Positions 1 through 64,000 of a stretch of 64,000 bases of DNA are shown one piece after another. The translations under genes were made by a program, and so were the position numbers. This DNA comes from Aquisediminimonas profunda (GTDB taxonomy: Bacteria > Pseudomonadota > Alphaproteobacteria > Sphingomonadales > Sphingomonadaceae), in assembly GCF_019443285.1 (NCBI RefSeq), contig NZ_CP080327.1, forward strand, positions 620,001 through 684,000, in the 5' to 3' direction. Positions within the stretch are counted from its first letter, which is position 1. Every line of letters begins with the position of its first letter. The notes below the pieces were generated by a model. The model worked only from the letters and a program-made list of their open reading frames with translations. It ran no database searches and was not told the DNA's origin.

Positions 1-657
1 GACATGGACTATCGCATGATTGCGGCACCTGATGGCAATGCCGGGGGGATGTTGAAGCTGACGCCCGACATGATCGCCGGCGGCGCACGACCGTGCTGGA
101 TGGGTTATATCGGGGTCGACGACGTAGACCTGTCGGTTGCGGCCATTGTCACGGCAGGCGGTACGATCATCATGCCGGCCTATGACATCCCCGGCGTCGG
201 CCGCATCGCCATGGTCAGCGATCCCCAGGGCGTGCCCTTCTATCTCATGCGCGGCGCATCCGAAGCTGTCAGCACTGTCTTCGCCGTCGACACTGTTGGC
301 TATTGCGCCTGGAACGAACTGTTCACGAGCGACCAGGAGGCAGCCTTCTCCTTTTATGCAAGCCAGTTCGGATGGGCGAAGAATGGCGCAATGAACATGG
401 GGCCAATGGGCGATTATACGTTCATTGCACAGGGCGGCGTGCAGATTGGGGCCATGATGAACTGCCCGCCCGAAAGCCCATCATCTGCATGGAATTACTA
501 TTTCCGCGTCGCGGACATTGATGTCGCGGCAAACAGCGTGACGGCGGAAGGCGGCAAGATCCTGTCCGGGCCGCATGAGGTTCCGGGCGATCAATGGTCC
601 CTTCAGGGAGTCGATCCGCAAGGCGCTGCTTTCGGCCTTGTTGGCAGGAAGAATTGA
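1..657 (+). CDS. VOC-family (glyoxalase/bleomycin-resistance fold) protein, 5' end outside the window
   Basis: The frame is open from base 1, so the true start lies upstream and the ATG at 4 is only the first one visible. The 217 visible residues hold the rest of one VOC module (to about residue 80) and a second full module (about 97-215), which opens with the pattern CAWNELFTSDQEAAFSFY and FGW. Two-module VOC proteins of about 260 residues are common. The reaction cannot be told from sequence. It is the first visible gene of a plus-strand operon with 669-1091, 1088-1573, 1575-2228 and 2251-2718, whose members suggest handling of small electrophiles; that role is an inference. Confidence 0.85.
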   Translation, partial: DMDYRMIAAPDGNAGGMLKLTPDMIAGGARPCWMGYIGVDDVDLSVAAIVTAGGTIIMPAYDIPGVGRIAMVSDPQGVPFYLMRGASEAVSTVFAVDTVGYCAWNELFTSDQEAAFSFYASQFGWAKNGAMNMGPMGDYTFIAQGGVQIGAMMNCPPESPSSAWNYYFRVADIDVAANSVTAEGGKILSGPHEVPGDQWSLQGVDPQGAAFGLVGRKN

Positions 658-668
658 GGAGACGCACA

Positions 669-1091
669 ATGCAAACCCCTCATCCGCCAGCGCTTCGCTG
701 GATCGCCCTTGGCCTCCTGATCTGGAACCTTATTGGCGTTGCCATGTTTGTCAGCCAATGGCGCATGGACGCACAGGATATCGCGCAGATGCCGTCGACG
801 CAGCAATTCCTCTGGACCCATATGTCGGCCCGCGTCTGGATTGCCTATGCAACCGCAGTCATCGCCGGCACGCTGGGCGCAGCCGCCCTGTGGCGGCGGC
901 ACAAGGTGGCGGTTCCGCTCTTTGCGGTCAGCCTGCTCGCGCTCGTCATCCAGTTCACCAATCCTGTCCTGCTTGAGACTGCTGCCCGCGAAGGCTATGG
1001 CCTGATGGCCTTTCCGCTGTTCCTGATTGGCGTCGGCGGCGCTCAGCTTTGGCTGGCATACCGCTGGCGCAGCAAGGGGTGGCTGGCATGA
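669..1091 (+). CDS. Four-helix integral membrane protein, function unknown
   Basis: 140 residues. Four hydrophobic stretches are visible, at about 11-29, 55-75, 80-97 and 108-130, with a short polar C-terminus, so it should sit in the inner membrane. The ATG at 669 was chosen over an upstream in-frame start at 594 because GAGGAG lies about 8 bases before it and the upstream start would overlap the preceding gene. The stop codon overlaps the ATG of the next gene (ATGA), which points to translational coupling. I do not recognise a named family. The operon context (VOC, GST, SRPBCC) gives no specific function. Confidence 0.8.
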   Translation: MQTPHPPALRWIALGLLIWNLIGVAMFVSQWRMDAQDIAQMPSTQQFLWTHMSARVWIAYATAVIAGTLGAAALWRRHKVAVPLFAVSLLALVIQFTNPVLLETAAREGYGLMAFPLFLIGVGGAQLWLAYRWRSKGWLA

Positions 1092-1573
1092 GCGCGGTCA
1101 AACTCTGTCTCTGGTACAACAAGGACGCCGAGGAGGCGGCACACTTCTATGCTGCCACCTTCCCTGATAGCCATGTTGACGCCGTCCACCGGGCACCTGC
1201 AGATTTTCCGGACGGGAAGGCCGGGGACGTTCTGACAGTGGAGTTCACCTTGCTTGGGCTTGCCTGCATCGGCCTCAACGGTGGACCCAGATTCACGCAC
1301 AGCGAAGCCTTTTCATTTCAGGTGCCCACCGAAACCCAGGAGGAAACCGATCGCTATTGGGATGCAATCATTTCAAGCGGCGGTCAGGAGAGCCGGTGCG
1401 GCTGGTGCCAGGACAAATGGGGATTGTCCTGGCAGATCACGCCCAATGCCCTGACCAAAGCGATGGCCGCCGGCGGTGACACGGCGAGGCGCGCCTTTAC
1501 CGCAATGATGCCGATGACCAAGATCGACATCGCGACGATCGAGCGTGCCGTTGCCGAACAGGGCGACGTCTGA
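1088..1573 (+). CDS. PhnB-like VOC protein (PF06983 type)
   Basis: 161 residues. The N-terminal pattern CLWYNKDAEEAAHFY followed by FPDS is typical of the PhnB / '3-demethylubiquinone-9 3-methyltransferase' domain family, which despite the name is a VOC-fold protein with no proven methyltransferase role. The WGLSWQI segment near residue 115 is the other conserved block. The start at 1088 overlaps the stop of the membrane protein by four bases. A longer in-frame start at 1049 would lie inside the preceding gene and was rejected. Substrate unknown. Confidence 0.87.
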   Translation: MSAVKLCLWYNKDAEEAAHFYAATFPDSHVDAVHRAPADFPDGKAGDVLTVEFTLLGLACIGLNGGPRFTHSEAFSFQVPTETQEETDRYWDAIISSGGQESRCGWCQDKWGLSWQITPNALTKAMAAGGDTARRAFTAMMPMTKIDIATIERAVAEQGDV

Positions 1574-1574
1574 G

Positions 1575-2228
1575 ATGGATTTGTTTGGACATCCCTTTTC
1601 CTCCTATACTTGGAAGGCCCTTATCCCGCTCTACGAGAATGGCACGCCGTTCGAATTCCGGATGCTCGGCCCTGACAATCCGGAGACATTCGCCGAATTC
1701 GCCGGGCTTTGGCCGATCGCGAAATTTCCCCTTCTCAAAGACGGCAGAACCGTGATCTTCGAAGCGACGGCCATCATCGAGCATCTGGCGGCCTTTCATC
1801 CCGGGGACGTTGCATTCATCCCGTCCGATCCCGCGCTCGCGGTCGAGACGCGCATGCTCGATCGGGTATTCGACAATTATGTGATGACGCCACTGCAGGC
1901 CTTTGTTGACCATGAACTCCGCCCGGCTGAGGATCGCGATCCCATCGGCGTCGACAAGGCGCGCAGGACGCTCGATACCATTTATGGCTGGCTCGACAGT
2001 CGGTTGGATGGGCGCGAGTGGGCAAATGGCAACGACTTTTCACTCGCTGACTGCGCAGCCGCACCATCACTCTTTTATGCAGATTGGGTCCATCCGATCG
2101 ACACGACGCACGCCAACCTGCGAGCCTATCGTGCGCGCCTGCTGGCTCGGCCGTCTGTTGCGCGTACCGTAGATGAAGCCCGCCCCTATCGCGCGCTCTT
2201 CCCGCTGGGCGCGCCTGACCGCGATTGA
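1575..2228 (+). CDS. Glutathione S-transferase family protein
   Basis: 217 residues, normal for a GST. An N-terminal thioredoxin-like domain (about 1-80) begins MDLFGHPFSSYTWKA, where a Ser or Tyr in the SSYT stretch is the likely glutathione-activating residue. The conserved turn EATAIIEHL follows near residue 57, and a helical C-terminal domain (about 90-210) contains NDFSLADCAAAP, the usual helix-capping motif. It starts one base after the stop of the PhnB-like gene. Likely a cytosolic conjugating or isomerising enzyme; substrate unknown. Confidence 0.9.
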   Translation: MDLFGHPFSSYTWKALIPLYENGTPFEFRMLGPDNPETFAEFAGLWPIAKFPLLKDGRTVIFEATAIIEHLAAFHPGDVAFIPSDPALAVETRMLDRVFDNYVMTPLQAFVDHELRPAEDRDPIGVDKARRTLDTIYGWLDSRLDGREWANGNDFSLADCAAAPSLFYADWVHPIDTTHANLRAYRARLLARPSVARTVDEARPYRALFPLGAPDRD

Positions 2229-2250
2229 ATCCTTGGAGAGGAAATGAACA

Positions 2251-2718
2251 ATGACTGAGGCTCCCCTCGAACTCGCCATCGAACGCCATATCGCGGCTCC
2301 ACCAGGGATTGTCTGGCAAGTGATGACTGAACGGCTCGCCGAATGGTGGTGTCCAAAGCCCTGGCGCAGCGAAATTATCGAGCAGGATTGGCGCCCCGGC
2401 GGCCGGAATGCCGTCATGATGTATGGCCCCAATGGTGAGGAATCTGGGGGGGAGGGCGTCTTCCTGGAGATCGTACCTGAACGGCTGATTGTCTTTACCG
2501 ATGCCTTCAAATCAGGCTGGATTCCGCAAGGTCCGTTCATGGTCGGCTTTTTCGAACTGACGCCCGATGGAGATGGTACGCACTATCGCGCCGGTGCACG
2601 ACACTGGAGCGAAGCGGCCTTCAACCAGCACAAGGATATGGGATTTGAAGCCGGCTGGACTGCGGTCGCCGGACAGTTGGCCGAACTGGCAGAAACTGTA
2701 TCTCGATCCCGATCATAA
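2251..2718 (+). CDS. SRPBCC / AHSA1-like (START-fold) protein
   Basis: 155 residues. The order of elements (LELAIERHIAAPPGIVWQVM at the N-terminus, EWWCPKPW, GGxxxxMMYGPNGEE, then a long C-terminal helix with GFEAGWTAVAGQLAEL) matches the AHSA1 / activator-of-Hsp90-like branch of SRPBCC proteins, which bind hydrophobic small ligands. AGGAAATGAACA precedes the ATG. Its last six bases overlap the 3' end of the convergent flavoprotein gene. Similar genes often travel with GST and VOC genes. No catalytic role can be assigned. Confidence 0.87.
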   Translation: MTEAPLELAIERHIAAPPGIVWQVMTERLAEWWCPKPWRSEIIEQDWRPGGRNAVMMYGPNGEESGGEGVFLEIVPERLIVFTDAFKSGWIPQGPFMVGFFELTPDGDGTHYRAGARHWSEAAFNQHKDMGFEAGWTAVAGQLAELAETVSRSRS

Positions 2719-3897
2719 GGCCTGCCCCGCCGCGACGCCGCTTGCCCAGGCCCATTGAAAATTATAGCCGCCGAGCCAGCCCGTGACGTCCACCGCTTCG
2801 CCAATCGCATAGAGACCGGGGATCCGCCGCGCCTCCATGGTTTGTGATGACAGCCCATCGGTGGCGATTCCACCGACCGTGACTTCGGCCTTGGCAAAGC
2901 CCTCGGTTCCGTTCGGGTGGAATGTCCATCGGGCCAGATGCCGTTCGACCTGCGCTAACGCTGCGTCCTTCCGCTCGCCAAGCTCTCCCGTCGCGCCAAT
3001 CCGGTCTGCCAGGGCCTGTGCCAGCCGGTCGGGAAGGCGGTCGGCCAAGGCCCGGCGTAACGTGAAACGTGCATTGTCGCGCTTGAGGGCGCGCAGCCAG
3101 CCGTCGGGCTGGTCTGGCAGGAAATTGATCTCGACCGGATCCCGGTGCCGCCAATAGGATGAGACCTGCAGAATGGCCGGCCCGGACAATCCGCGATGCG
3201 TGAAGAGTGCCGCTTCACGAAATGCTACCTTCCCGGTCCGCGCGATGACGTCGGCGGAGACGCCCGAGAGCGAGGTAAACAACGCATCGTCCGGACCAAG
3301 CGTGAAGGGCACCAGCGCGGGACGCGGCTCGACCACTTTCAGTCCGAACTTGCGCGCCAGATCATAGGCAAAACCGGTAGCGCCCATCTTCGGGATCGAG
3401 AGGCCGCCTGTGGCAATGACAAGTGCGGGCGCAGCCACCTGTCGCCCGCCAAAGGCAATGCGGAACAGGCCGTCTGCATGGTCGACGCTGGAGATCGCCT
3501 CTCCCAAGGCCATGTCCACGTTGCCCGCAGCGCATTCCTCAAGGAGCATATCGACAATCTGGCGCGCCGATCCATCACAGAAGAGCTGGCCCAGCGTCTT
3601 TTCATGCCAGGCAATCCTGTGCGCCTCGACAAGCGTGATGAAATCCTCCGGTCGATATCGGCCCAGCGCCGATTTGGCGAAATGGGGGTTCGCCGAAATG
3701 TAGCGGTCGGCAGCGGTGAAGACGTTCGTGAAATTGCACCGCCCGCCGCCCGAAATGAGGATCTTCTTGCCCGGCGCTTCGGCGTGATCGACGAGCAGCA
3801 CCGCCTTGCCGCGCTGTCCGGCGGTTGCGGCGCACATCATTCCCGCCCCGCCGGCGCCGAGGATGATGGCATCGAATGTTTCCGGGCCCTGCGTCAC
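2713..3897 (-). CDS. HI0933/BaiN-family FAD-dependent oxidoreductase
   Basis: 394 residues, the usual size for this family (about 390-410). The N-terminal dinucleotide fold shows ILGAGGAGMMCA (about 12-23), followed by the family hallmark GKKILISGGGRCNFTN (about 43-58). The C-terminal block AIGEAVDVTGWLGGYNFQWA is the FAD-contacting signature. Members include the flavoproteins BaiN and YhiN; the physiological substrate is generally unknown. The start is GTG with AAGG about 8 bases upstream. The gene converges on and overlaps 2251-2718 by six bases, so antisense overlap of transcripts is expected. Confidence 0.92.
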   Translation of the reverse strand: MTQGPETFDAIILGAGGAGMMCAATAGQRGKAVLLVDHAEAPGKKILISGGGRCNFTNVFTAADRYISANPHFAKSALGRYRPEDFITLVEAHRIAWHEKTLGQLFCDGSARQIVDMLLEECAAGNVDMALGEAISSVDHADGLFRIAFGGRQVAAPALVIATGGLSIPKMGATGFAYDLARKFGLKVVEPRPALVPFTLGPDDALFTSLSGVSADVIARTGKVAFREAALFTHRGLSGPAILQVSSYWRHRDPVEINFLPDQPDGWLRALKRDNARFTLRRALADRLPDRLAQALADRIGATGELGERKDAALAQVERHLARWTFHPNGTEGFAKAEVTVGGIATDGLSSQTMEARRIPGLYAIGEAVDVTGWLGGYNFQWAWASGVAAGQAL

Positions 3898-4008
3898 CGC
3901 AGTGCCTTAGACCGCGAGGCGGCAGACCGCCAGACAGGCAAAATTCCTTGCAAGCACCTTCAGGCCCCCGCACAGAGTTCTGGGGAACAATAAGGAAAGA
4001 GGCGCGAG

Positions 4009-5010
4009 ATGAAGGCTTATCGGATCCATCGCTATGGCGGGCCAGAGTGCGCATCGCTGGACGAGGCACCGGAACCGGAGCTGCGCGCCCATGACCTGCT
4101 GGTGCGGATTGCCGGCGTCAGCCTGAATCCGGTGGACTACAAGACACGTCAGGGGGCACTGCGCGTGCTCTATCGGCCGAAGCTGCCCGCCACTCTTGGA
4201 AACGATCTTGCGGGCGAAGTGATTGCCGTCGGGTCGGCCGTTGCGGGGTTCAAGGTTGGCGATCGCGTGATCGCCTGTTCCCGGATCAACGACATGGGCA
4301 GCTTTGCCGAAGTGGCACGTATTGATGCGCGTTGCGCAAGTCTGGCGCCAAGCTCGATCGACCTCGCCACAGCCAGTGCCCTGCCACTCGCAGGACAAAC
4401 CGCGCAGCAGGCGCTGCGGGACCTGCTCCACATTCGGCCCGGCATGCATGTGCTGATTACCGCAGGCGCGGGCGGGGTCGGTTGCCTGGCGATCCAGCTT
4501 GCCAAGAGCATGGGAGCCGAGGTGTCGACGACGGCCTCGCCGCGCGGTGATGCGCTGGTACGTGAGATGGGTGCCGATCATGTGATTGACTACACGACCA
4601 CCGACCTTGCAGGCGTCGGCCGCAAATTCGACGCCGTATTCGATCTGGCGGGCGGAGAGACGTTGGACGCCTGCTTCAAGGTTGCCCGTCCAGGCAGCAC
4701 GGTCATTTCGATTGCCGGCCTGCCGACGCCTTCGGCTGCCAGCAAGGCGCTGGGCATAGGCGCAGGGATCAAGGCCCTGTTCTGGTTTGCGAGCCTCGCC
4801 TTGCGCCGAAAGGCCGCTGCCAATGGCGTTTCCTATCATTACTATTTTCTTCACCCGAACAGCACCGACCTTTCCGAACTCGCCGCCATGGTCGATGCGG
4901 GAACATTGAAGATCATTGTCGACAGGCAATTTCCCTTTGAACGGATTGCCGACGCAATGGCCTATCTCGAGGCCGGACGTGCCAAGGGCAAGGTCGTCGT
5001 CACCCTATGA
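4009..5010 (+). CDS. MDR-superfamily NAD(P)H:quinone oxidoreductase-like alcohol dehydrogenase
   Basis: 333 residues. The GroES-like N-terminal domain contains NPVDYKTRQG and LGNDLAGEVIAVG. The Rossmann domain carries ITAGAGGVGCLAIQLAK (about 150-166), the NADP-binding AGxGGVG motif of the zinc-independent quinone oxidoreductase branch. I see no Cys/His set for catalytic zinc. It ends with the ARGKVVVTL-type tail usual for this branch (here AKGKVVVTL). AGGAAAGAGGCGCG precedes the ATG. Monocistronic by spacing. Substrate is probably an enone or quinone (inference). Confidence 0.9.
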   Translation: MKAYRIHRYGGPECASLDEAPEPELRAHDLLVRIAGVSLNPVDYKTRQGALRVLYRPKLPATLGNDLAGEVIAVGSAVAGFKVGDRVIACSRINDMGSFAEVARIDARCASLAPSSIDLATASALPLAGQTAQQALRDLLHIRPGMHVLITAGAGGVGCLAIQLAKSMGAEVSTTASPRGDALVREMGADHVIDYTTTDLAGVGRKFDAVFDLAGGETLDACFKVARPGSTVISIAGLPTPSAASKALGIGAGIKALFWFASLALRRKAAANGVSYHYYFLHPNSTDLSELAAMVDAGTLKIIVDRQFPFERIADAMAYLEAGRAKGKVVVTL

Positions 5011-5079
5011 GGTTTCGGCCTTCCGTTAACGTCAATCTATGATAGTCTTGAATTGAAATTGAAGCTTGGGAGAGTCGAA

Positions 5080-6819
<1,740 letters not shown>

Positions 6820-6897
6820 GGCGCATCTCCACCAGAGTGCAGCTGCCCCCTTGCGCTTGGCGACTGGTCCGTTAGCATCAGGGCCGAACACAAGGGG

Positions 6898-8208
6898 ATG
6901 TCAGCCCATATGCGCCATATAGCGGTGGTTGGATCAGGTCCTGCGGGCTATTACGCCGCAGAGGCCGCGCAGAAGAAGTTCGGCGATGATGTCCGCGTGG
7001 ATATCATAGACCGGCTGCCTGTTCCCTATGGCCTGATCCGCTTCGGGGTTGCGCCTGACCACCAGTCGATCAAGGGTGTTTCCAAGCGCTACGAAGCCGT
7101 AAACCTGTCTGACAATGTTCGCTTTGTAGGGAACGTCCTGGTCGGGCGCGATGTGAGCGTCGATGAACTGATGTCCCTATACGATGCCGTCGTGCTGGCT
7201 ACAGGGGCGCCGAATGACCGGACGATGGATGTGCCCGGAAGCAACCTGCCAGGCGTGTTCGGCTCTGCTGCCTTTGTGGGGTGGTACAACGGCCACCCGG
7301 ACTTTGCCGATCTTGAGCCACCACTTGCGGGGCCCGGCGCAGTCGTTGTCGGCAATGGCAATGTGGCACTGGATGTCACCCGCATTCTTGCCAAGACACG
7401 CGCAGAGTTTGACGGCGCCGATATTGTCTCCCATGCGCTCGATGCGCTCGACCATTCAGGCATAAAGCGTGTGACGCTGCTCGGGCGCCGCGGCCCGCAC
7501 CAGATTGCGATGACCCCGAAGGAACTGGGCGAACTTGGTCATCTGATCCGCGCGAAACCTGCCGTCGACCCCGCTGATTTCCCGCCCCTTGACGATGACG
7601 CGCTGCTGGAGCCGGGCATGCGCAAGTCCGTGACGCATTTGCGTGAATTCGCGGCCAATACCGGCGACCCGAAGGACATAACCATCGAATTCGATTTCTT
7701 CGCCAGCCCGATCGCGATCGAAGGTGATGGCAAGGTCGAGCGCGTCATTGTGGAACGCACGCGCCTTGATGCCGACATGCGCTCCGTCGGCACGGGAGAG
7801 ACCTATGTCATCCCCTGCGGGCTCGTCATTTCATGCATTGGCTACCAGACTCCCCCCATCGACGGCGTGCCCTATGAACATGGCCGAGGCCGCTTTGCCA
7901 ATTCGGAGGGGCGGATCCTGCCCGGACTCTACTGCGTCGGCTGGGCTCGCCGCGGGCCGACCGGCACGATTGGCACAAACCGTCCCGACGGATATGCGAC
8001 CGTAGACCTGATCGAAGCGGATATCGGGCTAGGCAAAGGCAAGCAGGGCCGGTCCGGGCTGGATGTTCTCCTGACCCAGCGCGGCATCGACATCGTCACC
8101 TTCCGCGACTGGAAGAAGATCGAGCAAGCCGAAATCGCACGCGCACGCGAAGGGGCGCCCCGGGAGAAATTCGTGGCGGTCGAAGACATGATTGCCGCGC
8201 GGGGTTGA
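6898..8208 (+). CDS. Ferredoxin/adrenodoxin-NADP+ reductase-like FAD flavoprotein
   Basis: 436 residues (432 if translation begins at the ATG at 6910). FAD-binding VVGSGPAGYYAAEAAQ lies near the N-terminus, then the family marker PVPYGLIRFGVAPDH, the NADP-binding VVGNGNVALDVTRIL, RRGPHQIAMTPKEL, and the C-terminal GWARRGPTGTIGTNRPDG loop. These match the adrenodoxin reductase / FprA group that passes electrons from NADPH to ferredoxin. AAGGGG sits directly against the ATG at 6898, which would better serve the ATG at 6910, so the start is uncertain by four codons. The electron-acceptor ferredoxin gene is not in the window. Confidence 0.92.
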   Translation: MSAHMRHIAVVGSGPAGYYAAEAAQKKFGDDVRVDIIDRLPVPYGLIRFGVAPDHQSIKGVSKRYEAVNLSDNVRFVGNVLVGRDVSVDELMSLYDAVVLATGAPNDRTMDVPGSNLPGVFGSAAFVGWYNGHPDFADLEPPLAGPGAVVVGNGNVALDVTRILAKTRAEFDGADIVSHALDALDHSGIKRVTLLGRRGPHQIAMTPKELGELGHLIRAKPAVDPADFPPLDDDALLEPGMRKSVTHLREFAANTGDPKDITIEFDFFASPIAIEGDGKVERVIVERTRLDADMRSVGTGETYVIPCGLVISCIGYQTPPIDGVPYEHGRGRFANSEGRILPGLYCVGWARRGPTGTIGTNRPDGYATVDLIEADIGLGKGKQGRSGLDVLLTQRGIDIVTFRDWKKIEQAEIARAREGAPREKFVAVEDMIAARG

Positions 8209-8275
8209 ACCGCGGGGCATCCACCGCTAAGGGCGTCCGCCTGCCACTCGGCCTTCGCGCCGAATCCGCATCGGT

Positions 8276-8352
8276 CGGGGAATAGCTCAGCCTGGTAGAG
8301 CACTGTCTTCGGGAGGCAGGGGCCGGAGGTTCGAATCCTCTTTCCCCGACCA
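8276..8352 (+). tRNA. tRNA-Pro (anticodon CGG)
   Basis: 77 bases fold as a canonical tRNA. The acceptor arm CGGGGAA pairs with TTCCCCG, and the D arm GCTC/GAGC encloses AGCCTGGTA. The anticodon stem CTGTC/GGCAG (one G-U) has loop TTCGGGA with anticodon CGG. The T arm GGAGG/CCTCT has loop TTCGAAT (one G-T pair). A discriminator A is followed by an encoded CCA. The anticodon CGG reads CCG proline codons. No integrase or duplicated 3' end was seen nearby. Confidence 0.97.
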
Positions 8353-8450
8353 GTTTTGCGGACGCCGGCAGGTGCAAGAACGCCTTACTTGGCATCGGCT
8401 TGCGCCACTAACATTCGATCAGGTGCATATCGAGTGCTGCTCAGCGGAAA

Positions 8451-11400
8451 TTACCCTGCAGCCCTTTCGCTGGCGTACCAACGGGCAATCAGCGCGGGAA
8501 GGAAGAGAAGGCTCAGCACGAGCGAGGAAATCAATCCGCCAAGGATGACGAGCGCCATTGGGCCCTGAACTTCCCGCCCGGCCTGACCCGTCTCCAGCGC
8601 AAGGGGCGCAAGGCCAAGGGCCGTGACGCATGCCGTGATCATGATGGGCGTCACGCGCTCGCGCGTTGCTCGCAGGACGGTATCAAGCGACCAGGGAGCG
8701 CCTTCCACCTCTACAAGTTGCCCCACATGCGAGAGGAGCAGGATGGCGTTTCGCGCCGAAATCCCGAAAAGCGTCACAAAGCCCACGAGTGCGCCAAGCG
8801 AAACGACCCCGCCTTCGAAGATCACCGCCAACACCCCACCCGCCAGCGCGAACGGAGCGCCAGCCAAAACAAGTGCGGCCGGGCGAGTGCCAAACGCCAA
8901 TATGAGCAACACCACGATCGCGATCGCTGCAAGGCTGACATTGAGTGCGATTTGCCGATAGGCGGCGGACACGCCTTCTGCCGCACCCCCATATGAAAGA
9001 AAGACGCCAGGCGGCAGTTTGACCTTGGTTGCGATAGTAGCGCGCGCCTTCGCCATAAAGCCGGCAATATCGCGATCCGTAGGATTGGCCGTGACAATCT
9101 GCCGACGCTGCCCGCCGTCATGGGCAATGCTCGCGCGCCCATCCTCCAAGCTAAGATCCGCGATATCTGAGAGCCGCACACCGCTCGCGGCGGAGCGGAC
9201 CAGAACGTCACCCACAGATTCCGGATCGCGCTGCATGTCAGGCGGAAGCGTCAAAACGACATCGGTCGTCCTGTCGGCCTGGCTCACCTGTCCGGCGAGA
9301 TGACCCTGAAAGGCAAGTTCGATTGCATCGTTCGCATCTTGTGCGCTGACACCGCGAACAGCCATCTTCGCAGGATCGAACCGGACCCTGAGGATGGGCG
9401 TCGTCGTAGCGGCCTTTACCTGGACATCGGCCGATCCCGGAACCGTGTTGAGCGCGGCCGCCACCTGCCCCGCCACCCGGTCAAGCGTGTCCAGATCGCC
9501 GCCGAATATGCTGATGGAAACCGCTGCCGTCTCCCCCGTAAGAGATTCACCGATCCGGTCGCCCAGAAATGTCAGCGTCTCGCTCTGGATTGCTGGATAG
9601 GCGTCGAGAACGGCGCGAATCTTCTCCTGGGCAGCATCCTCGCCAGCCGCGCCGACAGTCTTTTTGAGATTGACGTGAAATTCGCTGCGGTTGGGCGGCC
9701 ACGTGTCTTCTCCCGCTTCTGCCCGGCCGATTTGCTGCTCGACGCTGGCGACTTCGGAAATGGCCATAAGATCGCGCGAAATGCGCGCGCCGGTCGCACG
9801 CATCCAGTCGAGCGACGCTCCTGTCGGCCCGGCGACACCAAGCACATAGTGCCGCTCGCGAAACGAGGGTAGGAGCGAATTGCCGAACAAGGACAGGATG
9901 AAGACCGCGATGACCCCCACTGCAACCGTCGCCACGGCGATCCGTTCGGGGACCGCACAAAGTCGTCGAAGGATTGAGGCGTGCCAGAGCTTGAAGCGGT
10001 CAAGAAACTGGGGTTCGGGACGTGGCTCGACACGCTGGAGCAGCAGCGCGGACAGGGCTGGCGTTACGGTCATCGCAACCAGCAGCGACGCCAGCGTGGC
10101 CAGGAGGAAGGCAAGCGCAAGCGGGGAGAAGAACGCGCCCTGAAGGCCGGTCAGGAAGAGGACCGGGAGGATCGTCAGCGCCAAAACGAATGTAGCGTAG
10201 ACCACGGGCCCGCGCACCTCGACCGATGCCGCTTCGATGATTTGCGCACGCGTTGCTTCGGCGCCCCGCGTCCGGATGCGTCGGACGATATTCTCGATAT
10301 CGACGATTGCATCGTCGATGACGACGCCCAGCGCGACAGTGAGCCCTCCCAGCGTCATCGTGTTGATCGTGAGCCCAAACCGGTCGAGGACAATGATCGC
10401 GGCAAGCAAGGACAGCGGGATGGAGACAAAGGCGATTGCCGCAACCCGCAGGTCGCGCATGAAGACCAGCAGCACAATGCCGATTAGCAGCGCGCCCACA
10501 AGAAGATCGCGCTCGATCCCGGCAAGCGCTGTCTCGATGAAATCGGCTGGTCGGTGCAGATCGGGATACATCGTCACGCCCTGCGCCGCGAGCGCTGGTT
10601 TCAGGTCATTCAGCGCCATTTCGACGGCGCGCGTCGTGTCGAGCGTGTTGGCGCCATATTGGCTCGATAGGGTCAGGAGGACGCCGGGCCTTCCCATGAC
10701 CAAGGCATCGCCGAATTTTGGGCTGGCTGCATCTGAAACGGTTGCGACGTCGCCGATCCGGACAGCTCCGCCCCTGGTTGACGAGAGAATCGACTCTGAA
10801 ATTGATGTAGCATCCGGCACATCCTTCCCGGGCTCAATCAGGATGCGCTGGCCGGGCGTCTCTGAAAAACCGCCGCCGCGGACGCCAACGCTGCTGCGGA
10901 CTGCGCTTGACAGATCGTTGAGCGTCAGCCCGCGCGCGATAAGCTCGGAAGGCTTCACACGGACTTCGATGCGGCGCTTGTCGCCTCCAAATATGTTCGC
11001 GCGCGCAACGCCCTGGACTGACAGAAGGCGCGGTCGCACTGTCCATTCAACCAGGTCGCGCAGCGCCATCGGCGTAAGCTTTTGACTGACAAAGCCGATC
11101 TTCAGCAGGTCCATCGTCGAGGAGGTGAGTGGCGTCAACTTGGGCGCTGCGACCCCGGAAGGAAGAGCGGTTGCGGCGTCGACCAGAGCCTCGGCGACAA
11201 TCTGCCGTGCGCGATAGGGGTCGCTCCCCTCGCGAAAAGTGATGTTAATGACCGACAAGCCCTGAATGGATTCGGATCGCACGCTTTCGACGCCATTCGC
11301 GCCATTGATTGCTGCTTCAAGTGGGCGAGTGACCAGCGCCTCGACCTGGTCAGGCACCAGCCCGGGCGCCTCGGTCTGCACATTCGCTTGCGGGGGAACG

Positions 11401-11525
11401 AATTCGGGAAAGACGTCAAAGGCTGCGGAGCGCAGCGTCATAAGCCCAAACACCGCCAACAAGGCGGCTCCCAGCAGGACCATCCACGGATAGCGAACAC
11501 TTTTGCGGACGATCGTTGCGAGCAT
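8451..11525 (-). CDS. RND efflux pump subunit, CusA/CzcA-like (HME-RND)
   Basis: 1024 residues, full length for an RND pump. It starts with the usual first helix and the FPEFVPPQANVQTEAPGL block near residue 38, which is typical of the heavy-metal-efflux (HME) branch. The fourth-helix signature reads LGVVIDDAIVDIEN, with two adjacent Asp and a third acidic residue. This differs from the classic CzcA and CusA motifs, so the substrate cannot be assigned. It moves substrate from periplasm to outside with the adaptor (11529-12512) and outer-membrane factor (12509-13942), which lie immediately upstream in one minus-strand operon. Spacing to the adaptor gene is three bases. Confidence 0.92.
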   Translation of the reverse strand: MLATIVRKSVRYPWMVLLGAALLAVFGLMTLRSAAFDVFPEFVPPQANVQTEAPGLVPDQVEALVTRPLEAAINGANGVESVRSESIQGLSVINITFREGSDPYRARQIVAEALVDAATALPSGVAAPKLTPLTSSTMDLLKIGFVSQKLTPMALRDLVEWTVRPRLLSVQGVARANIFGGDKRRIEVRVKPSELIARGLTLNDLSSAVRSSVGVRGGGFSETPGQRILIEPGKDVPDATSISESILSSTRGGAVRIGDVATVSDAASPKFGDALVMGRPGVLLTLSSQYGANTLDTTRAVEMALNDLKPALAAQGVTMYPDLHRPADFIETALAGIERDLLVGALLIGIVLLVFMRDLRVAAIAFVSIPLSLLAAIIVLDRFGLTINTMTLGGLTVALGVVIDDAIVDIENIVRRIRTRGAEATRAQIIEAASVEVRGPVVYATFVLALTILPVLFLTGLQGAFFSPLALAFLLATLASLLVAMTVTPALSALLLQRVEPRPEPQFLDRFKLWHASILRRLCAVPERIAVATVAVGVIAVFILSLFGNSLLPSFRERHYVLGVAGPTGASLDWMRATGARISRDLMAISEVASVEQQIGRAEAGEDTWPPNRSEFHVNLKKTVGAAGEDAAQEKIRAVLDAYPAIQSETLTFLGDRIGESLTGETAAVSISIFGGDLDTLDRVAGQVAAALNTVPGSADVQVKAATTTPILRVRFDPAKMAVRGVSAQDANDAIELAFQGHLAGQVSQADRTTDVVLTLPPDMQRDPESVGDVLVRSAASGVRLSDIADLSLEDGRASIAHDGGQRRQIVTANPTDRDIAGFMAKARATIATKVKLPPGVFLSYGGAAEGVSAAYRQIALNVSLAAIAIVVLLILAFGTRPAALVLAGAPFALAGGVLAVIFEGGVVSLGALVGFVTLFGISARNAILLLSHVGQLVEVEGAPWSLDTVLRATRERVTPIMITACVTALGLAPLALETGQAGREVQGPMALVILGGLISSLVLSLLFLPALIARWYASERAAG

Positions 11526-11528
11526 CCG

Positions 11529-12512
11529 CTATTCTTCCTCGACTGGTGAACCGGCTTCGAGGCCAAGCAATACGGTGGCGCCCGCGCTGACAATGCGATC
11601 GCCGGGACGCAGCACCTTGCGAACGAACCAGCCCGTCTCATGCGCAACGGGATCCTGAAGCTCTATGCGGCGAAATGTGCCGTCCTGATCGACGCGGTAG
11701 ACCCACATCCCGCCTTGCGTGCGAACAATTGCAGCGCGCGGGACGACGACACCGGTCTGGGCAGGACCACCGGCAGGCAGCACCGCCTTCATCACGCGGC
11801 CGACAGCCAGCGAACGCGCGACGGAACCGCGGACAATGGCAAGGACACCGGCGGATTGCAGATTCGGATCGGCGCCCACAGCAGGGCCGATGACATGCGC
11901 GGTCACACGGATATCGCCATCGGTGATCGTGACCCCGGACCCTGTGGATGGCGCTCCATCCTCGAAATCGAGCCGGATGAGCGCAGCCTCCCCCCGCGCA
12001 GCTTGGGCCACCAGCCCATCGAGCTGGCCTTCCCGGCCTGAAAGCCCACTGCCATATTCGAGCCCGGCGCGGCGCAACGCCAGAATGAGGCGGGCACGAT
12101 CAGCCTGTGCCTGCGCCCGGGCAAGTTCGACCGCGCGAACCGAGGCGCTCTGATCCTGTGCCGCCAGCGCCTCCTGTCGCTTTGCTTCCGCATCCGAGGC
12201 GGCAAGGGCGGCACGGGCGCTCTGAATATCGGCACTAATCGCCGCGAGCGGAGCAAGATCGAGTGCGCGTGCAAAGCCCGACCGTTCGCTGACAGAGACG
12301 GCTGGCTGCAGCGTGATGAACTGGAGGCCGGCATGGGCGACGGCCTTCTTGTCGAGGGAGACACCGCCGCCCAAAGGAGCCGGCATGGTAGGAGGTTCAT
12401 TTTCGACTGCATCGGACTCATGTCCGGGTCCAAGCGCAGGCACAAGATAGATCATCGCAGAAGCGAAAGCTGCGCCGCCGAGCGCCCATCCTGCAGCAGC
12501 AATTCGCTTCAT
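11529..12512 (-). CDS. RND periplasmic adaptor (membrane fusion protein)
   Basis: 327 residues. One N-terminal membrane anchor (about 7-28) is followed by a lipoyl-like half, a coiled-coil hairpin rich in Ala, Gln and Arg (about 90-160, for example ELARAQAQADRARL), and a beta-barrel and membrane-proximal end with GDRIVSAGATVLLGLEAG. It bridges the RND pump to the outer-membrane factor. Its start overlaps the stop of the outer-membrane-factor gene by four bases (ATGA). It is shorter than typical CusB/CzcB proteins (about 380-420), with a compact N-terminal part and no visible metal-binding Met or His cluster. Confidence 0.88.
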   Translation of the reverse strand: MKRIAAAGWALGGAAFASAMIYLVPALGPGHESDAVENEPPTMPAPLGGGVSLDKKAVAHAGLQFITLQPAVSVSERSGFARALDLAPLAAISADIQSARAALAASDAEAKRQEALAAQDQSASVRAVELARAQAQADRARLILALRRAGLEYGSGLSGREGQLDGLVAQAARGEAALIRLDFEDGAPSTGSGVTITDGDIRVTAHVIGPAVGADPNLQSAGVLAIVRGSVARSLAVGRVMKAVLPAGGPAQTGVVVPRAAIVRTQGGMWVYRVDQDGTFRRIELQDPVAHETGWFVRKVLRPGDRIVSAGATVLLGLEAGSPVEEE

Positions 12513-13942
12513 GGCGTTCCTCCGATGCGCATGTTCTCGATCATGAGTTCTGGCCCTTCCAAAGGACGTTGCAGGGCGTCTTCCAGCGCAGCATCGGCCG
12601 CGAGGACACGGGCGAGCGCATCAAGTTCCGACAATCGAAATTGCAAGACGCCTATCTGTGCAATGGCCCATTCACTCGTATCTATGCTGCCATGGCGCAG
12701 TTCAGCATCCGCCTGCGCCGCCAGCTGGCGCGCGCCCGGGATGTCGGCTTTGCGGAGCCTTTCCAGCATCTCCATGGCCTGACGCCGTTCCGTGATCGTT
12801 GCGTCAAGAGCTGCTGCTGCCCCGGCGATCTCGGCTTCGACCTGTTTGCCGGCTTCAAGCCGTCTTGCAGTCGCAGCGGCAATCGCAGCGCGATTAAGAT
12901 CGAGCGGGGGCAGTGCCAGGCCAATGGACAGGGGCAGCTTCACAAGTCCGCGTTCCCAGGTATAGCCGGGGGAAACGACAATCGCCGGAAACTGGCGCGC
13001 CACTTCACCCCGCAGATTTGCTTCGGCCTGATCATAAGCTGCGAGCGCCTTCAGGACATTCGAGCGCGCTGTGATCGCCTGCATCCTGTCGTCGGGCGCG
13101 AGCGCGGCGAGAGGATCGGGCGGGGGCGTTTCAAAGCCGTCCCAACTCAACTCAAACGTGGCAAGGGCAGCCTCGGGCAGGCCCAACAGGCCGGAAATCG
13201 ACCGGTCGGCCTGAGTGCGCCGCACAGCTGCATCGCTCCCGAGCCTTTGCGCCGCCGCTTGCGCCAGTTTCGCTTGCACCAGCTCGCTGCGGGCCAAAGC
13301 GCCCGCCGCTACCTTCCGTTCCAGGACCGCAACCTGCCGGTCACGCAGCGCCGACATCGCGCTGGCCAGATCAGCCTGTCTCTGGGCAATCATCCTGTCG
13401 ACCAGTGCACGGCGGACGGCCATCCGCTCCGCCCACAGTGTTTCAGCAAAGCTATAGCGGGCCACCAGGACATTACTGTCGGCGACCGTCAGCCGGGCAG
13501 CTCTCCGCCCGCCTGAATCAATCGGCACGTCGATGACGCCGCCAAGAAGCCAGGGAGAACGCGTCGAGGGATCGTTGGCATATTCGCTGGTGAGCGTCAG
13601 CACTGGCCCCGGAGCCTTGCGGTCGGCACGGGCCTGGGCCTTCGCAGTCTCGATTGACGCGCGCGCCGCTTCCACTTTGGGATCGAGCAGAAGGATTGCG
13701 GCAAACAGCGAAAGGCGGTCGAGCTTCGCGCCTGATGGCTCGGCGCGGGGCGCTATTGTGCGCACTTTCCGGTCGATGAGCGCGGGATCAAGGGTTCTTG
13801 CGGCGCGGGCGTGCAAGGCTTCGGCTGGATTCAAGGGTTGCTGGCTGTAGCTGGCGCAGCCGGCAGCGGCGAGCAGGAGCACGGTCGGCACCTGACGCCC
13901 AATCGTTCCCCAATATCGTGCGCAGAGTGCAGTCGGTTTCAT
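12509..13942 (-). CDS. TolC-family outer-membrane efflux lipoprotein
   Basis: 477 residues from the ATG at 13942. The signal sequence ends in LLLAAAGC, a lipobox, so Cys at about residue 26 should be lipidated. The mature part has the paired TolC repeats: helical segments such as AKAQARADRKA and QADLASAMSALRDRQVAVLERK alternate with strand segments (GPVLTLTSEY, IVVSPGYTWERGL). It forms the outer-membrane channel of the RND system encoded just downstream. In-frame codons up to 14026 were rejected because they precede the signal peptide and read as non-coding. Four-base overlap with the adaptor gene. Confidence 0.9.
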   Translation of the reverse strand: MKPTALCARYWGTIGRQVPTVLLLAAAGCASYSQQPLNPAEALHARAARTLDPALIDRKVRTIAPRAEPSGAKLDRLSLFAAILLLDPKVEAARASIETAKAQARADRKAPGPVLTLTSEYANDPSTRSPWLLGGVIDVPIDSGGRRAARLTVADSNVLVARYSFAETLWAERMAVRRALVDRMIAQRQADLASAMSALRDRQVAVLERKVAAGALARSELVQAKLAQAAAQRLGSDAAVRRTQADRSISGLLGLPEAALATFELSWDGFETPPPDPLAALAPDDRMQAITARSNVLKALAAYDQAEANLRGEVARQFPAIVVSPGYTWERGLVKLPLSIGLALPPLDLNRAAIAAATARRLEAGKQVEAEIAGAAAALDATITERRQAMEMLERLRKADIPGARQLAAQADAELRHGSIDTSEWAIAQIGVLQFRLSELDALARVLAADAALEDALQRPLEGPELMIENMRIGGTP

Positions 13943-14110
13943 TTGCGTTGCCAGCACGCCTCCCTGTGGCGTCTGCACTAGCCGACACGTGCCGACCGCC
14001 CAAATGGAAAGTTGCGGCGCGCGCATTTCGTTCGATCAGGAACCCTGCCGCCGTCTTAGGCGGAATTCAGAGCAGGCAGCTTGCTTTTGACTGCGACCTC
14101 CCGAAGGGAC

Positions 14111-15574
14111 CTAGCTCATTGGATTTCCGGATACAGGTGCTTGCGGCGATTTGAATGACCTATTCCGAATATGCGCGCCAGCCAGCGACAGCAATATGAG
14201 GGGCAAAACCCAAATTACCCTGGCTTCGTACCGCGGCGCCACACTCGAGAACACCACAACAATGACGGCGTTGCCGATCAAGCCCGCAACGACCAGCGCT
14301 GCCGTAAGACGCTCAACGCTATCAAGTCGCCGCACGTTAAAGACGAACCAGCCAACGCTTAAAAGAAGAACCAGAATAGTCAGCTTGTCTACAGTGTCCA
14401 GAACGGGTTGCAACTCGCGACCCGATGGGACGAGTTGCGGGACGCCTTCAGAATCCAGAGCAACGCTTTGCTTGAAACGCGATTTGCCAAGGTCGAATTT
14501 GAACAATTGAACCAAGACGTTGCGGGAAAGATTCATTGCCTCATAGCCTGGATATTCCAACGCAGCATTCAGGACAATTTCGGCCTCTTCCGCACGAATC
14601 CGGTCCATCTGTTCGGGCGTAGCGCGTCCATTCAAGCCAGATTTGTAAAAGAGGAAATCATTGATGTTATCAGGAAATTTGGTCCCGAATATTTCGCAGA
14701 CTGCATAGCGAGCTGTCACGCAGTGCTTTTCCAGATACCACCGAGCAGGGCCGTCAACGACCGAACGGGTGAGTGCAACGGGATAGCGCTTCGCCGCAAC
14801 ACTGACTTCCCCAAATGCAATATAGCCAATTGCGGTATTGCCAATCATCCCGATCATGGGAGGCAACGCAAGCCAGGCCCATGCCCAGGCGACTTTTGGC
14901 ATTCCAAATCGTCCACGCAGCATCAAGACGCAAACGCCCAGCAGAAGCATGCCAAACGCAAGAGGGGGGATGCTGGAGTGGGCTGTCATGGCAAATGCCA
15001 GAATGGCTGCAAAGACTGCGCGCACGCCTGTTGAAAGTCGCTGAAGGACCATCGTCATCATTGCCATGATGGCAACGGCGAACCCCGCAAACACGTCGGG
15101 CATTGCGTCCGCACTGCAAACAGCCAAAGGTGTCGCAAACGAGAGCACGGCTCCGATTGCCAAGAAGCGACCCCAGCGCAAAATGCCAAAAGCAGTCATC
15201 GTAACAGCCGCAATAAAAGCCGCACACAAAGCCTGCCCGATAGCAAGCGCTGTCATGTCAATCCCCGGCCAACGAAGCAAATAGGCTGCCACACTGTATG
15301 TAACGGATCTGGCTCCCTTTGGAGCTGTATAGGATGAAGATGAAGCAGAACCGAGCGATGGCTTTGCCACGAATGGTCCAGCAGTCGCGGGCTCTGGGGA
15401 ACCGCCGTGTACAATCTTGCCTAGAACGAATTCCACCGCGACTTTGCCACCTTTGAGGTAGCTGACGCTATCCGCCTGATACGAAGGCGTCCCAAACAGG
15501 ACAAGCGGCCAAAGAAAAAGCAGGAACAATACAATGGTGCGGCGCGCAAGCGCGGCATCAAGACGAGCCATCAT
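14111..15574 (-). CDS. Polytopic membrane protein of the polysaccharide locus, family not recognised
   Basis: 487 residues with roughly ten hydrophobic segments. One large polar region lies near residues 45-95 (rich in Ser, Ala, Pro) and another at about 290-400. This layout, with a long loop after the first helix and a second before the last helices, resembles polyprenyl-sugar-using glycosyltransferases (GT-C) and Wzy/ligase-like proteins, but I see no diagnostic motif. It is the left-most gene of the polysaccharide block, minus strand, separated from the methyltransferase gene by a 338-base gap. Function unknown; GT-C-like is a guess. Confidence 0.7.
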   Translation of the reverse strand: MMARLDAALARRTIVLFLLFLWPLVLFGTPSYQADSVSYLKGGKVAVEFVLGKIVHGGSPEPATAGPFVAKPSLGSASSSSYTAPKGARSVTYSVAAYLLRWPGIDMTALAIGQALCAAFIAAVTMTAFGILRWGRFLAIGAVLSFATPLAVCSADAMPDVFAGFAVAIMAMMTMVLQRLSTGVRAVFAAILAFAMTAHSSIPPLAFGMLLLGVCVLMLRGRFGMPKVAWAWAWLALPPMIGMIGNTAIGYIAFGEVSVAAKRYPVALTRSVVDGPARWYLEKHCVTARYAVCEIFGTKFPDNINDFLFYKSGLNGRATPEQMDRIRAEEAEIVLNAALEYPGYEAMNLSRNVLVQLFKFDLGKSRFKQSVALDSEGVPQLVPSGRELQPVLDTVDKLTILVLLLSVGWFVFNVRRLDSVERLTAALVVAGLIGNAVIVVVFSSVAPRYEARVIWVLPLILLSLAGAHIRNRSFKSPQAPVSGNPMS

Positions 15575-15912
15575 GAAGCAATCGGCCCGTCTGAGCCGTG
15601 CGCTGATCGCAAGTGACGGACATGCGCCAAAAATGGCTGGCTAGTGAAAATCAGCATCATACGACCGATTCCTATGCATGAAACCAAAGATGGCAAGCCG
15701 ATTCGAATACATGTTCAGCAATGGGACGGCTCACCGGCACTCAAGGCAAGAAACCGTCGTCGCCGGATGCAAAACCTAAAGCCCACTGTCGACAGCTTGG
15801 CCTGGCTTTGCAACACTGATTCCAGTCATCAAGGCCAGACAACGACCGCATGTAAATGCTGAGGTAGTCCGAGAACTAGGGGTGTCGAAAGATTTGCAAT
15901 AAAGGCCAGAAA
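15575..15912. other. 338-base intergenic stretch
   Basis: No convincing gene. A 72-codon plus-strand ORF (15644-15862) lacks a ribosome-binding site and recognisable protein features. The stretch is visibly poorer in GC than the flanks. The only structure seen is the hairpin at its right edge (15901-15924), listed separately as a terminator candidate for the minus-strand gene 15913-16698. A promoter for the minus-strand gene 14111-15574 should lie here, but I could not pick out convincing boxes. Confidence 0.5.
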
Positions 15913-15924
15913 TCATTGGCCTTT
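15901..15924 (-). terminator. Candidate intrinsic terminator overlapping the stop of 15913-16698
   Basis: On the minus strand a 7-base stem AAAGGCC/GGCCTTT encloses a 10-base loop that contains the TGA stop codon of the methyltransferase gene, and is followed by TTTATT-type sequence (the stem's own T run plus ATT). This is a modest terminator by shape: a GC core of four pairs and a short, interrupted T tract. Confidence 0.4.
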
Positions 15925-16698
15925 TACAGCGCGGGCGCAGACAATGAGTTCATAATTGGGATCGTTGAAGTCGATTTTTTCCGCGCTCATTTCACGCGCT
16001 GCCAGTCCATGCAAGTTTGCGATGCAAGACTGCACGTTGCCATAGGTTTGAATCTGTACATTCTCGCGACCGAACACATCACCGAACAGCCGACGCTTGG
16101 ATTGTGATGTGAAGTGCCAATATTCGCCCCAATCGTCGATCCCCTCACGCCGAGCAACGCGAGACATGCCGTGCGACGTGGCCAGCACGACCCCTCCTGG
16201 CTTAAGTATGCGGTGAAGTTCCGCAATGCATTTGTCGATCTCGAAAATCATCTGCAGCGTTTGCGTTATGATAATGCAATCAAACGTCCCGTCAGGAATG
16301 TGCGGAGCGTTTGTGAGGTCGGCAACAATGGTTGCCTTGGGATTGCCCTCAACATAGTTCAGGACGTCCGGCTGCGTTACCCGGCTTCCACCAAATTTGA
16401 TGGTATAGGAAGGGTCTCCCATTTCGAGTGTGCGACCCTTCACGTCTGCGCTGTGCTGGTTCAAGAATTGTTCGATATAGTAGCGCTCGATGGTCAGGAG
16501 ATCCCGGTCCTTGCCAAAGACCGGACTGATCGGGGACAGGCGATCAAAACTTCCAAAATCCACATCACCCACGGCAACGCCTTGCAGAATGCCAAACCGA
16601 CGTTGCTGCGCACGGACCCAGTCTCGCGCGCTCGCAGGAACCAGCGCGGTTGCGATACCTCTTACGGCGTCTCGGAACTTTGCCCCCAAAACCAACAT
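15913..16698 (-). CDS. Class I SAM-dependent methyltransferase
   Basis: 261 residues. A methyltransferase-type-11 core is visible: GRTLEMGDPSYTIKFGG takes the place of the usual glycine-rich motif I (unusual, with EMGD), followed by NPKATIVADLTN, DGTFDCIIITQTLQMIF and LHRILKPGGVVLATSHG. The last element, the LKPGG turn, is the strongest signature. Its position inside the polysaccharide block suggests a sugar or carrier-lipid methylation role (inference). It lies 98 bases downstream of the epimerase gene 16797-17807 on the same strand. Confidence 0.82.
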   Translation of the reverse strand: MLVLGAKFRDAVRGIATALVPASARDWVRAQQRRFGILQGVAVGDVDFGSFDRLSPISPVFGKDRDLLTIERYYIEQFLNQHSADVKGRTLEMGDPSYTIKFGGSRVTQPDVLNYVEGNPKATIVADLTNAPHIPDGTFDCIIITQTLQMIFEIDKCIAELHRILKPGGVVLATSHGMSRVARREGIDDWGEYWHFTSQSKRRLFGDVFGRENVQIQTYGNVQSCIANLHGLAAREMSAEKIDFNDPNYELIVCARAVKGQ

Positions 16699-16796
16699 GC
16701 TCTCCCTCGCGATCCTTGTCCGGCCAGAATATCACCTCGCGACGCGGGCAAGTGAGCCCGATGCCGCAGATCGACTTTGCGCAGTGATGGCTTGCG

Positions 16797-17807
16797 TCAG
16801 GCCGCCGCTTCGGTTTTGCCGCTGTCCGCGACAACTGCAATCCCCATCTTGGCACGCTGCTCTGCAATCACGTCTTCAATGATTTTATCGAGCCCGGTAC
16901 GGGGCCTGTAGTTGATAAACCGTTCCAACTTTCGCACGTCGGGGACGCGGCGTTCCATATCTTCAAAGCCGAAGCCATAGACCTCGCTATAGGGCTTCTT
17001 GACGATGTCCGACTTGGATCCTGTCTTCTGCTTGATCCTCTCCGCAAGCCCGCTGATGGAGATTTCCTCATCATTGCCGACATTGAAAACCTGGCCAATT
17101 GCATTGGGCGCGTTGAGCAGGCGTGTAAGCGACTCAACCACATCATGCACATGTCCAAAGCAACGTGACTGATCGCCGGTGCCGTGCACCGTGATGGGAT
17201 CGCCCTTGAGTGCCTGGCTCACAAAGTTGGGCAACACCATTCCATAATAGCCGGTCTGGCGGGGACCCGTCGTGTTGAACAGGCGAACGATAATGCAGCG
17301 GAGCCGCTTTTCGTAGCTATAGGAAAGCGCCAGCGATTCATCGAGCATCTTTGCAACAGCATAAGACCAGCGCAGGTTCGCGGTCGCACCCATGACCAGA
17401 TCATCATCTTCGGAGAAAGGAACCTTCTCTGCCTTGCCGTAGACTTCAGATGTCGAGGCGATGATGACCAGCTTGTTGCCGTGGGCGGCGGCATGCAAGA
17501 CATTTTCCGTGCCGTTGACATTGGTGTGGATGGACAAGCTCGGCTTTTCGAGAATGAGCTTGACGCCCACTGCAGCCGCAAGATGGATCACGGCATCGCA
17601 GCGTTCAACCAGCTCATTCACCAGTGCCTGATCGCGCACCGAGCCAATCACCATTTCAAAATTCTGATAACCCTTTGAAATGTCGAGGTTCGCCATGTCT
17701 CCGGTTGAGAGATTGTCGAGGACAATAACTCCATGGCCCATAGCGAGCAGTCGTTCGGTCAAATGCGAACCGATAAAACCTGCGCCCCCGGTTACGAGGA
17801 TTCTCAT
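16797..17807 (-). CDS. NAD-dependent epimerase/dehydratase (SDR) acting on a nucleotide sugar
   Basis: 336 residues, extended-SDR size. NAD-binding TGGAGFIG occurs at residues 6-13, the DNLSTG loop at about 31-36, STSEVYG at about 118-124, the catalytic Tyr-x3-Lys as SYAVAK at about 149-153, and RLFNTTGPRQ at about 172-181. These resemble UDP-glucuronate decarboxylase or dTDP/UDP-hexose 4,6-dehydratase relatives; epimerase versus dehydratase cannot be settled by eye. Its ATG overlaps the stop of the upstream GT4 gene by four bases. It probably supplies an activated sugar for the first polysaccharide block. Confidence 0.88.
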   Translation of the reverse strand: MRILVTGGAGFIGSHLTERLLAMGHGVIVLDNLSTGDMANLDISKGYQNFEMVIGSVRDQALVNELVERCDAVIHLAAAVGVKLILEKPSLSIHTNVNGTENVLHAAAHGNKLVIIASTSEVYGKAEKVPFSEDDDLVMGATANLRWSYAVAKMLDESLALSYSYEKRLRCIIVRLFNTTGPRQTGYYGMVLPNFVSQALKGDPITVHGTGDQSRCFGHVHDVVESLTRLLNAPNAIGQVFNVGNDEEISISGLAERIKQKTGSKSDIVKKPYSEVYGFGFEDMERRVPDVRKLERFINYRPRTGLDKIIEDVIAEQRAKMGIAVVADSGKTEAAA

Positions 17808-19060
17808 GCTCTGTCTCCTAGTGCGGAAATTACCCGTTGATTCCCCTTTGAACGAGCCGCTTTACGGACAACATCCAAATATTCGGTTATGACGACATCT
17901 TCTTTCCAGTTTTTTTCAAAAGCGGTACGTGCCTCGCTAGCAAGAGAATCGCGCCTTGCCTTGTTATTTCCTAGCTCTGCGATCGCCGAGCGCAATTCTT
18001 CGGCATTTTCAAAAAGCACGCCGCCGCCCTTTGCTATAATTTCCGGAAACGGGCCAAGGCGCCGTGCAATGACAGGCGTGCCGCCTCGAAAGGCCTCAAT
18101 CAAAATGATCCCGAACGTTTCATAGCATAGCGACGGTACGATAAGTGCATTGGCGCTGCCGTACCAGGCCGCCAATGATTCAGGTTGCAACCGGCCCTTG
18201 AAGATGACCCGTTCCATGCCGGCCGCTTGCGCGCGCAGTCGCGCCTCATAGTCTCCCGCGCCAATGATCACGAGATCCGGTCCATCACCTGCGTTTCCGG
18301 AAAATGCCGGAATTATATCCTGCACGCCCTTGATCTGCTCCAATCGCCCGACAAACAGGAAGTAAGGCCTTGGGTGTGGTGAGGACGGCTTCGAAACAAT
18401 GGGCACGTCGGGCAGAAAGTAGGGCACGACTTCCATGTCCGGCAGGAAGCCAAAGGCACGATGCTTGTCCCGACTGAACTCACTTTTGGCTATGAAAGCA
18501 TCAATGTGACGGGTCGCGCGCGACAACATTCCCGTCCATCGCCACGGCTGAGGTGGACGGCGGTAGGCAAGCTGGCATCTGATACAGGCCTTTTTCTCAC
18601 ACACTTCACGCTTATTCTTCCAAAGCACGTGCGTGGGACAGACAAGCCAGTGCTCATGTGCCTCATAGAGTCTTACAGCGCCCGGATCCCCCAGCCCAAA
18701 CAGGCCCGGCCCGCCAACGAGCGACGCATTGTGATGCCAGATCACATCATAATTCCCCGGCGCAAGCAGCGATTTGAGACGACCGGCGTGGGTGACGGGT
18801 TGACCAAACTGATGGACCAACAGGTTTGAAACCGCCCCAAGATGCGACTTCAGTCCAATCGTCCTGATCCTCGGGTCCATATCAATCGGCGCGGGCACCT
18901 TCCCGGCCTGCGAGATATAGGCGTCCTCGTCATGCACAACCGTGATACTGTGGCCCCGATCCGCGAGAGCGACGGCAAGACGCTGGATGCCGATGCCGTC
19001 TCCCCCGAAATTGTACGGAGGGTAAAAGGTCGTCAGCATGGCGATGTTGAGTGCAGTCAT
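17804..19060 (-). CDS. Glycosyltransferase family 4
   Basis: 418 residues from the ATG at 19060. The GT-B N-terminal domain opens with MLTTFYPPYNFGGDGIG. The C-terminal nucleotide-sugar domain has PYFLFVGRLEQIKGVQDII near residue 230, SLCYETFGIILIEAFRGGTPVIA near 325 (the E-x7-E motif is ETFGIILIE) and a final helix. Longer starts up to 19123 would run into the sulfotransferase gene. It should add a sugar to the growing polysaccharide repeat in the cytosol. Four-base overlap with the epimerase gene downstream. Confidence 0.88.
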   Translation of the reverse strand: MTALNIAMLTTFYPPYNFGGDGIGIQRLAVALADRGHSITVVHDEDAYISQAGKVPAPIDMDPRIRTIGLKSHLGAVSNLLVHQFGQPVTHAGRLKSLLAPGNYDVIWHHNASLVGGPGLFGLGDPGAVRLYEAHEHWLVCPTHVLWKNKREVCEKKACIRCQLAYRRPPQPWRWTGMLSRATRHIDAFIAKSEFSRDKHRAFGFLPDMEVVPYFLPDVPIVSKPSSPHPRPYFLFVGRLEQIKGVQDIIPAFSGNAGDGPDLVIIGAGDYEARLRAQAAGMERVIFKGRLQPESLAAWYGSANALIVPSLCYETFGIILIEAFRGGTPVIARRLGPFPEIIAKGGGVLFENAEELRSAIAELGNNKARRDSLASEARTAFEKNWKEDVVITEYLDVVRKAARSKGNQRVISALGDRA

Positions 19061-19107
19061 GCTCTGCTGCCAAGATATTGGACGAAGATGGATGCAGCAA
19101 TCATGGC

Positions 19108-20010
19108 CTAATCCCTCAGCCAATGGGACAGGTCACGGTCGATCAGGTCTTGCAGTTGAAGGATGTCGTCTCGCAAAAGACCCTTCAGTCGCGCTCTCGC
19201 ATCTGCAGGCATATGATCGCGCGCGAGATTGCGTCGCGAAACCATATCGCGAATTTTCCGGCGTGCGCCCATAGGTACAATCAAGGCAGCAAGGGTGGCC
19301 AGAACATTGGGCCTCATGACAAGATGCTGAAGCCATGCATGACGGGGTTGGCCGCCCATATTGGTTTCAACGGTCACATTGGGCGCAAACGAGGCGTCGA
19401 CCCCGACGAACGCAAATATCTTGCGGAGCATCGCCTTTGGGTCATCGCGAAAATCCTCATAAAGGAAAACCAGAATCTGGTCGGCTGAAAATTCTGCGTA
19501 GTATCGCTTCAATTGCTTCGCATAGCGCGGAAAATCGGAATATTGGAACAAAGGCTGCCAGTGGGCAGCCAATCGCTCCGGCTCAGCCTCTAATGCAGCA
19601 CCAAAATCGTCCAGCGGTTCGATCATCTGTGCTCGGGCATAAAGGTAATGTGAGAAGGCCTGTTCGATCGGATTTCTGAGCACTGCAATCAATTTCACGT
19701 CAGGCAGACGCGCCTTTATGCGTTTCGCTGCCTGTGGCGCCCAAAGGTACAGAGGCGATGCTTCGCCTCTCGCTATGGCAGCGGGTGCCGTCTCGAAGAG
19801 CGAGACATAATCAGTCCAGTTTGAAATTGAATTGTTGACGAACTCATTGCCGGGGCCGCACCAATCCAGGGGTTCCCCCTCAAAAGCAAAAAAATTTGGC
19901 TCCTTGATCGTGCTCATCGCGATTTGCGGATGTTGCTGCAAAAGATCATAGAGCGCAGTAGTTCCAGCCCGCGCCGCGCCAACAATCAGGAAGGTCGGCG
20001 TTCCACCCAT
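19108..20010 (-). CDS. Sulfotransferase (PAPS-dependent family)
   Basis: 300 residues. The 5'-phosphosulfate loop is visible as GAARAGTTALYDLL (residues 11-24). The 3'-phosphate block is visible as KLIAVLRNPIEQAFSHYL near residue 110, with the Arg and Ser typical of PAPS sulfotransferases. The C-terminal LKGLLRDDILQLQDLIDRDLSHW is the helix common to bacterial polysaccharide and lipid sulfotransferases. It is likely to sulfate a sugar of this locus. It is transcribed away from the GMC-type oxidoreductase gene at 20097, with an 86-base divergent spacer. No PAPS synthesis genes are in the window. Confidence 0.88.
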   Translation of the reverse strand: MGGTPTFLIVGAARAGTTALYDLLQQHPQIAMSTIKEPNFFAFEGEPLDWCGPGNEFVNNSISNWTDYVSLFETAPAAIARGEASPLYLWAPQAAKRIKARLPDVKLIAVLRNPIEQAFSHYLYARAQMIEPLDDFGAALEAEPERLAAHWQPLFQYSDFPRYAKQLKRYYAEFSADQILVFLYEDFRDDPKAMLRKIFAFVGVDASFAPNVTVETNMGGQPRHAWLQHLVMRPNVLATLAALIVPMGARRKIRDMVSRRNLARDHMPADARARLKGLLRDDILQLQDLIDRDLSHWLRD

Positions 20011-20096
20011 ATATCCAGATGCCCCATTCTTTAATTTTTACGGCCTAACAGCCAAAATAATCGGTTACAACAATACCAGTCGATTGAGGCGACGAT

Positions 20097-21629
20097 TTGA
20101 ACGCACAGGATTTGATCATCGGTTCGGGGCCATCGGCATATGCCGCAGCCTGTGCACTCGTGGCCAAGGGGCGCGATGTTCTTATCCTTGATGCCGGGCT
20201 CGCAATGGATGGCGCCGCTGAGGCACTGCGCTCCCGGATGGGCAGCACCGAGCCGGATCAGTGGTCAGCGGAAGACAGGATTGCCATTGCGGCGGTCCGG
20301 CGGTCCGACCGAAGCGACAGCATCATGCCCTTTGGATCCGATTTTCTCTTTCGTCTGCCTGAAGAAGTGATCGACCTGGCGGATTCGGGGGGAGTGCACA
20401 ATCTTAGGCCTTCGTTTGCCCGCGGTGGCTTGTCTAACGGCTGGGGCGCCTCTGTGCTGCCCTATCATTCCAGCGATTTTGAAGGCTGGCCAATCAATCT
20501 TGATGACTTGGCGCCGCACTACCAGGCTGTTGCGCCAATGATTGGCCTGGCGGCGGTTCGAGACGGATTGGCAGACTTCTATTCAGGGCTTGCTGTCAAG
20601 AACGAACGCGCATTGCCGCAAAGTGGCCAAGCCCGGGAACTCCTCAAGCGCATGGAAAATGCGCAAGGGCCGCTCGCCAAGCTCAACTTGTATTTTGGCG
20701 CGTCGCGTCAGGCGATTGCTCCGGGGTGTCATGCTTGTGCAATGTGCCTCTACGGTTGCCCTTATCGCTTGATCTTCAATGCAGGAGATCAAGTCGCAAG
20801 GATGGCCGCAGAAGGGCAACTACGCTACCAGGGCGGTCTTGTTGTTCGCGGTTTCGAAGAAGATGCCAATGGCGTTTGCGTTGAGACCGACAAGGGCACA
20901 TTCTGTGGCGACCGGCTGTTTATCGGTGGCGGCGTGATACCAACCGCAAAACTTGTGCTTGGATCATTGGGCCTGACGGAGGAAGTCAGAATACTGGATA
21001 GCCAGCACTTCTACTTGCCAATGCTCCATCGCTGGAATGGAGGTTCTTCGTCCCGAGACCCTCACCACACGCTCGCGCAAGTCTTCTGGGCGATGAATGA
21101 TCACCAAATACATGATCACGTCGTCCACACCCAGATCTACACCTACAACGATACCTATGCACCAGATATGCGGCATCGATTCGGGCCATTGGCCGGGCTT
21201 GCCAAGCCATTGATTGACATTCTGAGCCGAAGGCTGATCGTGGCACAGGCCTTCTTGCACTCGGATGCATCGCCAGCCTTTGGCGCGAGATTGCAAGATG
21301 GCAAGCTTGCGTATCGCAGGATCGAAAATGCCAGCACTGGAACAACGGTCCTCAAGGTGCGGGATCGTCTGGCAAAAGTTGCACGGCTGTCCGGCCTGAT
21401 GCCGCTAAAGCGACTGTTGCGCCTGGGTTCGCTTGGCAGCAGCTTTCATTGCGGCGGCAGTTTTCCGATGCGGGCCAACCCCAAGCCTGGCGAAACGGAT
21501 GTGCTTGGGCGTCCATCGGGGCACAAGCGCACGCACATCATAGATGCGTCCATTTTTCCCACTATCCCTGCCCCGACCATCACATTTTCCGTCATGGCTA
21601 ACGCGCATAGAATAGCGCAAGACGCTTAG
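20097..21629 (+). CDS. GMC-type FAD oxidoreductase with a ferredoxin-like cysteine motif
   Basis: 510 residues from a TTG start, with GAGG seven bases upstream. FAD-binding IIGSGPSAYAAACAL occurs at about 6-20. Residues 211-221 form Cx2Cx2Cx3C followed by Pro, the spacing of a [4Fe-4S] ferredoxin loop. The C-terminus has HCGGSFPM near residue 448 and TIPAPTITFSVMANAHRIA at the end, matching the active-site and FAD-closing blocks of the GMC superfamily. The substrate is unknown. It is followed after 184 bases by the asparagine-synthase-like gene, and is read in the opposite direction from the sulfotransferase. Confidence 0.83.
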   Translation: MNAQDLIIGSGPSAYAAACALVAKGRDVLILDAGLAMDGAAEALRSRMGSTEPDQWSAEDRIAIAAVRRSDRSDSIMPFGSDFLFRLPEEVIDLADSGGVHNLRPSFARGGLSNGWGASVLPYHSSDFEGWPINLDDLAPHYQAVAPMIGLAAVRDGLADFYSGLAVKNERALPQSGQARELLKRMENAQGPLAKLNLYFGASRQAIAPGCHACAMCLYGCPYRLIFNAGDQVARMAAEGQLRYQGGLVVRGFEEDANGVCVETDKGTFCGDRLFIGGGVIPTAKLVLGSLGLTEEVRILDSQHFYLPMLHRWNGGSSSRDPHHTLAQVFWAMNDHQIHDHVVHTQIYTYNDTYAPDMRHRFGPLAGLAKPLIDILSRRLIVAQAFLHSDASPAFGARLQDGKLAYRRIENASTGTTVLKVRDRLAKVARLSGLMPLKRLLRLGSLGSSFHCGGSFPMRANPKPGETDVLGRPSGHKRTHIIDASIFPTIPAPTITFSVMANAHRIAQDA

Positions 21630-21813
21630 ATCCGCAGTGCCTGCCCGCTTTATCTATCAACCACTTCAGGTCATGGTCGCGCCATCCGGCTTTACATTTC
21701 CGGTTTTTGAACCAGATTGATGCATAACCGCCTTGAATTGACGCGCCGCTCCAAAGTCAGGTTCGTGCGTGGGACCATTTCAGACTCGTTCATTTTTGGG
21801 GGACGCAAACGAT

Positions 21814-23697
21814 ATGTGCGGAATTTTTGGGGTCCAATACTTCTCGCAAGACAGGATTCCAAATGAAACGCTGCTGAGGCAATCAGTAGCCTTGCTTCAC
21901 CATCGCGGACCCGATGCACAGATTGTCAGTGCCATGCCGGGCCTTGGACTGGCCCATGCGCGCCTGTCCTTCCTGGATACGCATGAACGCAGTCACCAGC
22001 CCATGTGGGATTCGACGCGGCGCTTTGCCATTCTCTTCAATGGCGAAATTTACAACTTCAAGGAGATCCGACAGGAGCTGGAAAATAAGGGCCATCATTT
22101 TGTTACCAATTCAGACACTGAAGTTCTCCTTCAGGCCCTCATTGCATTTCCCCCCGAACAGATTTTGCGACGTCTCAATGGCATGTTCGGCCTTGCCTTT
22201 TTCGACACCCAACAAAGAACCATCCTTTTGGCGCGCGACCGCTTTGGGATGAAGCCGCTGTTTTTCCACGCGAGTGGTGAATTTTTCGCGGTGTCCTCTG
22301 AGGTGAAAGCGCTCGCACCCTGGGTTTCGCCGCGTCCCGACAAATTCATGCTGGCCTCGTATCTCCTGAAGTTTGGCGGGCCTACCAAGGGGCAGAGTTT
22401 TTATCAGGACGTGGATTCTCTTGCGCCGGGAGAAATGATGAAAGTCTCGGCGTCAGGGCATATCGAACGAGAGCCGTTCTTCCAGCTGACAGATTTTATC
22501 GATGAAGATTACGGAACTGCTCTCGCCGCCATGTCGAAGAACCAAACCGTAGATGAAATGGACCGGCTGCTCACGGAGAGCGTCAACAGCCACATGTTTG
22601 CGGATGTCCCGGTTGGGGCGTTCTGCAGTGGGGGTGTCGATTCGTCGCTGCTGATGGCCAAGGCTGCTGTGCGCTATCAGAATCTGGCAATATTTCACGC
22701 GAACGTGAAGGGCCAGTGGAGCGAACATCACGCCGCGGTCGAACTTGCGGACCATCTCAAACTGGATTTGATTTCAGTTGACGTTGTCGATCAGGATTTT
22801 GTCGACCTTCTCCCTCGTGTGATGAAGCATTACGAATATCCCTTTACCTATCACCCCAACTGCGCACCCTTGATGATGGTGGCCTGCCTCGCCAGGGACA
22901 ATGGTGTCAAAGGGCTCTTGTCGGGTGAGGGGTCGGACGAGTGCTTTCTAGGCTATCCCTGGCTTGGCCGCCGTTCCATTACGGAGCGCTATGAACGCTT
23001 GGTCGCACGAACGCGCGGCATCGTTCACAGGATTCCTGAGTTCGGGCAGATCTTGTGGCCGGATGAGGATAATAATGTGGGTCCCGCACGCGCCCTGTTA
23101 AACCGGTTCGAGATTGAGGATGACATTGCCCTGGTACAGTCCAGCCGGATTCTGCCCAGCGGAAAAACTCTGCCGCCGCAGAGTTTATGGACGCTTGAAT
23201 ATCTCCATCATCATTTGCGGACGTTACTTCACAGGAATGACACAATGGGCATGGCAGCGAGCATAGAGGCCCGCTTCCCCTTCCTCGATCTTGATGTTGT
23301 TCGTATGGCGGTCAACCTTGATCCCAAATACAAGTTGCGCTTCTCGCACCGCGCTCTCGACAAGGCCCACCCATTCATCCAGGACAAGTGGATTGTGCGT
23401 GAAGTTGCAGCGCGTTATCTGCCGCGCTCTCTTAGTCATCGCAAGAAACTTGGGTTCTGGACGACTGTCTTCAAGAGAATCGACATTGATCCGCGATATT
23501 TTGATCAATCGTTCGCGCGAGACATCTTCCGCCTTTCGACGGCGCAATTTGACAGCCTGTTGAGTCAGGGAGGAAATGATCTTGCAGTAAGATTGCTCCA
23601 CATCGATGTGTGGGGCGAAACGTGTTTTCAAGACAAAGATGAAGATGCGGCAATTTCGAAACTGCGCCAGTACGTCTCAATTCGGCCAGAGCGATAG
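21814..23697 (+). CDS. asnB: Glutamine-dependent amidotransferase of the asparagine synthase family
   Basis: 627 residues. The ATG at 21814 is chosen because Cys2 (MCGIFG) must become the N-terminal nucleophile of the class II glutaminase domain; GGGGGAC lies about ten bases upstream. The glutaminase domain covers about 2-190 (HHRGPDAQ, LSFLDTHERSHQPM, FNGEIYN). The synthase domain has the ATP pyrophosphate loop SGGVDSS at 272-278, and LSGEGSDECFLGYPW near residue 370. It either makes asparagine or, as with similar genes in O-antigen loci, amidates a uronic acid. The nearby UDP-sugar 6-dehydrogenase favours the latter. Confidence 0.9.
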   Translation: MCGIFGVQYFSQDRIPNETLLRQSVALLHHRGPDAQIVSAMPGLGLAHARLSFLDTHERSHQPMWDSTRRFAILFNGEIYNFKEIRQELENKGHHFVTNSDTEVLLQALIAFPPEQILRRLNGMFGLAFFDTQQRTILLARDRFGMKPLFFHASGEFFAVSSEVKALAPWVSPRPDKFMLASYLLKFGGPTKGQSFYQDVDSLAPGEMMKVSASGHIEREPFFQLTDFIDEDYGTALAAMSKNQTVDEMDRLLTESVNSHMFADVPVGAFCSGGVDSSLLMAKAAVRYQNLAIFHANVKGQWSEHHAAVELADHLKLDLISVDVVDQDFVDLLPRVMKHYEYPFTYHPNCAPLMMVACLARDNGVKGLLSGEGSDECFLGYPWLGRRSITERYERLVARTRGIVHRIPEFGQILWPDEDNNVGPARALLNRFEIEDDIALVQSSRILPSGKTLPPQSLWTLEYLHHHLRTLLHRNDTMGMAASIEARFPFLDLDVVRMAVNLDPKYKLRFSHRALDKAHPFIQDKWIVREVAARYLPRSLSHRKKLGFWTTVFKRIDIDPRYFDQSFARDIFRLSTAQFDSLLSQGGNDLAVRLLHIDVWGETCFQDKDEDAAISKLRQYVSIRPER

Positions 23698-23731
23698 CGG
23701 GCTTTTTTCCCAGAACCGAAGGAGCCGGAGC

Positions 23732-24799
23732 CTAACTCTTTTGCCATCTGACTTTCAAATAGGCACAGGTACGCCTCAGCCCCTCTTCGGCACCGATTTC
23801 AGGCACAAAAAGCTGCGACTGCATCTTGTCGGTCCGGGCAACCCCCTTGGAGCGAAAGAGCAAGGGGCTCTCGCTCGCCGGCTGCCAAATGCGACGTCCC
23901 GGTTGCATGGCGACAATGCGCGTTCGGATCTGTTGCAACCGTGACGAGCCAACAAGGCTGGCAGCCTTCGCGCCCGCCCGTCTCGTCAGCCTGGAAAATA
24001 GGGAAGGGCGAGCGAGCGAGTGCATGGAAGTGATAGAGAAAGGCTCCGCTGGTTGCCGCTCCACCCGGGCACCGCATGCCTGAGCATAGGCACAGAGCAT
24101 TTGGTTCCAGGGAAATGGCTGGGGACCGGAAATAATGTAACGCTCTGCACTACCAAGCGGCAGCTCTGCCGCTGCTATGAAGCTTTCGACCGCATCGTCA
24201 ATGTAGATACCATTGCAAAGGCCATCATCGACATCGGGCAGGACCAATGTGCCGCCAGCCATCCTTTCAGCGAGCGCCAACGTCCATTGTGGCGATCCCG
24301 GGCCATACACAATTGTGGGTTGCAGGATCACGGCATCGAATTGGCCTGCAGCCACTCGTCTTTCCAGATCCTTTTCCATTGCGCGCTTGGCAATCTTGTA
24401 GTCATGCCCGGGCCCGTCGCACGGAGAGGCCTCTGTGACATCCCGGATCGGCCAATCGTCGTAAACTGCGATCGTGCTCGCCTGCACCAGCTTTGACACT
24501 CCGGCAGACACGCAGATGTTTGCAAACGCATGATAAAGATCGATATTTTCTTGTGCGTCTCGCCTGAGATCATAGGCAAGGTTGAAGGCGATGCCGAACC
24601 CAGGTAGCGCCGCTCCGATCTTGTCGGGAGCAGCAAAGTAAATCCCGGGTTCAGTCCTTCCTTGCCTTGAGCGGTCGCGGGTTGTTGCGATGACCTGCGC
24701 CCCAAGTTCAGCCAAGCGCCGGGTCAATGCCGAGCCAATAAAGCCCGTTCCGCCGGTTACCAGAACATTGCGGCCATTCCAGTTCTGCCGCTTGCTCAT
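23732..24799 (-). CDS. NAD-dependent epimerase/dehydratase (SDR)
   Basis: 355 residues. NVLVTGGTGFIGSAL occurs at about 10-24, an atypical second motif near residue 80, LVQASTIAVYDDW at about 104-116 (catalytic Ser or Thr), Tyr-x3-Lys as YKIAK at about 133-137, and LQPTIVYGPGSPQW near 155. Extended SDR acting on a nucleotide sugar; product unknown. The ATG at 24799 overlaps the stop of the upstream GT4 gene (ATGA). It is the last gene of the long minus-strand run that begins at 35311, and it converges on the amidotransferase gene with a 34-base gap. Confidence 0.85.
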   Translation of the reverse strand: MSKRQNWNGRNVLVTGGTGFIGSALTRRLAELGAQVIATTRDRSRQGRTEPGIYFAAPDKIGAALPGFGIAFNLAYDLRRDAQENIDLYHAFANICVSAGVSKLVQASTIAVYDDWPIRDVTEASPCDGPGHDYKIAKRAMEKDLERRVAAGQFDAVILQPTIVYGPGSPQWTLALAERMAGGTLVLPDVDDGLCNGIYIDDAVESFIAAAELPLGSAERYIISGPQPFPWNQMLCAYAQACGARVERQPAEPFSITSMHSLARPSLFSRLTRRAGAKAASLVGSSRLQQIRTRIVAMQPGRRIWQPASESPLLFRSKGVARTDKMQSQLFVPEIGAEEGLRRTCAYLKVRWQKS

Positions 24800-25914
24800 T
24801 TCCGGCCGAGCCATTGCTCATAAAGCCTCTCAAAAGAGTCTTGAACATGACGCGGAGAGAAACGCTCGTCTTCGGAGCGCTTGAGGGCCGCTTCCGACAT
24901 GTGCTGCAAGCGCTGCTTGTCTGACGTGAGGAAAAGGAGACTCGATGCCATTGCTTCGATGTCGCCAATGTGCACTACAGCTCCCACATCTTCCGTCACC
25001 AACTCGCTGACACCCGCCGTATCCGTTGCAAGAACGGGAGTTGCTTGCTGAAAGGCCTCAACAATCGTGATCGGAAGCGATTCCCAGCGCGACGGCAGGA
25101 AGAACAGGTCCGCAGCGGCCATATAAAGTGACGCATTCTCGCTATGGCCAACGAAGCGCACAGATCCGCCCACCCCGGCCTCATCGAGCCATTCTTTGAC
25201 CAGATCGCGCTGGGGACCATCGCCCACGACCACGAAACGCAAGGCGGGATTAGTGGCGAGCGCCAATTTTGCCGCAGCAATCAAATGATCGATGCCCTTT
25301 TGATGTGCGAGGCGCGCGACAGTAACGACGAGTGTCTTGCCGTCGTTCCCGAGCAATTCCCTGCGCAAGGATTCCACATCCGGGATTGCGGGTCGCGGCC
25401 GTTTGTGGACCCCGAGGCCCATGACAACAACCTTGTCCTTCGGGACCCCGCCATCAGCGGCAAGATCACATGCGCTGTTGTAGCTGGGCGTGATAACAAG
25501 GTCTGCTGTGAGCCGCGCTATACGCCCGAATTCGGTAATACGCTCCGGCTCCGCGCCATGAAAAGTGACCAGGACCGGAAGCCCCAGACCACGAGTTGCC
25601 AACCAGGCAACCAATGCCGGGGCACTTTCATGCGCATGGACGAGTTCGATCCGCTCTTTGACAAGAGTCCGGCGCAACGAAATGCCGCCTTTGATAGCGT
25701 TCAGCAGGCGCAATAGTGTTGGGCCACCGGCCTTTGTGACCTTGAAGATATCAATGTGCGTGAAAAGCGGATCGACTGTCTCATTCATCCATGCGCCGCG
25801 CGTACCTGCATATGCGACATGGTGACCTCGCTCGCGAATCCCGCTTCCCAGGTCAAGGACATGACGCTGGATACCACCTGCCGGAAAATCCGTGCAAAGC
25901 TGAAGAATACGCAT
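24796..25914 (-). CDS. Glycosyltransferase family 4
   Basis: 372 residues, GT-B fold. The N-terminus is LQLCTDFPAGGIQRHVLDLG, a common GT4 opening. The acceptor domain holds VHAHESAPALVAWLA. The donor domain holds VVTVARLAHQKGIDHLI near residue 195 and SRWESLPITIVEAFQQATPVLA near residue 285, with the E-x7-E motif as ESLPITIVE. Likely transfers a hexose, deoxyhexose or uronic acid in the cytosol. Nine bases separate it from the UDP-sugar dehydrogenase gene upstream; four-base overlap with the SDR gene downstream. Confidence 0.9.
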   Translation of the reverse strand: MRILQLCTDFPAGGIQRHVLDLGSGIRERGHHVAYAGTRGAWMNETVDPLFTHIDIFKVTKAGGPTLLRLLNAIKGGISLRRTLVKERIELVHAHESAPALVAWLATRGLGLPVLVTFHGAEPERITEFGRIARLTADLVITPSYNSACDLAADGGVPKDKVVVMGLGVHKRPRPAIPDVESLRRELLGNDGKTLVVTVARLAHQKGIDHLIAAAKLALATNPALRFVVVGDGPQRDLVKEWLDEAGVGGSVRFVGHSENASLYMAAADLFFLPSRWESLPITIVEAFQQATPVLATDTAGVSELVTEDVGAVVHIGDIEAMASSLLFLTSDKQRLQHMSEAALKRSEDERFSPRHVQDSFERLYEQWLGRK

Positions 25915-25923
25915 CAGAACAAA

Positions 25924-27261
25924 TTACGCCTTTACTGCCTGCGGCGCCGTGATGCCGCGCTTGGCGAGTGCGTTGCGCGTGTCGACAATCAGCCTGGCGT
26001 GCTCCGCAACAACGGCATAGTCGACTGCTGCATGATCAGTGGCTATCAGCACCGCATCATAGTCAGCGATGGTCTTGCCATCGAGCGCAATAGAGCCCCG
26101 ACCAGAGAGATTCGCATGCTCACGAGTCTGTGGCACCTTTGGAATATGCGGATCATGGAAGTCGCAATGAGCACCTTGCGCCTCTATCAGCTCGATCAAG
26201 GTCAGGGATGGGCTTTCCCGCAGGTCATCGACGTCGGATTTGTAAGCAAGGCCCAAAACAAGAATTTTTGCGCCTCTTAGCCCTTTGCCGATTTGCGAAT
26301 TCAGGGCCCGAGACAGCTCACTCACGACATGGCGTGGCATTGCAGTATTGATTTGTCCCGCAAGTTCTATGAAGCGGCTCTCAATTCCAAATTCGCGCGC
26401 CTTCCATGTAAGGTAGAAGGGATCGATAGGAATGCAGTGCCCTCCCAGGCCGGGACCCGGGTAAAAGGCCTGAAAGCCGAAGGGCTTTGTCGCAGCAGCT
26501 GCGATCACTTCCCACACGTCTATCCCCATCTCCGAGTAAACCAGCTTCAATTCGTTGACGAGTGCAATGTTGACTGCGCGAAAAATGTTCTCGGTCAGCT
26601 TCGCTGCTTCTGCCACAGCTGCACTGTTGACTGGCACAACCTTGGCGACTGTCTTGCCATAGAATGTTTCCGCGAGCTTGCGAGATTTCGGGTCGTCAGC
26701 ACCAACCAACTTCGGGATTGTGTGCGTGTTGAAGTTTTTGTTGCCCGGATCTTCTCGCTCGGGCGAAAATCCGAGGAAAAGGGTTTCGCCCACGATACCG
26801 CCTGCCGCTTCCAGGATCGGCTGAACCACCTCACTGGTCGTGCCGGGCCAAGTCGTGGATTCCAGCATCACGAGTTGGCCGGGGCGCAAAGTCTTGGCAA
26901 TCATCTGCGCAGTCGAAACAACATACGAAAGATCGGGATCCCGGTTTCGGGTGAGAGGGGTTGGCACGCAAATCGCAAGTACGTCAGGTTCCGCCAGCCG
27001 AGCAAAATCGGTCGTGGCTTCGAATTGGCCTGCCGCAATGGCATCCCGCATTTCCGCCGGGTCGAGATAGGAGATAACCTGCTCGCCTGCATTGATGGCT
27101 TCAACTCGTCCTTGGCTGACATCGAAGCCGACAACCTTGTATCCTGCCTTTACCCCTGCGAGCGCAAGCGGGAGACCAACATAGCCCAATCCGACAACGC
27201 CGATTGTGGCGGTGGCATCCTCGAGGCGAGAGAGCGTTTGCAAATAATAATCGGAGGACAT
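25924..27261 (-). CDS. Nucleotide-sugar 6-dehydrogenase (WbpA/WbpO/TviB type)
   Basis: 445 residues. IGVVGLGYVGLPLALA (NAD-binding) lies at about 19-34, VPTPL near residue 102, TTWPGTTSEVVQPIL at about 144, and FSPEREDPGNKN at about 174. The catalytic cysteine is Cys276 in GLGGHCIPIDP. The GGHCIPIDPFYL form points to the WbpA/WbpO branch, which oxidises UDP-GlcNAc or UDP-GalNAc to the uronic acid, rather than the plain UDP-glucose dehydrogenase. The operon also carries an SDR and, next door, a glutamine amidotransferase, which fits synthesis of an amidated uronic acid (inference). Confidence 0.9.
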   Translation of the reverse strand: MSSDYYLQTLSRLEDATATIGVVGLGYVGLPLALAGVKAGYKVVGFDVSQGRVEAINAGEQVISYLDPAEMRDAIAAGQFEATTDFARLAEPDVLAICVPTPLTRNRDPDLSYVVSTAQMIAKTLRPGQLVMLESTTWPGTTSEVVQPILEAAGGIVGETLFLGFSPEREDPGNKNFNTHTIPKLVGADDPKSRKLAETFYGKTVAKVVPVNSAAVAEAAKLTENIFRAVNIALVNELKLVYSEMGIDVWEVIAAAATKPFGFQAFYPGPGLGGHCIPIDPFYLTWKAREFGIESRFIELAGQINTAMPRHVVSELSRALNSQIGKGLRGAKILVLGLAYKSDVDDLRESPSLTLIELIEAQGAHCDFHDPHIPKVPQTREHANLSGRGSIALDGKTIADYDAVLIATDHAAVDYAVVAEHARLIVDTRNALAKRGITAPQAVKA

Positions 27262-27267
27262 GGTTTC

Positions 27268-28782
27268 TCAGGGTTCCCGGAATCTGGCGCCATCTGGCGC
27301 ACTGCAGTTTATAGGCTGGTTGGCATCGGCAGGCTGCCCGCCATGGCCAAAGATATAGAGTTCGGCGACAACATCGCGATCAAAGGCAAGAGCGAGGATG
27401 GCGAAAACGGCCAGGCCTGTTCCCATCGTCGCCCAAAAGCCAAACGGCGAGTAAGGAGCAGAGAGTGCTATCACCGCCGCAGCGATTATTGCAGGCAACG
27501 CCGGCAGAATGGGCACCTCATAGCCGTGTTTGTGGACATAGACTTGGGACACCAGCCACACGACAAGACAGGCCAACGACATGGAAATTGCAGCCCCTGC
27601 TGCACCATAGCCAGCGGGGCCGATCAGCAACCACGCCAACGGGATTGCGACCAACACGCCACAAATTTGCGACACAAGCATATCGTTCCCGCGCTTCCCG
27701 GCGATCAACATCCAGCGGGCGTGGCCCGAGAGAAGGGTAAGGGGAAAGGTCCAGACAAGGAGCGAAAAGGGGACTGCTGCCTTGCCAAAGCCAGGCCCGA
27801 AAAGAGCCCTCAGCAAGGGTTCCGCCGCCAGCGTCAACGCCAAAGCTATGCCGATGCCGATCCACGCTGTAGCCCGGATTGATGTTCGGGTTAGTCGTGC
27901 GAGGGCCTGTGGATCCGTTTGAAGGCGACGGGAGATGATTGGATAGAGGTTGAAGTGGTAGAGCCAGCTAAAGGTTACAAGTGAAATGCCCAAACGGTGC
28001 GCAGCCCCGAAATAAGCTGTATCCGTCATACCCGCCATCGCAGCAAGGATGAGCAGCGGCGCATATTGGAACATTGCCCAGCAGATTGCCCCTAACCCGA
28101 TTGGCGCGCTCTCCCGCATCAAGTCAAACAGCTTGTGGAGCGCAAAACGGAGCCGCAGTCTCGCAATGCCGCGATGTTGAACGGTCATCAAATAACAAGT
28201 CGCGCAAAGTACAGAGGCAATCTCGGCCGCCCCCACGATCAGCACACTGGCATCATCACGCACAAGCACGAAACAGACCACCATGAAGGTGAGCACACGC
28301 AAGCTTTGCGCCAGAACAACATGCTTGATCAGGCCATTTGCCTGAAAAAGCCAGTCCTGCTTCCAGGGAAGAATGAACAGGCTGAGGGCGATCAACCCGG
28401 TCAAACCCAAAGCGTTTGCGTCGTTCGCATAGAACCAGGTGAACAAAATCATCGCAGGCGCAATAACCAAGGCAAGACAAAGCTGGAGTGCCGGGATGAG
28501 TGCAACAAGCTCATCTGCACTCTGATGCCCCTGCGTCAGGCGGCGAACACCGACTGAACCCATACCACCGTCAATGGCCAAGCTCGCCAACGTGGCGAGG
28601 CCCATTGCATATTCGACAGCACCATAATCCTGAGGCAGCAACCTGCGCGACAGGATTGCAAAGGCCATAAATGCAACACCCTTGGTGCCGATCTGGCCGA
28701 CCCAGAGCAAACCCAGATCGCGCGCCAGCTTGAACTGCGGCCGGACAATGGCTCGGCCAATCTGTCCGAATGTGCGGGTCAT
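27268..28782 (-). CDS. Wzx-like oligosaccharide flippase (MOP superfamily)
   Basis: 504 residues with about twelve to fourteen hydrophobic segments. The N-terminal pattern GTKGVAFMAFAILSRRLLP followed by DYGAVEYAMGLATL is the first-helices signature of the Wzx/RfbX family. It should flip an undecaprenyl-diphosphate-linked repeat unit to the periplasmic face. One of three such flippases in the window. Its start overlaps the GT39 stop by four bases, and its stop is six bases from the dehydrogenase start, so it is part of the 23732-35311 minus-strand run. Confidence 0.87.
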   Translation of the reverse strand: MTRTFGQIGRAIVRPQFKLARDLGLLWVGQIGTKGVAFMAFAILSRRLLPQDYGAVEYAMGLATLASLAIDGGMGSVGVRRLTQGHQSADELVALIPALQLCLALVIAPAMILFTWFYANDANALGLTGLIALSLFILPWKQDWLFQANGLIKHVVLAQSLRVLTFMVVCFVLVRDDASVLIVGAAEIASVLCATCYLMTVQHRGIARLRLRFALHKLFDLMRESAPIGLGAICWAMFQYAPLLILAAMAGMTDTAYFGAAHRLGISLVTFSWLYHFNLYPIISRRLQTDPQALARLTRTSIRATAWIGIGIALALTLAAEPLLRALFGPGFGKAAVPFSLLVWTFPLTLLSGHARWMLIAGKRGNDMLVSQICGVLVAIPLAWLLIGPAGYGAAGAAISMSLACLVVWLVSQVYVHKHGYEVPILPALPAIIAAAVIALSAPYSPFGFWATMGTGLAVFAILALAFDRDVVAELYIFGHGGQPADANQPINCSAPDGARFREP

Positions 28783-30302
28783 CGGCGACTGCCATCCTTC
28801 GAAGCCTGCAACCAGACCTGCCCGTCTCCGAGAGTTCCCCTGAACGTCCTTACGCTTGCGAAATGTGCAGCGAGTTCCGCTTTGACGTCAGGTCGAGACG
28901 TAAGTGTCTGGTGCGGAAAGGCGACAATGACCCATGTCCGGCCAGGTGTAGCCGCGCGTAAAGCTTCCAGTTCTGCGGCATTGTCAATCACCCTGAAGTC
29001 TTGCGCATAATAGCGGCTGTAAGCGTATCCTGCGAGACCGACAGCGGCGATACTGTCTCCCGGTCTGGCCAGATCTCTTACGGAATTTCGGGCGCCAACG
29101 AAGTCTTGCTTCGGATACAGATAATTCGGGACAAGCAGGCCGATTGATACCAGCAACATCGCCAAGAACCCGACGAGCGAAAGTGCTTGTGCGTCAATCA
29201 GCGGCTTGTCTCCCTTGCGCAGGAAACGCGAAATCCATCCGCTCCAGACAACCACGCCCTCGACCATCGCCATAAAGATAAAGCCAAGGTCTACGAAGAA
29301 ATAACGCGGCCAAATTCGGACGCCGACAACATCGAGCAAAAGCATGGCTAGGGGCACATGCACCACGTAAATGGCTACAAGGAGAGGCGACTTGCGATAG
29401 AGGGCGAAGGCTCCTGCAGAAAGTACCATCAGCGCAGCGAGCAGGATAACTGGCACGAGCGGGCCCGCTGACGAAATCGATCGTCCTATCTCCACGACGG
29501 CTCGCATCGGATTCAGCCATTCCGCCAAAGCGGCGCCCCCCGCGGCCGCAGAGGCTTGCGAAACCTCCTGCACTGTGGCGAAGGCCTGACCGATGATCGG
29601 CGCATACAGGACAAGCGTGACGACAATGCTCAAGCTGATGCCAAAAATCGGCCAAAATCCCGCCAAGCCCGGCCATTGTTGTGTGATCTGAACTTTCCTC
29701 GCTCCCCCTGTGAGCCTGGAAGCCAACAGAGCACCATAGACCGCGCCATGAGCGGCAAAGAAAAAGCCCGCTGACATATGAACATACATGGCTGCCGCAA
29801 CGAGCAGGGCATAGACAACCCAATTCCGCCAGTCAGGCTTTTCCATACCCTTGATGAAGGCGAGCGTCGCAGCCGAACAAAAGAAGAGTAGGCCGGTGTA
29901 GCCGCGCGCATTCTGCGAAAACCATACATGGTGGTAGGAAAATGCCAGCAGAAGCGCCACCATCAGCGCGCCACGCGCGCCCATAAGTCGGCGGGTAATC
30001 AGCCATTGCATCCAGATGCTGGCGACACCCATGATGATTGCTGGCAACCGCAGAGCCAGTGCTGTCTCTCCCAAGGCGCCGATGCTCAGCTGTGCCATAA
30101 GGCTGTACAGCATGTGATTATTGAGAGAGTCCAAGGTCCCAATGAGCTTCAGCGTTGGAAGCCGCACGAAATTCACCAATGTGACGATTTCGTCATACCA
30201 AAGTGATGCGTCAGCCTTGAATAGCCGCAGACCAAGAGCAAGCAAGAGAACCAACACCAAGGCTCCATACTCTCGTCTGTCTATTGGTCTGGTTTGATGC
30301 AT
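28779..30302 (-). CDS. GT39-family membrane glycosyltransferase (PMT/ArnT-like)
   Basis: 507 residues, about eleven transmembrane segments. The first periplasmic loop has SLWYDEIVT near residue 33, the acidic pair that defines the GT-C/GT39 catalytic loop. SYHHVWFSQNARGYTGLLFF (about 121-140) is the second conserved block. GT39 enzymes take a sugar from a polyprenyl-phosphate carrier and transfer it on the periplasmic side. The GT2 gene at 34367 encodes a plausible maker of that carrier-linked sugar. The next gene upstream is 94 bases away. Confidence 0.87.
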   Translation of the reverse strand: MHQTRPIDRREYGALVLVLLLALGLRLFKADASLWYDEIVTLVNFVRLPTLKLIGTLDSLNNHMLYSLMAQLSIGALGETALALRLPAIIMGVASIWMQWLITRRLMGARGALMVALLLAFSYHHVWFSQNARGYTGLLFFCSAATLAFIKGMEKPDWRNWVVYALLVAAAMYVHMSAGFFFAAHGAVYGALLASRLTGGARKVQITQQWPGLAGFWPIFGISLSIVVTLVLYAPIIGQAFATVQEVSQASAAAGGAALAEWLNPMRAVVEIGRSISSAGPLVPVILLAALMVLSAGAFALYRKSPLLVAIYVVHVPLAMLLLDVVGVRIWPRYFFVDLGFIFMAMVEGVVVWSGWISRFLRKGDKPLIDAQALSLVGFLAMLLVSIGLLVPNYLYPKQDFVGARNSVRDLARPGDSIAAVGLAGYAYSRYYAQDFRVIDNAAELEALRAATPGRTWVIVAFPHQTLTSRPDVKAELAAHFASVRTFRGTLGDGQVWLQASKDGSRR

Positions 30303-30396
30303 GAATTGACTTCGCCCGTATCAGAAATAACAGCGTGTCGGGATCGGGATGCGCGAAGGGGTAACACTCTGGCCCCGGCTACACCCAATACCAGCT

Positions 30397-31107
30397 CTAT
30401 TTGATCGCAAGGAATCCTTCGAAACAGATATATTTCGAAATCGTCGTCACGTCCTGGAAACCCGCTCGGCGGAACAGGTCAAAATTGCCGGCAGTGGAGA
30501 AGGGTTCAAGAATGCCCTTGAGGCTGCGCGTCTTGCCGACGATTTCCTTTTCGTCGAAGCCCTGTGAGAGTTTGAATTCGTTATAAAGCCCGGTCGCGAT
30601 ATCCTGGAAACGGGCATCAGGTGCACGCACTTTTTCGAACATGATGAACGCGCCGCCCCAGTTCAAGGCCTCATAGATGCGATCGAAAAGAGCTTGCCGA
30701 TCACGGGGCGGAATGAATTGCATCGTGTAATAGGAAACGATCAGATCCGCCTTTTCGAACGGGTAGAGCCGGGCATCCTCATCCAGGATCGTGATATTGG
30801 GCACATCAGCGCAGTGCGCTCTGGCCTTAGCCGTCATGGCTTCTTCAACATCCATTCCGACAAATTTTGCGCCGGGCTTGTGGGCATTGTGCAGCGCCAG
30901 TTTCTTGAGCAGTTCCCCGGTCGAAACGCCGATTTCATAAACCGTGCTGCGATCAGAGACGAACCAGTCGCTGATCTGGCAGGTCAAATCATGGCCTTCG
31001 ACATAAAGCGGGACAGAATGCCGGATGTGATCCACGAATGTGTCCGGTACATTGCCGCCGAAGTTCCATGCGGCATTTCCCGTTTCGATATTCTGCCCGA
31101 CCTTCAT
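30397..31107 (-). CDS. CmoA-like SAM-dependent enzyme (carboxy-SAM synthase fold)
   Basis: 236 residues from the ATG at 31107 (GAGGGGG about 8 bases upstream; the in-frame extension to 31212 looks non-coding). Domain order follows tRNA-pathway CmoA (about 247 residues): AWNFGGNVPDTF then RHSVPLY at about 13-35, VYEIGVSTGELL at 56-67, VSYYTMQFIPPRDRQALFD, LNWGGAFIMFEK, FKLSQGFDEKEI, then RRAGFQDVTTISKYICFEGF at the end. It is not a plain type-11 methyltransferase. CmoA converts SAM and prephenate to carboxy-SAM. In this operon a role in sugar or carrier modification is inferred. The Arg that holds the carboxylate in CmoA appears shifted by one residue (KTRS here). Confidence 0.75.
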   Translation of the reverse strand: MKVGQNIETGNAAWNFGGNVPDTFVDHIRHSVPLYVEGHDLTCQISDWFVSDRSTVYEIGVSTGELLKKLALHNAHKPGAKFVGMDVEEAMTAKARAHCADVPNITILDEDARLYPFEKADLIVSYYTMQFIPPRDRQALFDRIYEALNWGGAFIMFEKVRAPDARFQDIATGLYNEFKLSQGFDEKEIVGKTRSLKGILEPFSTAGNFDLFRRAGFQDVTTISKYICFEGFLAIK

Positions 31108-31218
31108 CGAATTTACCCCCTCTTGCAGGCGAATGCCTTTATCAGCTTGTGATGCTGCTTGGGAATTGGGATTCAACCTTAACGCAGCAACCTTGAGTTC
31201 CGTCTTTTCCATTCCCGT

Positions 31219-31965
31219 TCAGCCATGTGAACCTCCTGCCATTTCCCGGACCGCACGGAGTCCCTGGCGCATCCTGAAATAGCCGCGATGACCGTTGAGA
31301 AAGCGGCTCCAGGTTCGGCGGTTACGGAAATAGTGCATCTCGATCCGCGGCAGGTCCACGGCATCATCGTCGCGTTGCGCAATGGCCAGCCGGGTGCCGA
31401 AGGCAACTCGGTAGTGCTTCCGGATCGATTCAAGGACTGCGGGAGAGACCCGTCCGTAGGGGGCGGCAAAGCCTTCGACCGGCTTGCCAAGCTGTTCGGA
31501 GAGATCGGCGGCACTCCCGGCAATTTCGTCCTCGCGCGCTGCCGGATCGAGCCGTGTCAGGTCGGCATGCGTCCGGCTATGCCCGCCGAATTCCATACCT
31601 TCATCCGCAAGCCTGCGGACTGTATCCCACTCCATCAGCGGCCTTGCCGGGCGATTGGCGCCGTCCCAGGCTTCGGGATGGCCGAGCCTGCGCGTCGGCA
31701 CGAACACAAGCCCGGAAAAGCCATGCCGCTGCAAGACGGGAGCGGCAACATCCGCGAAATCGGCAAAGGCATCATCAAATGTGATCAGCACACGACGTTC
31801 ATTGCCGTCATTCGCCTGCCCTGCGTGCCAGTCGATAAATTCTCCCAGTGTCTGGCTGCGGTACCCTGCGGCGGCAAGGGCGTCCATGTGCATGCCAAAG
31901 ACGGACGGCGGTATGCTCGTCGGACCGCCGCTGTCGGATATCGAATGATAGGTCAGGACGAGCAT
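31219..31965 (-). CDS. Polysaccharide deacetylase (NodB/CE4 family)
   Basis: 248 residues. CE4 motifs are in order: LTYHSI at 4-9, ITFDDAF near residue 60 (metal-binding Asp), GGHSRTHADL near 127 (metal-binding His-x3-His), and GFAAPYGRVS near 163 (catalytic Arg loop). No signal peptide or membrane helix is seen, so it probably acts in the cytosol or on a membrane-bound intermediate by removing an N- or O-acetyl group. Nine bases separate its start from the stop of the FAD protein gene, so they are probably co-transcribed. Confidence 0.9.
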   Translation of the reverse strand: MLVLTYHSISDSGGPTSIPPSVFGMHMDALAAAGYRSQTLGEFIDWHAGQANDGNERRVLITFDDAFADFADVAAPVLQRHGFSGLVFVPTRRLGHPEAWDGANRPARPLMEWDTVRRLADEGMEFGGHSRTHADLTRLDPAAREDEIAGSAADLSEQLGKPVEGFAAPYGRVSPAVLESIRKHYRVAFGTRLAIAQRDDDAVDLPRIEMHYFRNRRTWSRFLNGHRGYFRMRQGLRAVREMAGGSHG

Positions 31966-31974
31966 GTCTGCCTC

Positions 31975-33393
31975 TTAATCCTCGACCACATGGGTTTCGA
32001 AAATCCGACGATAGTCATGCCACTTTGCAAGATCAAAACTGCCATCTGCATTCAGGCAATCGACCGCGCCATGCGCTGTGGCCAGGGCGTGATGCGTATT
32101 GTCATGCGCGAACAGGCCCTGCCGACCAAAGGTGAGCAGTCCGTCGATACTCTCGACCCAGCGATCCATCACGGCAAGATCGCTTTCGAAATTGCGGTCA
32201 TAAACGGGATAGGCGTAGCCGAGCCGATGCGTGACGGTCCGCCGGACCTTTGCCGTGACCGGGAGGCCAACGCCCGCCAGCCATTCGCAAAGCTTGGCGC
32301 CCAGTTCGTTATCCGACAGCGCCCACAGGGGCTCGTGTGGATCGCAGGGCAGTTCGGCACACAGCACTGTAACGCCCTTTGGCTCTGTGCTGGCCGAGTA
32401 ATTTTTGGGCTCTGACAAGCGGGAAATGGGCACGGCATATTCGGGGAAATAATGCGCGTCATACTCGGTGAATTGCTGCTGTTCGAGGACAAGGTAGATA
32501 AGGATCATGCCACGAAACCGGATCCGGGACGCTGCCTCGGCGATAGGAGGAGGGGCAGGCGGGTCCATGAAGGACACGAGGCTCGTGATCGGAAGGCTGG
32601 ACCAGATCTTGTCGGTCTCGATTCGCGTCTCGGTTTCGCCCTTGCGGAACCGCACCGCCTTTACCTTGCCGTCCGCATGCTCGATGGCCGTAACCGATGC
32701 GTCGAGCAGGAATTCGGCCCCATGCGCTTCAGCCTTTGTTCGCAGGGCATCGCAGATCTGGCCAAAGCCTTTTTTCGGAAAGAAAAAGCCGCCTGTCTGG
32801 GGCTTCTTGAAACCCGGGACCTGCCCGAGGATCTTGCGCACGATCTTCCCGATGGAGCTACCGGAAACCCGCCGCGTGGCGAGTGTGACCGCCAACTCTT
32901 CGGGGGGAAGTGCCCAGAGCTTGCGCATATAGGGATAGTAGAAATTCTCGCTCATCGCCGGTCCAAGCCCCTGATAGAGCACGCTGGCGAATGTAGGCTC
33001 GCCCGCTGGCGCACGGCGGAACGGCTTTGTCGCCGCATCCCAAAGCAGCTGCGCCGTAAACCCCTTGGGTAACCGCAGCAGGAGGTCGACGGGCTTCAAG
33101 GGAAAATGGATCCAGCGTCCCTTGAGCCGGATGCGACCATGGCGCGGCCGCCAGAGCAGGTCGGGGCCAACCGCATCCTGGATCATGGCAAGGATATGGG
33201 GTTCGCTTGCGGGATGGAGCCTGTGGCTCCCGAAATCGCAGTGAATGCCTTCAAGGACAAAGCTGCCGGAATTGCCACCGACCCGCGGCGCCCGTTCAAG
33301 CACCTTGACGGACGCCTTGCCGCTCTTGGCCAGCATCAACCCCGCCCCGACCCCGGCAGGTCCAGCGCCAAGAACCACTACCTGCTGCATCAA
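31975..33393 (-). CDS. FAD-dependent oxidoreductase, protoporphyrinogen-oxidase/UDP-galactopyranose-mutase-like
   Basis: 472 residues. The N-terminal dinucleotide fold is VVVLGAGPAGVGAGLMLA with the second motif ERAPRVGGNSGS, typical of flavin amine oxidase / protoporphyrinogen oxidase and UDP-galactopyranose mutase relatives. FGSHRLHPASEPHI follows. The C-terminal FGRQGLFAHDNTHHALATAH resembles the FAD-closing segment of mutases and oxidases. Substrate unknown; a sugar or carrier-lipid oxidation or isomerisation is inferred from context. It overlaps the upstream flippase-like gene by four bases (ATGA). Confidence 0.82.
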   Translation of the reverse strand: MMQQVVVLGAGPAGVGAGLMLAKSGKASVKVLERAPRVGGNSGSFVLEGIHCDFGSHRLHPASEPHILAMIQDAVGPDLLWRPRHGRIRLKGRWIHFPLKPVDLLLRLPKGFTAQLLWDAATKPFRRAPAGEPTFASVLYQGLGPAMSENFYYPYMRKLWALPPEELAVTLATRRVSGSSIGKIVRKILGQVPGFKKPQTGGFFFPKKGFGQICDALRTKAEAHGAEFLLDASVTAIEHADGKVKAVRFRKGETETRIETDKIWSSLPITSLVSFMDPPAPPPIAEAASRIRFRGMILIYLVLEQQQFTEYDAHYFPEYAVPISRLSEPKNYSASTEPKGVTVLCAELPCDPHEPLWALSDNELGAKLCEWLAGVGLPVTAKVRRTVTHRLGYAYPVYDRNFESDLAVMDRWVESIDGLLTFGRQGLFAHDNTHHALATAHGAVDCLNADGSFDLAKWHDYRRIFETHVVED

Positions 33394-34370
33394 TTAAGCT
33401 CCATTGCCACTTTTTCGCGTTCGGGACGGCGCACCTGCACCAGAAACCCGATGGCTCCACTTGCATAAAGGACTGACTGCCAGATGAGGCCGACCGCGAT
33501 GACCTGGCCGGGATCCGCTCCAAACGGCTTCAGCAGCCCGGCCATGCTGGCCTCCCGCACGCCAAGGCCGCCCAGGCTGATCGGCGCAATCGCAATGATC
33601 TTTGCTGTCGTCCAGGCAAAGAACCAAGCCGAAACCGGGGCCTCGACATGCGCTGCCTGCGCAAAAGCGATGTTGATGCCGACAAACAGACACTGCACAG
33701 CCATGGAAATCGCGAGACATGCCAGAAGGCGCCCGGGGCTGCGGGAAAGCTCGGCGGCCGCATGAATCATGGAACCGAGGATGCGGGCGACCTTGCCCGA
33801 TGCTGCGCGGCGCGCCATCGACCGGTCGAGGAATGGCGCAGCGGCAAAGCCCGTTGCGACCACTAGCGCCAACGCGACAAGTGCCCAGCGCAACTGCGTT
33901 GCCTCATAAAGCCTGGGTCCCCAGGCATAGGTGGCGCCGACAAGAGCGATCAAGGCAAGCCCCAGCGTGTCCAGAAGGCGGTCTGCAATCGATCCCATCG
34001 CGAGCTTGCCCTTGTCGTTCGCCTGCCCGAACACCAGCCCAGCGCGAACGACATCGCCTCCGGCCACTCCGGGCAGGGCAAGGTTTGCGGCCAGCCCGGC
34101 AAGGTGGGCCCGAAAGGCAGAGCGATAGGATATTCCGGAACCAATGAGCATACGCCATTTGAACGCTGCGGCGGCATGGCCAGCAACGAAAAGGCCCAAT
34201 GCCGCAAGCCAAAGTCCGGGCGAAAACTGGCGCGCTGCAGCCCAGACCGTTTCAAACGGCACGAAGTGGAAGATCAGCGCCAGCATCGCGGCACTGACGC
34301 AACTTCGGACAATCCAGACGCTCGGGATCTTTCGCCTGCCCGCCTTCCCGGAAGCGGAATGCTCGTTCAC
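33390..34370 (-). CDS. LPG-synthase-transmembrane/UPF0104-type membrane protein (PF03706)
   Basis: 326 residues from a GTG start at 34370 that overlaps the stop of the GT2 gene (GTGA). Seven or eight hydrophobic segments. The family blocks GHAAAAFKWRMLI near residue 60 and LALPGVAGGDVVRAGLVF near 95, plus SLGGLGVREASMAG near residue 265, are clear. Related proteins are the membrane domain of MprF, AglD, and putative lipid-linked-sugar flippases. Sitting directly after a polyprenyl-phosphate glycosyltransferase, it is a good candidate to translocate the polyprenyl-phosphate sugar (inference). Confidence 0.87.
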   Translation of the reverse strand: MNEHSASGKAGRRKIPSVWIVRSCVSAAMLALIFHFVPFETVWAAARQFSPGLWLAALGLFVAGHAAAAFKWRMLIGSGISYRSAFRAHLAGLAANLALPGVAGGDVVRAGLVFGQANDKGKLAMGSIADRLLDTLGLALIALVGATYAWGPRLYEATQLRWALVALALVVATGFAAAPFLDRSMARRAASGKVARILGSMIHAAAELSRSPGRLLACLAISMAVQCLFVGINIAFAQAAHVEAPVSAWFFAWTTAKIIAIAPISLGGLGVREASMAGLLKPFGADPGQVIAVGLIWQSVLYASGAIGFLVQVRRPEREKVAMELN

Positions 34371-35311
34371 TTGGCGGCAATATCTGCGCGAGATCGCAGG
34401 TTCAGGCGCGAAATCATGTCGGCTATCAGGCCAAGGGCCCAAAGCAGAACAGCCCCCAGAAGCCCGAGAACCGCAGTTTCCGAGAGATTGTCGATGTAGA
34501 CGTCATAGACTGCCTTGACGAAGCCCAGCACAAAAAGCGCCAGGCCAGCCGGAAGATAGACTCTCAATGGCTGGAAATAGACCGTCAGGCGAAAGACGAG
34601 GAACATGAAGCGACCGAAATCCGTTGCGCGAATCTTGGATTGTCCCACGCGCTTCCCATAGACAATCGGCAGGTAAGACACGCGCATTCCCGATGCCAGC
34701 ATGCACAGTGTTACAGTGGTCGTGAATGAAAAGGCATCCGGCAGCAACGGTACAAAGCGCTCCAGTGGTTCGCGCCTGAACACTCTCAGACCCGAATTGA
34801 GATCACTGATCTCATGTTGGGCAAGCAGGCTGGCCAATTTGTTGAGTGTCCATTTTGCGGGACGCCGTATCAGCGGCACGCCTTTCATGGCGGCACCGCG
34901 ATCGCCGACGACCATATCGTTATAGGTCGCCATTGCGATCATCTCGGGCAGGTATGACGCCGGATATGTTCCGTCCGCGTCGAGAATGGCAACGAGTGGC
35001 CCTGTGCTGACTGCGATGCCCGCCTTCAGTGCGCGACCATAGCCGCCATTGTGCGGAAAATTGACCACGTGAACACCCGTCGCGCGGGCGCGCTCAAGGG
35101 TATCGTCGGTGGAGCCATCATTGACGACAATGATTTCGTGCGAAATGCCTGCCGCATCCAGAACTTCGCGAACCGATGCGATCGTCGCCGCAACGGCGCC
35201 TTCTTCATTATAGGCCGGGATGACGATTGAAACGGCTGGCGTCGCAGCCTTCTGCTTCTTCATAGTGGTGGATGCCCCCGCAACCGCCACCAATTCCAAC
35301 TGTTCAGCCAA
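34367..35311 (-). CDS. Family 2 glycosyltransferase, polyprenyl-phosphate-sugar synthase type
   Basis: 314 residues from a TTG start at 35311, with GGGGG seven bases upstream. The GT-A domain has SIVIPAYNEEGAVAATI near residue 30, ATGVHVVNFPHNGGYGRALK, and LDADGTYPAS, whose DAD is the metal-binding motif. Two C-terminal hydrophobic segments (about 235-260 and 270-290) follow, as in DPM1/GtrB-type enzymes, which load a sugar onto polyprenyl phosphate at the inner face of the membrane. A consensus-like promoter lies just upstream. First gene of the minus-strand run to 23732. Confidence 0.9.
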   Translation of the reverse strand: MAEQLELVAVAGASTTMKKQKAATPAVSIVIPAYNEEGAVAATIASVREVLDAAGISHEIIVVNDGSTDDTLERARATGVHVVNFPHNGGYGRALKAGIAVSTGPLVAILDADGTYPASYLPEMIAMATYNDMVVGDRGAAMKGVPLIRRPAKWTLNKLASLLAQHEISDLNSGLRVFRREPLERFVPLLPDAFSFTTTVTLCMLASGMRVSYLPIVYGKRVGQSKIRATDFGRFMFLVFRLTVYFQPLRVYLPAGLALFVLGFVKAVYDVYIDNLSETAVLGLLGAVLLWALGLIADMISRLNLRSRADIAAK

Positions 35312-35345
35312 TTGTCTGCCCCCTGATCACGTGTCCCTGACGCCC

Positions 35346-35375
35346 ATTATATGGTGAACTTCTATATAAGGTGAA
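35346..35375 (-). promoter_or_regulatory. Candidate sigma-70-type promoter for the 35311-23732 operon
   Basis: On the minus strand a perfect -10 box TATAAT (35351-35346) lies 18 bases after TTCACC (35375-35370), a four-of-six match to TTGACA. Transcription would begin near 35338, about 27 bases before the TTG start of the GT2 gene. The box sequence AGTTCACCATATA overlaps a second copy of the TTCACC-type element, giving a short direct repeat that may be an operator. Confidence 0.5.
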
Positions 35376-35461
35376 TACGCGCAGACCAAATCCCCAAAGT
35401 CTTGAAATAGGTCAGGCTTCCCGCCCGACCATTGGCCGGGGTCATTTGGCGCCTAGAGGCC

Positions 35462-35689
35462 CTAGCGCAACCAGCCGGCCGCTACAGCAACGACTGCCCA
35501 TGACAGGACAGCGCCGCTTCCGATGATCGCGAGACGTACCCATCCCGGAAAGCGCTTGGTGGGGATATCAGCTGGCACCGATTCGCAAGCGACATTCTGG
35601 ACCGATTCCATGCCATCGTCCGCGGGCAATGCCGCAGACCGATAAGACAAATTCGGATTTCCATGTGTCAACACTATACGCTGCGCCAT
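35462..35689 (-). CDS. Small single-pass membrane protein, unknown
   Basis: 75 residues from the ATG at 35689, chosen because AAAAGGA lies seven bases upstream; an in-frame ATG at 35716 and a GTG at 35758 have no such site. The N-terminal 45 residues are polar. They are followed by PGWVRLAIIGSGAVLSWAVVAVAAGW, one transmembrane helix that ends at the C-terminus, so the tail-anchored protein would face the cytosol. I do not recognise it. It stands alone, 150 bases upstream of the GT2 gene on the same strand, and beside a cluster of palindromes. Confidence 0.6.
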   Translation of the reverse strand: MAQRIVLTHGNPNLSYRSAALPADDGMESVQNVACESVPADIPTKRFPGWVRLAIIGSGAVLSWAVVAVAAGWLR

Positions 35690-35743
35690 TTCCCAATCCT
35701 TTTCGCACCTACTCATTCGATAGGACGGCGGACCCTTCGCGAG

Positions 35744-35775
35744 TTTAAGCCCGTTCACGAAAATTAAGGCTTAAA
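35744..35775. promoter_or_regulatory. Inverted repeat TTTAAGCC-N16-GGCTTAAA
   Basis: Two perfect 8-base half-sites are separated by 16 bases. They sit 55-86 bases upstream of the ATG of the small membrane protein, where its promoter would be. There is no T tract after either arm, so it is not terminator-like. The centre-to-centre spacing of 24 bases, about two helix turns, would suit a dimeric regulator. The regulator is unknown. Confidence 0.4.
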
Positions 35776-35853
35776 ATCCAGGTAACCGACACCGCAAAGT
35801 GTACAGCTTGGCACATTGGTGTCAATCAAATTGCCCGAGAGCATCAAAATTAT

Positions 35854-35866
35854 GTTGCACTGCAAC
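35854..35866. promoter_or_regulatory. Palindrome GTTGCA-C-TGCAAC, PhaR/AniA-like site
   Basis: A perfect 13-base palindrome whose core reads TGC-N3-GCA. Alphaproteobacterial PhaR (also called AniA) regulators of polyhydroxybutyrate granule genes bind TGC-N3-GCA-type sites, and AniA affects exopolysaccharide level in rhizobia. The assignment is by pattern only. It is about 165 bases upstream of the small-protein ATG and 335 bases upstream of the sugar transferase start. Confidence 0.35.
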
Positions 35867-36131
35867 AACGGCTGATTTCGCACGATACGCGCACAATCGA
35901 GACGTGTCACAGGGCAGATTTCGTACCAGGCCTGCACGGATTCATGCGGCACAGTATGGTTATTTTCCAGCTATCCATTCGCCGAAAACATAAAGATATT
36001 TCTCATAATATGATATGGTTAACAGATTTTTAGGGGTGCCGATTAAGTCTCTTTCATATTTGCCGGCTCGCTCCAACAGCGCCCAAACCCCAACCCACAA
36101 CATGCGTTACCTAAAAAGTGATTCTCGACGC

Positions 36132-36159
36132 TTGACCGTCGCTTGAGTTCGCTTATGCA
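36132..36159 (+). promoter_or_regulatory. Candidate promoter of the initiating sugar transferase
   Basis: TTGACC (36132-36137, five of six to the -35 consensus) is followed after 16 bases by TATGCA (36154-36159, a weak -10). It overlaps three CGCTT repeats beginning at 36129, 36140 and 36150, spaced 11 and 10 bases, that is one helical turn apart. The inferred start of transcription, about 36166, supports translation from the ATG at 36201 rather than 36162. Confidence 0.35.
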
Positions 36160-36200
36160 GCATGATACGCAGCCCCCGAGGCCACAAAACGGGATTGTCT

Positions 36201-36881
36201 ATGCACTATCTGGATACCGTCGCCGAAACCCCTCCAAGAACCCAAGCACGCACACGAACGCACCGATCTTCAAGGGACATCGCCATCAGGGCGCTCGACC
36301 TGTTCATCGCGATTGTCGCGCTCGTCGCGCTTGGGCCTCTCCTCGTGTTTGTTGCCGCATCGATCTTCCTGGCTGATGGGGGGTCGCCCATCTTTGCCCA
36401 CCAGCGCATTGGCCGCGGCGGCATGCGATTTGGCTGCCTAAAGTTCAGGACGATGGTTATGGATTCCCAGCAGCGACTTGAAGCCCTGCTGGCAAGAGAC
36501 CCGGTTGCACGGGCGGAATGGGATCGGGACCAGAAGCTGCGCAATGATCCCCGCGTGACCCGCCTTGGCCGCTTCTATCGCAAGGCCAGCATCGACGAAT
36601 TGCCGCAACTGATCAACGTGCTGCGGGGCGAGATGTCGATTGTCGGTCCGCGTCCGATCGTGCAGGCTGAGCGTGCGCGTTATGGTCGCCACTTCAGCGC
36701 CTATTCGTCCGTCAACCCGGGCATTACCGGCATTTGGCAAGTCTGCGGTCGCAATGATGTTTCCTATCGTCGCCGCGTGGCCTGCGATGTGCTTTACGCG
36801 CGGTCCAGGTCGCTGCCGCTCAACGTCCGTATCATTGCGATGACAATTCCAGCCGTCTTGAAAAGCGAAGGAAGCTACTGA
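36201..36881 (+). CDS. Initiating sugar-phosphate transferase (bacterial sugar transferase family)
   Basis: 226 residues. One N-terminal membrane helix (ALDLFIAIVALVALGPLLVF, about 32-51) is followed by FAHQRIGRGG, CLKFRTMVMD, RVTRLGRFYRKASIDELPQL and MSIVGPRP, the ordered motifs of the WcaJ/ExoY/PglC catalytic domain. It loads the first sugar phosphate onto undecaprenyl phosphate. It lacks the extra N-terminal helices and CoA-binding-like domain of WcaJ, so it is an ExoY/PglC-sized member. GGGA is six bases before the ATG. An in-frame ATG at 36162 is less likely. The only initiating enzyme visible for the whole locus. Confidence 0.87.
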   Translation: MHYLDTVAETPPRTQARTRTHRSSRDIAIRALDLFIAIVALVALGPLLVFVAASIFLADGGSPIFAHQRIGRGGMRFGCLKFRTMVMDSQQRLEALLARDPVARAEWDRDQKLRNDPRVTRLGRFYRKASIDELPQLINVLRGEMSIVGPRPIVQAERARYGRHFSAYSSVNPGITGIWQVCGRNDVSYRRRVACDVLYARSRSLPLNVRIIAMTIPAVLKSEGSY

Positions 36882-36887
36882 CGGACG

Positions 36888-38108
36888 TTACTGGCGCTTT
36901 GCGGGCCTTCCCGCGCTGGCTTCCATCCACTCAAGCATCTCGCACCCGATCGTTCGTGCATCGAAGCGATGCGCGTCCTGCTCTGCAGTGTTCCGCCAGG
37001 CTTTAAGGTCTTCCGGCCTGTCCAGCACGTCGCCGAGTGCTGCTCGCCAGCCCGAAAGAGTCGTGTCGTGAACAAGTCGCCCATTCTCGCGATCACGGAC
37101 CAGTTCCGGTATGCCGCCGCGGGCGCTGCCCATGACCGGCAGGCCGAGGCCCAGCGCCTGAATGACCACGCCGGGCGAGTTTTCCGCCCAGATGGACGGG
37201 ATGCAGAGCAGGTCGCTCTCCATCATCTGGTCGGCGAGCTCCTGATGCGAAATGAAGCCGAGAAAATTGCACCAGGGCGCATCGCCGAAGCGGGCGCGCA
37301 GTTCGGCCTCCTGCTGACCCTGTCCGGCCAGCGTCAGCGTCACGCGCCGGTCCCGCGCAAGCGCTTCGACGGCACCTAGCAGCATTTCGACGCCCTTGGA
37401 GTCGTGAATTCGGCCGGCGTACAGGAGGCGCAGATCGTCACTTTGTGTGCGTGCTCGGGTCGGCCTCGGGTAGGTGTTCGGATTGAGGATGACGGCGTGC
37501 GGATAGTCCTTCACGGGAAAATGGCGTGAAAGTGTCTCCAGGTTCGCGCGCGACGGCGAAACGAAGCTGACCGAGGATTGCTGGCGGATGAGGCCAAGCT
37601 TGTAGCGCGTCGAGAGGGCGCAAGGTGCGCAGTGGCCGGAACAATCCTTGCCATTCTTGAACATGCTCATGCGGATGCACGCAAGCCCGAGATCTGGCAG
37701 GACATAGTTGACCGGAATTCGCCGCTTGGCGACCTCCTTGAGCAAGGGATAACCCAACCCCTGCAGCAAATGCACATTGACCAGATCGGGGGCGAAATCG
37801 TCGAGGATGCGACCAAAGGCCGGGCGCAGGCGTTGGTCGAAATGGTCCTGGAGATGCCACAGCGGCTTCTTCAGCCTCCCGGCATCATAGAAGCGAAAGA
37901 CGGGGTAGATGTGCGGCGTCTCGAGCCGCGCCACCCTGATGCCGGGTGCGATAGTCTCATCGCCGTCCGGTTCATCAAGATCCGACGCCCTGACGACAAT
38001 CACCTCATGGCCGGCCGACACCAGCAGGTCGGATAGGTTGCGGGCGGACACTTCGGCACCCCCAAGCATTTTTGGCGGATAGAGCGAGGCGATCTGAAGG
38101 ACGCGCAT
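36888..38108 (-). CDS. Glycosyltransferase family 4
   Basis: 406 residues from the ATG at 38108, which overlaps the upstream flippase stop by one base (TGATG); the in-frame extension to 38249 lies inside that gene. The opening LQIASLYPPKMLGGAEVSAR is a classic GT4 start. A cysteine-rich insert, CIRMSMFKNGKDCSGHCAPC, lies near residue 150. The donor site has RLLYAGRIHDSKGVEMLL and SIWAENSPGVVIQALGLGLPV (E-x7-Q in place of E-x7-E). It converges on the sugar transferase with a six-base gap. Confidence 0.88.
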   Translation of the reverse strand: MRVLQIASLYPPKMLGGAEVSARNLSDLLVSAGHEVIVVRASDLDEPDGDETIAPGIRVARLETPHIYPVFRFYDAGRLKKPLWHLQDHFDQRLRPAFGRILDDFAPDLVNVHLLQGLGYPLLKEVAKRRIPVNYVLPDLGLACIRMSMFKNGKDCSGHCAPCALSTRYKLGLIRQQSSVSFVSPSRANLETLSRHFPVKDYPHAVILNPNTYPRPTRARTQSDDLRLLYAGRIHDSKGVEMLLGAVEALARDRRVTLTLAGQGQQEAELRARFGDAPWCNFLGFISHQELADQMMESDLLCIPSIWAENSPGVVIQALGLGLPVMGSARGGIPELVRDRENGRLVHDTTLSGWRAALGDVLDRPEDLKAWRNTAEQDAHRFDARTIGCEMLEWMEASAGRPAKRQ

Positions 38109-39367
38109 CAGGACGACCTTCCGATTGCCAGCGCCCGGACTTCCATCCGCTTCCAGGCGATATAGCGCAGGCCAAACAGGATCAGCGCCGATGCCAAGGC
38201 AGCAACCGCGGCGCCAATGATGCCTAGCAGCGGAATGGCTAAAAGGCATCCTGCGACGCCGAGAATCAGGCCCGCAATGTTGAAGACCGCATAATGGCCG
38301 TCGCGTTCAGAGGCAGCAAAGGCCAGGTTCATGAAATCCGAAAGCAGTTTGAATGCATAGGCCGCCAGCAGCAGCGGAACGAGCCCGAAGGCCTCGAGAA
38401 TCTCTGGCTTCCCGGAAATCCGCGCTGCGATCCAGGTTGCTGGCGCTGCCGCGATGAGGCCGCCCAGACCGACAAGTGCTGTCGTCCGAAAGCGCGTCCC
38501 CAGCGCATCGCGCAAACCGGCAACGCCGCCCGATAGCCAGGCAGCACGAAGCTGGGGCTGATAGACCTGCACCGTTGCCGCAAGGCAGATGATGTAGGCC
38601 GAGTTGATGATGGAGGCGTAGAAGAAATAGATGCCAGCCGAGCGGACGTCCTCAATCGCCGAGATGATGAAGCGATCGAGATAGACGCTGCCGGCAAGCC
38701 CGAGGTCACTCAGATAGATTTTGGCCGCCCCCGCACCGACCGAGGCCACAAACCCGTCCTGGGCGACACCGCCCCCGGTCTTGAGCATGGCGATGAGGTC
38801 CCGGCGATAGTGCAAGGCAAGCAGGCCGTGGCTGACCGCAAGTCCGCACAGCCAGAACCAGGCCAGTACCTCGATCGACCGGCACATTGGCAGCACGAAG
38901 GCCGCAACCATGAAGGGCAGGACCCAGGCACCATTGCGCAGGAAGAGCAGCACATTGGCAAAGGTGGATCGGCTCCGCGCAAGGAGCGCAACCTGCAGAT
39001 CGAAACCAAGCAGTTCGAGCATCAGGATTGCGACCGCAAGCAAGGGCGATATTGGCAGCGACAGGTGGCCAAAATTGGAGAGGGCGAGCAGGATGCTCAT
39101 GCAGCACGCCCCAGCGAGGATCGAGACCCTCAGGCGTTCCCGCGCAAGCCCGACAGCTTCGGCATGGCCGATCCCGACAAGGCGCCGGGCCAGGAAGAAG
39201 TTCAACCCCAAACCAGCGACCGAAGGCAGCAGACCGGCTGCGCCGGCCATCAGGGCAAAAGTGCCGATGTCAGCCAGTGTCATGTAGCGCGCCATGAATA
39301 TGGCAAGCAGGAAGCGCGAACCGAGCCCCGTCATGCGAAGCGCGGCATTGATCAGGCCGACGCTCAT
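38108..39367 (-). CDS. Wzx-like polysaccharide flippase (second copy)
   Basis: 419 residues from the ATG at 39367; codons up to 39403 precede the first helix and were left out. About twelve hydrophobic segments. The N-terminal block LGSRFLLAIFMARYMTLADI followed by GTFALMAGA resembles the first two helices of the MOP flippases. Its role is translocation of a lipid-linked repeat unit. It is followed by the GT4 gene with one-base overlap, so the two are translationally coupled. Confidence 0.82.
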   Translation of the reverse strand: MSVGLINAALRMTGLGSRFLLAIFMARYMTLADIGTFALMAGAAGLLPSVAGLGLNFFLARRLVGIGHAEAVGLARERLRVSILAGACCMSILLALSNFGHLSLPISPLLAVAILMLELLGFDLQVALLARSRSTFANVLLFLRNGAWVLPFMVAAFVLPMCRSIEVLAWFWLCGLAVSHGLLALHYRRDLIAMLKTGGGVAQDGFVASVGAGAAKIYLSDLGLAGSVYLDRFIISAIEDVRSAGIYFFYASIINSAYIICLAATVQVYQPQLRAAWLSGGVAGLRDALGTRFRTTALVGLGGLIAAAPATWIAARISGKPEILEAFGLVPLLLAAYAFKLLSDFMNLAFAASERDGHYAVFNIAGLILGVAGCLLAIPLLGIIGAAVAALASALILFGLRYIAWKRMEVRALAIGRSS

Positions 39368-39447
39368 GCCGCTGCCCCTGAAGCGCCAACATTTCGCGGG
39401 CACCAGAAATTAACGAATGGCTCGTTACGCGATTGTCCACGGAAACT

Positions 39448-40467
39448 ATGCGCATCTTGTTCGACAGCCGCTGGATAGCGCCGCACGGCATCGGCCGCGT
39501 CGCGCGCGAATATCGCGACCGGCTGGCGCGGGACTTTGATCTTGTCGAGCTCGTCGACGGGCCGAAGCCGTCGAGCCCGATGGACTGGTGGTACCTCGGG
39601 CAGGCGTTCCGGCGTTCCGGTGCGGATCTTCTTTTCGTTCCGGGTTACAATGGAACGCCGCTCGCAGGCCGACGGCAGCTGTTCATCATTCACGATCTTA
39701 TCCATTTCGGCAAAGCCGAGCCGGACGGGTTTCGCAAACGCCTCTATTACAACAGCATCACACGATTGGCTGCGGCGCGCGCCAAGGTGCTGACGGTGTC
39801 GCAGGCCTCGGCTGATGACCTCGGGCGACGATGGCCGGAAACAAGGGGCCATGTTGGCGTGATTCCAAACGGGATTTCGGAACAGTTTGCGGCTCGTTGC
39901 GGCGTGCCTGGTGGCAAGAGAGCCGGGCTTGTCCTGTTCGGCAACGCGCGCTGGCACAAGAATCTCCCCGCCATGCTTGAAGCCGTTGCCCTCTGGCAGG
40001 CACAGAGCCCGGTACAATCGCAAGCCCGGGTCACGATCATCGGGGCAGACGAACCGGCGCGCACGCTTGCTGCCAGGGCCGGTGTCCGCAATCTGGCCAT
40101 TGAACGCAGTTTGAGCGACGAAGGCCTGGCGGCCTTGCTTGCACGATCTTCGGCCTTGCTGTTCTGCTCGCATGCCGAAGGTTTCGGCCTGCCGATCCTC
40201 GAGGCCATTGCGTGTGGCTGTCCGGTTGTCGCGTCCGATCTCCCCGTGATGCGCGAAGTCGGTCAGTGTGGTTGTGTCTTTGTCGATCCCAAATCCACTG
40301 CGGACATCGCCCGCGGCATTGATCGTGCCATTGGCCTGACGAGCGACGAACAGTCGCGCGCCGCACTGGTCGCCAGTCACGGCTGGGACGCGAGCTATGC
40401 AATGGTCGCCGCTCACATCCGGGCCCTTGCCGAAGCGGTCGGGCCGCTGCGGACCTCTGGACGCTGA
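39448..40467 (+). CDS. Glycosyltransferase family 4
   Basis: 339 residues from the ATG at 39448 (an in-frame TTG at 39433 is an alternative). The opening is ILFDSRWIAPHGIGRVAREY. HDLIHFGKAEPDGFRKR, TVSQASADDL and VIPNGISEQF follow, all typical of the mannosyl- and rhamnosyltransferase-like GT4 branch. The donor motif reads SHAEGFGLPILEAIACGCPVVA, with E-x7-E as EGFGLPILE. It stands alone on the plus strand between two minus-strand runs, with the Wzy-like gene converging on it eight bases away. Confidence 0.88.
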   Translation: MRILFDSRWIAPHGIGRVAREYRDRLARDFDLVELVDGPKPSSPMDWWYLGQAFRRSGADLLFVPGYNGTPLAGRRQLFIIHDLIHFGKAEPDGFRKRLYYNSITRLAAARAKVLTVSQASADDLGRRWPETRGHVGVIPNGISEQFAARCGVPGGKRAGLVLFGNARWHKNLPAMLEAVALWQAQSPVQSQARVTIIGADEPARTLAARAGVRNLAIERSLSDEGLAALLARSSALLFCSHAEGFGLPILEAIACGCPVVASDLPVMREVGQCGCVFVDPKSTADIARGIDRAIGLTSDEQSRAALVASHGWDASYAMVAAHIRALAEAVGPLRTSGR

Positions 40468-40475
40468 AGATCCGG

Positions 40476-41801
40476 TCATGCCGGGCGTTCGCTGCGCGAC
40501 GGCCGACGGCTGCGCGGTCGGGCACAGGCAATGGCCAGAATCATTGAAGGCAGAATGCTTTCGATGACGTTGGCCGCCGTGCCGATCCCCAGCATGGCTA
40601 TGATCAGCACAAAATCGCGCCGCCCGCGGCTGCCTGCGGCAATGGCCCTTTGCCCGCCGCGAAACATCAGGACGCCAAACACCAGCGAAGCGAGGCCGAA
40701 CGTCACGCACAGGTAGATGGCAAGATTGTCGCCCGGATTATAGCTGTCGGGATGCGAGAGCTGCTGAGGGGAGCCGATACTTCCCAGCCCCCGGCCAAAG
40801 ACCCATTGAACGGGATCATAGCGGTCGATCATCGCAATCGCATTCGGCCAGGTGTTGAGCACGCGATCGGCAAAGGAACTGTAGTCCGCTCCGACCCCCG
40901 TTCCGGCCGGGTAGAGTTGCGGACCATAGGTCATCGCCAGAAAGGGCCCTGCAAAGACCAGCAGCAACCAGAAGGCCATCAGTGCCGACGCCGCCCAGCG
41001 ACGGCGCGCCGCGCCGGAGTCCCTGATCCGGCCCACAAGGAAATAGGTGAGCGGCAGCAAGGCCATGGCAAGCATCGGCGATTTGGAGGTCGTGTAGTAG
41101 ATTGCAACAAGGCCCACGGCCCAGAAGCCGGCGCGCCACGCCAATGACTTTGTCCGGTGTTCCAGCGCGACATAGCAGATCAGGATCTGCGCCGCGGCAG
41201 TGTAGCTGGCCCGTGTGAAGCCGGAGAGGCGCGGCATCCCATAGGCTTCCCAATCGCGTGCAGCCACCATCTGGCGGCCAAGCACTTCATAGCTGGCATC
41301 GACCCAGGGATAACGGACCACAATGTTGAGGAGCACCCCCGCCGTCGCAATGAAGAAGATCGGCACCATCGCTCCGACAAGGCGATCATGCATGCGCCTT
41401 TGGGTGATCGCGAGTGCGACGAGAAAGGACAGCCAGATATAGAGCGCGAAGCCGACTTCGCCGAGGCTTCGTCCCATCGCGAATGACAAGCCGATCGCGA
41501 TGAGCGCAAATGCCAGTGTCGCAAGCATGGGTGCAGCGGACTCGGTATCGCCAAGGCGCGCGACAAAATGGCAAAGAAGCGCAATGATCGCGATCCCGGC
41601 CGGCGAATAGGCAAGCATCGTCAGCCCCACTGCCGGAAGCGCAAACCGGATGACGCCACCAAACGCATCGAAATAGAGATAGGCCGTGGCCGAAACGATC
41701 AGGGCAAGGCCTGCAAATTCGTCGAGCGCACTGCTGGTGCGCGCTTCCCCTGCATGGGGCTTCAGGGAGAATGTCTCACGAAAGCTGGCCGCAAGAGTCA
41801 T
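40476..41801 (-). CDS. Wzy/O-antigen-ligase-like membrane protein (first copy)
   Basis: 441 residues from the ATG at 41801; the upstream in-frame codons lie in the GT4 gene. About eleven transmembrane helices. A large polar loop at about 310-370 holds RYDPVQWVFGRGLGSIGSPQ, the G-x-G-type segment seen before the last helices of O-antigen polymerases and ligases. It would polymerise or ligate lipid-linked repeats on the periplasmic side. Lies four bases after the GT4 gene 41806-42999 in a three-gene minus-strand run. Confidence 0.82.
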   Translation of the reverse strand: MTLAASFRETFSLKPHAGEARTSSALDEFAGLALIVSATAYLYFDAFGGVIRFALPAVGLTMLAYSPAGIAIIALLCHFVARLGDTESAAPMLATLAFALIAIGLSFAMGRSLGEVGFALYIWLSFLVALAITQRRMHDRLVGAMVPIFFIATAGVLLNIVVRYPWVDASYEVLGRQMVAARDWEAYGMPRLSGFTRASYTAAAQILICYVALEHRTKSLAWRAGFWAVGLVAIYYTTSKSPMLAMALLPLTYFLVGRIRDSGAARRRWAASALMAFWLLLVFAGPFLAMTYGPQLYPAGTGVGADYSSFADRVLNTWPNAIAMIDRYDPVQWVFGRGLGSIGSPQQLSHPDSYNPGDNLAIYLCVTFGLASLVFGVLMFRGGQRAIAAGSRGRRDFVLIIAMLGIGTAANVIESILPSMILAIACARPRSRRPSRSERPA

Positions 41802-41805
41802 GGCC

Positions 41806-42999
41806 TCAGTCCTTGGCTCTTGCGCCGGGCCGCAGTTCTTGCGCCGTCGCCAGGGCATCCCCGACAAAGGCGCCGAACTCTGCCATGAACCGTCCTTTGG
41901 CAAAGCCCAATGCATGCCGTCTGATGGCGGCGGGTTCGAACCGGTCTTCCCGGCCTTCAAAGGCCAGCATGGCCTCACTCAGGGATTCGACCGTCTGTTC
42001 TGCAAAGAACAGGCCGGTCTTGCCGTCGACAACGGTCTCCCGGGCGCCGCCACGCCCATAGGCAATCACCGGCCGCCCGGACGCCATGGCTTCAACCGGC
42101 GCAATGCCGAAATCCTCTTCGCCCGGCATCAGGAAAGCCCGGCATTCGGAATAATGACGCTTCAGATCGGCGAACGAACATCGCCCGACAAACTCGATCG
42201 TCGGTCCGGCACTGGCCCGCAACCGCGCGGTTTCAGGGCCGTCACCCGTGATGACAAGCTTGCGGCCGAGCGCGTTGCACGCTGCAATGGCAAGGTCGAT
42301 CCGCTTGTACGAGACGTGCCGTCCGGTGATGAGATAATAATCGCCACGCGTTTCGCTCACGGCAAAATCATCGACATCGACAGGCGGGTGAATGACATGC
42401 GCAGGCCGCCGATAATAGCGGTTGATCCGCGAGGCCACATAGCGCGAGTTGGCTATGAACCGGTCCACGCGCAGGCTCGACGCCTGGTCCCAGAGCCTCA
42501 GCCGTGTGATGCAGAGCGAAAGGACCAGCCGCTGCAGCCAGCCCGCGCTTTCGCGGTATTCGTGATACTGGTCCCACAGGTACCGCATCGGCGAATGGCA
42601 ATAGCAGATGTGCACGGCATCGAGCGGGGGCACGATGCCCTTGGCCGGGCCGGATTCGCTTGAAATGATGAGATCATATCCCCGCAGGTCGAGGTTCTCG
42701 AGTGCGGTGGGCATCAAGGGAAGAAGCGCGCGATAATGGCGCGCTGCACCCGGTATACGCTGGAGGAAGCTCGTCCGGAGACGGTCGCGCGGAACAATTG
42801 TTCGGGAAAATGCGGGATCCTCGACAAGTGTGAAGACATCGGCCTGCGGAAAGAGTTCCAGCATCGCCTTGACCACATTTTCACCGCCGCCGCTGCCGAC
42901 CAGCCAGTAATGGACGATCGCGACTTTCGGCGGTCTGGCCTTGCTTTCAAGAACGTGAGCACCACGCACAGTGGCTTGCAGATCCAGCTCAACGCGCAT
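41806..42999 (-). CDS. Glycosyltransferase family 4, WbaZ-like
   Basis: 397 residues. VAIVHYWLVGSGGGENVVKAM near residue 26-46 and HICYCHSPMRYLWDQYHEYR near residue 130 are highly typical of the WbaZ-like mannosyltransferase branch. YYLITGRHVSYKRIDLAI and PGEEDFGIAPVEAMASGRPV complete the donor site (E-x7-E as EDFGIAPVE). It probably adds mannose or a similar sugar to the repeat (inference). Its start overlaps the stop of the GT2 gene upstream by eleven bases. Confidence 0.9.
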   Translation of the reverse strand: MRVELDLQATVRGAHVLESKARPPKVAIVHYWLVGSGGGENVVKAMLELFPQADVFTLVEDPAFSRTIVPRDRLRTSFLQRIPGAARHYRALLPLMPTALENLDLRGYDLIISSESGPAKGIVPPLDAVHICYCHSPMRYLWDQYHEYRESAGWLQRLVLSLCITRLRLWDQASSLRVDRFIANSRYVASRINRYYRRPAHVIHPPVDVDDFAVSETRGDYYLITGRHVSYKRIDLAIAACNALGRKLVITGDGPETARLRASAGPTIEFVGRCSFADLKRHYSECRAFLMPGEEDFGIAPVEAMASGRPVIAYGRGGARETVVDGKTGLFFAEQTVESLSEAMLAFEGREDRFEPAAIRRHALGFAKGRFMAEFGAFVGDALATAQELRPGARAKD

Positions 43000-44200
43000 T
43001 CGGCCCCCCGGATTTTCCGTGATTCAGTGAAAGAGTTTCGGCCCGGATCGAGAGCGCTGGGTCCCACACGGTGTAGGTCCGCCGCGTGAACAGGGATTCG
43101 AGCACGCCCGCCGCGACTCCGGCCAGGCTGAGGGTTGCACTCGACAGGGCCGAAAATGGCCGCACATCGAGGGAATGACCAATCAGCAGCGCAGCCAGAC
43201 CCGCTGCGACGACTGCGGTCGCCATCGCCGCGCCATAGGCAAGCGCAACGGCCGCAATCAAGCACAGGGCCCCGGCTCCAAGGAAGAAAGGCGTGAGCCA
43301 TTTCATGACCCGGTGCGACAGATAGGCATAGAGTTGCAGCCACGGCATCCGGCGCAGTTCGGGCCAGAGCACACGGTGGACATTGGCCGCCTGACAGGCA
43401 ATGCGCCGCTTGCGCTGCTTTTCCTCGACTGCGCCGACGGCGCTGCGTTCAAAGACACGGACATGGTCCGCCGAATGGATACGGGCACCTGCAATCAGCA
43501 CCCGAAGGCTCAGGTAGAGATCGTCAATCAGGTGCGGTGGCGGCGGCTGGTGCAACGACCTGCGGAGCATGAACATTGCCCCGTCGACACCGATGACGCC
43601 GACCGTGTGGCTTTCGATGCGCTTGATGGCCTCTTCGAGGCGCCAGTAGAGCGCGCCAATGGCGCTCGTCGGAGATTCGCGGCGATTTGAATAGATGAGG
43701 TGCGCCGTCACGCAGCCGATCGTCGGATCGGCAAAGGGTCGCGCAAGCTCAACCGCACAGCCAATGTCACTCTCGACATTGGCGTCGGTGAAGAGAATCA
43801 GCTCGCTCTCCGATCGTTCGACGAGCAGGTTCATGCCGTAGGTCTTGCCGGCACGAGCCTTTCCAACCACCAGATCGATCCGGTCGGAATAAGGCTCGAG
43901 CAGCGCGACAGTCCTGTCCGTGGGCGCATCGGCGTATACGTGAATCGTTGCCGGCCCATAGGCTCTGGCAACCTCAAGCAGCCGCTCGACCTTGGCGACA
44001 ATCACCTTTTCCTCATTGTAGGCACTCAGGCAGATGGCAAGCGACGGGCGCGGTCCGAGGGCAGAGGAAAGCGCAGGTTTCGGAGACTTGCGGCAGAACA
44101 GCCTGAGGCTCAGCGGGTAAAAGACAAAGCAGTGCCCAGCCAGCGCAAGCAGGGCCAGCGCAAGCAGTGTGAGGGTCGCGGTCAACGGTGTCGAGAGCAA
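42989..44200 (-). CDS. Membrane-anchored family 2 glycosyltransferase
   Basis: 403 residues from a TTG start with GGAGG four bases upstream. An N-terminal transmembrane helix (about 8-30) is followed by a GT-A domain with ICLSAYNEEKVIVAKVERLL and LILFTDANVESD (metal site DAN), the downstream VIGVDGAMFMLRR acceptor loop and a QRKRRIACQ segment near residue 260. Two or three C-terminal helices follow. The layout matches processive or polymer-type GT2 proteins such as HasA-like synthases, though the usual QxxRW is only approximated. It is divergent from the wza-like gene across a 182-base spacer. Confidence 0.87.
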   Translation of the reverse strand: MLSTPLTATLTLLALALLALAGHCFVFYPLSLRLFCRKSPKPALSSALGPRPSLAICLSAYNEEKVIVAKVERLLEVARAYGPATIHVYADAPTDRTVALLEPYSDRIDLVVGKARAGKTYGMNLLVERSESELILFTDANVESDIGCAVELARPFADPTIGCVTAHLIYSNRRESPTSAIGALYWRLEEAIKRIESHTVGVIGVDGAMFMLRRSLHQPPPPHLIDDLYLSLRVLIAGARIHSADHVRVFERSAVGAVEEKQRKRRIACQAANVHRVLWPELRRMPWLQLYAYLSHRVMKWLTPFFLGAGALCLIAAVALAYGAAMATAVVAAGLAALLIGHSLDVRPFSALSSATLSLAGVAAGVLESLFTRRTYTVWDPALSIRAETLSLNHGKSGGPNAR

Positions 44201-44382
44201 GAATCCTCCATCGGCAGGACTCCGCTGTCGCAGATGATCGTTAACGATTTGCCAAACTATTTAGCCCCGATTTCCGCACGCTTTCTCGGCGCGTTTACTT
44301 TGTGGCAAGGTTTGCATCGCAGTGCAGCATCTCCATTTTTTGCGGACGGGCGATGTCCGCGCGAGTCGTTTGGGGACTGCCT

Positions 44383-44952
44383 ATGCCGCGCTTTATACAT
44401 GCGATCGCCGCCACTCTCATGGTCTTGACCGGGACTGCCGGCCTGGCGTCCGACATGCCGGATGGAGCCCGTCCGCCCGCTGATCCCGTCTCGCAAAACT
44501 ACACGCTCGGGATCGACGACAAGCTGGCGCTCACGGTCTATGGCGAAGATGGCCTGACCGGCGAACAACAGGTTGGCCCTGACGGCTCCATTGCCGTTCC
44601 GCTGATCGGCAAGGTCCGGGCCGAGGGCCGCACAGTCGATGCCGTTAGCGCCGAGATCCGGGATAGGCTTGCTGCCGGGTATCTCCGCAACCCGAGCGTC
44701 TCGATTGCCATACTGACCTTCAGGCCCTTCTACATTCTGGGCGAAGTCAACAAGCCGGGCGAATATGCCTATCGCAAGGGTCTGTCTGTTGCAGAGGCCG
44801 TCGCGACGGCACAGGGCTTCAGCTACCGGGCGCGCAAGAAATATGTCTTCGTGAAACGTGCGGGCGCCAGCGAGGAGCAGAAGCTTGAATTGCGCCCGGA
44901 CCTGCTTGTCATGCCGGGCGACACACTGCGGATCGGTGAGCGCTACTTCTGA
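44383..44952 (+). CDS. Short Wza-like polysaccharide export protein
   Basis: 189 residues from the ATG at 44383 (GGGGAC nearby). A signal peptide (about 1-23) has no lipobox cysteine. It is followed by a Poly_export domain, YTLGIDDKLALTVYGEDGLTGEQ and GSIAVPLIGKVRAEGRT, and a single SLBB domain with FYILGEVNKPGEYAYRKGL. The protein ends just after it (PGDTLRIGERYF). E. coli Wza is about 379 residues, with further SLBB repeats and an outer-membrane helix, both missing here. It should be a periplasmic ring that works with the adjacent beta-barrel and the Wzc-like kinase. Confidence 0.87.
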   Translation: MPRFIHAIAATLMVLTGTAGLASDMPDGARPPADPVSQNYTLGIDDKLALTVYGEDGLTGEQQVGPDGSIAVPLIGKVRAEGRTVDAVSAEIRDRLAAGYLRNPSVSIAILTFRPFYILGEVNKPGEYAYRKGLSVAEAVATAQGFSYRARKKYVFVKRAGASEEQKLELRPDLLVMPGDTLRIGERYF

Positions 44953-44953
44953 A

Positions 44954-46261
44954 ATGGCGCGCCGCTGCCGATTTTGCAGGGCGATCGCGCGGTCGCTCTT
45001 GGCGTGCATGCTGCTCGTCCCGGGGGTCGTCTCGGCGCAAACCTACGCGCCTTTGCTCGACACCGACATTCCGGTGGCCATGCCGAGCCAGCGCAACCGC
45101 ACCGTACTGGAACGGCCGCATCCGGAACTGGCGCCACTGGGCGTGACGGCCGGCGGGTTCCGCCTTTATCCCGTAGTCGGACTTGAAGCGGGCTATACGA
45201 GCAATGCCTTGGGCTCCGCTGCTGGTGCCCGGCAGGACGCCATCCTGTCATTCAATCCCGCTGTGCGGGTTGAAAGCCAATGGTCACGCCATGCCCTGAG
45301 CGCTGGCCTGGACTATGATGCCCGGCGCTATGCGAACGTGACCGCAAAGAACCAGGACGGCTGGCGCACCCGCGCCGAAGGCCGTCTGGACATTCACGGG
45401 GACTCCAACCTTCTCGCGTCCCTGACCTATGAGCGGACGTTCGAGGACCAGTATGTTGGCTCTTTCCCAGCCAATGCAGGAGCCTCGATTGCCGTGCGGC
45501 GCTCTGCCGCCCTGCTGCGGGGCACGTTCGTGGCAAACAGGCTGAGGCTGCTCGCGAGCGGCGACGTCAACCGCTTCGACTATGCAGACAGTCGCACATT
45601 GGCCGGTGCTCCGCTCGATCAGGACTATCGGGACCGCAAGGTCTATCGGGCGAGCACGCGCGCCGAATATCTTTTCGCTGCCGACAGTTCGGCGTTTGTG
45701 CAAATGACCTATCGGCGGACGCGTTATGACGTCAGGACAAGCGGCCTGACCGACCGGACGAGCAAGGAATATCGGATTGTCGCCGGCTTTGTGTCTGACG
45801 TCACGCCCGTCATCCGCGCGGCTGCGGGTATAGGCTATGCGAACCGGCGTTATGATCAGCCCGGAATTCGCCCCGTACGCGACCTGGTGGCTGATGTACG
45901 GGTCGATTGGAACGTGACCGCGCTGACCACAGTGTCGTTCGTTGGCCGACGCGGCATCGAAGAAGCAATCGAACCCAATGCCGCCGGATATGTCGCAACC
46001 AAGGTTGGCATCCGTGCGGATCACGAACTGCTGCGCAATCTCCTGCTTGACCTTGGCGTTGATCGCGAGCGCGACAAATTCAAGGGAATCGCCCGCAATG
46101 ACAGGCTCACCCGCGTGAGTGCCGGTGCGTCGTATACCATGTCTCGTAACGTCCTGCTCACCCCTCGGCTCGAATATGTCCGGCGCAGGAGTGAAGGCGC
46201 ATTCCCGGGGCCCAGCTTCAAGGAGGTCCGATTTGCCCTGCGCGCGTCATTTCGAATCTGA
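44954..46261 (+). CDS. Outer-membrane beta-barrel protein (BBP2-like)
   Basis: 435 residues. A signal peptide (about 1-29, ending VVSAQ) is followed by alternating hydrophobic/polar strands with aromatic ends from YPVVGLEAGYTSNALG onward, then FRLYP, and a C-terminal strand RFALRASFRI. This fits a 14-18-strand outer-membrane barrel of the BBP2_2 (PF10082) kind found in Sphingomonadales polysaccharide loci. It begins one base after the stop of the wza-like gene, so the pair is co-translated. It probably supplies the outer-membrane channel that the short Wza lacks. Confidence 0.85.
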   Translation: MARRCRFCRAIARSLLACMLLVPGVVSAQTYAPLLDTDIPVAMPSQRNRTVLERPHPELAPLGVTAGGFRLYPVVGLEAGYTSNALGSAAGARQDAILSFNPAVRVESQWSRHALSAGLDYDARRYANVTAKNQDGWRTRAEGRLDIHGDSNLLASLTYERTFEDQYVGSFPANAGASIAVRRSAALLRGTFVANRLRLLASGDVNRFDYADSRTLAGAPLDQDYRDRKVYRASTRAEYLFAADSSAFVQMTYRRTRYDVRTSGLTDRTSKEYRIVAGFVSDVTPVIRAAAGIGYANRRYDQPGIRPVRDLVADVRVDWNVTALTTVSFVGRRGIEEAIEPNAAGYVATKVGIRADHELLRNLLLDLGVDRERDKFKGIARNDRLTRVSAGASYTMSRNVLLTPRLEYVRRRSEGAFPGPSFKEVRFALRASFRI

Positions 46262-46315
46262 TCCATGCATCGTCCCGCCCCAACCCCTCTCGCTTAACTG
46301 ACCACGGAGACCCCA

Positions 46316-48430
46316 ATGTACCAAGACAGGATTGTAAGGGTCGAAGAACGGCAGGACCTTGCGGGCATATTCTCGAGATTCAGGCGGCACCTGCCTTTGG
46401 GCGGGACAATCGTCTTCGCCTGTCTCGTCCTTGCTGTCCTGGCCACACAGTTCCTGCCCAAGAAATATACCGGGCGGGTCCAGCTCGCCTTTGCGCCGCA
46501 GGGTTCGCTCATCAAGAATATCGCAGATCCGGGATTGAGCGATGCAGCGCGCGAGGCGGAGATCGAAGCGCAACTGCAATTTGCGCGGTCGCTGGCCGTG
46601 GCCAATCCGGTCGTCAAGTCGCTTGGCCTTTCAAGGGATCCCGAGATTGCCGCCAAAGCCAGTCGCTTCAAATCCGGGGGTGCCGACGCAGTAGCAGCGG
46701 CGGTTCTTCAGGATGTCAGTGCGCGGCGCGTGGGTCAGACACCTCTGATTGAGCTGACCTACACATCCAGCGACCCGATTAAGGCCGCCAAGATCGCCAA
46801 TGCCATTGCAGACAGCTACCTGCAGAACCAGGTGGCGCAAAAGCTCGCCCAGTCGAAATCGACGCTTGACCGTCTGGACTCGCGGGTGGAGCTTCTGCGG
46901 CAGCAAGCGGAAGCAGCCGATGCGGCGGTCGCGGACTTCAGGGTGCGCAACAACCTGATCGGCAACCCCGATTCCATGGCGCTCGAGCAGGAAATTTCCG
47001 CGATCAGCACCAGCCTGGCAGACGCCCGCGCCATTGCCGCTGAAGCCCAGTCGCGGCGTGCGGCGGCCAGCCGGTCAACCATCGTTGGCAGTAACAGCGG
47101 TCCGATCGACAACAGCACGCTCTCGAGCCTGCGGGCACAGCGCGCAGAAGTCGTCCGCAAGGTCGGTGCGCTGTCGGCGCGCTATGGCGACAAGCATCCG
47201 CTGATCATCGACGCCAAGGAAGAACTGGCGCGAATTGATGGAGAAATCGGCAATGAAATGCGCGGGCTTTCCGCCACGGCTGGGGCCGAATCGAACATCG
47301 CCGGTGCGCGAGCAGCCTCGCTGAGTGCCAGTCTCGGGGCCGCGCGTGCACGGCTTGCCGCCAATGTGCGCGGTGGAGTCGGTCTGGCAGAGCTTGAACG
47401 CAGGGCCGAAATCGCGCGGCAGCAATACCAGAATCTCTTGACCGCACGCGGCCAGGAAACAGCGCGTCGCGCCCTGTTCCAACCGGATTCGCGGCTTGTT
47501 TCGCCCGCCACGCCCCCGCTGTCCGCCAGTTCTCCGAACCTGATCGTCAATCTCGTGCTCGGCCTTGCCCTTGGCCTTGGCCTTGCGCTGGCAACCGCCT
47601 TCTTCCGGGAGCGCTGGTCGCAAAGCCTCAACACGATTGACGATATCGACCGATTGCTGGGGGTCGAGTTCCTCAATTCGGTGCCAACCCTGTCGTCGGC
47701 AGTCGACCAGCCGAAGACGCGCGACCCGGCAGAAGCCGTCATCCTGCATCCCCTGTCTTCCTATGCCGAGGCTTTCCGCAGCCTTGCAACGACCCTGCTT
47801 TACCGGGCCCGCGAACCCGGAAATGGTCGCGGCAAGGTGATCGGGATTACCTCGTCGCTACCAAAGGAGGGCAAGACGACGACGTCGATTGCGGTTGCAC
47901 GCGTGCTGGCCCTGTCCGGCAAGAAGGTCGCGATACTCGACGCCGATCTCCGCCGCCGTTCGATCACACAGACGCTCGCGCCACAGGCGGCGGTCGGCTG
48001 GGTCGAGGTTGTGGGCGGGTCTGCCCAATTGAAGGACATCATGATCGTCGATGGTACGGGCGCAACGCTTGTCCCGGCGGCATTCAATGCGCATCTGGTC
48101 GCAAGCCCGTTCACAGGCCCCGCGTTCGATGAACTGGTCGAAACACTACGCCGCTCATTCGATGTGATTGTCGTCGATACGGCGCCCGTGCTGGCCGTCG
48201 ATGACACGCGGGTCCTGCTGAAGCATCTCGATACGCTGGCGATGCTGGCGCGCTGGCGGCAGACGCCGGTGAAGGCCATCCGCGCCGCGCTCCACCAGGT
48301 GCGCACCGTCGGCGGATCCGTTTCCGGCGTCGCAATGACCATGGTCGACCTCAAGAACCAGGCACGGTCCGGCTATGGCGACGCTTCAGACTATTATGGC
48401 GACATGAAGGATTATTACGCGACCGAGTGA
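46316..48430 (+). CDS. Wzz/Wzc-type chain-length regulator with fused BY-kinase
   Basis: 704 residues. An N-terminal helix (about 30-50) and a periplasmic Wzz domain (to about 410) with a long coiled-coil middle (LDSRVELLRQQAEAADAAVA) are followed by a second helix at about 408-430. The cytosolic tyrosine kinase follows: Walker A at about 512-522 (SSLPKEGKTTT), Walker A-prime VAILDAD near residue 540, Walker B VIVVDTAP near 618. The C-terminus is Tyr-rich (YGDASDYYGDMKDYYATE), the usual autophosphorylation tail. It controls chain length and export together with the Wza-like protein. GGAG is seven bases before the ATG. Confidence 0.92.
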   Translation: MYQDRIVRVEERQDLAGIFSRFRRHLPLGGTIVFACLVLAVLATQFLPKKYTGRVQLAFAPQGSLIKNIADPGLSDAAREAEIEAQLQFARSLAVANPVVKSLGLSRDPEIAAKASRFKSGGADAVAAAVLQDVSARRVGQTPLIELTYTSSDPIKAAKIANAIADSYLQNQVAQKLAQSKSTLDRLDSRVELLRQQAEAADAAVADFRVRNNLIGNPDSMALEQEISAISTSLADARAIAAEAQSRRAAASRSTIVGSNSGPIDNSTLSSLRAQRAEVVRKVGALSARYGDKHPLIIDAKEELARIDGEIGNEMRGLSATAGAESNIAGARAASLSASLGAARARLAANVRGGVGLAELERRAEIARQQYQNLLTARGQETARRALFQPDSRLVSPATPPLSASSPNLIVNLVLGLALGLGLALATAFFRERWSQSLNTIDDIDRLLGVEFLNSVPTLSSAVDQPKTRDPAEAVILHPLSSYAEAFRSLATTLLYRAREPGNGRGKVIGITSSLPKEGKTTTSIAVARVLALSGKKVAILDADLRRRSITQTLAPQAAVGWVEVVGGSAQLKDIMIVDGTGATLVPAAFNAHLVASPFTGPAFDELVETLRRSFDVIVVDTAPVLAVDDTRVLLKHLDTLAMLARWRQTPVKAIRAALHQVRTVGGSVSGVAMTMVDLKNQARSGYGDASDYYGDMKDYYATE

Positions 48431-49809
48431 AAAGGCCGCACAACGAGGAAAGTTCAGTGACGCAAACGTCGCTCCAGATGGGTCTTGTGCCCGGCCCGAC
48501 AGCACGGCAGCCATTCCCGGGCCGCATCCTTGCGCCGATCGAGCGGCGGATTGGTCGGCTGGCGATGGCCCGTCTCTATTCGGTGTTTGATCAGGGCGCA
48601 TCCGGCCTGGCGAATATCCTCGCTCTGGCCATCCTCGGCCGTGCCTTGCCGATTGAACAGTTCGGTGCCCTCGGGATGATGATCGGCCTGCACTATTTTG
48701 TCGCGGGATTTCATCGGTCCGCGATCGTCCTGCCCTTCCTGACTGTTCATCAAGACGATCCGACCAGCGAGTCCTCCCATGCCGATAGCTCCTCATGGTG
48801 GTGGCTTGCCGCGATCGGAGGCCTGTTGCTGGGGGCTGCTCTTGCGACGATCGCCGGGCTCATCCATCTGTTTCAGGAGGGTGTTCCCGAAGCAGCATGG
48901 TTGATCCAGCCCTTGCTTCTCGCCGCATTCGTGACACCGGCAATGCTCGCTGCCGAATTCACGCGCCGCTGGCTGTTCCAGATCGCGCGTGCCGATCTCG
49001 TTGCACTTTTCGCGTTCGTCTACTTCTGCATTCTGGTCGGCAGCGCAATCATTGCGGCAGGCGCAAGCCCCGACGCGAGTGCGGGCGCCTGTGGCTGGGC
49101 CGCGGCAAGCCTTGGCTCTGCAATTCCAGCGCTCTTCGTGCTTCGCCCGACCCGTCCGCAGCGCCCTGGCCTCGCGAAGATTATCGCGGATCATCGCGCC
49201 GAGGCCCGCTGGCTGGCGTGGGCAAATCTACCCTATGCGGTCTATGGCAGTGCCACGATTGTCGTCCTCATCGGGGCAATCATCGGCCCTGTTGCAGCCG
49301 GTGTCTTTACGGCGGCGCGCACCTTGACCAATCCCGCCATGAGCATCGTCTCGGCAATCGATTCAACCGACAAGCCGCGCGCGACCCGCGCGCTTGCGGA
49401 ACATGGCGCGGCTGGACTGCATGACGCCATTGCGCGAACGCGCAAACTGATCGCCATTGCGACGGGCCTTTACTTGGCCGCCATCGCGATCTGGGCAGGC
49501 CCGATCACGGATTTTGCCTTCCGCGGACGATATGCGGACGTCACAACCGACGTCCGCCTCCTTGCCTTTGCGTTCTTTCTGGCGGGGCTCAACCAGCCGT
49601 CGGAGACGCGCCTGATTGTCCTCAAGGCCGGTCGGACCCTGCTTCAGGTCCGCACGATATCGGCCATCTTTGCCCTTTCCGTGCTGCTGCTTTCTGCCCG
49701 CTGGGGCATCGCAGGCATGGCTGCGGCCGTTGCTGCCGTTCAGGCCTTCAACCTTCTTCTCCTTTTCGCCGCAGAACGGCGCGTTGCGTCAAAGGATACA
49801 CGTCGATGA
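48427..49809 (+). CDS. Wzx-like flippase (third copy)
   Basis: 460 residues, about twelve hydrophobic segments. The N-terminal region GASGLANILALAILGRALP followed by EQFGALGMMIGL is the MOP-family signature. The start is a GTG that overlaps the Wzc-like stop (GTGA), tying it to the export operon. It should be the flippase for the polymer exported by 44383-48430. Its cytosolic N-terminal tail of about 50 residues is longer than usual. Four-base overlap with the GT2 gene. Confidence 0.85.
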   Translation: MKRPHNEESSVTQTSLQMGLVPGPTARQPFPGRILAPIERRIGRLAMARLYSVFDQGASGLANILALAILGRALPIEQFGALGMMIGLHYFVAGFHRSAIVLPFLTVHQDDPTSESSHADSSSWWWLAAIGGLLLGAALATIAGLIHLFQEGVPEAAWLIQPLLLAAFVTPAMLAAEFTRRWLFQIARADLVALFAFVYFCILVGSAIIAAGASPDASAGACGWAAASLGSAIPALFVLRPTRPQRPGLAKIIADHRAEARWLAWANLPYAVYGSATIVVLIGAIIGPVAAGVFTAARTLTNPAMSIVSAIDSTDKPRATRALAEHGAAGLHDAIARTRKLIAIATGLYLAAIAIWAGPITDFAFRGRYADVTTDVRLLAFAFFLAGLNQPSETRLIVLKAGRTLLQVRTISAIFALSVLLLSARWGIAGMAAAVAAVQAFNLLLLFAAERRVASKDTRR

Positions 49810-50705
49810 ACAACGACCTGCGGTTCTCGATCGTCGTCCTGACCTTTGCGCGGGAAGCCATCCTTGCCGACACACTCGACCGGCTGGCCGGCCACCTTGA
49901 AGGCCGGACGGATTATGAGCTGCTCCTGGTCGACAACAATCCCGAAGACTTCAGCCGCTCGGCACAGCTGGCGCGATTCAACCTGGCCAAGGTGATCTGG
50001 GACGGGCGCAACAAGGGCGTTGCCGCACGCAATCTGGGCTTCGACATGGCCCGCGGCGAATATGTTATCCTTCTGGACGACGATGTCTTTGTCGACACGC
50101 CCGATTTTCTCGACCGCTTCGCTGCAGCCTTTGATGCCGATGACCGTCTGGGGGCCGTGACCACCCGCAAATATGTGCGCGGCGAAACGCGGCGTCGGCT
50201 CGACCTGATCCCCCATACGGACAAGTCGGTGGATCTCACGCGTCCCTTCTACACCTTCCGCTTCGTTGGCGGTTGCGTCGGGTTCCGGACGCAGATGCTC
50301 CGCGACGTGGGCGGATTCCTGCCGGATTTCTTTTACGGCCTTGAGGAAGTGGAGCTGGCATACCGGATCATCGATGGTGGGTGGAAGATCCGGTATGAGC
50401 CGGATATTGTCTCCGAAGAGCTCGAGCATCCGGCCGGCCGGAGGCCGAAACGGGACGTCCAGACCGACCGGCTGGCAAACAAGTACATCATCTCCTACTT
50501 GCGCATGCCGCAGCCCTGGCTGCTGCTCAACATGGTCGCCTTCACGCCTTACCTCCTCTATTTTGCGCGCGGCGAGGCAAGCGTCGGGCGGGCCGTTCGC
50601 CAGTTCGCGACCTGGCTCCGCAAGTCGGACCGCCCACGCAGGCGACCGATCGGCAAGGAGGCGACGCGCTATATCCGGGCTTGCGGCGGCTCGACATGGC
50701 GCTGA
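49806..50705 (+). CDS. Family 2 glycosyltransferase
   Basis: 299 residues. The GT-A domain has FSIVVLTFAREAILADTLDRL near residue 6-26, the DGRNKGVAARNLGF pocket near residue 60, and LLDDDVFVDTPDF near residue 90, whose DDD is the metal-binding motif. YGLEEVELAYRIIDGGW near residue 177 is the acceptor-side block (the ED-type acidic pair). One hydrophobic C-terminal segment is present. It acts in the cytosol on the lipid-linked repeat. Four-base overlap with the flippase gene upstream. Confidence 0.9.
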   Translation: MNNDLRFSIVVLTFAREAILADTLDRLAGHLEGRTDYELLLVDNNPEDFSRSAQLARFNLAKVIWDGRNKGVAARNLGFDMARGEYVILLDDDVFVDTPDFLDRFAAAFDADDRLGAVTTRKYVRGETRRRLDLIPHTDKSVDLTRPFYTFRFVGGCVGFRTQMLRDVGGFLPDFFYGLEEVELAYRIIDGGWKIRYEPDIVSEELEHPAGRRPKRDVQTDRLANKYIISYLRMPQPWLLLNMVAFTPYLLYFARGEASVGRAVRQFATWLRKSDRPRRRPIGKEATRYIRACGGSTWR

Positions 50706-51589
50706 GGCATGTCCTGATCACAGCGTCTGTCGCCCTGTCACTGCCAACCCTGGCGTGCGCCGATTCCATGCCCGCGCATCGGCTCGACCGATCAGGCCTA
50801 AAGCTAGTCTTCGATGAATCCTTTGATCGCCCGCCAAGCTTCTGGGATCCGGACAGAGGCGTGCAGGGCCGCTGGAAGACAAATTATTTTTTCGGCGAAC
50901 AGGATGCCGATCACCCCAAGGGCTGGACGTCCCGCACACTCGAGCCAAATGGCGAGCTTCAATATTATGCGCGGCCCGGGGACGTGCCGGCAGCCTTTGT
51001 CTGGAAGGGCGGTGTCCTTTCACTCGTGGCGCAACCCAATTCCGATCCCGCGGATCGGCTCAGGCATGGGCTGCCTTTCGTTTCGGGACTCATCACAACG
51101 GAAAAGAGCTTCCGCCTTGATGAGGGATATTTCGAAGCCCGCATGGCCTTCCCGCAAGGAAAGGGCCTGTGGCCAGCCTTCTGGCTGCTCCCCGCGCCTG
51201 CCCTAGAGGCGGGAAAGCCAACGAATCCCGGCGGTCAGGAAATCGATATTGTCGAATCGATCGGAGAGCCGGGCCGGATCTACCAGACGGTGTTCACCGA
51301 CACGGATGGCACGAAGGTCAAAAACGACCGGGCCTTTGAAACACATGCCGACCTTGGACAATTCCATGTCTATGGCGTGCTCGTCACCAAGTCGGACATC
51401 ATCTGGTATTTCGATGATGTCGAAGTGCGGCGCGTTGCCAATATCGATTTTCACAGGCCCGCCTACCTCCTGCTCAATCTGGCTGTCGGCGGAGACTGGC
51501 CCGGCGCGCCTGATGCGGGGACAAAATTCCCGGCCGCAATGCGCATCGACTGGGTTCGCGCATACCGGGTGAAAGGCAGTGCGTCATGA
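50696..51589 (+). CDS. Secreted family 16 glycoside hydrolase
   Basis: 297 residues from the ATG at 50696, overlapping the GT2 end by ten bases; an in-frame ATG at 50681 is five codons longer. A signal peptide (about 1-22) is followed by a beta-jelly-roll. The catalytic motif is EIDIVE at residues 182-187: E182 nucleophile, E187 acid/base, D184 between. GLWPAFWLLPAP precedes it. GH16 enzymes cut beta-1,3/1,4-glucans, agar-like or succinoglycan-type polymers, and ExsH/ExoK trim exopolysaccharide. It probably acts in the periplasm or outside on the polymer made here. Confidence 0.9.
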   Translation: MALRHVLITASVALSLPTLACADSMPAHRLDRSGLKLVFDESFDRPPSFWDPDRGVQGRWKTNYFFGEQDADHPKGWTSRTLEPNGELQYYARPGDVPAAFVWKGGVLSLVAQPNSDPADRLRHGLPFVSGLITTEKSFRLDEGYFEARMAFPQGKGLWPAFWLLPAPALEAGKPTNPGGQEIDIVESIGEPGRIYQTVFTDTDGTKVKNDRAFETHADLGQFHVYGVLVTKSDIIWYFDDVEVRRVANIDFHRPAYLLLNLAVGGDWPGAPDAGTKFPAAMRIDWVRAYRVKGSAS

Positions 51590-53301
51590 TTGCCGATGCG
51601 CGCTCAGCAGGACTCCCCGATCGGCTCGAGGCAGATCTGCTCATCATCGGCGCGGGTGCTGCCGGGATCACGCTCGCGCTCTCCCTCGCCAACTCCGGTC
51701 TGGACATTATCATCGCCGAGGCGGGCGGGCCCAAATATTCGGCCGCCGCACAGGCCTTCTATTCGGGCGAAGCGGTCGAGCCCGAGGGCCATAGTCCGGT
51801 CGACATGTATCGACGGCGGGTGTTCGGAGGATCAACGACGCTCTGGGGCGGGCGATGCATTCCCTTTGAGGCGATCGATTTCGAAGATCGGCCCTGGATG
51901 GATCACGCTTCCTGGCCCATTGGCCACAAGGATGTCGCGACGCACATCCCGCGCGCAATGGAGATTCTGGAGGCTGGTCTGCCGGAATTCGAAGCGGGTG
52001 AAGCCCTGTGCGGGCCTGCGCCAATGGTCGACGGCATCATCGACGAAGACGTGCTGCTCGACCGAATCGAGCGCTTCAGCAAGCCTACGAATTTTGGTGC
52101 GCGTTACAGGGTCGAACTGGCAAACGCCCCCAATATCCGTCTTTTCACCAACGCGGCCACAACCCGGATCTTGCTGGAAAATGACGGATCGGCCGGGGGC
52201 GCCATCTTCGATGCGGGCGGCAAGCCCGTGACGATTGTCGCCCGGCGCGTGGTGATCGCGGCGGGCGGGATCGAGACGCCCCGGCTTCTGCTCGCGGGCA
52301 GCCCCGCCCGACCGAACGGCATTGGCAACGAGCATGATCTGGTCGGAAGGTTTTACCAATGCCACCTCGAAGGGTCGGTCGGCACCCTGCATTTCCTGAC
52401 GTGCGCCGAAGAGGTGCGCCTCGGGTATGAACTGTCGCACGACGGCGTATATTGCCGACGCTATATCGCCCTTTCACCGCATGCTCAGCGCCGCCACCGG
52501 CTGGCTGGGCTCGTGGTTCGCCCCTCCCATCCCGGCATTGTCGATCCGGACCATCGCAGCCCGGTCCTTTCTGCCATGTACCTCGCAAAGGCGTTCATCG
52601 TGCCCGAATATGCACGCAAGATGACAGCGCTGGAGCATCAGGCCCGGGCCCGGCGCGGCGGTTCCGCAATTGCCTACCATGCCGCCCATCTCCGTAACAT
52701 CATTCTGGGTTCCCCAAGACTGACCGCCTTTGCTGCAGACTGGACACGACGTCGCATTCTTGCCAGCCGCAAGCTGCCGTCTGTCGTCCTTGCGGATCCG
52801 CGCGGCTTCTATCCGGCAGACATCAATGGCGAACAGGAGCCCAACCCCGAAAGCCGGATCACGCTGGGTTCGGACCGCGATGCCTTGGGGATGCCGAAAG
52901 TCCGCGTCGCGTGGCGCGCGACTGTGGAGGACTATCATCGGCTGCTTGTGGGACTGAGGCGAATCGAAGGTGCTTTCACACGGAGCAAATCCGTCCGGTT
53001 CGATCTGGCTGGCGTCACCGAAGCGACGCTCAGGGACATGATCGTTCCGATCGGCGGTCATCATATCGGCACGGCCCGCATGGCAAGCAGCGCACGCGAG
53101 GGCGTCTGCGATGCCAATGGCGAGGTCTTCTCTGTGCCCGGTCTCTTCATTGCAGGCGCAGCGGCCTTTCCGACATCGAGCTTTGCCAATCCGACGCTCA
53201 CACTCGTGGCTCTTTCCCTGAGGCTGGCCGACCATCTTCAGCGCGCACCCGTGCGGCCTGCCGTTATGATCCGGAAAGACGCGGGAGCCGTTCATGCGTG
53301 A
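51586..53301 (+). CDS. GMC-family FAD oxidoreductase (second copy)
   Basis: 571 residues. FAD-binding LLIIGAGAAGITLALSLANS occurs at about 18-37 with the second motif IIAEAGG. RRVFGGSTTLWGGRC (about 77-92) is the classic GMC FAD-attachment loop region, followed by AAGGIETPRLL. The C-terminus shows GGHHIGTARM (catalytic His) and FANPTLTLVALSLRLADHL, where Asn takes the usual second His/Asn position. It lacks the ferredoxin-like cysteine motif of the other GMC protein. Substrate unknown; sugar alcohol oxidation is inferred. Four-base overlap with the GH16 gene and eight bases with the acetyltransferase gene. Confidence 0.88.
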   Translation: MIADARSAGLPDRLEADLLIIGAGAAGITLALSLANSGLDIIIAEAGGPKYSAAAQAFYSGEAVEPEGHSPVDMYRRRVFGGSTTLWGGRCIPFEAIDFEDRPWMDHASWPIGHKDVATHIPRAMEILEAGLPEFEAGEALCGPAPMVDGIIDEDVLLDRIERFSKPTNFGARYRVELANAPNIRLFTNAATTRILLENDGSAGGAIFDAGGKPVTIVARRVVIAAGGIETPRLLLAGSPARPNGIGNEHDLVGRFYQCHLEGSVGTLHFLTCAEEVRLGYELSHDGVYCRRYIALSPHAQRRHRLAGLVVRPSHPGIVDPDHRSPVLSAMYLAKAFIVPEYARKMTALEHQARARRGGSAIAYHAAHLRNIILGSPRLTAFAADWTRRRILASRKLPSVVLADPRGFYPADINGEQEPNPESRITLGSDRDALGMPKVRVAWRATVEDYHRLLVGLRRIEGAFTRSKSVRFDLAGVTEATLRDMIVPIGGHHIGTARMASSAREGVCDANGEVFSVPGLFIAGAAAFPTSSFANPTLTLVALSLRLADHLQRAPVRPAVMIRKDAGAVHA

Positions 53302-53833
53302 AGCCCTGACGCGCGACGCCCAGATGTTCTTCTCGCGCTGGGGCACCTCGCGCAAGCCGCGCTGGATGCTGTGGGGACGACTGCTCCTTCTCACGCCCGG
53401 ATTCCAGCTCGTCTTCTGGCTTCGGGTCCAGCGTGCTCTCAAGACTGTTCCGGTCGTCGGCCCAGCGCTCCGCAGGTGTCTCTGGTATGTGACGACAATC
53501 TGGTTCTCGTGCGATGTGGATCCGGAAGTCGAGATCGGGCCCGGGCTCTATCTGCCTCACCCGCTCGGCATCGTGATCGGCGGCGGCGTGAAGATCGGGT
53601 CGAACGTCTCGATCCTCCAGAATGTCACGCTGGGCCGCGTGGCGACCGAACACTTCGATCCGACATTGGGTGATCATGTGGAAATCGGCGCCGGGGCCGT
53701 GGTGCTGGGTGCAATCCATGTCGGGTCGGGATCGAAGGTGGGTGCCAACAGTGTGGTGCTGCGTGACGTGCCAGCCGGCGCAGTCGCCGTCGGCGTGCCC
53801 GCCCGCATCATCATGCCCGGAGCGCGGTCATGA
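53294..53833 (+). CDS. Serine-acetyltransferase-like hexapeptide acyltransferase, tandem copy A
   Basis: 179 residues. N-terminal hydrophobic segment [16 protein letters not shown] (about 34-49), then left-handed beta-helix repeats from [20 protein letters not shown] (H of the HP pair is the likely catalytic His) to [19 protein letters not shown]. CysE has an extra N-terminal helical domain that is missing here, so this is a WcaB/EpsC-like size. It probably transfers acetyl from acetyl-CoA to a sugar hydroxyl. It closely matches copy B (53830-54363), for example in SRKPRWML and [16 protein letters not shown]. Overlaps the GMC gene by eight bases. Confidence 0.9.
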
Positions 53834-54363
53834 CACTGGCCCGGGACATGGACATTTTCCTGTTGCGACTCGGCGCGTCCCGCAAGCCGCGCTGGATGCT
53901 GTCGCTGAGGCTCTTCCTCCTAACCCCGGGCTTCCAGTTTGTCTTTTGGCTGCGCCTCCAGCGCAAGGTCGGAGCTATCCCGCTTGCCGGTCCGGTCCTG
54001 CGACGAATCCTCTGGTATGGCACCCGCGTCTGCTTCGCGAGCGACGTCGACACTCAGGCGCGCCTTGGATCGGGTCTCTATATGCCACACCCCTTCGGCA
54101 TCGTGATCGGAGCCGGCGTTCGGATTGGCGAGAATGTCGCCATCCTGCAGCGCGTGACGCTCGGGCGGGCTGGCCTTGATCATGTCTATCCCGTGATCGG
54201 CAATGGTGTGGAGATCGGAGCCGGGGCGTCCATTCTTGGCGCAATTCACATCGGCGATGGTGCCCGGATCGGTGCCAACAGCGTCGTTCTCAAGGATGTG
54301 CCTGCAGGAGCCATCGCTGTCGGGGCGCCAGCACGCGTGATCCTGCGCGCAGCAACAGGTTGA
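53830..54363 (+). CDS. Serine-acetyltransferase-like hexapeptide acyltransferase, tandem copy B
   Basis: 177 residues, colinear with copy A along its whole length: [84 protein letters not shown] local gene duplication is therefore likely. The catalytic His is in YMPHPFG near residue 81, and the nucleotide-binding end is the VPAGAIAVG turn. Four-base overlap with copy A. Like copy A it probably O-acetylates a sugar; different acceptors for the two copies are likely but unproven. Confidence 0.9.
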
Positions 54364-54372
54364 GGAGGTCGC

Positions 54373-55680
54373 ATGCAGGACAAGCTTCCCTTTCCATTGA
54401 AGTCCGCACGCGGCGTGCCTCCGGTAGACCGGTTCGGCCTGCCCCTGCGCGGCCAAGGGCGCCCACGCGCAGCCAGCGAGACGTTGTCGAGGGGCCCGGT
54501 CCTCTGGGCCTTCCTGATCGTCGCGCTTGGCACGACGATGTTCCAGAAGATCGGCTTTGGCTCGGCACCTGATGGCATCGTACCCTTGGTCATCCCCATG
54601 GCATTGCTCGCAACCATCGTCGGGCTCGCGTTTGCGAGGCCGGTTTTCGATACGGGCAGAGTCGCACTCTATTTCCTGTTTGTTGTTGTCTCGGGACTGA
54701 CGACGACATTGTTCGCGACAAACTACTCGATCAACAGCTTTGCGCTGTATGCCATTCTCTATCTGCCGATGGTTGTCGCCTTTCGCGTGTCCGAAGCGAC
54801 ATACAGGCAATGCATGAACGCGTTCAGTTCACTGATGGTCGCTGCAGCCGCAATCCTCTTTGCACAACATCTTGTCCAGCTCGGCATCGGGTGGCAATAT
54901 TGGCCCAATCTTGATCAGCTGCTCCCGCCATCATTGCTGATTCCCAATTTCAACTATGTCCAGCCGATCGTCTGGGGCATGAACTATATGAAGCCCAATG
55001 GCATCTTCTTCCTGGAGGTGTCGTTCCTCTCGCAGTTCATCGCCCTTGCGCTGGGTATCGAGCTGGTCCTGTTCCGGCGCTGGTGGCGGGTGGCGCTGTT
55101 CGTTGCGGCCGTGTTCGCGACCTTTGCGGGGACGGGCCTTTTGCTCCTGTTGCTGACGGTCCCGGTCCTGATTGGCCGGGTTTCGATCCGCAACATGATG
55201 CTGGCAACCGCGGGCTTCGCGATCATCGGGCTGCTCGCCTGGTGGCTTGGATGGGTGGACCTTGTTTCGCACCGCTTTGATGAATTCAACCGGACCGGAG
55301 CCAGCGCGAACATGCGTTTCGTCGAGCCCTACAACCGGCTTGTCGCCTTCGCGAGCGACCCCCATTCGCTCTACAGCGGGATCGGTGCGGGCCAGATCGA
55401 AAAGGCCCTGAATTTTCAGTGGTGGCCGATCACCAAGGCCATTCTCGAATATGGCATCGTCCCCGGCCTGCTCTTCTATGCCTTTTTTCTCTACACCCTG
55501 TTCAACCGCGCGCCCCGGCTGCGCATCGCCTATATGCTGGCGGTCTGGTTCACATTTGAAGGGGCGCTCCTGACGGCCGTCAATCCGATTGCCTGCATGA
55601 TGCTGTCCACAATGTTTGTCATCGAAGGCCGCCGCGGGGCTTCGTCCGGGTCAGGTGCTCGCTCACCAACCAGACGCTGA
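54373..55680 (+). CDS. Wzy/O-antigen-polymerase-like membrane protein (second copy)
   Basis: 435 residues with about ten or eleven helices after a 45-residue polar N-terminus. The periplasmic loop near residue 315 holds RFVEPYNRLVAFASDPHSLY and SGIGAGQIEKALNFQWWPI, then ITKAILEYGIVPGLLFYAFFLY, the last-helices pattern of Wzy proteins. GAGGAGG lies 5 bases before the ATG. It ends the plus-strand export operon that starts at 44383 and converges on the DUF3999 gene with a six-base gap. Likely the polymerase paired with the flippase 48427-49809. Confidence 0.83.
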   Translation: MQDKLPFPLKSARGVPPVDRFGLPLRGQGRPRAASETLSRGPVLWAFLIVALGTTMFQKIGFGSAPDGIVPLVIPMALLATIVGLAFARPVFDTGRVALYFLFVVVSGLTTTLFATNYSINSFALYAILYLPMVVAFRVSEATYRQCMNAFSSLMVAAAAILFAQHLVQLGIGWQYWPNLDQLLPPSLLIPNFNYVQPIVWGMNYMKPNGIFFLEVSFLSQFIALALGIELVLFRRWWRVALFVAAVFATFAGTGLLLLLLTVPVLIGRVSIRNMMLATAGFAIIGLLAWWLGWVDLVSHRFDEFNRTGASANMRFVEPYNRLVAFASDPHSLYSGIGAGQIEKALNFQWWPITKAILEYGIVPGLLFYAFFLYTLFNRAPRLRIAYMLAVWFTFEGALLTAVNPIACMMLSTMFVIEGRRGASSGSGARSPTRR

Positions 55681-55686
55681 CCAGAC

Positions 55687-57003
55687 CTAGGCGTCTTCAT
55701 TTGCCCACATCAGCCGGAAGGCAGTGAACGCAAGCAGGGCAACGCCGGCCAGAAGCACCGACCATAAGGCAACGGTCTTCAGAGGGATGGACGACAGGCC
55801 GGCAGAACTCTCCAGATCAACCGCAACCAGCGGCTGCGCTCCGATCACCCGAGCTTCAGCCAGAGGGCCAGTCTTGCGTGTGAGGTCAGACAGCGCAAAA
55901 GTCCTGGGCTCGGCCTTCGCATTTCCGACGGCCAGCCGGTATGGCCCGTCACCATTGAAGGCTGCGGCCACAACGACAGGCTCATACTGCAGTTCGATGG
56001 CCGGCGGCTTTGAAAAGCCTGCGCTGCGGGGATCCGCTTCCAGCTTCAGCAGGCGGGCGGACCCGTCCCCGATCTCAAGCAGCGCACCCGGACCACCCTG
56101 CCTGAGGCTGGCCATTGCCAGCAACGCCCAGGGAGCCTCCGTATCCGCGCGGCCGAGCAAACGCACGGGCATGACGCCATCGCTGCTGGTCATCCTGACC
56201 CGCATTGCCTTGGGCATGACGGCAGACGGAACGCTGAAGGTCAGATTGTGCGGGTCGGCAAGCTCAAGCCCGCGGACAGCAATCGCAATCGGCGGCGCAT
56301 CGGGGACGCGGCTCGTGAACAAGGTCGCCCCGGCTATGCTGATCGGAGAGTCCCCTTGCCAGGTGGCGCGCAGATATCGACCCTGCAGATCAGCAGACGG
56401 CAGGTCGATCCGGCTCTTTCCCAGCACGTCCGGACTGTCCCCCGAGCGAAACAGGACCCGTTCGGCAAGTGGATCCCATGTCTTGAGATCGGATCCCGCC
56501 GCAATGGATATCGTCACCGGGCGCTGCTTTGGGAGAATCGCGTCGAGCGCAATGCCGACAGCAGGGTCGCTGATGTTTCGCGTGTCAAAGATGACGCCCG
56601 GTTGCGCAGCCTCAGGCGCGTTGCCGTCCGCATGGACGCTGACAGATCCTCCCTCCTGCTCGACGCGCACCGAAAGAGGCGATTTGCGTCGCGCGAAGGC
56701 CGGGCTGCCGAACGGAATGGCGTCAAGATGGATGCGGCTGTGCTGCGCAACATTCGGTGCGACAAAGGCGATCGACAAGGGGCGATCATGGGCATCGACA
56801 ATGCGAATGTCGCCCTTGTCCGGTCGCTTGAGGGCAATCAGCGCTGCGGGCGGCAGTACGATGCGCCGGACCTCGGTCCCTGATGCCTCCACCGACAGCG
56901 AAAGGGCGAAGTCATGGGTTTTGGGTTCGGCGCCCCCGTTCTGCCCGTCACACCCCGACAGAAGCAGAGCCGCGGCCAAGGCGGCAGGCAGGATGCGGCT
57001 CAT
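55687..57003 (-). CDS. DUF3999-family envelope lipoprotein
   Basis: 438 residues. A signal peptide ends in the lipobox LLLSGC (Cys at about residue 18). The central beta-rich region has two galactose-binding-like halves (about 100-390), and there is a C-terminal helix TVALWSVLLAGVALLAFTAF close to the end. Carrying both a lipid anchor and a C-terminal helix is typical of DUF3999. It is translated together with DUF2339 (four-base overlap at 57000-57003), the usual partner of DUF3999. Function unknown; envelope assembly is suspected from family context. Confidence 0.85.
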   Translation of the reverse strand: MSRILPAALAAALLLSGCDGQNGGAEPKTHDFALSLSVEASGTEVRRIVLPPAALIALKRPDKGDIRIVDAHDRPLSIAFVAPNVAQHSRIHLDAIPFGSPAFARRKSPLSVRVEQEGGSVSVHADGNAPEAAQPGVIFDTRNISDPAVGIALDAILPKQRPVTISIAAGSDLKTWDPLAERVLFRSGDSPDVLGKSRIDLPSADLQGRYLRATWQGDSPISIAGATLFTSRVPDAPPIAIAVRGLELADPHNLTFSVPSAVMPKAMRVRMTSSDGVMPVRLLGRADTEAPWALLAMASLRQGGPGALLEIGDGSARLLKLEADPRSAGFSKPPAIELQYEPVVVAAAFNGDGPYRLAVGNAKAEPRTFALSDLTRKTGPLAEARVIGAQPLVAVDLESSAGLSSIPLKTVALWSVLLAGVALLAFTAFRLMWANEDA

Positions 57004-59798
57004 GCCGCAGCCTCCTTCGTTCCCTCGGCTCGGGGTGGTATCGGCACGAAATAGCCAATGAGCAACATGAGCACGCCCACGGCAATAAAGGCGATGATGC
57101 GTGCAAGTCCCTCCACCTGCGACATGTCAACAAACGCCAGCTTCGCCACGACGATGGCGAGAAGCACGGCACCAGCCAGCCAGGGAAGCCGTTCCGCGCG
57201 GCTGCGGGCAAGGAACATCAGGCCCATCGCCATCAGGGCCCAGAGGATCGAATAGCCGGACTGGACGATCTGGCTCCCGGCCAGGGCATCGGTCTGCCAG
57301 TCGACGCCGAGCAGATGATGTGCGCTGCGCAGCCAGATCGTGTTGGCAAGGACAAATGCCAGCAGGGCCATCGCCGCCAATCCGGCCCGGCCCGTCACCA
57401 GTTGCACTGTTTCGACGCGCGGCCGCGCCGCTTGCAGCAATTTGCGCCAGAGCGCGAGAGCGGCAAGCGCGAGAAGTGCGGACAAGTCGACAGGATTGAG
57501 CAGCGGAATATAGGGGAGCGGATCGGTGACGCCCTCTGCTACAAGGCATGTTGACAGCGCGCCGACGTAGACCAGCACGGCAAGTACGACCGCACCGTGG
57601 AGCCAATAGGCCTTTGCATAGGGATTGAGCGGCCATGAAAAGTCGGCTGGAGACCCGGATCGCGCTGCCCTGCCCGGCCATTGCACAAGCAGGAGGAGGA
57701 TCGCGGTTGCACTGACGAGGAAGGTCACGCCTGCCCAGGACGTCTCCCACAGATTGCCACTTTCGATGCCCAGCCAAATGCAGTCGGCAACCAGCGCGGT
57801 GACCAGAAGCACACCACCGACGTGCATTGCATGAGTCCAGACTGAAACCGGCTGGCGGCGGAGCAGCCAGATATGGAGGCCCAGCGCCGCGCTCCAAAAG
57901 AGGATATCCGGAAGGTAGAGCAGATGTCGTCCCTCGATCATCGCGAGGAGAAGGCATATCGAAACAAACGGCAGGCTGAGCTTGGCCGGCCAGCCGGCAA
58001 CCGACCAGTCGTTCTTCCTGCCGAACCCGTCAGCCAGGGTCATGGCTCCCAGCACGCCGAGCATGATCGCATAGACTTGCGTGTGAGTGGAGAACACTTG
58101 CAGTGCGCCGAACCTTGCGTCAGGCGTCGCGCGCAGTGCCTCGAGCACGATTGACTGGCAGACAAAGGTAAAGCCTCCCAGAAACCAGATCTGGCGCAGG
58201 CCGCCTTCGACCACAGCATAGCCTTTCGCCCATGACGAACCGCTGTGGTCCAGAGGCTTGCGCATGATCCAGGCCGTGAAGATCATCGGCAAGGCAACCA
58301 GCATCGGTTGAAGGAACCCGCTGTTGGCGAGCGGAATGGCGGACAGTGCCGAGCTTGCTTCAGCCAGCGTCAGCAATGCGGCGACGGCCTGCAGCACCAG
58401 CCCCAGACAACGGGGCACCCAGCGCGCCTGTCGCGCGCCGACCCAGAAAGCGCCCGCCCCCTCAAGAGCCCAGACACAGGATGTCCAGTTGACATCGAGC
58501 GCCAATGGTACTGCCAAGGTTACAAATCCGATGCCGATGGCGAGCAGGCATTCGTTCAGCAGGCGCATTTCGGGCCTGCCTCTGCGAATGGTCATGGCGG
58601 TGACTGCAATATAGGCCGCGCCAAAACCGAGCGCCGACCATGCCGATGCAAAGGGCCGGTCATGAACCAGTCCGACCTGCAAGCCGAACCCGGCGAGCGC
58701 CGTGCCGAACAGCAGAGTTGAATCGGCATAATTGCCGAACTTGCCCGGCGTGTTGTGCGCATAGAGGACTGCGGTTGCGAGATAGATCGCCATGGAGACA
58801 ATCAGGAAACCCTGACACAGCAGATAGTGCTGCGGCTCATAGGCCGAGAAGCCCCAGAGCGACGCGAGCGCAAAGGTTGCGACAAACCCGAGAAGGTTGA
58901 GCGGTCGCCAACGCTTTTTCCAGGCGATGCCAAAGATCGCGAGGTTGAGCGTCGTCATGTAGGTGAACAGGCCCAGCGGCGTTTCACTGCGACCCCCAAG
59001 CAAAACAGGAACGGCAAAGCCGCCGAGGAACGCAATAAACGCCATCACGAGCGAATCCTGCATCACAGCCAGTGCGCAGCCGAGTGCAGCGAACAGGATC
59101 AGGAGAGCAAAGGCCGCAACCGGGGGCACGATGCCGTAGCCGCGAGCCGCCGCAAAGACGACGAGATAGAGGATCGCGATGCCTGCGCCCTGCAAGGACA
59201 GCGAAAAGGCGGGTCGCTCGGTCCGTTTCCTGAGCCCGATCGCGAGCAGCACGACCCCAACGGCCGCGACCAGTGAAAGCCGCGCCTCAATCGGAAACAA
59301 GCCGGCCATGGCTGCGAAACGCACAAGGAAGACCAGGCCCAAGAACAGGATGACAATGCCGACCCGTAGGATGGTGTTACCGCCAAAAAGCCAATCCCTT
59401 GCCTTGCCCATGAACACCGATGCGGGGCTAGGCGGTGAAGGCTCCAGACGCCGGGGAAGCGGCGCGCCAAACGGGGCGGCGGACCTGGTACCAGGCGCGG
59501 GCGACTCTTCGATCTTCGGTGCGTCGCCAACCGGCTTGGTCACCACGCGCGCAGGCTCGGATTGAGGTCTGACGGCGGCCGACGTCGCAGGTGCTGGCTG
59601 CGCAGATGGTGCATTCGTGATGCCACCAGACAGTGCCGAACGCACCGCATCCCCTATTTCCTGACGGATTGCCGAGCGGAGCCATACCCCCAAGCCAGCG
59701 CCGAGCGCACCCCCGAAGATAAACCCGAATTGGGAGAAATCTGCAAGGACAAAGCCCAGCAAAGCGCCGACAACGGCGCCCCAAACCGCTATTCCCAT
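57000..59798 (-). CDS. DUF2339 polytopic membrane protein
   Basis: 932 residues from the ATG at 59798, where GGGAGGGA is eight bases upstream; the in-frame start at 59837 is less likely. A glycine-rich N-terminal helix (GALLGFVLADFSQFGFIFGG) is followed by a Pro/Ala-rich linker (about 65-135) and more than twenty hydrophobic segments, the DUF2339 layout. Highly hydrophobic with short loops, so probably a membrane channel or scaffold. Always paired with DUF3999 here. A strong inverted repeat (59841-59877) lies 43 bases upstream of the ATG. Confidence 0.87.
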   Translation of the reverse strand: MGIAVWGAVVGALLGFVLADFSQFGFIFGGALGAGLGVWLRSAIRQEIGDAVRSALSGGITNAPSAQPAPATSAAVRPQSEPARVVTKPVGDAPKIEESPAPGTRSAAPFGAPLPRRLEPSPPSPASVFMGKARDWLFGGNTILRVGIVILFLGLVFLVRFAAMAGLFPIEARLSLVAAVGVVLLAIGLRKRTERPAFSLSLQGAGIAILYLVVFAAARGYGIVPPVAAFALLILFAALGCALAVMQDSLVMAFIAFLGGFAVPVLLGGRSETPLGLFTYMTTLNLAIFGIAWKKRWRPLNLLGFVATFALASLWGFSAYEPQHYLLCQGFLIVSMAIYLATAVLYAHNTPGKFGNYADSTLLFGTALAGFGLQVGLVHDRPFASAWSALGFGAAYIAVTAMTIRRGRPEMRLLNECLLAIGIGFVTLAVPLALDVNWTSCVWALEGAGAFWVGARQARWVPRCLGLVLQAVAALLTLAEASSALSAIPLANSGFLQPMLVALPMIFTAWIMRKPLDHSGSSWAKGYAVVEGGLRQIWFLGGFTFVCQSIVLEALRATPDARFGALQVFSTHTQVYAIMLGVLGAMTLADGFGRKNDWSVAGWPAKLSLPFVSICLLLAMIEGRHLLYLPDILFWSAALGLHIWLLRRQPVSVWTHAMHVGGVLLVTALVADCIWLGIESGNLWETSWAGVTFLVSATAILLLLVQWPGRAARSGSPADFSWPLNPYAKAYWLHGAVVLAVLVYVGALSTCLVAEGVTDPLPYIPLLNPVDLSALLALAALALWRKLLQAARPRVETVQLVTGRAGLAAMALLAFVLANTIWLRSAHHLLGVDWQTDALAGSQIVQSGYSILWALMAMGLMFLARSRAERLPWLAGAVLLAIVVAKLAFVDMSQVEGLARIIAFIAVGVLMLLIGYFVPIPPRAEGTKEAAA

Positions 59799-59840
59799 AT
59801 GGACGATCCCTCCCCTGCCATCCGCCAAGCTTGGCACATC

Positions 59841-59877
59841 TGGCGAAAATTAAAAGCAATGCTTTTGCTTTTCGCCA
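59841..59877. repeat. 37-base near-perfect inverted repeat between DUF2339 and DUF302 genes
   Basis: The arms TGGCGAAAA and TTTTCGCCA (9 bases) flank an inner stem AAAAGC/GCTTTT (6 bases) around a three-base loop. The arms and inner stem are separated by a two-by-two mismatch that allows one G-T pair. Both strands can form a long hairpin. It is in a divergent spacer, so it is an unlikely terminator and more likely a protein-binding or RNA-structure element. Confidence 0.6.
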
Positions 59878-60035
59878 CGACGAAAATGCCACCACGGATC
59901 AGAGTTCGGCAGGCATGCCTAAAACGCATTGAACAGATGACGATACGCCATTTCACATCGACGCCCGGCGCGACGAAAGACGCCAACAGGCCCTCACCTG
60001 AAGGCCCGATAATCCCGTTTTTGGAAGGACAATCA

Positions 60036-60545
60036 ATGATGCTTCCCATTATTCGCAACGCGCGTGCCACAATTCTGGCAGTTTCGGCGTCTCTCTCGCT
60101 GACTGCCGGAACTGCGAGCCTTGCAGCAACGACCGCACCGCAGAGCACTGCCGTGGCTCAAGGCGTGCAAACCGTGCGCAGTGCCTATGGCATTGACGAA
60201 ACAGTCGCCAGGCTAAAGGCGGATATTGCCGCCAAGGGCATTCGCTTCTTCACCGATATTGACCAGGCCGAACTTGGTGCGGGTGCGAATATCGCAATAC
60301 GCCCGTCCCGGTTGATCCTGTTCGGCAACCCGCCCCTCGGCGTCCAGTTCCTTTCGGCAAACCGCTTCGCCGGCCTCGACTGGCCGGTTCGGATGCTCGT
60401 GTTTCAGGAGGCCGATGGCAGCGTGACAGTCGCCTGGACAGATTTTGCCTATATTGGCACAAGATACGCACTCAAGGATCGTGAGGCTCAACTCAAGATG
60501 GCCAGTGAAGTTGCCGCTTCCATTGCTTCGAGTGTCGCTCGGTAG
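60036..60545 (+). CDS. DUF302-domain secreted protein
   Basis: 169 residues. GGAAGGA lies about seven bases before the ATG at 60036. A signal peptide (about 1-36, ending in ASLAATTA) is followed by the DUF302 domain: VRSAYGIDETVARLKADIAAK, GIRFFTDIDQAELG, RPSRLILFGNPPLG and PVRMLVFQEADGSV. DUF302 proteins are small periplasmic proteins often next to sulfur or thiol transport genes. It is five bases before the YeeE/YedE-like gene, which fits that link. In-frame sequence back to 59562 is not part of the gene. Confidence 0.88.
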   Translation: MMLPIIRNARATILAVSASLSLTAGTASLAATTAPQSTAVAQGVQTVRSAYGIDETVARLKADIAAKGIRFFTDIDQAELGAGANIAIRPSRLILFGNPPLGVQFLSANRFAGLDWPVRMLVFQEADGSVTVAWTDFAYIGTRYALKDREAQLKMASEVAASIASSVAR

Positions 60546-60550
60546 CTGCC

Positions 60551-61468
60551 TTGTTTGTGTTTGCATCCATTTCGCTGATCTGCGCTGCGCTGATGGGCTA
60601 TGCCATACAGCGCGGCGCCACCTGTACCGTGGCCGCGGTTGGCGAAATTGTCGAAAACCGGTCTGCCCATCGCCTTGTTGCCTTGGCGGAAGCCGCCCTG
60701 TGGGTTGCAGCCGGACTTGTTGTTGCGCGCCAGTTCGGCATTGTCACGCATTTGCCGGGCGGCATCGCCACGAGCGGCTGGACAGTGGCGGGCGGCGCCT
60801 TGCTTGGCTTGGGAGCATGGCTCAACCGCGCCTGCGTTTTTGGGGCCATTGCCCGGCTTGGCTCCGGTGAATGGGTTTATCTGGCGACGCCCTTGGGCTT
60901 CTTTTTCGGCGCGCTGACGTTACCCTTGGTCTTTGGCATGCCCACGCCCCAAATGCTGACTGAAGGATCCATGCTGCTTCGCATTCCCGTCTGGGCGGGC
61001 TGGATTGCGATGCCCTTAGTCCTGTGGCGGCTCGCAGCGCACCTCACACGATCAGGACGCACGATCTGGAGCCCTCATGAAGCCACGCTCGTCATTGGCC
61101 TGACCTTTCTCGTTTTGCTCGTCATCGCGGGCCCGTGGACCTATACCGAATTGCTGACCGACGCGGCAAAAGGGATGGTAGGCCATGTTGCCTTTCGCAC
61201 GATCCTGTTTGTCGCACTTCTGTCCGGGGCCTGGTATGGTGGCTGGACAGCCGGCCGTTTCAAGAGTCGCCGGATCTCCGCTGCCGATATCGCGCGCTGC
61301 CTTGTCGGGGGCTTGTTGATGGGATGGGGCAGCCTCGTCCTTCCCGGCGGCAATGATAGCCTGATTCTTGTGGGCATGCCCTTGCTCCACGCCCACGCCT
61401 GGCTTGGCATAGGCACGATGTGCCTTGTGATTGCTGGCATGCTGCTCCTCGAACGGCGATGGGCCTGA
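60551..61468 (+). CDS. YeeE/YedE-family sulfur-compound transporter
   Basis: 305 residues, eight or nine hydrophobic segments. The conserved cysteine motifs are GATCTVAAVGEI near residue 23 and NRACVFGAIARLGSGEW near residue 97, typical of YeeE/YedE thiosulfate transporters. A TTG start at 60551 is likely. It follows the DUF302 gene by five bases and overlaps the OlsA-like gene. Likely substrate is thiosulfate or another small sulfur compound (family knowledge; not shown for this protein). Confidence 0.87.
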   Translation: MFVFASISLICAALMGYAIQRGATCTVAAVGEIVENRSAHRLVALAEAALWVAAGLVVARQFGIVTHLPGGIATSGWTVAGGALLGLGAWLNRACVFGAIARLGSGEWVYLATPLGFFFGALTLPLVFGMPTPQMLTEGSMLLRIPVWAGWIAMPLVLWRLAAHLTRSGRTIWSPHEATLVIGLTFLVLLVIAGPWTYTELLTDAAKGMVGHVAFRTILFVALLSGAWYGGWTAGRFKSRRISAADIARCLVGGLLMGWGSLVLPGGNDSLILVGMPLLHAHAWLGIGTMCLVIAGMLLLERRWA

Positions 61469-62217
61469 GGCGCATCATTGGCCCCTTATGGGCATTTGCC
61501 AATCTGGCGTTCGCATGCCTGCTCGTCCTGCCCTGGCTGACCACGAAACCGCAAAGCCGGGTCGCGCGCCGTCTTGAGCGGCTGTTCTTCGGGTGGATTA
61601 CAAAAGGATTCGGCCTTGACGTCAGGTGTGAAGGCCGCGCCGCGCCGCATGCCCTGTTCATCGCCAATCATATCAGCTGGGCAGACATACCCATTCTCGC
61701 CTCTGTTCTTGAAGCGGATTTCGTCGCGAAATCGGATATCCGCCAGTGGCCGTTCATCGGCTGGCTTGCGCGGCGCTACAATCCCGTCTTTATCGATCGG
61801 GAACGACGCGGCAGAGCCGGTGCGCATGCTGCTGCCGTACGCCAAAGGCTCAAGGACAGGCGCTCGGTCATCCTCTGCCCGGAAGGCACGACTTCGGTTG
61901 GCACTGGAATTCTCCCATTCCGCACCAGCCTCTTTTCAGCAGCCGACGATGCTGCAATCGTGCAGCCGGTCGTGATCCGTTATCTTGACAGGACGGGCAA
62001 TGCTTTGTGCACGAAGCGACAACGCGACGTGGCCTGGATAGATGATGACGATCTGCTTTCGGGCGCAGCGAGGATGGCGCGCGAGCATATAATGGTGAAA
62101 CTCGTGTTCCTCCCCCCAATGAAAGCGAGCGACTTTCCAGATCGCAAGGCGCTTGCCGAGGCGGCCCATGCGGCCATGTCGGCAGTCTATGCCACCGCTC
62201 CGAAGCGGCCAAGATAA
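61459..62217 (+). CDS. olsA: Lysophospholipid/ornithine-lipid acyltransferase, PlsC/OlsA type
   Basis: 252 residues from the ATG at 61459, overlapping the transporter stop by ten bases. The His-x4-Asp catalytic motif is NHISWAD (His71, Asp76). YNPVFIDRERRG near residue 113 and the LCPEGTTSVG block near 138 are the second and third PlsC motifs. An N-terminal hydrophobic segment spans about 7-26. OlsA acylates lyso-ornithine lipid; PlsC acylates lysophosphatidic acid. The facing OlsB gene favours OlsA, but no direct evidence separates the two. Converges on and overlaps olsB by 31 bases. Confidence 0.78.
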   Translation: MGLRRIIGPLWAFANLAFACLLVLPWLTTKPQSRVARRLERLFFGWITKGFGLDVRCEGRAAPHALFIANHISWADIPILASVLEADFVAKSDIRQWPFIGWLARRYNPVFIDRERRGRAGAHAAAVRQRLKDRRSVILCPEGTTSVGTGILPFRTSLFSAADDAAIVQPVVIRYLDRTGNALCTKRQRDVAWIDDDDLLSGAARMAREHIMVKLVFLPPMKASDFPDRKALAEAAHAAMSAVYATAPKRPR

Positions 62218-62972
62218 CGGGCGGATATCGAAGCGACGGGCATGACCATGAAGACATCGACGGTGTTGAACGGCTCATCAATCACAGCGCCGTCGCCGAC
62301 CATCGCACCGACCCGCAAATAACCTTTGATAAGGGGCGGCAGCTTGCGCATCGCCAGCCTTGGATCATAGCCACCGATCGGAAGGCGTGCCATCTCGACA
62401 TGACGGCGATCAAGCGCCCGCGCCCTGAGATGCGGCGGTGCCAGATGATTGTGATAAAGATAGGACAGCGTGTCCGCATGGTCATCCGGGTCGACACCGT
62501 GGAAACTCGCACACCCGAACATCATGGAAATCCGGTGCCGCTCGAGATAGGTCGCGATACCGCGCCAGAGCAACTGGATGGTCCCTGCATCGCGATAGGC
62601 CGGCGCAACGCACGACCGCCCGAGTTCGAGCAGTTCGCTATTCGGATCGGTGCTCCGCGGGAAGCTCTCGAGGACATATTCTCCTGCGGTGTAAAAGCCG
62701 CCATGCTTCTGCGCGATGCTCTCTCGCAGCAATCGATACGTGCCAACGACGACCGGAACACCACTGACAAGATCCTCAACGAGCAAATGATCGCAAACAT
62801 CGTCAAACGGATCGGCGTCAAGGCCGATCGGGCCATGGTCCAGGCGCGCGCCTCGTTCTGCACAAAAGACATCCCAGCGCAATTTCTGTGCTGCCTGGAT
62901 GTCACCTTTGCAGCTGGCCAAGCGAACAGACAGCATGCGGGGCGAGGGTTGGGATGTGCTTGAGATTGTCAT
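62187..62972 (-). CDS. olsB: L-ornithine N-alpha-acyltransferase
   Basis: 261 residues, the OlsB size. Strong block order: CDHLLVEDL, VVGTYRLLRES, GGFYTAGEYVLE, LELGRSCVAPAYR near residue 108, MMFGCASFHGVDPDDHAD near residue 149, and LPPLIKGYLRVGAMVGDGAVID near the C-terminus. These closely match S. meliloti OlsB as I recall it. It transfers a 3-hydroxyacyl group from ACP to ornithine, the first step of phosphorus-free ornithine lipid. Transcribed toward the OlsA-like gene (31-base convergent overlap), not in the olsBA operon arrangement common in rhizobia. Confidence 0.88.
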   Translation of the reverse strand: MTISSTSQPSPRMLSVRLASCKGDIQAAQKLRWDVFCAERGARLDHGPIGLDADPFDDVCDHLLVEDLVSGVPVVVGTYRLLRESIAQKHGGFYTAGEYVLESFPRSTDPNSELLELGRSCVAPAYRDAGTIQLLWRGIATYLERHRISMMFGCASFHGVDPDDHADTLSYLYHNHLAPPHLRARALDRRHVEMARLPIGGYDPRLAMRKLPPLIKGYLRVGAMVGDGAVIDEPFNTVDVFMVMPVASISARYLGRFGAVA

Positions 62973-63059
62973 GACACCGGGTCCTTCCTATGCAGTGTGC
63001 GTCAGTTGATGCCGAACTGGATTCGGTCTTTTTGAGTCTTTGAATTGAGGGGCTGACCT

Positions 63060-63947
63060 ATGGAGATGCAGCAGGTTCGCTATTTCGTGGCGCTTGCCCA
63101 GACGCTCAATTTCACGCGGGCTGCGGAGATGTGCAATGTGACCCAACCCGCGCTGACTCGCGCGATCCAACAGCTTGAACATGAACTTGGCGGACCGCTT
63201 TTCAACCGGGAACGCGGCAATTCGCACCTGACGGAGCTTGGGCGTATCATGTTGCCCTATCTTGAAGGCGTCGATGCCCAGACACGGGCCGCCAAGGACG
63301 TGGCGAAGGCCGTAAAGGGCCTGAAGAAGGTCAAGCTGAGGATCGGTGTGATGTGCACGATCGGTCCGCAGTTGGTCGCTGGGCTTCTGCCCCGGTTCCA
63401 GGCCAACAACCCGGACGTCGAAATCGAAGTGATCGACGATGGTGCTCCGCAAATGGTGGAACGGCTCGAAAAGGGAGACCTTGAGATCGCCATTCTCGGC
63501 AGCCATGAAACCTTGCCGGATTCGCTCCACCAATTGAGAATCTTCGACGAGAAATTCGTCATCCTTCTGCCGCCGAACCATCCGTTGAGCGCCAATCCGT
63601 CGGTCCGTGCGGCGGACCTTCACGAGCAACCCTATGTCAGCCGCTCGCAATGCGAAGTCTTCCGCTACGTTGCCGGGGACCTCAAGAGCAGGGGCGTCGA
63701 ACCGCGCGTAGTCTTTCGCTCTCCGCGTGACGATTGGGTTCAGGGGATGATCAAGGCTGGCCTTGGTTTCGGCTTTTTTCCGGAGTCGTCGGTCACGGAT
63801 CCGGACGTGGTTGTCAGGCCGCTGGTTGATCCCGAATATACCCGCAGCGTCTTCCTGGCGACTGTGCGCGGGCGGCCGCATTCGCCGGCTGTCGGGGCTT
63901 TTATTCGAGAGGCCCGATATCATAAATGGCCAACTTCGGTGGACTGA
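63060..63947 (+). CDS. LysR-family transcriptional regulator
   Basis: 295 residues. The winged helix-turn-helix occupies about 1-60, with FVALAQTLNFTRAAEMCNVT followed by QPALTRAIQQLEHELGGPLF, the canonical LysR DNA-binding block. A linker helix follows, then the substrate-binding domain with LRIGVMCTIGPQLVAGLLP near residue 92 and GLGFGFFPESS near residue 240. Effector unknown; OxyR/CynR-like members share this overall layout. It is divergent from olsB with an 87-base spacer, so control of olsB is possible. No gene follows before the end of the window. Confidence 0.92.
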   Translation: MEMQQVRYFVALAQTLNFTRAAEMCNVTQPALTRAIQQLEHELGGPLFNRERGNSHLTELGRIMLPYLEGVDAQTRAAKDVAKAVKGLKKVKLRIGVMCTIGPQLVAGLLPRFQANNPDVEIEVIDDGAPQMVERLEKGDLEIAILGSHETLPDSLHQLRIFDEKFVILLPPNHPLSANPSVRAADLHEQPYVSRSQCEVFRYVAGDLKSRGVEPRVVFRSPRDDWVQGMIKAGLGFGFFPESSVTDPDVVVRPLVDPEYTRSVFLATVRGRPHSPAVGAFIREARYHKWPTSVD

Positions 63948-64000
63948 CCCGGCGCGGGACAGACCGCGCAGTCCGGATCTGTGGCCGTGGTCAATAGATC

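Follow-up and report, generated by a model that had tools for sequence, protein, structure and literature searches.

The protein encoded by a CmoA-like gene in a polysaccharide cluster of Aquisediminimonas profunda joins the TglE clade of carboxy-SAM (Cx-SAM) synthases as a new member. The best explanation of its setting, which we hold with a little more confidence than doubt, is that this synthase feeds a class I methyltransferase encoded in the same cluster (15913-16698), which would carboxymethylate a sugar that is either lipid-linked or exported. Support for the synthase step is strong, and we infer the partner and the acceptor.

The synthase gene and its neighbourhood

The window analyzed here is a 64-kb stretch of A. 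profunda DNA, to which all coordinates refer unless another locus is named. Its CmoA-like gene lies on the minus strand at 30397-31107 and has 236 codons in an intact frame. The ATG at 31107 fits the conserved family start M-x-VG-x-x-I, and the longest frame opens at an upstream in-frame ATG (31212), which adds 35 residues to give 271 aa. A large polysaccharide region spans 14111-55680, and a sulfotransferase (19108), a GMC-like oxidoreductase (20097) and an AsnB-like protein (21769) are also encoded in it. The features of the cluster are as follows, with the type of evidence in brackets.

30397..31107 (-): CmoA-like Cx-SAM synthase, TglE clade, 236 aa (profile, PDB, tree, fold, alignment)
31219..31965 (-): polysaccharide deacetylase, core module (profiles, locus comparison)
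31975..33393 (-): FAD-dependent amine-oxidase / UDP-galactopyranose-mutase-like protein, core module (profiles, locus comparison)
33390..34442 (-): LPG_synthase_TM flippase-like membrane protein, core module (profiles, locus comparison)
34367..35311 (-): GT2 glycosyltransferase, polyprenyl-phosphate-sugar synthase type (AglJ/ArnC-like), core module (profiles, locus comparison)
28779..30302 (-): PMT_2 (GT39/GT-C type) glycosyltransferase, directly downstream of the synthase (profiles)
27268..28782 (-): Wzx-type polysaccharide flippase (profiles)
25924..27261 (-): putative nucleotide-sugar (UDP-glucose/GDP-mannose type) dehydrogenase (sequence reading; similar genes in 9 loci)
24796..25914 (-): GT4 glycosyltransferase (profiles)
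17804..19123 (-): GT4 glycosyltransferase, 44-49% identical to one adjoining the synthase in related loci (profile, locus comparison)
16797..17807 (-): NAD-dependent sugar epimerase/dehydratase (profile)
21769..23697 (+): asparagine-synthase-like amidotransferase (profile)

The original prediction described a CmoA-like protein matching along almost its full length and placed between a polysaccharide deacetylase and a GT39 gene. Pfam profiles confirmed both neighbours, at 31219-31965 and 28779-30302 (PMT_2/GT-C). The top NCBIfam match was the CmoA model TIGR00740 (E 9.6e-38, 130 bits), which covers residues 13-236 and thus nearly the whole protein. A second CmoA model gave 98 bits and other methyltransferase models at most 30 bits. 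The profile comparison proposed at the outset therefore puts CmoA first and general methyltransferase models far lower, though the score stays below the TIGR00740 equivalog cut-off (193.3 bits). Pfam recognized only general methyltransferase domains. Sequence matches in the PDB were the YecO/CmoA entries 1im8, 4gek and 4iwn (E 1e-26 to 9e-29), and the same chains were the nearest structures to the AlphaFold2 model (pLDDT 89.7; TM 0.81-0.90, and 0.87-0.90 against 4gek).

The synthase, deacetylase, FAD protein, LPG_synthase_TM and GT2 genes form a five-gene block (30397-35311) that recurs in many genera. The GT2 protein scored 103 bits with the AglJ model and 62 bits with the ArnC model (cut-off 529), both below cut-off.

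A sister clade of canonical CmoA that includes TglE

Scanning one genome per species yielded 59 relatives of the synthase (47-86% identity) from Alphaproteobacteria, Pseudomonas, Gemmatimonadota, Spirochaetota, cyanobacteria, Planctomycetota, Bacteroidota and others. In a tree of 70 proteins these relatives group as a 59-row clade with 99/99 support, distinct from canonical CmoA (99/95) and from the phage CmoAs; the window synthase lies inside a 29-row subclade of mostly polysaccharide-type members (100/99). Alignment revealed 24 residues that E. coli CmoA and three phage/plasmid CmoAs have in common with 90% or more of the clade members. Among 46 genomes examined, a canonical CmoA above cut-off was also present only in five Pseudomonas and Pseudobacteriovorax.

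In Pseudomonas, the clade gene stands first in a cluster that also encodes a Methyltransf_23 protein at the TglF position, an M50 protease, an MbnB/TglH-family DUF692 enzyme and, at the PEARL (TglB) position, a protein of 814 aa. This is the layout described for tgl, in which TglE and TglF perform carboxymethylation (PMC9016710, PMC10880893, PMC10491745), so the Pseudomonas member is identified as TglE. These two enzymes put the carboxymethyl group on the tgl thiol (PMC9016710), and TglE is described as a Cx-SAM maker (PMC10491745).

Two further loci place the clade gene between cmoB and trhO: L047 (the cyanobacterium Halothece, 8962-11511; CmoB 458 bits, TrhO 326 bits) and L056 (a marine proteobacterium, 3694-6493; 399 and 281 bits), with all matches above the cut-offs (275 bits for CmoB, 170 bits for TrhO). 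TrhO is a tRNA uridine hydroxylase. Given this placement, the clade member appears to stand in for CmoA in tRNA modification in both genomes.

By the tree, the clade is a well-supported sister of canonical CmoA that includes TglE of the Pseudomonas tgl clusters, and it is best read as comprising genuine Cx-SAM synthases. Judged from these sequence relationships, the window protein is very probably a Cx-SAM synthase itself. It had been suggested alternatively that the protein might have become a new transferase; this is disfavoured, since the clade adjoins cmoB and trhO in two genomes and sits in tgl clusters.

A near-invariant basic residue at position 203 (E. coli numbering)

In E. coli CmoA, Arg199 contacts the Cx-SAM carboxylate (PMC4482062). 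This residue is not present in the window synthase, which has Thr at E. coli position 199 and Arg at position 200, within the following stretch.

30517..30534 (-): codons K192-T-R-S-L-K197, replacing the E. coli K198-R199 region; K197 corresponds to E. coli position 203 (alignment)

Across the 59 sequences, position 199 holds T, S, A or N, with one K. Position 200 is basic (R/K) in 52 of the 59 relatives, and position 203, which is Glu in E. coli and Lys197 in the window protein, is Lys in 58. Canonical Pseudomonas CmoAs show R199/E203. The CmoA of phage S-B43, biochemically verified as a Cx-SAM maker (PMC12783734), aligns with E199/R203, and other phage and plasmid CmoA homologues likewise lack R199 and carry R203. 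As the verified phage synthase also lacks R199 and a basic residue is nearly invariant at position 203, the loss of R199 is not the key change. The basic group appears to have moved by one helical turn to Lys197, which would then hold the carboxylate. R200 was considered for this part and rejected: seven of the 59 relatives lack a basic residue at this site, and 203 is where the phage CmoAs stay basic. The proposal that the carboxylate-holding Arg was displaced by one residue (KTRS) was thus right about the Thr at 199 and the Arg at 200, but the basic residue that compensates is at 203, not 200. So corrected, the sequence rule is that R199 can be replaced by a basic residue at position 203 of the E. 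coli numbering.

A methyltransferase that accompanies the polysaccharide-type synthase

The candidate partner is encoded about 14 kb from the synthase in the window and was the sole methyltransferase recognized among the profiled cluster genes.

15913..16698 (-): class I methyltransferase, 261 aa, proposed carboxymethyltransferase partner (profiles, co-occurrence, tree, motifs)

By whole-genome searches, all 26 genomes with a polysaccharide (EPS)-type synthase, two Gemmatimonadota among them, have exactly one homologue (48-85% identity), and the 20 genomes whose synthase has another context have none. Where both genes lay on one contig (21 genomes), they were 1.2-30 kb apart. All 27 synthase-associated partner proteins fall in one clade (100/99), which shows the motif TQTxQMI where other family members usually have TQTLHxI. 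The loop after strand 5 carries an invariant R183-R184 and D-x-W-G/A-E-Y-W, compared with PGITP...WYWS in the others. The methyl group and the acceptor of class I methyltransferases usually sit after strands 4 and 5; it is after these strands that the clade-specific motifs fall, and they are mostly absent from other family members. Residues in these clade-specific motifs are candidate carboxylate binders. The divergent motif I of the partner (GDPSY) counts against its assignment. The predicted model is weak (pLDDT 72), and its fold match is to generic class I only, at low confidence.

Among the 298 genomes of the window's order, the synthase was found in this one only, and partner-family homologues without a synthase occurred in 11 of the 297 others (38-47% identity). 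The FAD gene, like the synthase, was found in this genome alone of the 298, so that genomes of this order give no power to tell the synthase-partner pair apart from the remaining module. One MAG in the class sample (G653, 86% complete) has the GT2/LPG_synthase/FAD core on a contig without synthase, partner or deacetylase, and neither synthase nor partner was found anywhere in this 86% complete assembly. The co-occurrence of synthase and partner may come partly from inheritance of the whole cluster.

The five-gene block is closest to Polymorphobacter (synthase 85-86%, deacetylase 59%, FAD protein 81%, LPG_synthase_TM 67-68%, GT2 79-81% identity), and the closest kin of the Wzx protein (78%), the GT-C enzyme (67%) and the partner (82-85%) are in Sphingobium; the partner shares only about 51% with its Polymorphobacter homologue. 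By these identities, the cluster is mosaic, with Polymorphobacter-like blocks and Sphingobium-like ones, and the synthase-partner pairing is still kept. We consider it likely that the 15913-16698 protein uses the Cx-SAM of the synthase. As far as our searches of the open-access literature show, the pairing of a TglE-clade synthase with a polysaccharide-cluster methyltransferase is undescribed.

The asparagine-synthase-like protein (21769-23697) was also considered, as a constant third component similar to CmoY, and was rejected for this cluster, with a close homologue in only 3 of the 26 genomes.

Methyltransferases beside the synthase in other loci

Genes around the 59 loci were predicted with a simple gene caller and grouped into families. 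Methyltransferases made up at least 14 of the 33 genes immediately next to the synthase in 17 dereplicated loci, versus about 7 of 66 genes more than 2.5 kb away (Fisher p about 5e-4); these approximate counts draw on Pfam tallies as well as on proteins identified one by one.

Outside the polysaccharide setting, unrelated methyltransferases adjoin the synthase, and the families differ between loci. TglF-type methyltransferases adjoin the synthase in Pseudomonas and Scalindua (L048), and another Methyltransf_23 family does so in Chelatococcus, Methylopila, L049 and L064. Nonulosonate (NeuB/PseF-like) clusters carry a Methyltransf_23 family of their own beside the synthase in L046, L058 and L059 (around 8200-12540); synthase and Methyltransf_23 also occur within NeuB/PseF-type clusters in L055 and L061. 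These loci suggest carboxymethylated sialic-acid-like sugars. In L031 and L054 the neighbour is a TIGR04371 putative sugar O-methyltransferase (103 and 113 bits; cut-off 44), and in L057 a carnosine-methyltransferase-like protein. Leptospiraceae-type genomes (L033, 10001-11604; L034, L037 and L039) have a gene for an LmtA/PEMT-like membrane protein directly after the synthase. LmtA is a lipid A 1-phosphate methyltransferase with a PEMT fold.

Synthase, methyltransferase and asparagine-synthase-like genes occur together in L048 (10001-13510), L051 and L052 (around 10001-13800) and L061 (10716-12563), as in phage CmoA-CmoX-CmoY; by this analogy, the carboxymethyl group may be amidated in loci of this type. 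A Burkholderia stagnalis plasmid (L067, 6084-11944) encodes a DUF692 enzyme, a TglE-clade synthase (64%), an 867-aa protein with a C-terminal methyltransferase domain and a radical SAM protein, which is a probable new peptide-modifying cluster. CmoA homologues adjoin cytosine-5 methyltransferases in a Staphylococcus phage (L068, 2980-4679) and a Paenibacillus plasmid (L069, 5013-9293), resembling a CmoA/CmoX-like pair outside cyanophages.

We regard as evenly balanced the broader proposition that carboxymethylation of lipid-linked or surface sugars from Cx-SAM, with a TglE-clade synthase as its source and a clade-specific methyltransferase as its user, is a new widespread glycan modification, and that the mobile synthase has teamed up with no fewer than six different transferase families (CmoB, TglF type, the EPS-cluster methyltransferase, NanM-type, the nonulosonate-cluster Methyltransf_23 and PEMT/LmtA-like).

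Proposed pathway and alternative explanations

As its family suggests, the synthase would convert SAM and prephenate to Cx-SAM and phenylpyruvate. The 15913-16698 methyltransferase would then move the carboxymethyl group to a hydroxyl of a sugar, or else to an amine that the deacetylase has uncovered. The GT2 enzyme probably assembles this sugar on polyprenyl phosphate, after which the deacetylase would trim it, the LPG_synthase_TM or Wzx protein flip it and the GT-C enzyme transfer it; this putative order follows the logic of the Arn (Und-P-Ara4N) route. The idea that the gene makes carboxy-SAM for a carboxymethylated sugar is the best-supported reading, given the cmoB and trhO neighbours, the tgl clusters and the constant methyltransferase clade in a polysaccharide setting, although its sugar acceptor is only inferred. 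We think that the acceptor is probably a glycan. No natural carboxymethyl sugar derived from Cx-SAM was found in the open-access literature searched.

Several other explanations were weighed. A Cx-SAM synthase could stand beside an ordinary SAM-dependent sugar O-methyltransferase at 15913-16698, with another enzyme, in or outside the cluster, taking the Cx-SAM. The partner family is broad, 11 further genomes of the order have it without a synthase, and co-occurrence alone cannot assign a reaction to modules that are inherited together. We nevertheless consider this unlikely, as no second methyltransferase was recognized among the profiled cluster genes, the partner is kept at exactly one copy in 26 of 26 genomes, and its clade is separate, supported and marked by its own conserved residues. 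It is quite improbable that the CmoA fold was turned into a plain SAM-dependent sugar methyltransferase. Such a change would fit the score below the CmoA cut-off, the replaced R199 and the polysaccharide context; however, the verified phage synthase also lacks R199, the basic residue at 203 is kept, members of the same clade apparently replace CmoA beside cmoB/trhO and act as TglE in tgl clusters, and the second methyltransferase that is nearly always alongside would be redundant.

Very little weight falls on a small-molecule or peptide product of the tgl kind, with an incidental polysaccharide location. Relatives in Pseudomonas and Burkholderia do sit in peptide-modifying clusters with DUF692 enzymes, but neither TglA, TglB (PEARL) and TglH (DUF692) genes nor a radical SAM gene were recognized among the profiled polysaccharide-cluster genes, and the five-gene block with its GT2, flippase-like protein and deacetylase recurs across many genera. 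That the Cx-SAM serves tRNA cmo5U in this genome is extremely improbable. The 3.4-Mb genome is a single contig rated 100% complete. A whole-genome search found no second CmoA-like gene and no CmoB, with the best TIGR00452 matches at 33 bits against a cut-off of 275; the canonical cmo5U pair is therefore missing, and a tRNA role for the synthase here was rejected on the lack of CmoB. The gene also lies within a polysaccharide cluster, like its closest relatives. The original prediction had counted against a special role the case of a sole cmoA with cmoB adjacent in relatives. The gene is indeed the only cmoA-like one and cmoB, with trhO, adjoins it in two distant relatives, but the genome itself is without cmoB, and its adjacency in relatives points to the chemistry of a Cx-SAM synthase, not to tRNA modification in A. 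profunda.

Comparison with known systems

The closest known system is TglE/TglF of the Pseudomonas 3-thiaglutamate pathway, which shares with the window pair the synthase clade (55-58% identity), the K[T/S]RSLKG motif and an adjacent partner methyltransferase. It differs in being a peptide-scaffold pathway with TglA/B/H/I and a thiol acceptor, and TglF is a Methyltransf_23 protein with a Cys-rich N-terminus outside the 15913-16698 family. E. coli CmoA, which acts with CmoB in tRNA cmo5U formation, resembles the window synthase in fold (TM 0.87-0.90), in 29% identity over nearly the full length and in the 24 conserved residues, but belongs to a separate clade; the window protein scores below the TIGR00740 cut-off, is without R199 and comes from a genome without CmoB.

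In Synechococcus phage S-B43, SpCmoA/CmoX/CmoY combine a recruited CmoA homologue with a dedicated carboxymethyltransferase, and the E199/R203 pattern of SpCmoA indicates that R199 is not needed. There the modification is of DNA cytosine and the partner is a C5-methyltransferase; the phage CmoA is only distantly related to the window synthase, and the phage relative S-CRM01 is 34% identical. MccS/MccB of a Bacillus microcin C-like system join a CmoA homologue to an unrelated Cx-SAM-specific transferase (PMC10491745). Their product is a peptidyl-cytidylate antibiotic, and the likeness to the window pair comes from the literature description, not from sequence. ArnC/ArnD/ArnT share with the cluster a GT2 acting on polyprenyl phosphate, a deacetylase-fold enzyme, a flippase and a GT-C transferase. 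This is a likeness of logic only, as the window GT2 reaches 62 bits with the ArnC model (cut-off 529) and no Ara4N genes were identified.

Implications

The findings suggest that surface sugars of some bacteria receive carboxymethyl groups; no report of such a role for Cx-SAM was found. The known uses are in tRNA, a peptide-derived amino acid, a microcin and phage DNA, and a glycan would be the fifth substrate class. If true, this would be a charge-adding sugar modification that glycan analysis could overlook, and carboxymethylation of sugars, of sialic-acid-like sugars and possibly of lipid A would be natural chemistries. The loci described here give a ready list of synthase/transferase pairs.
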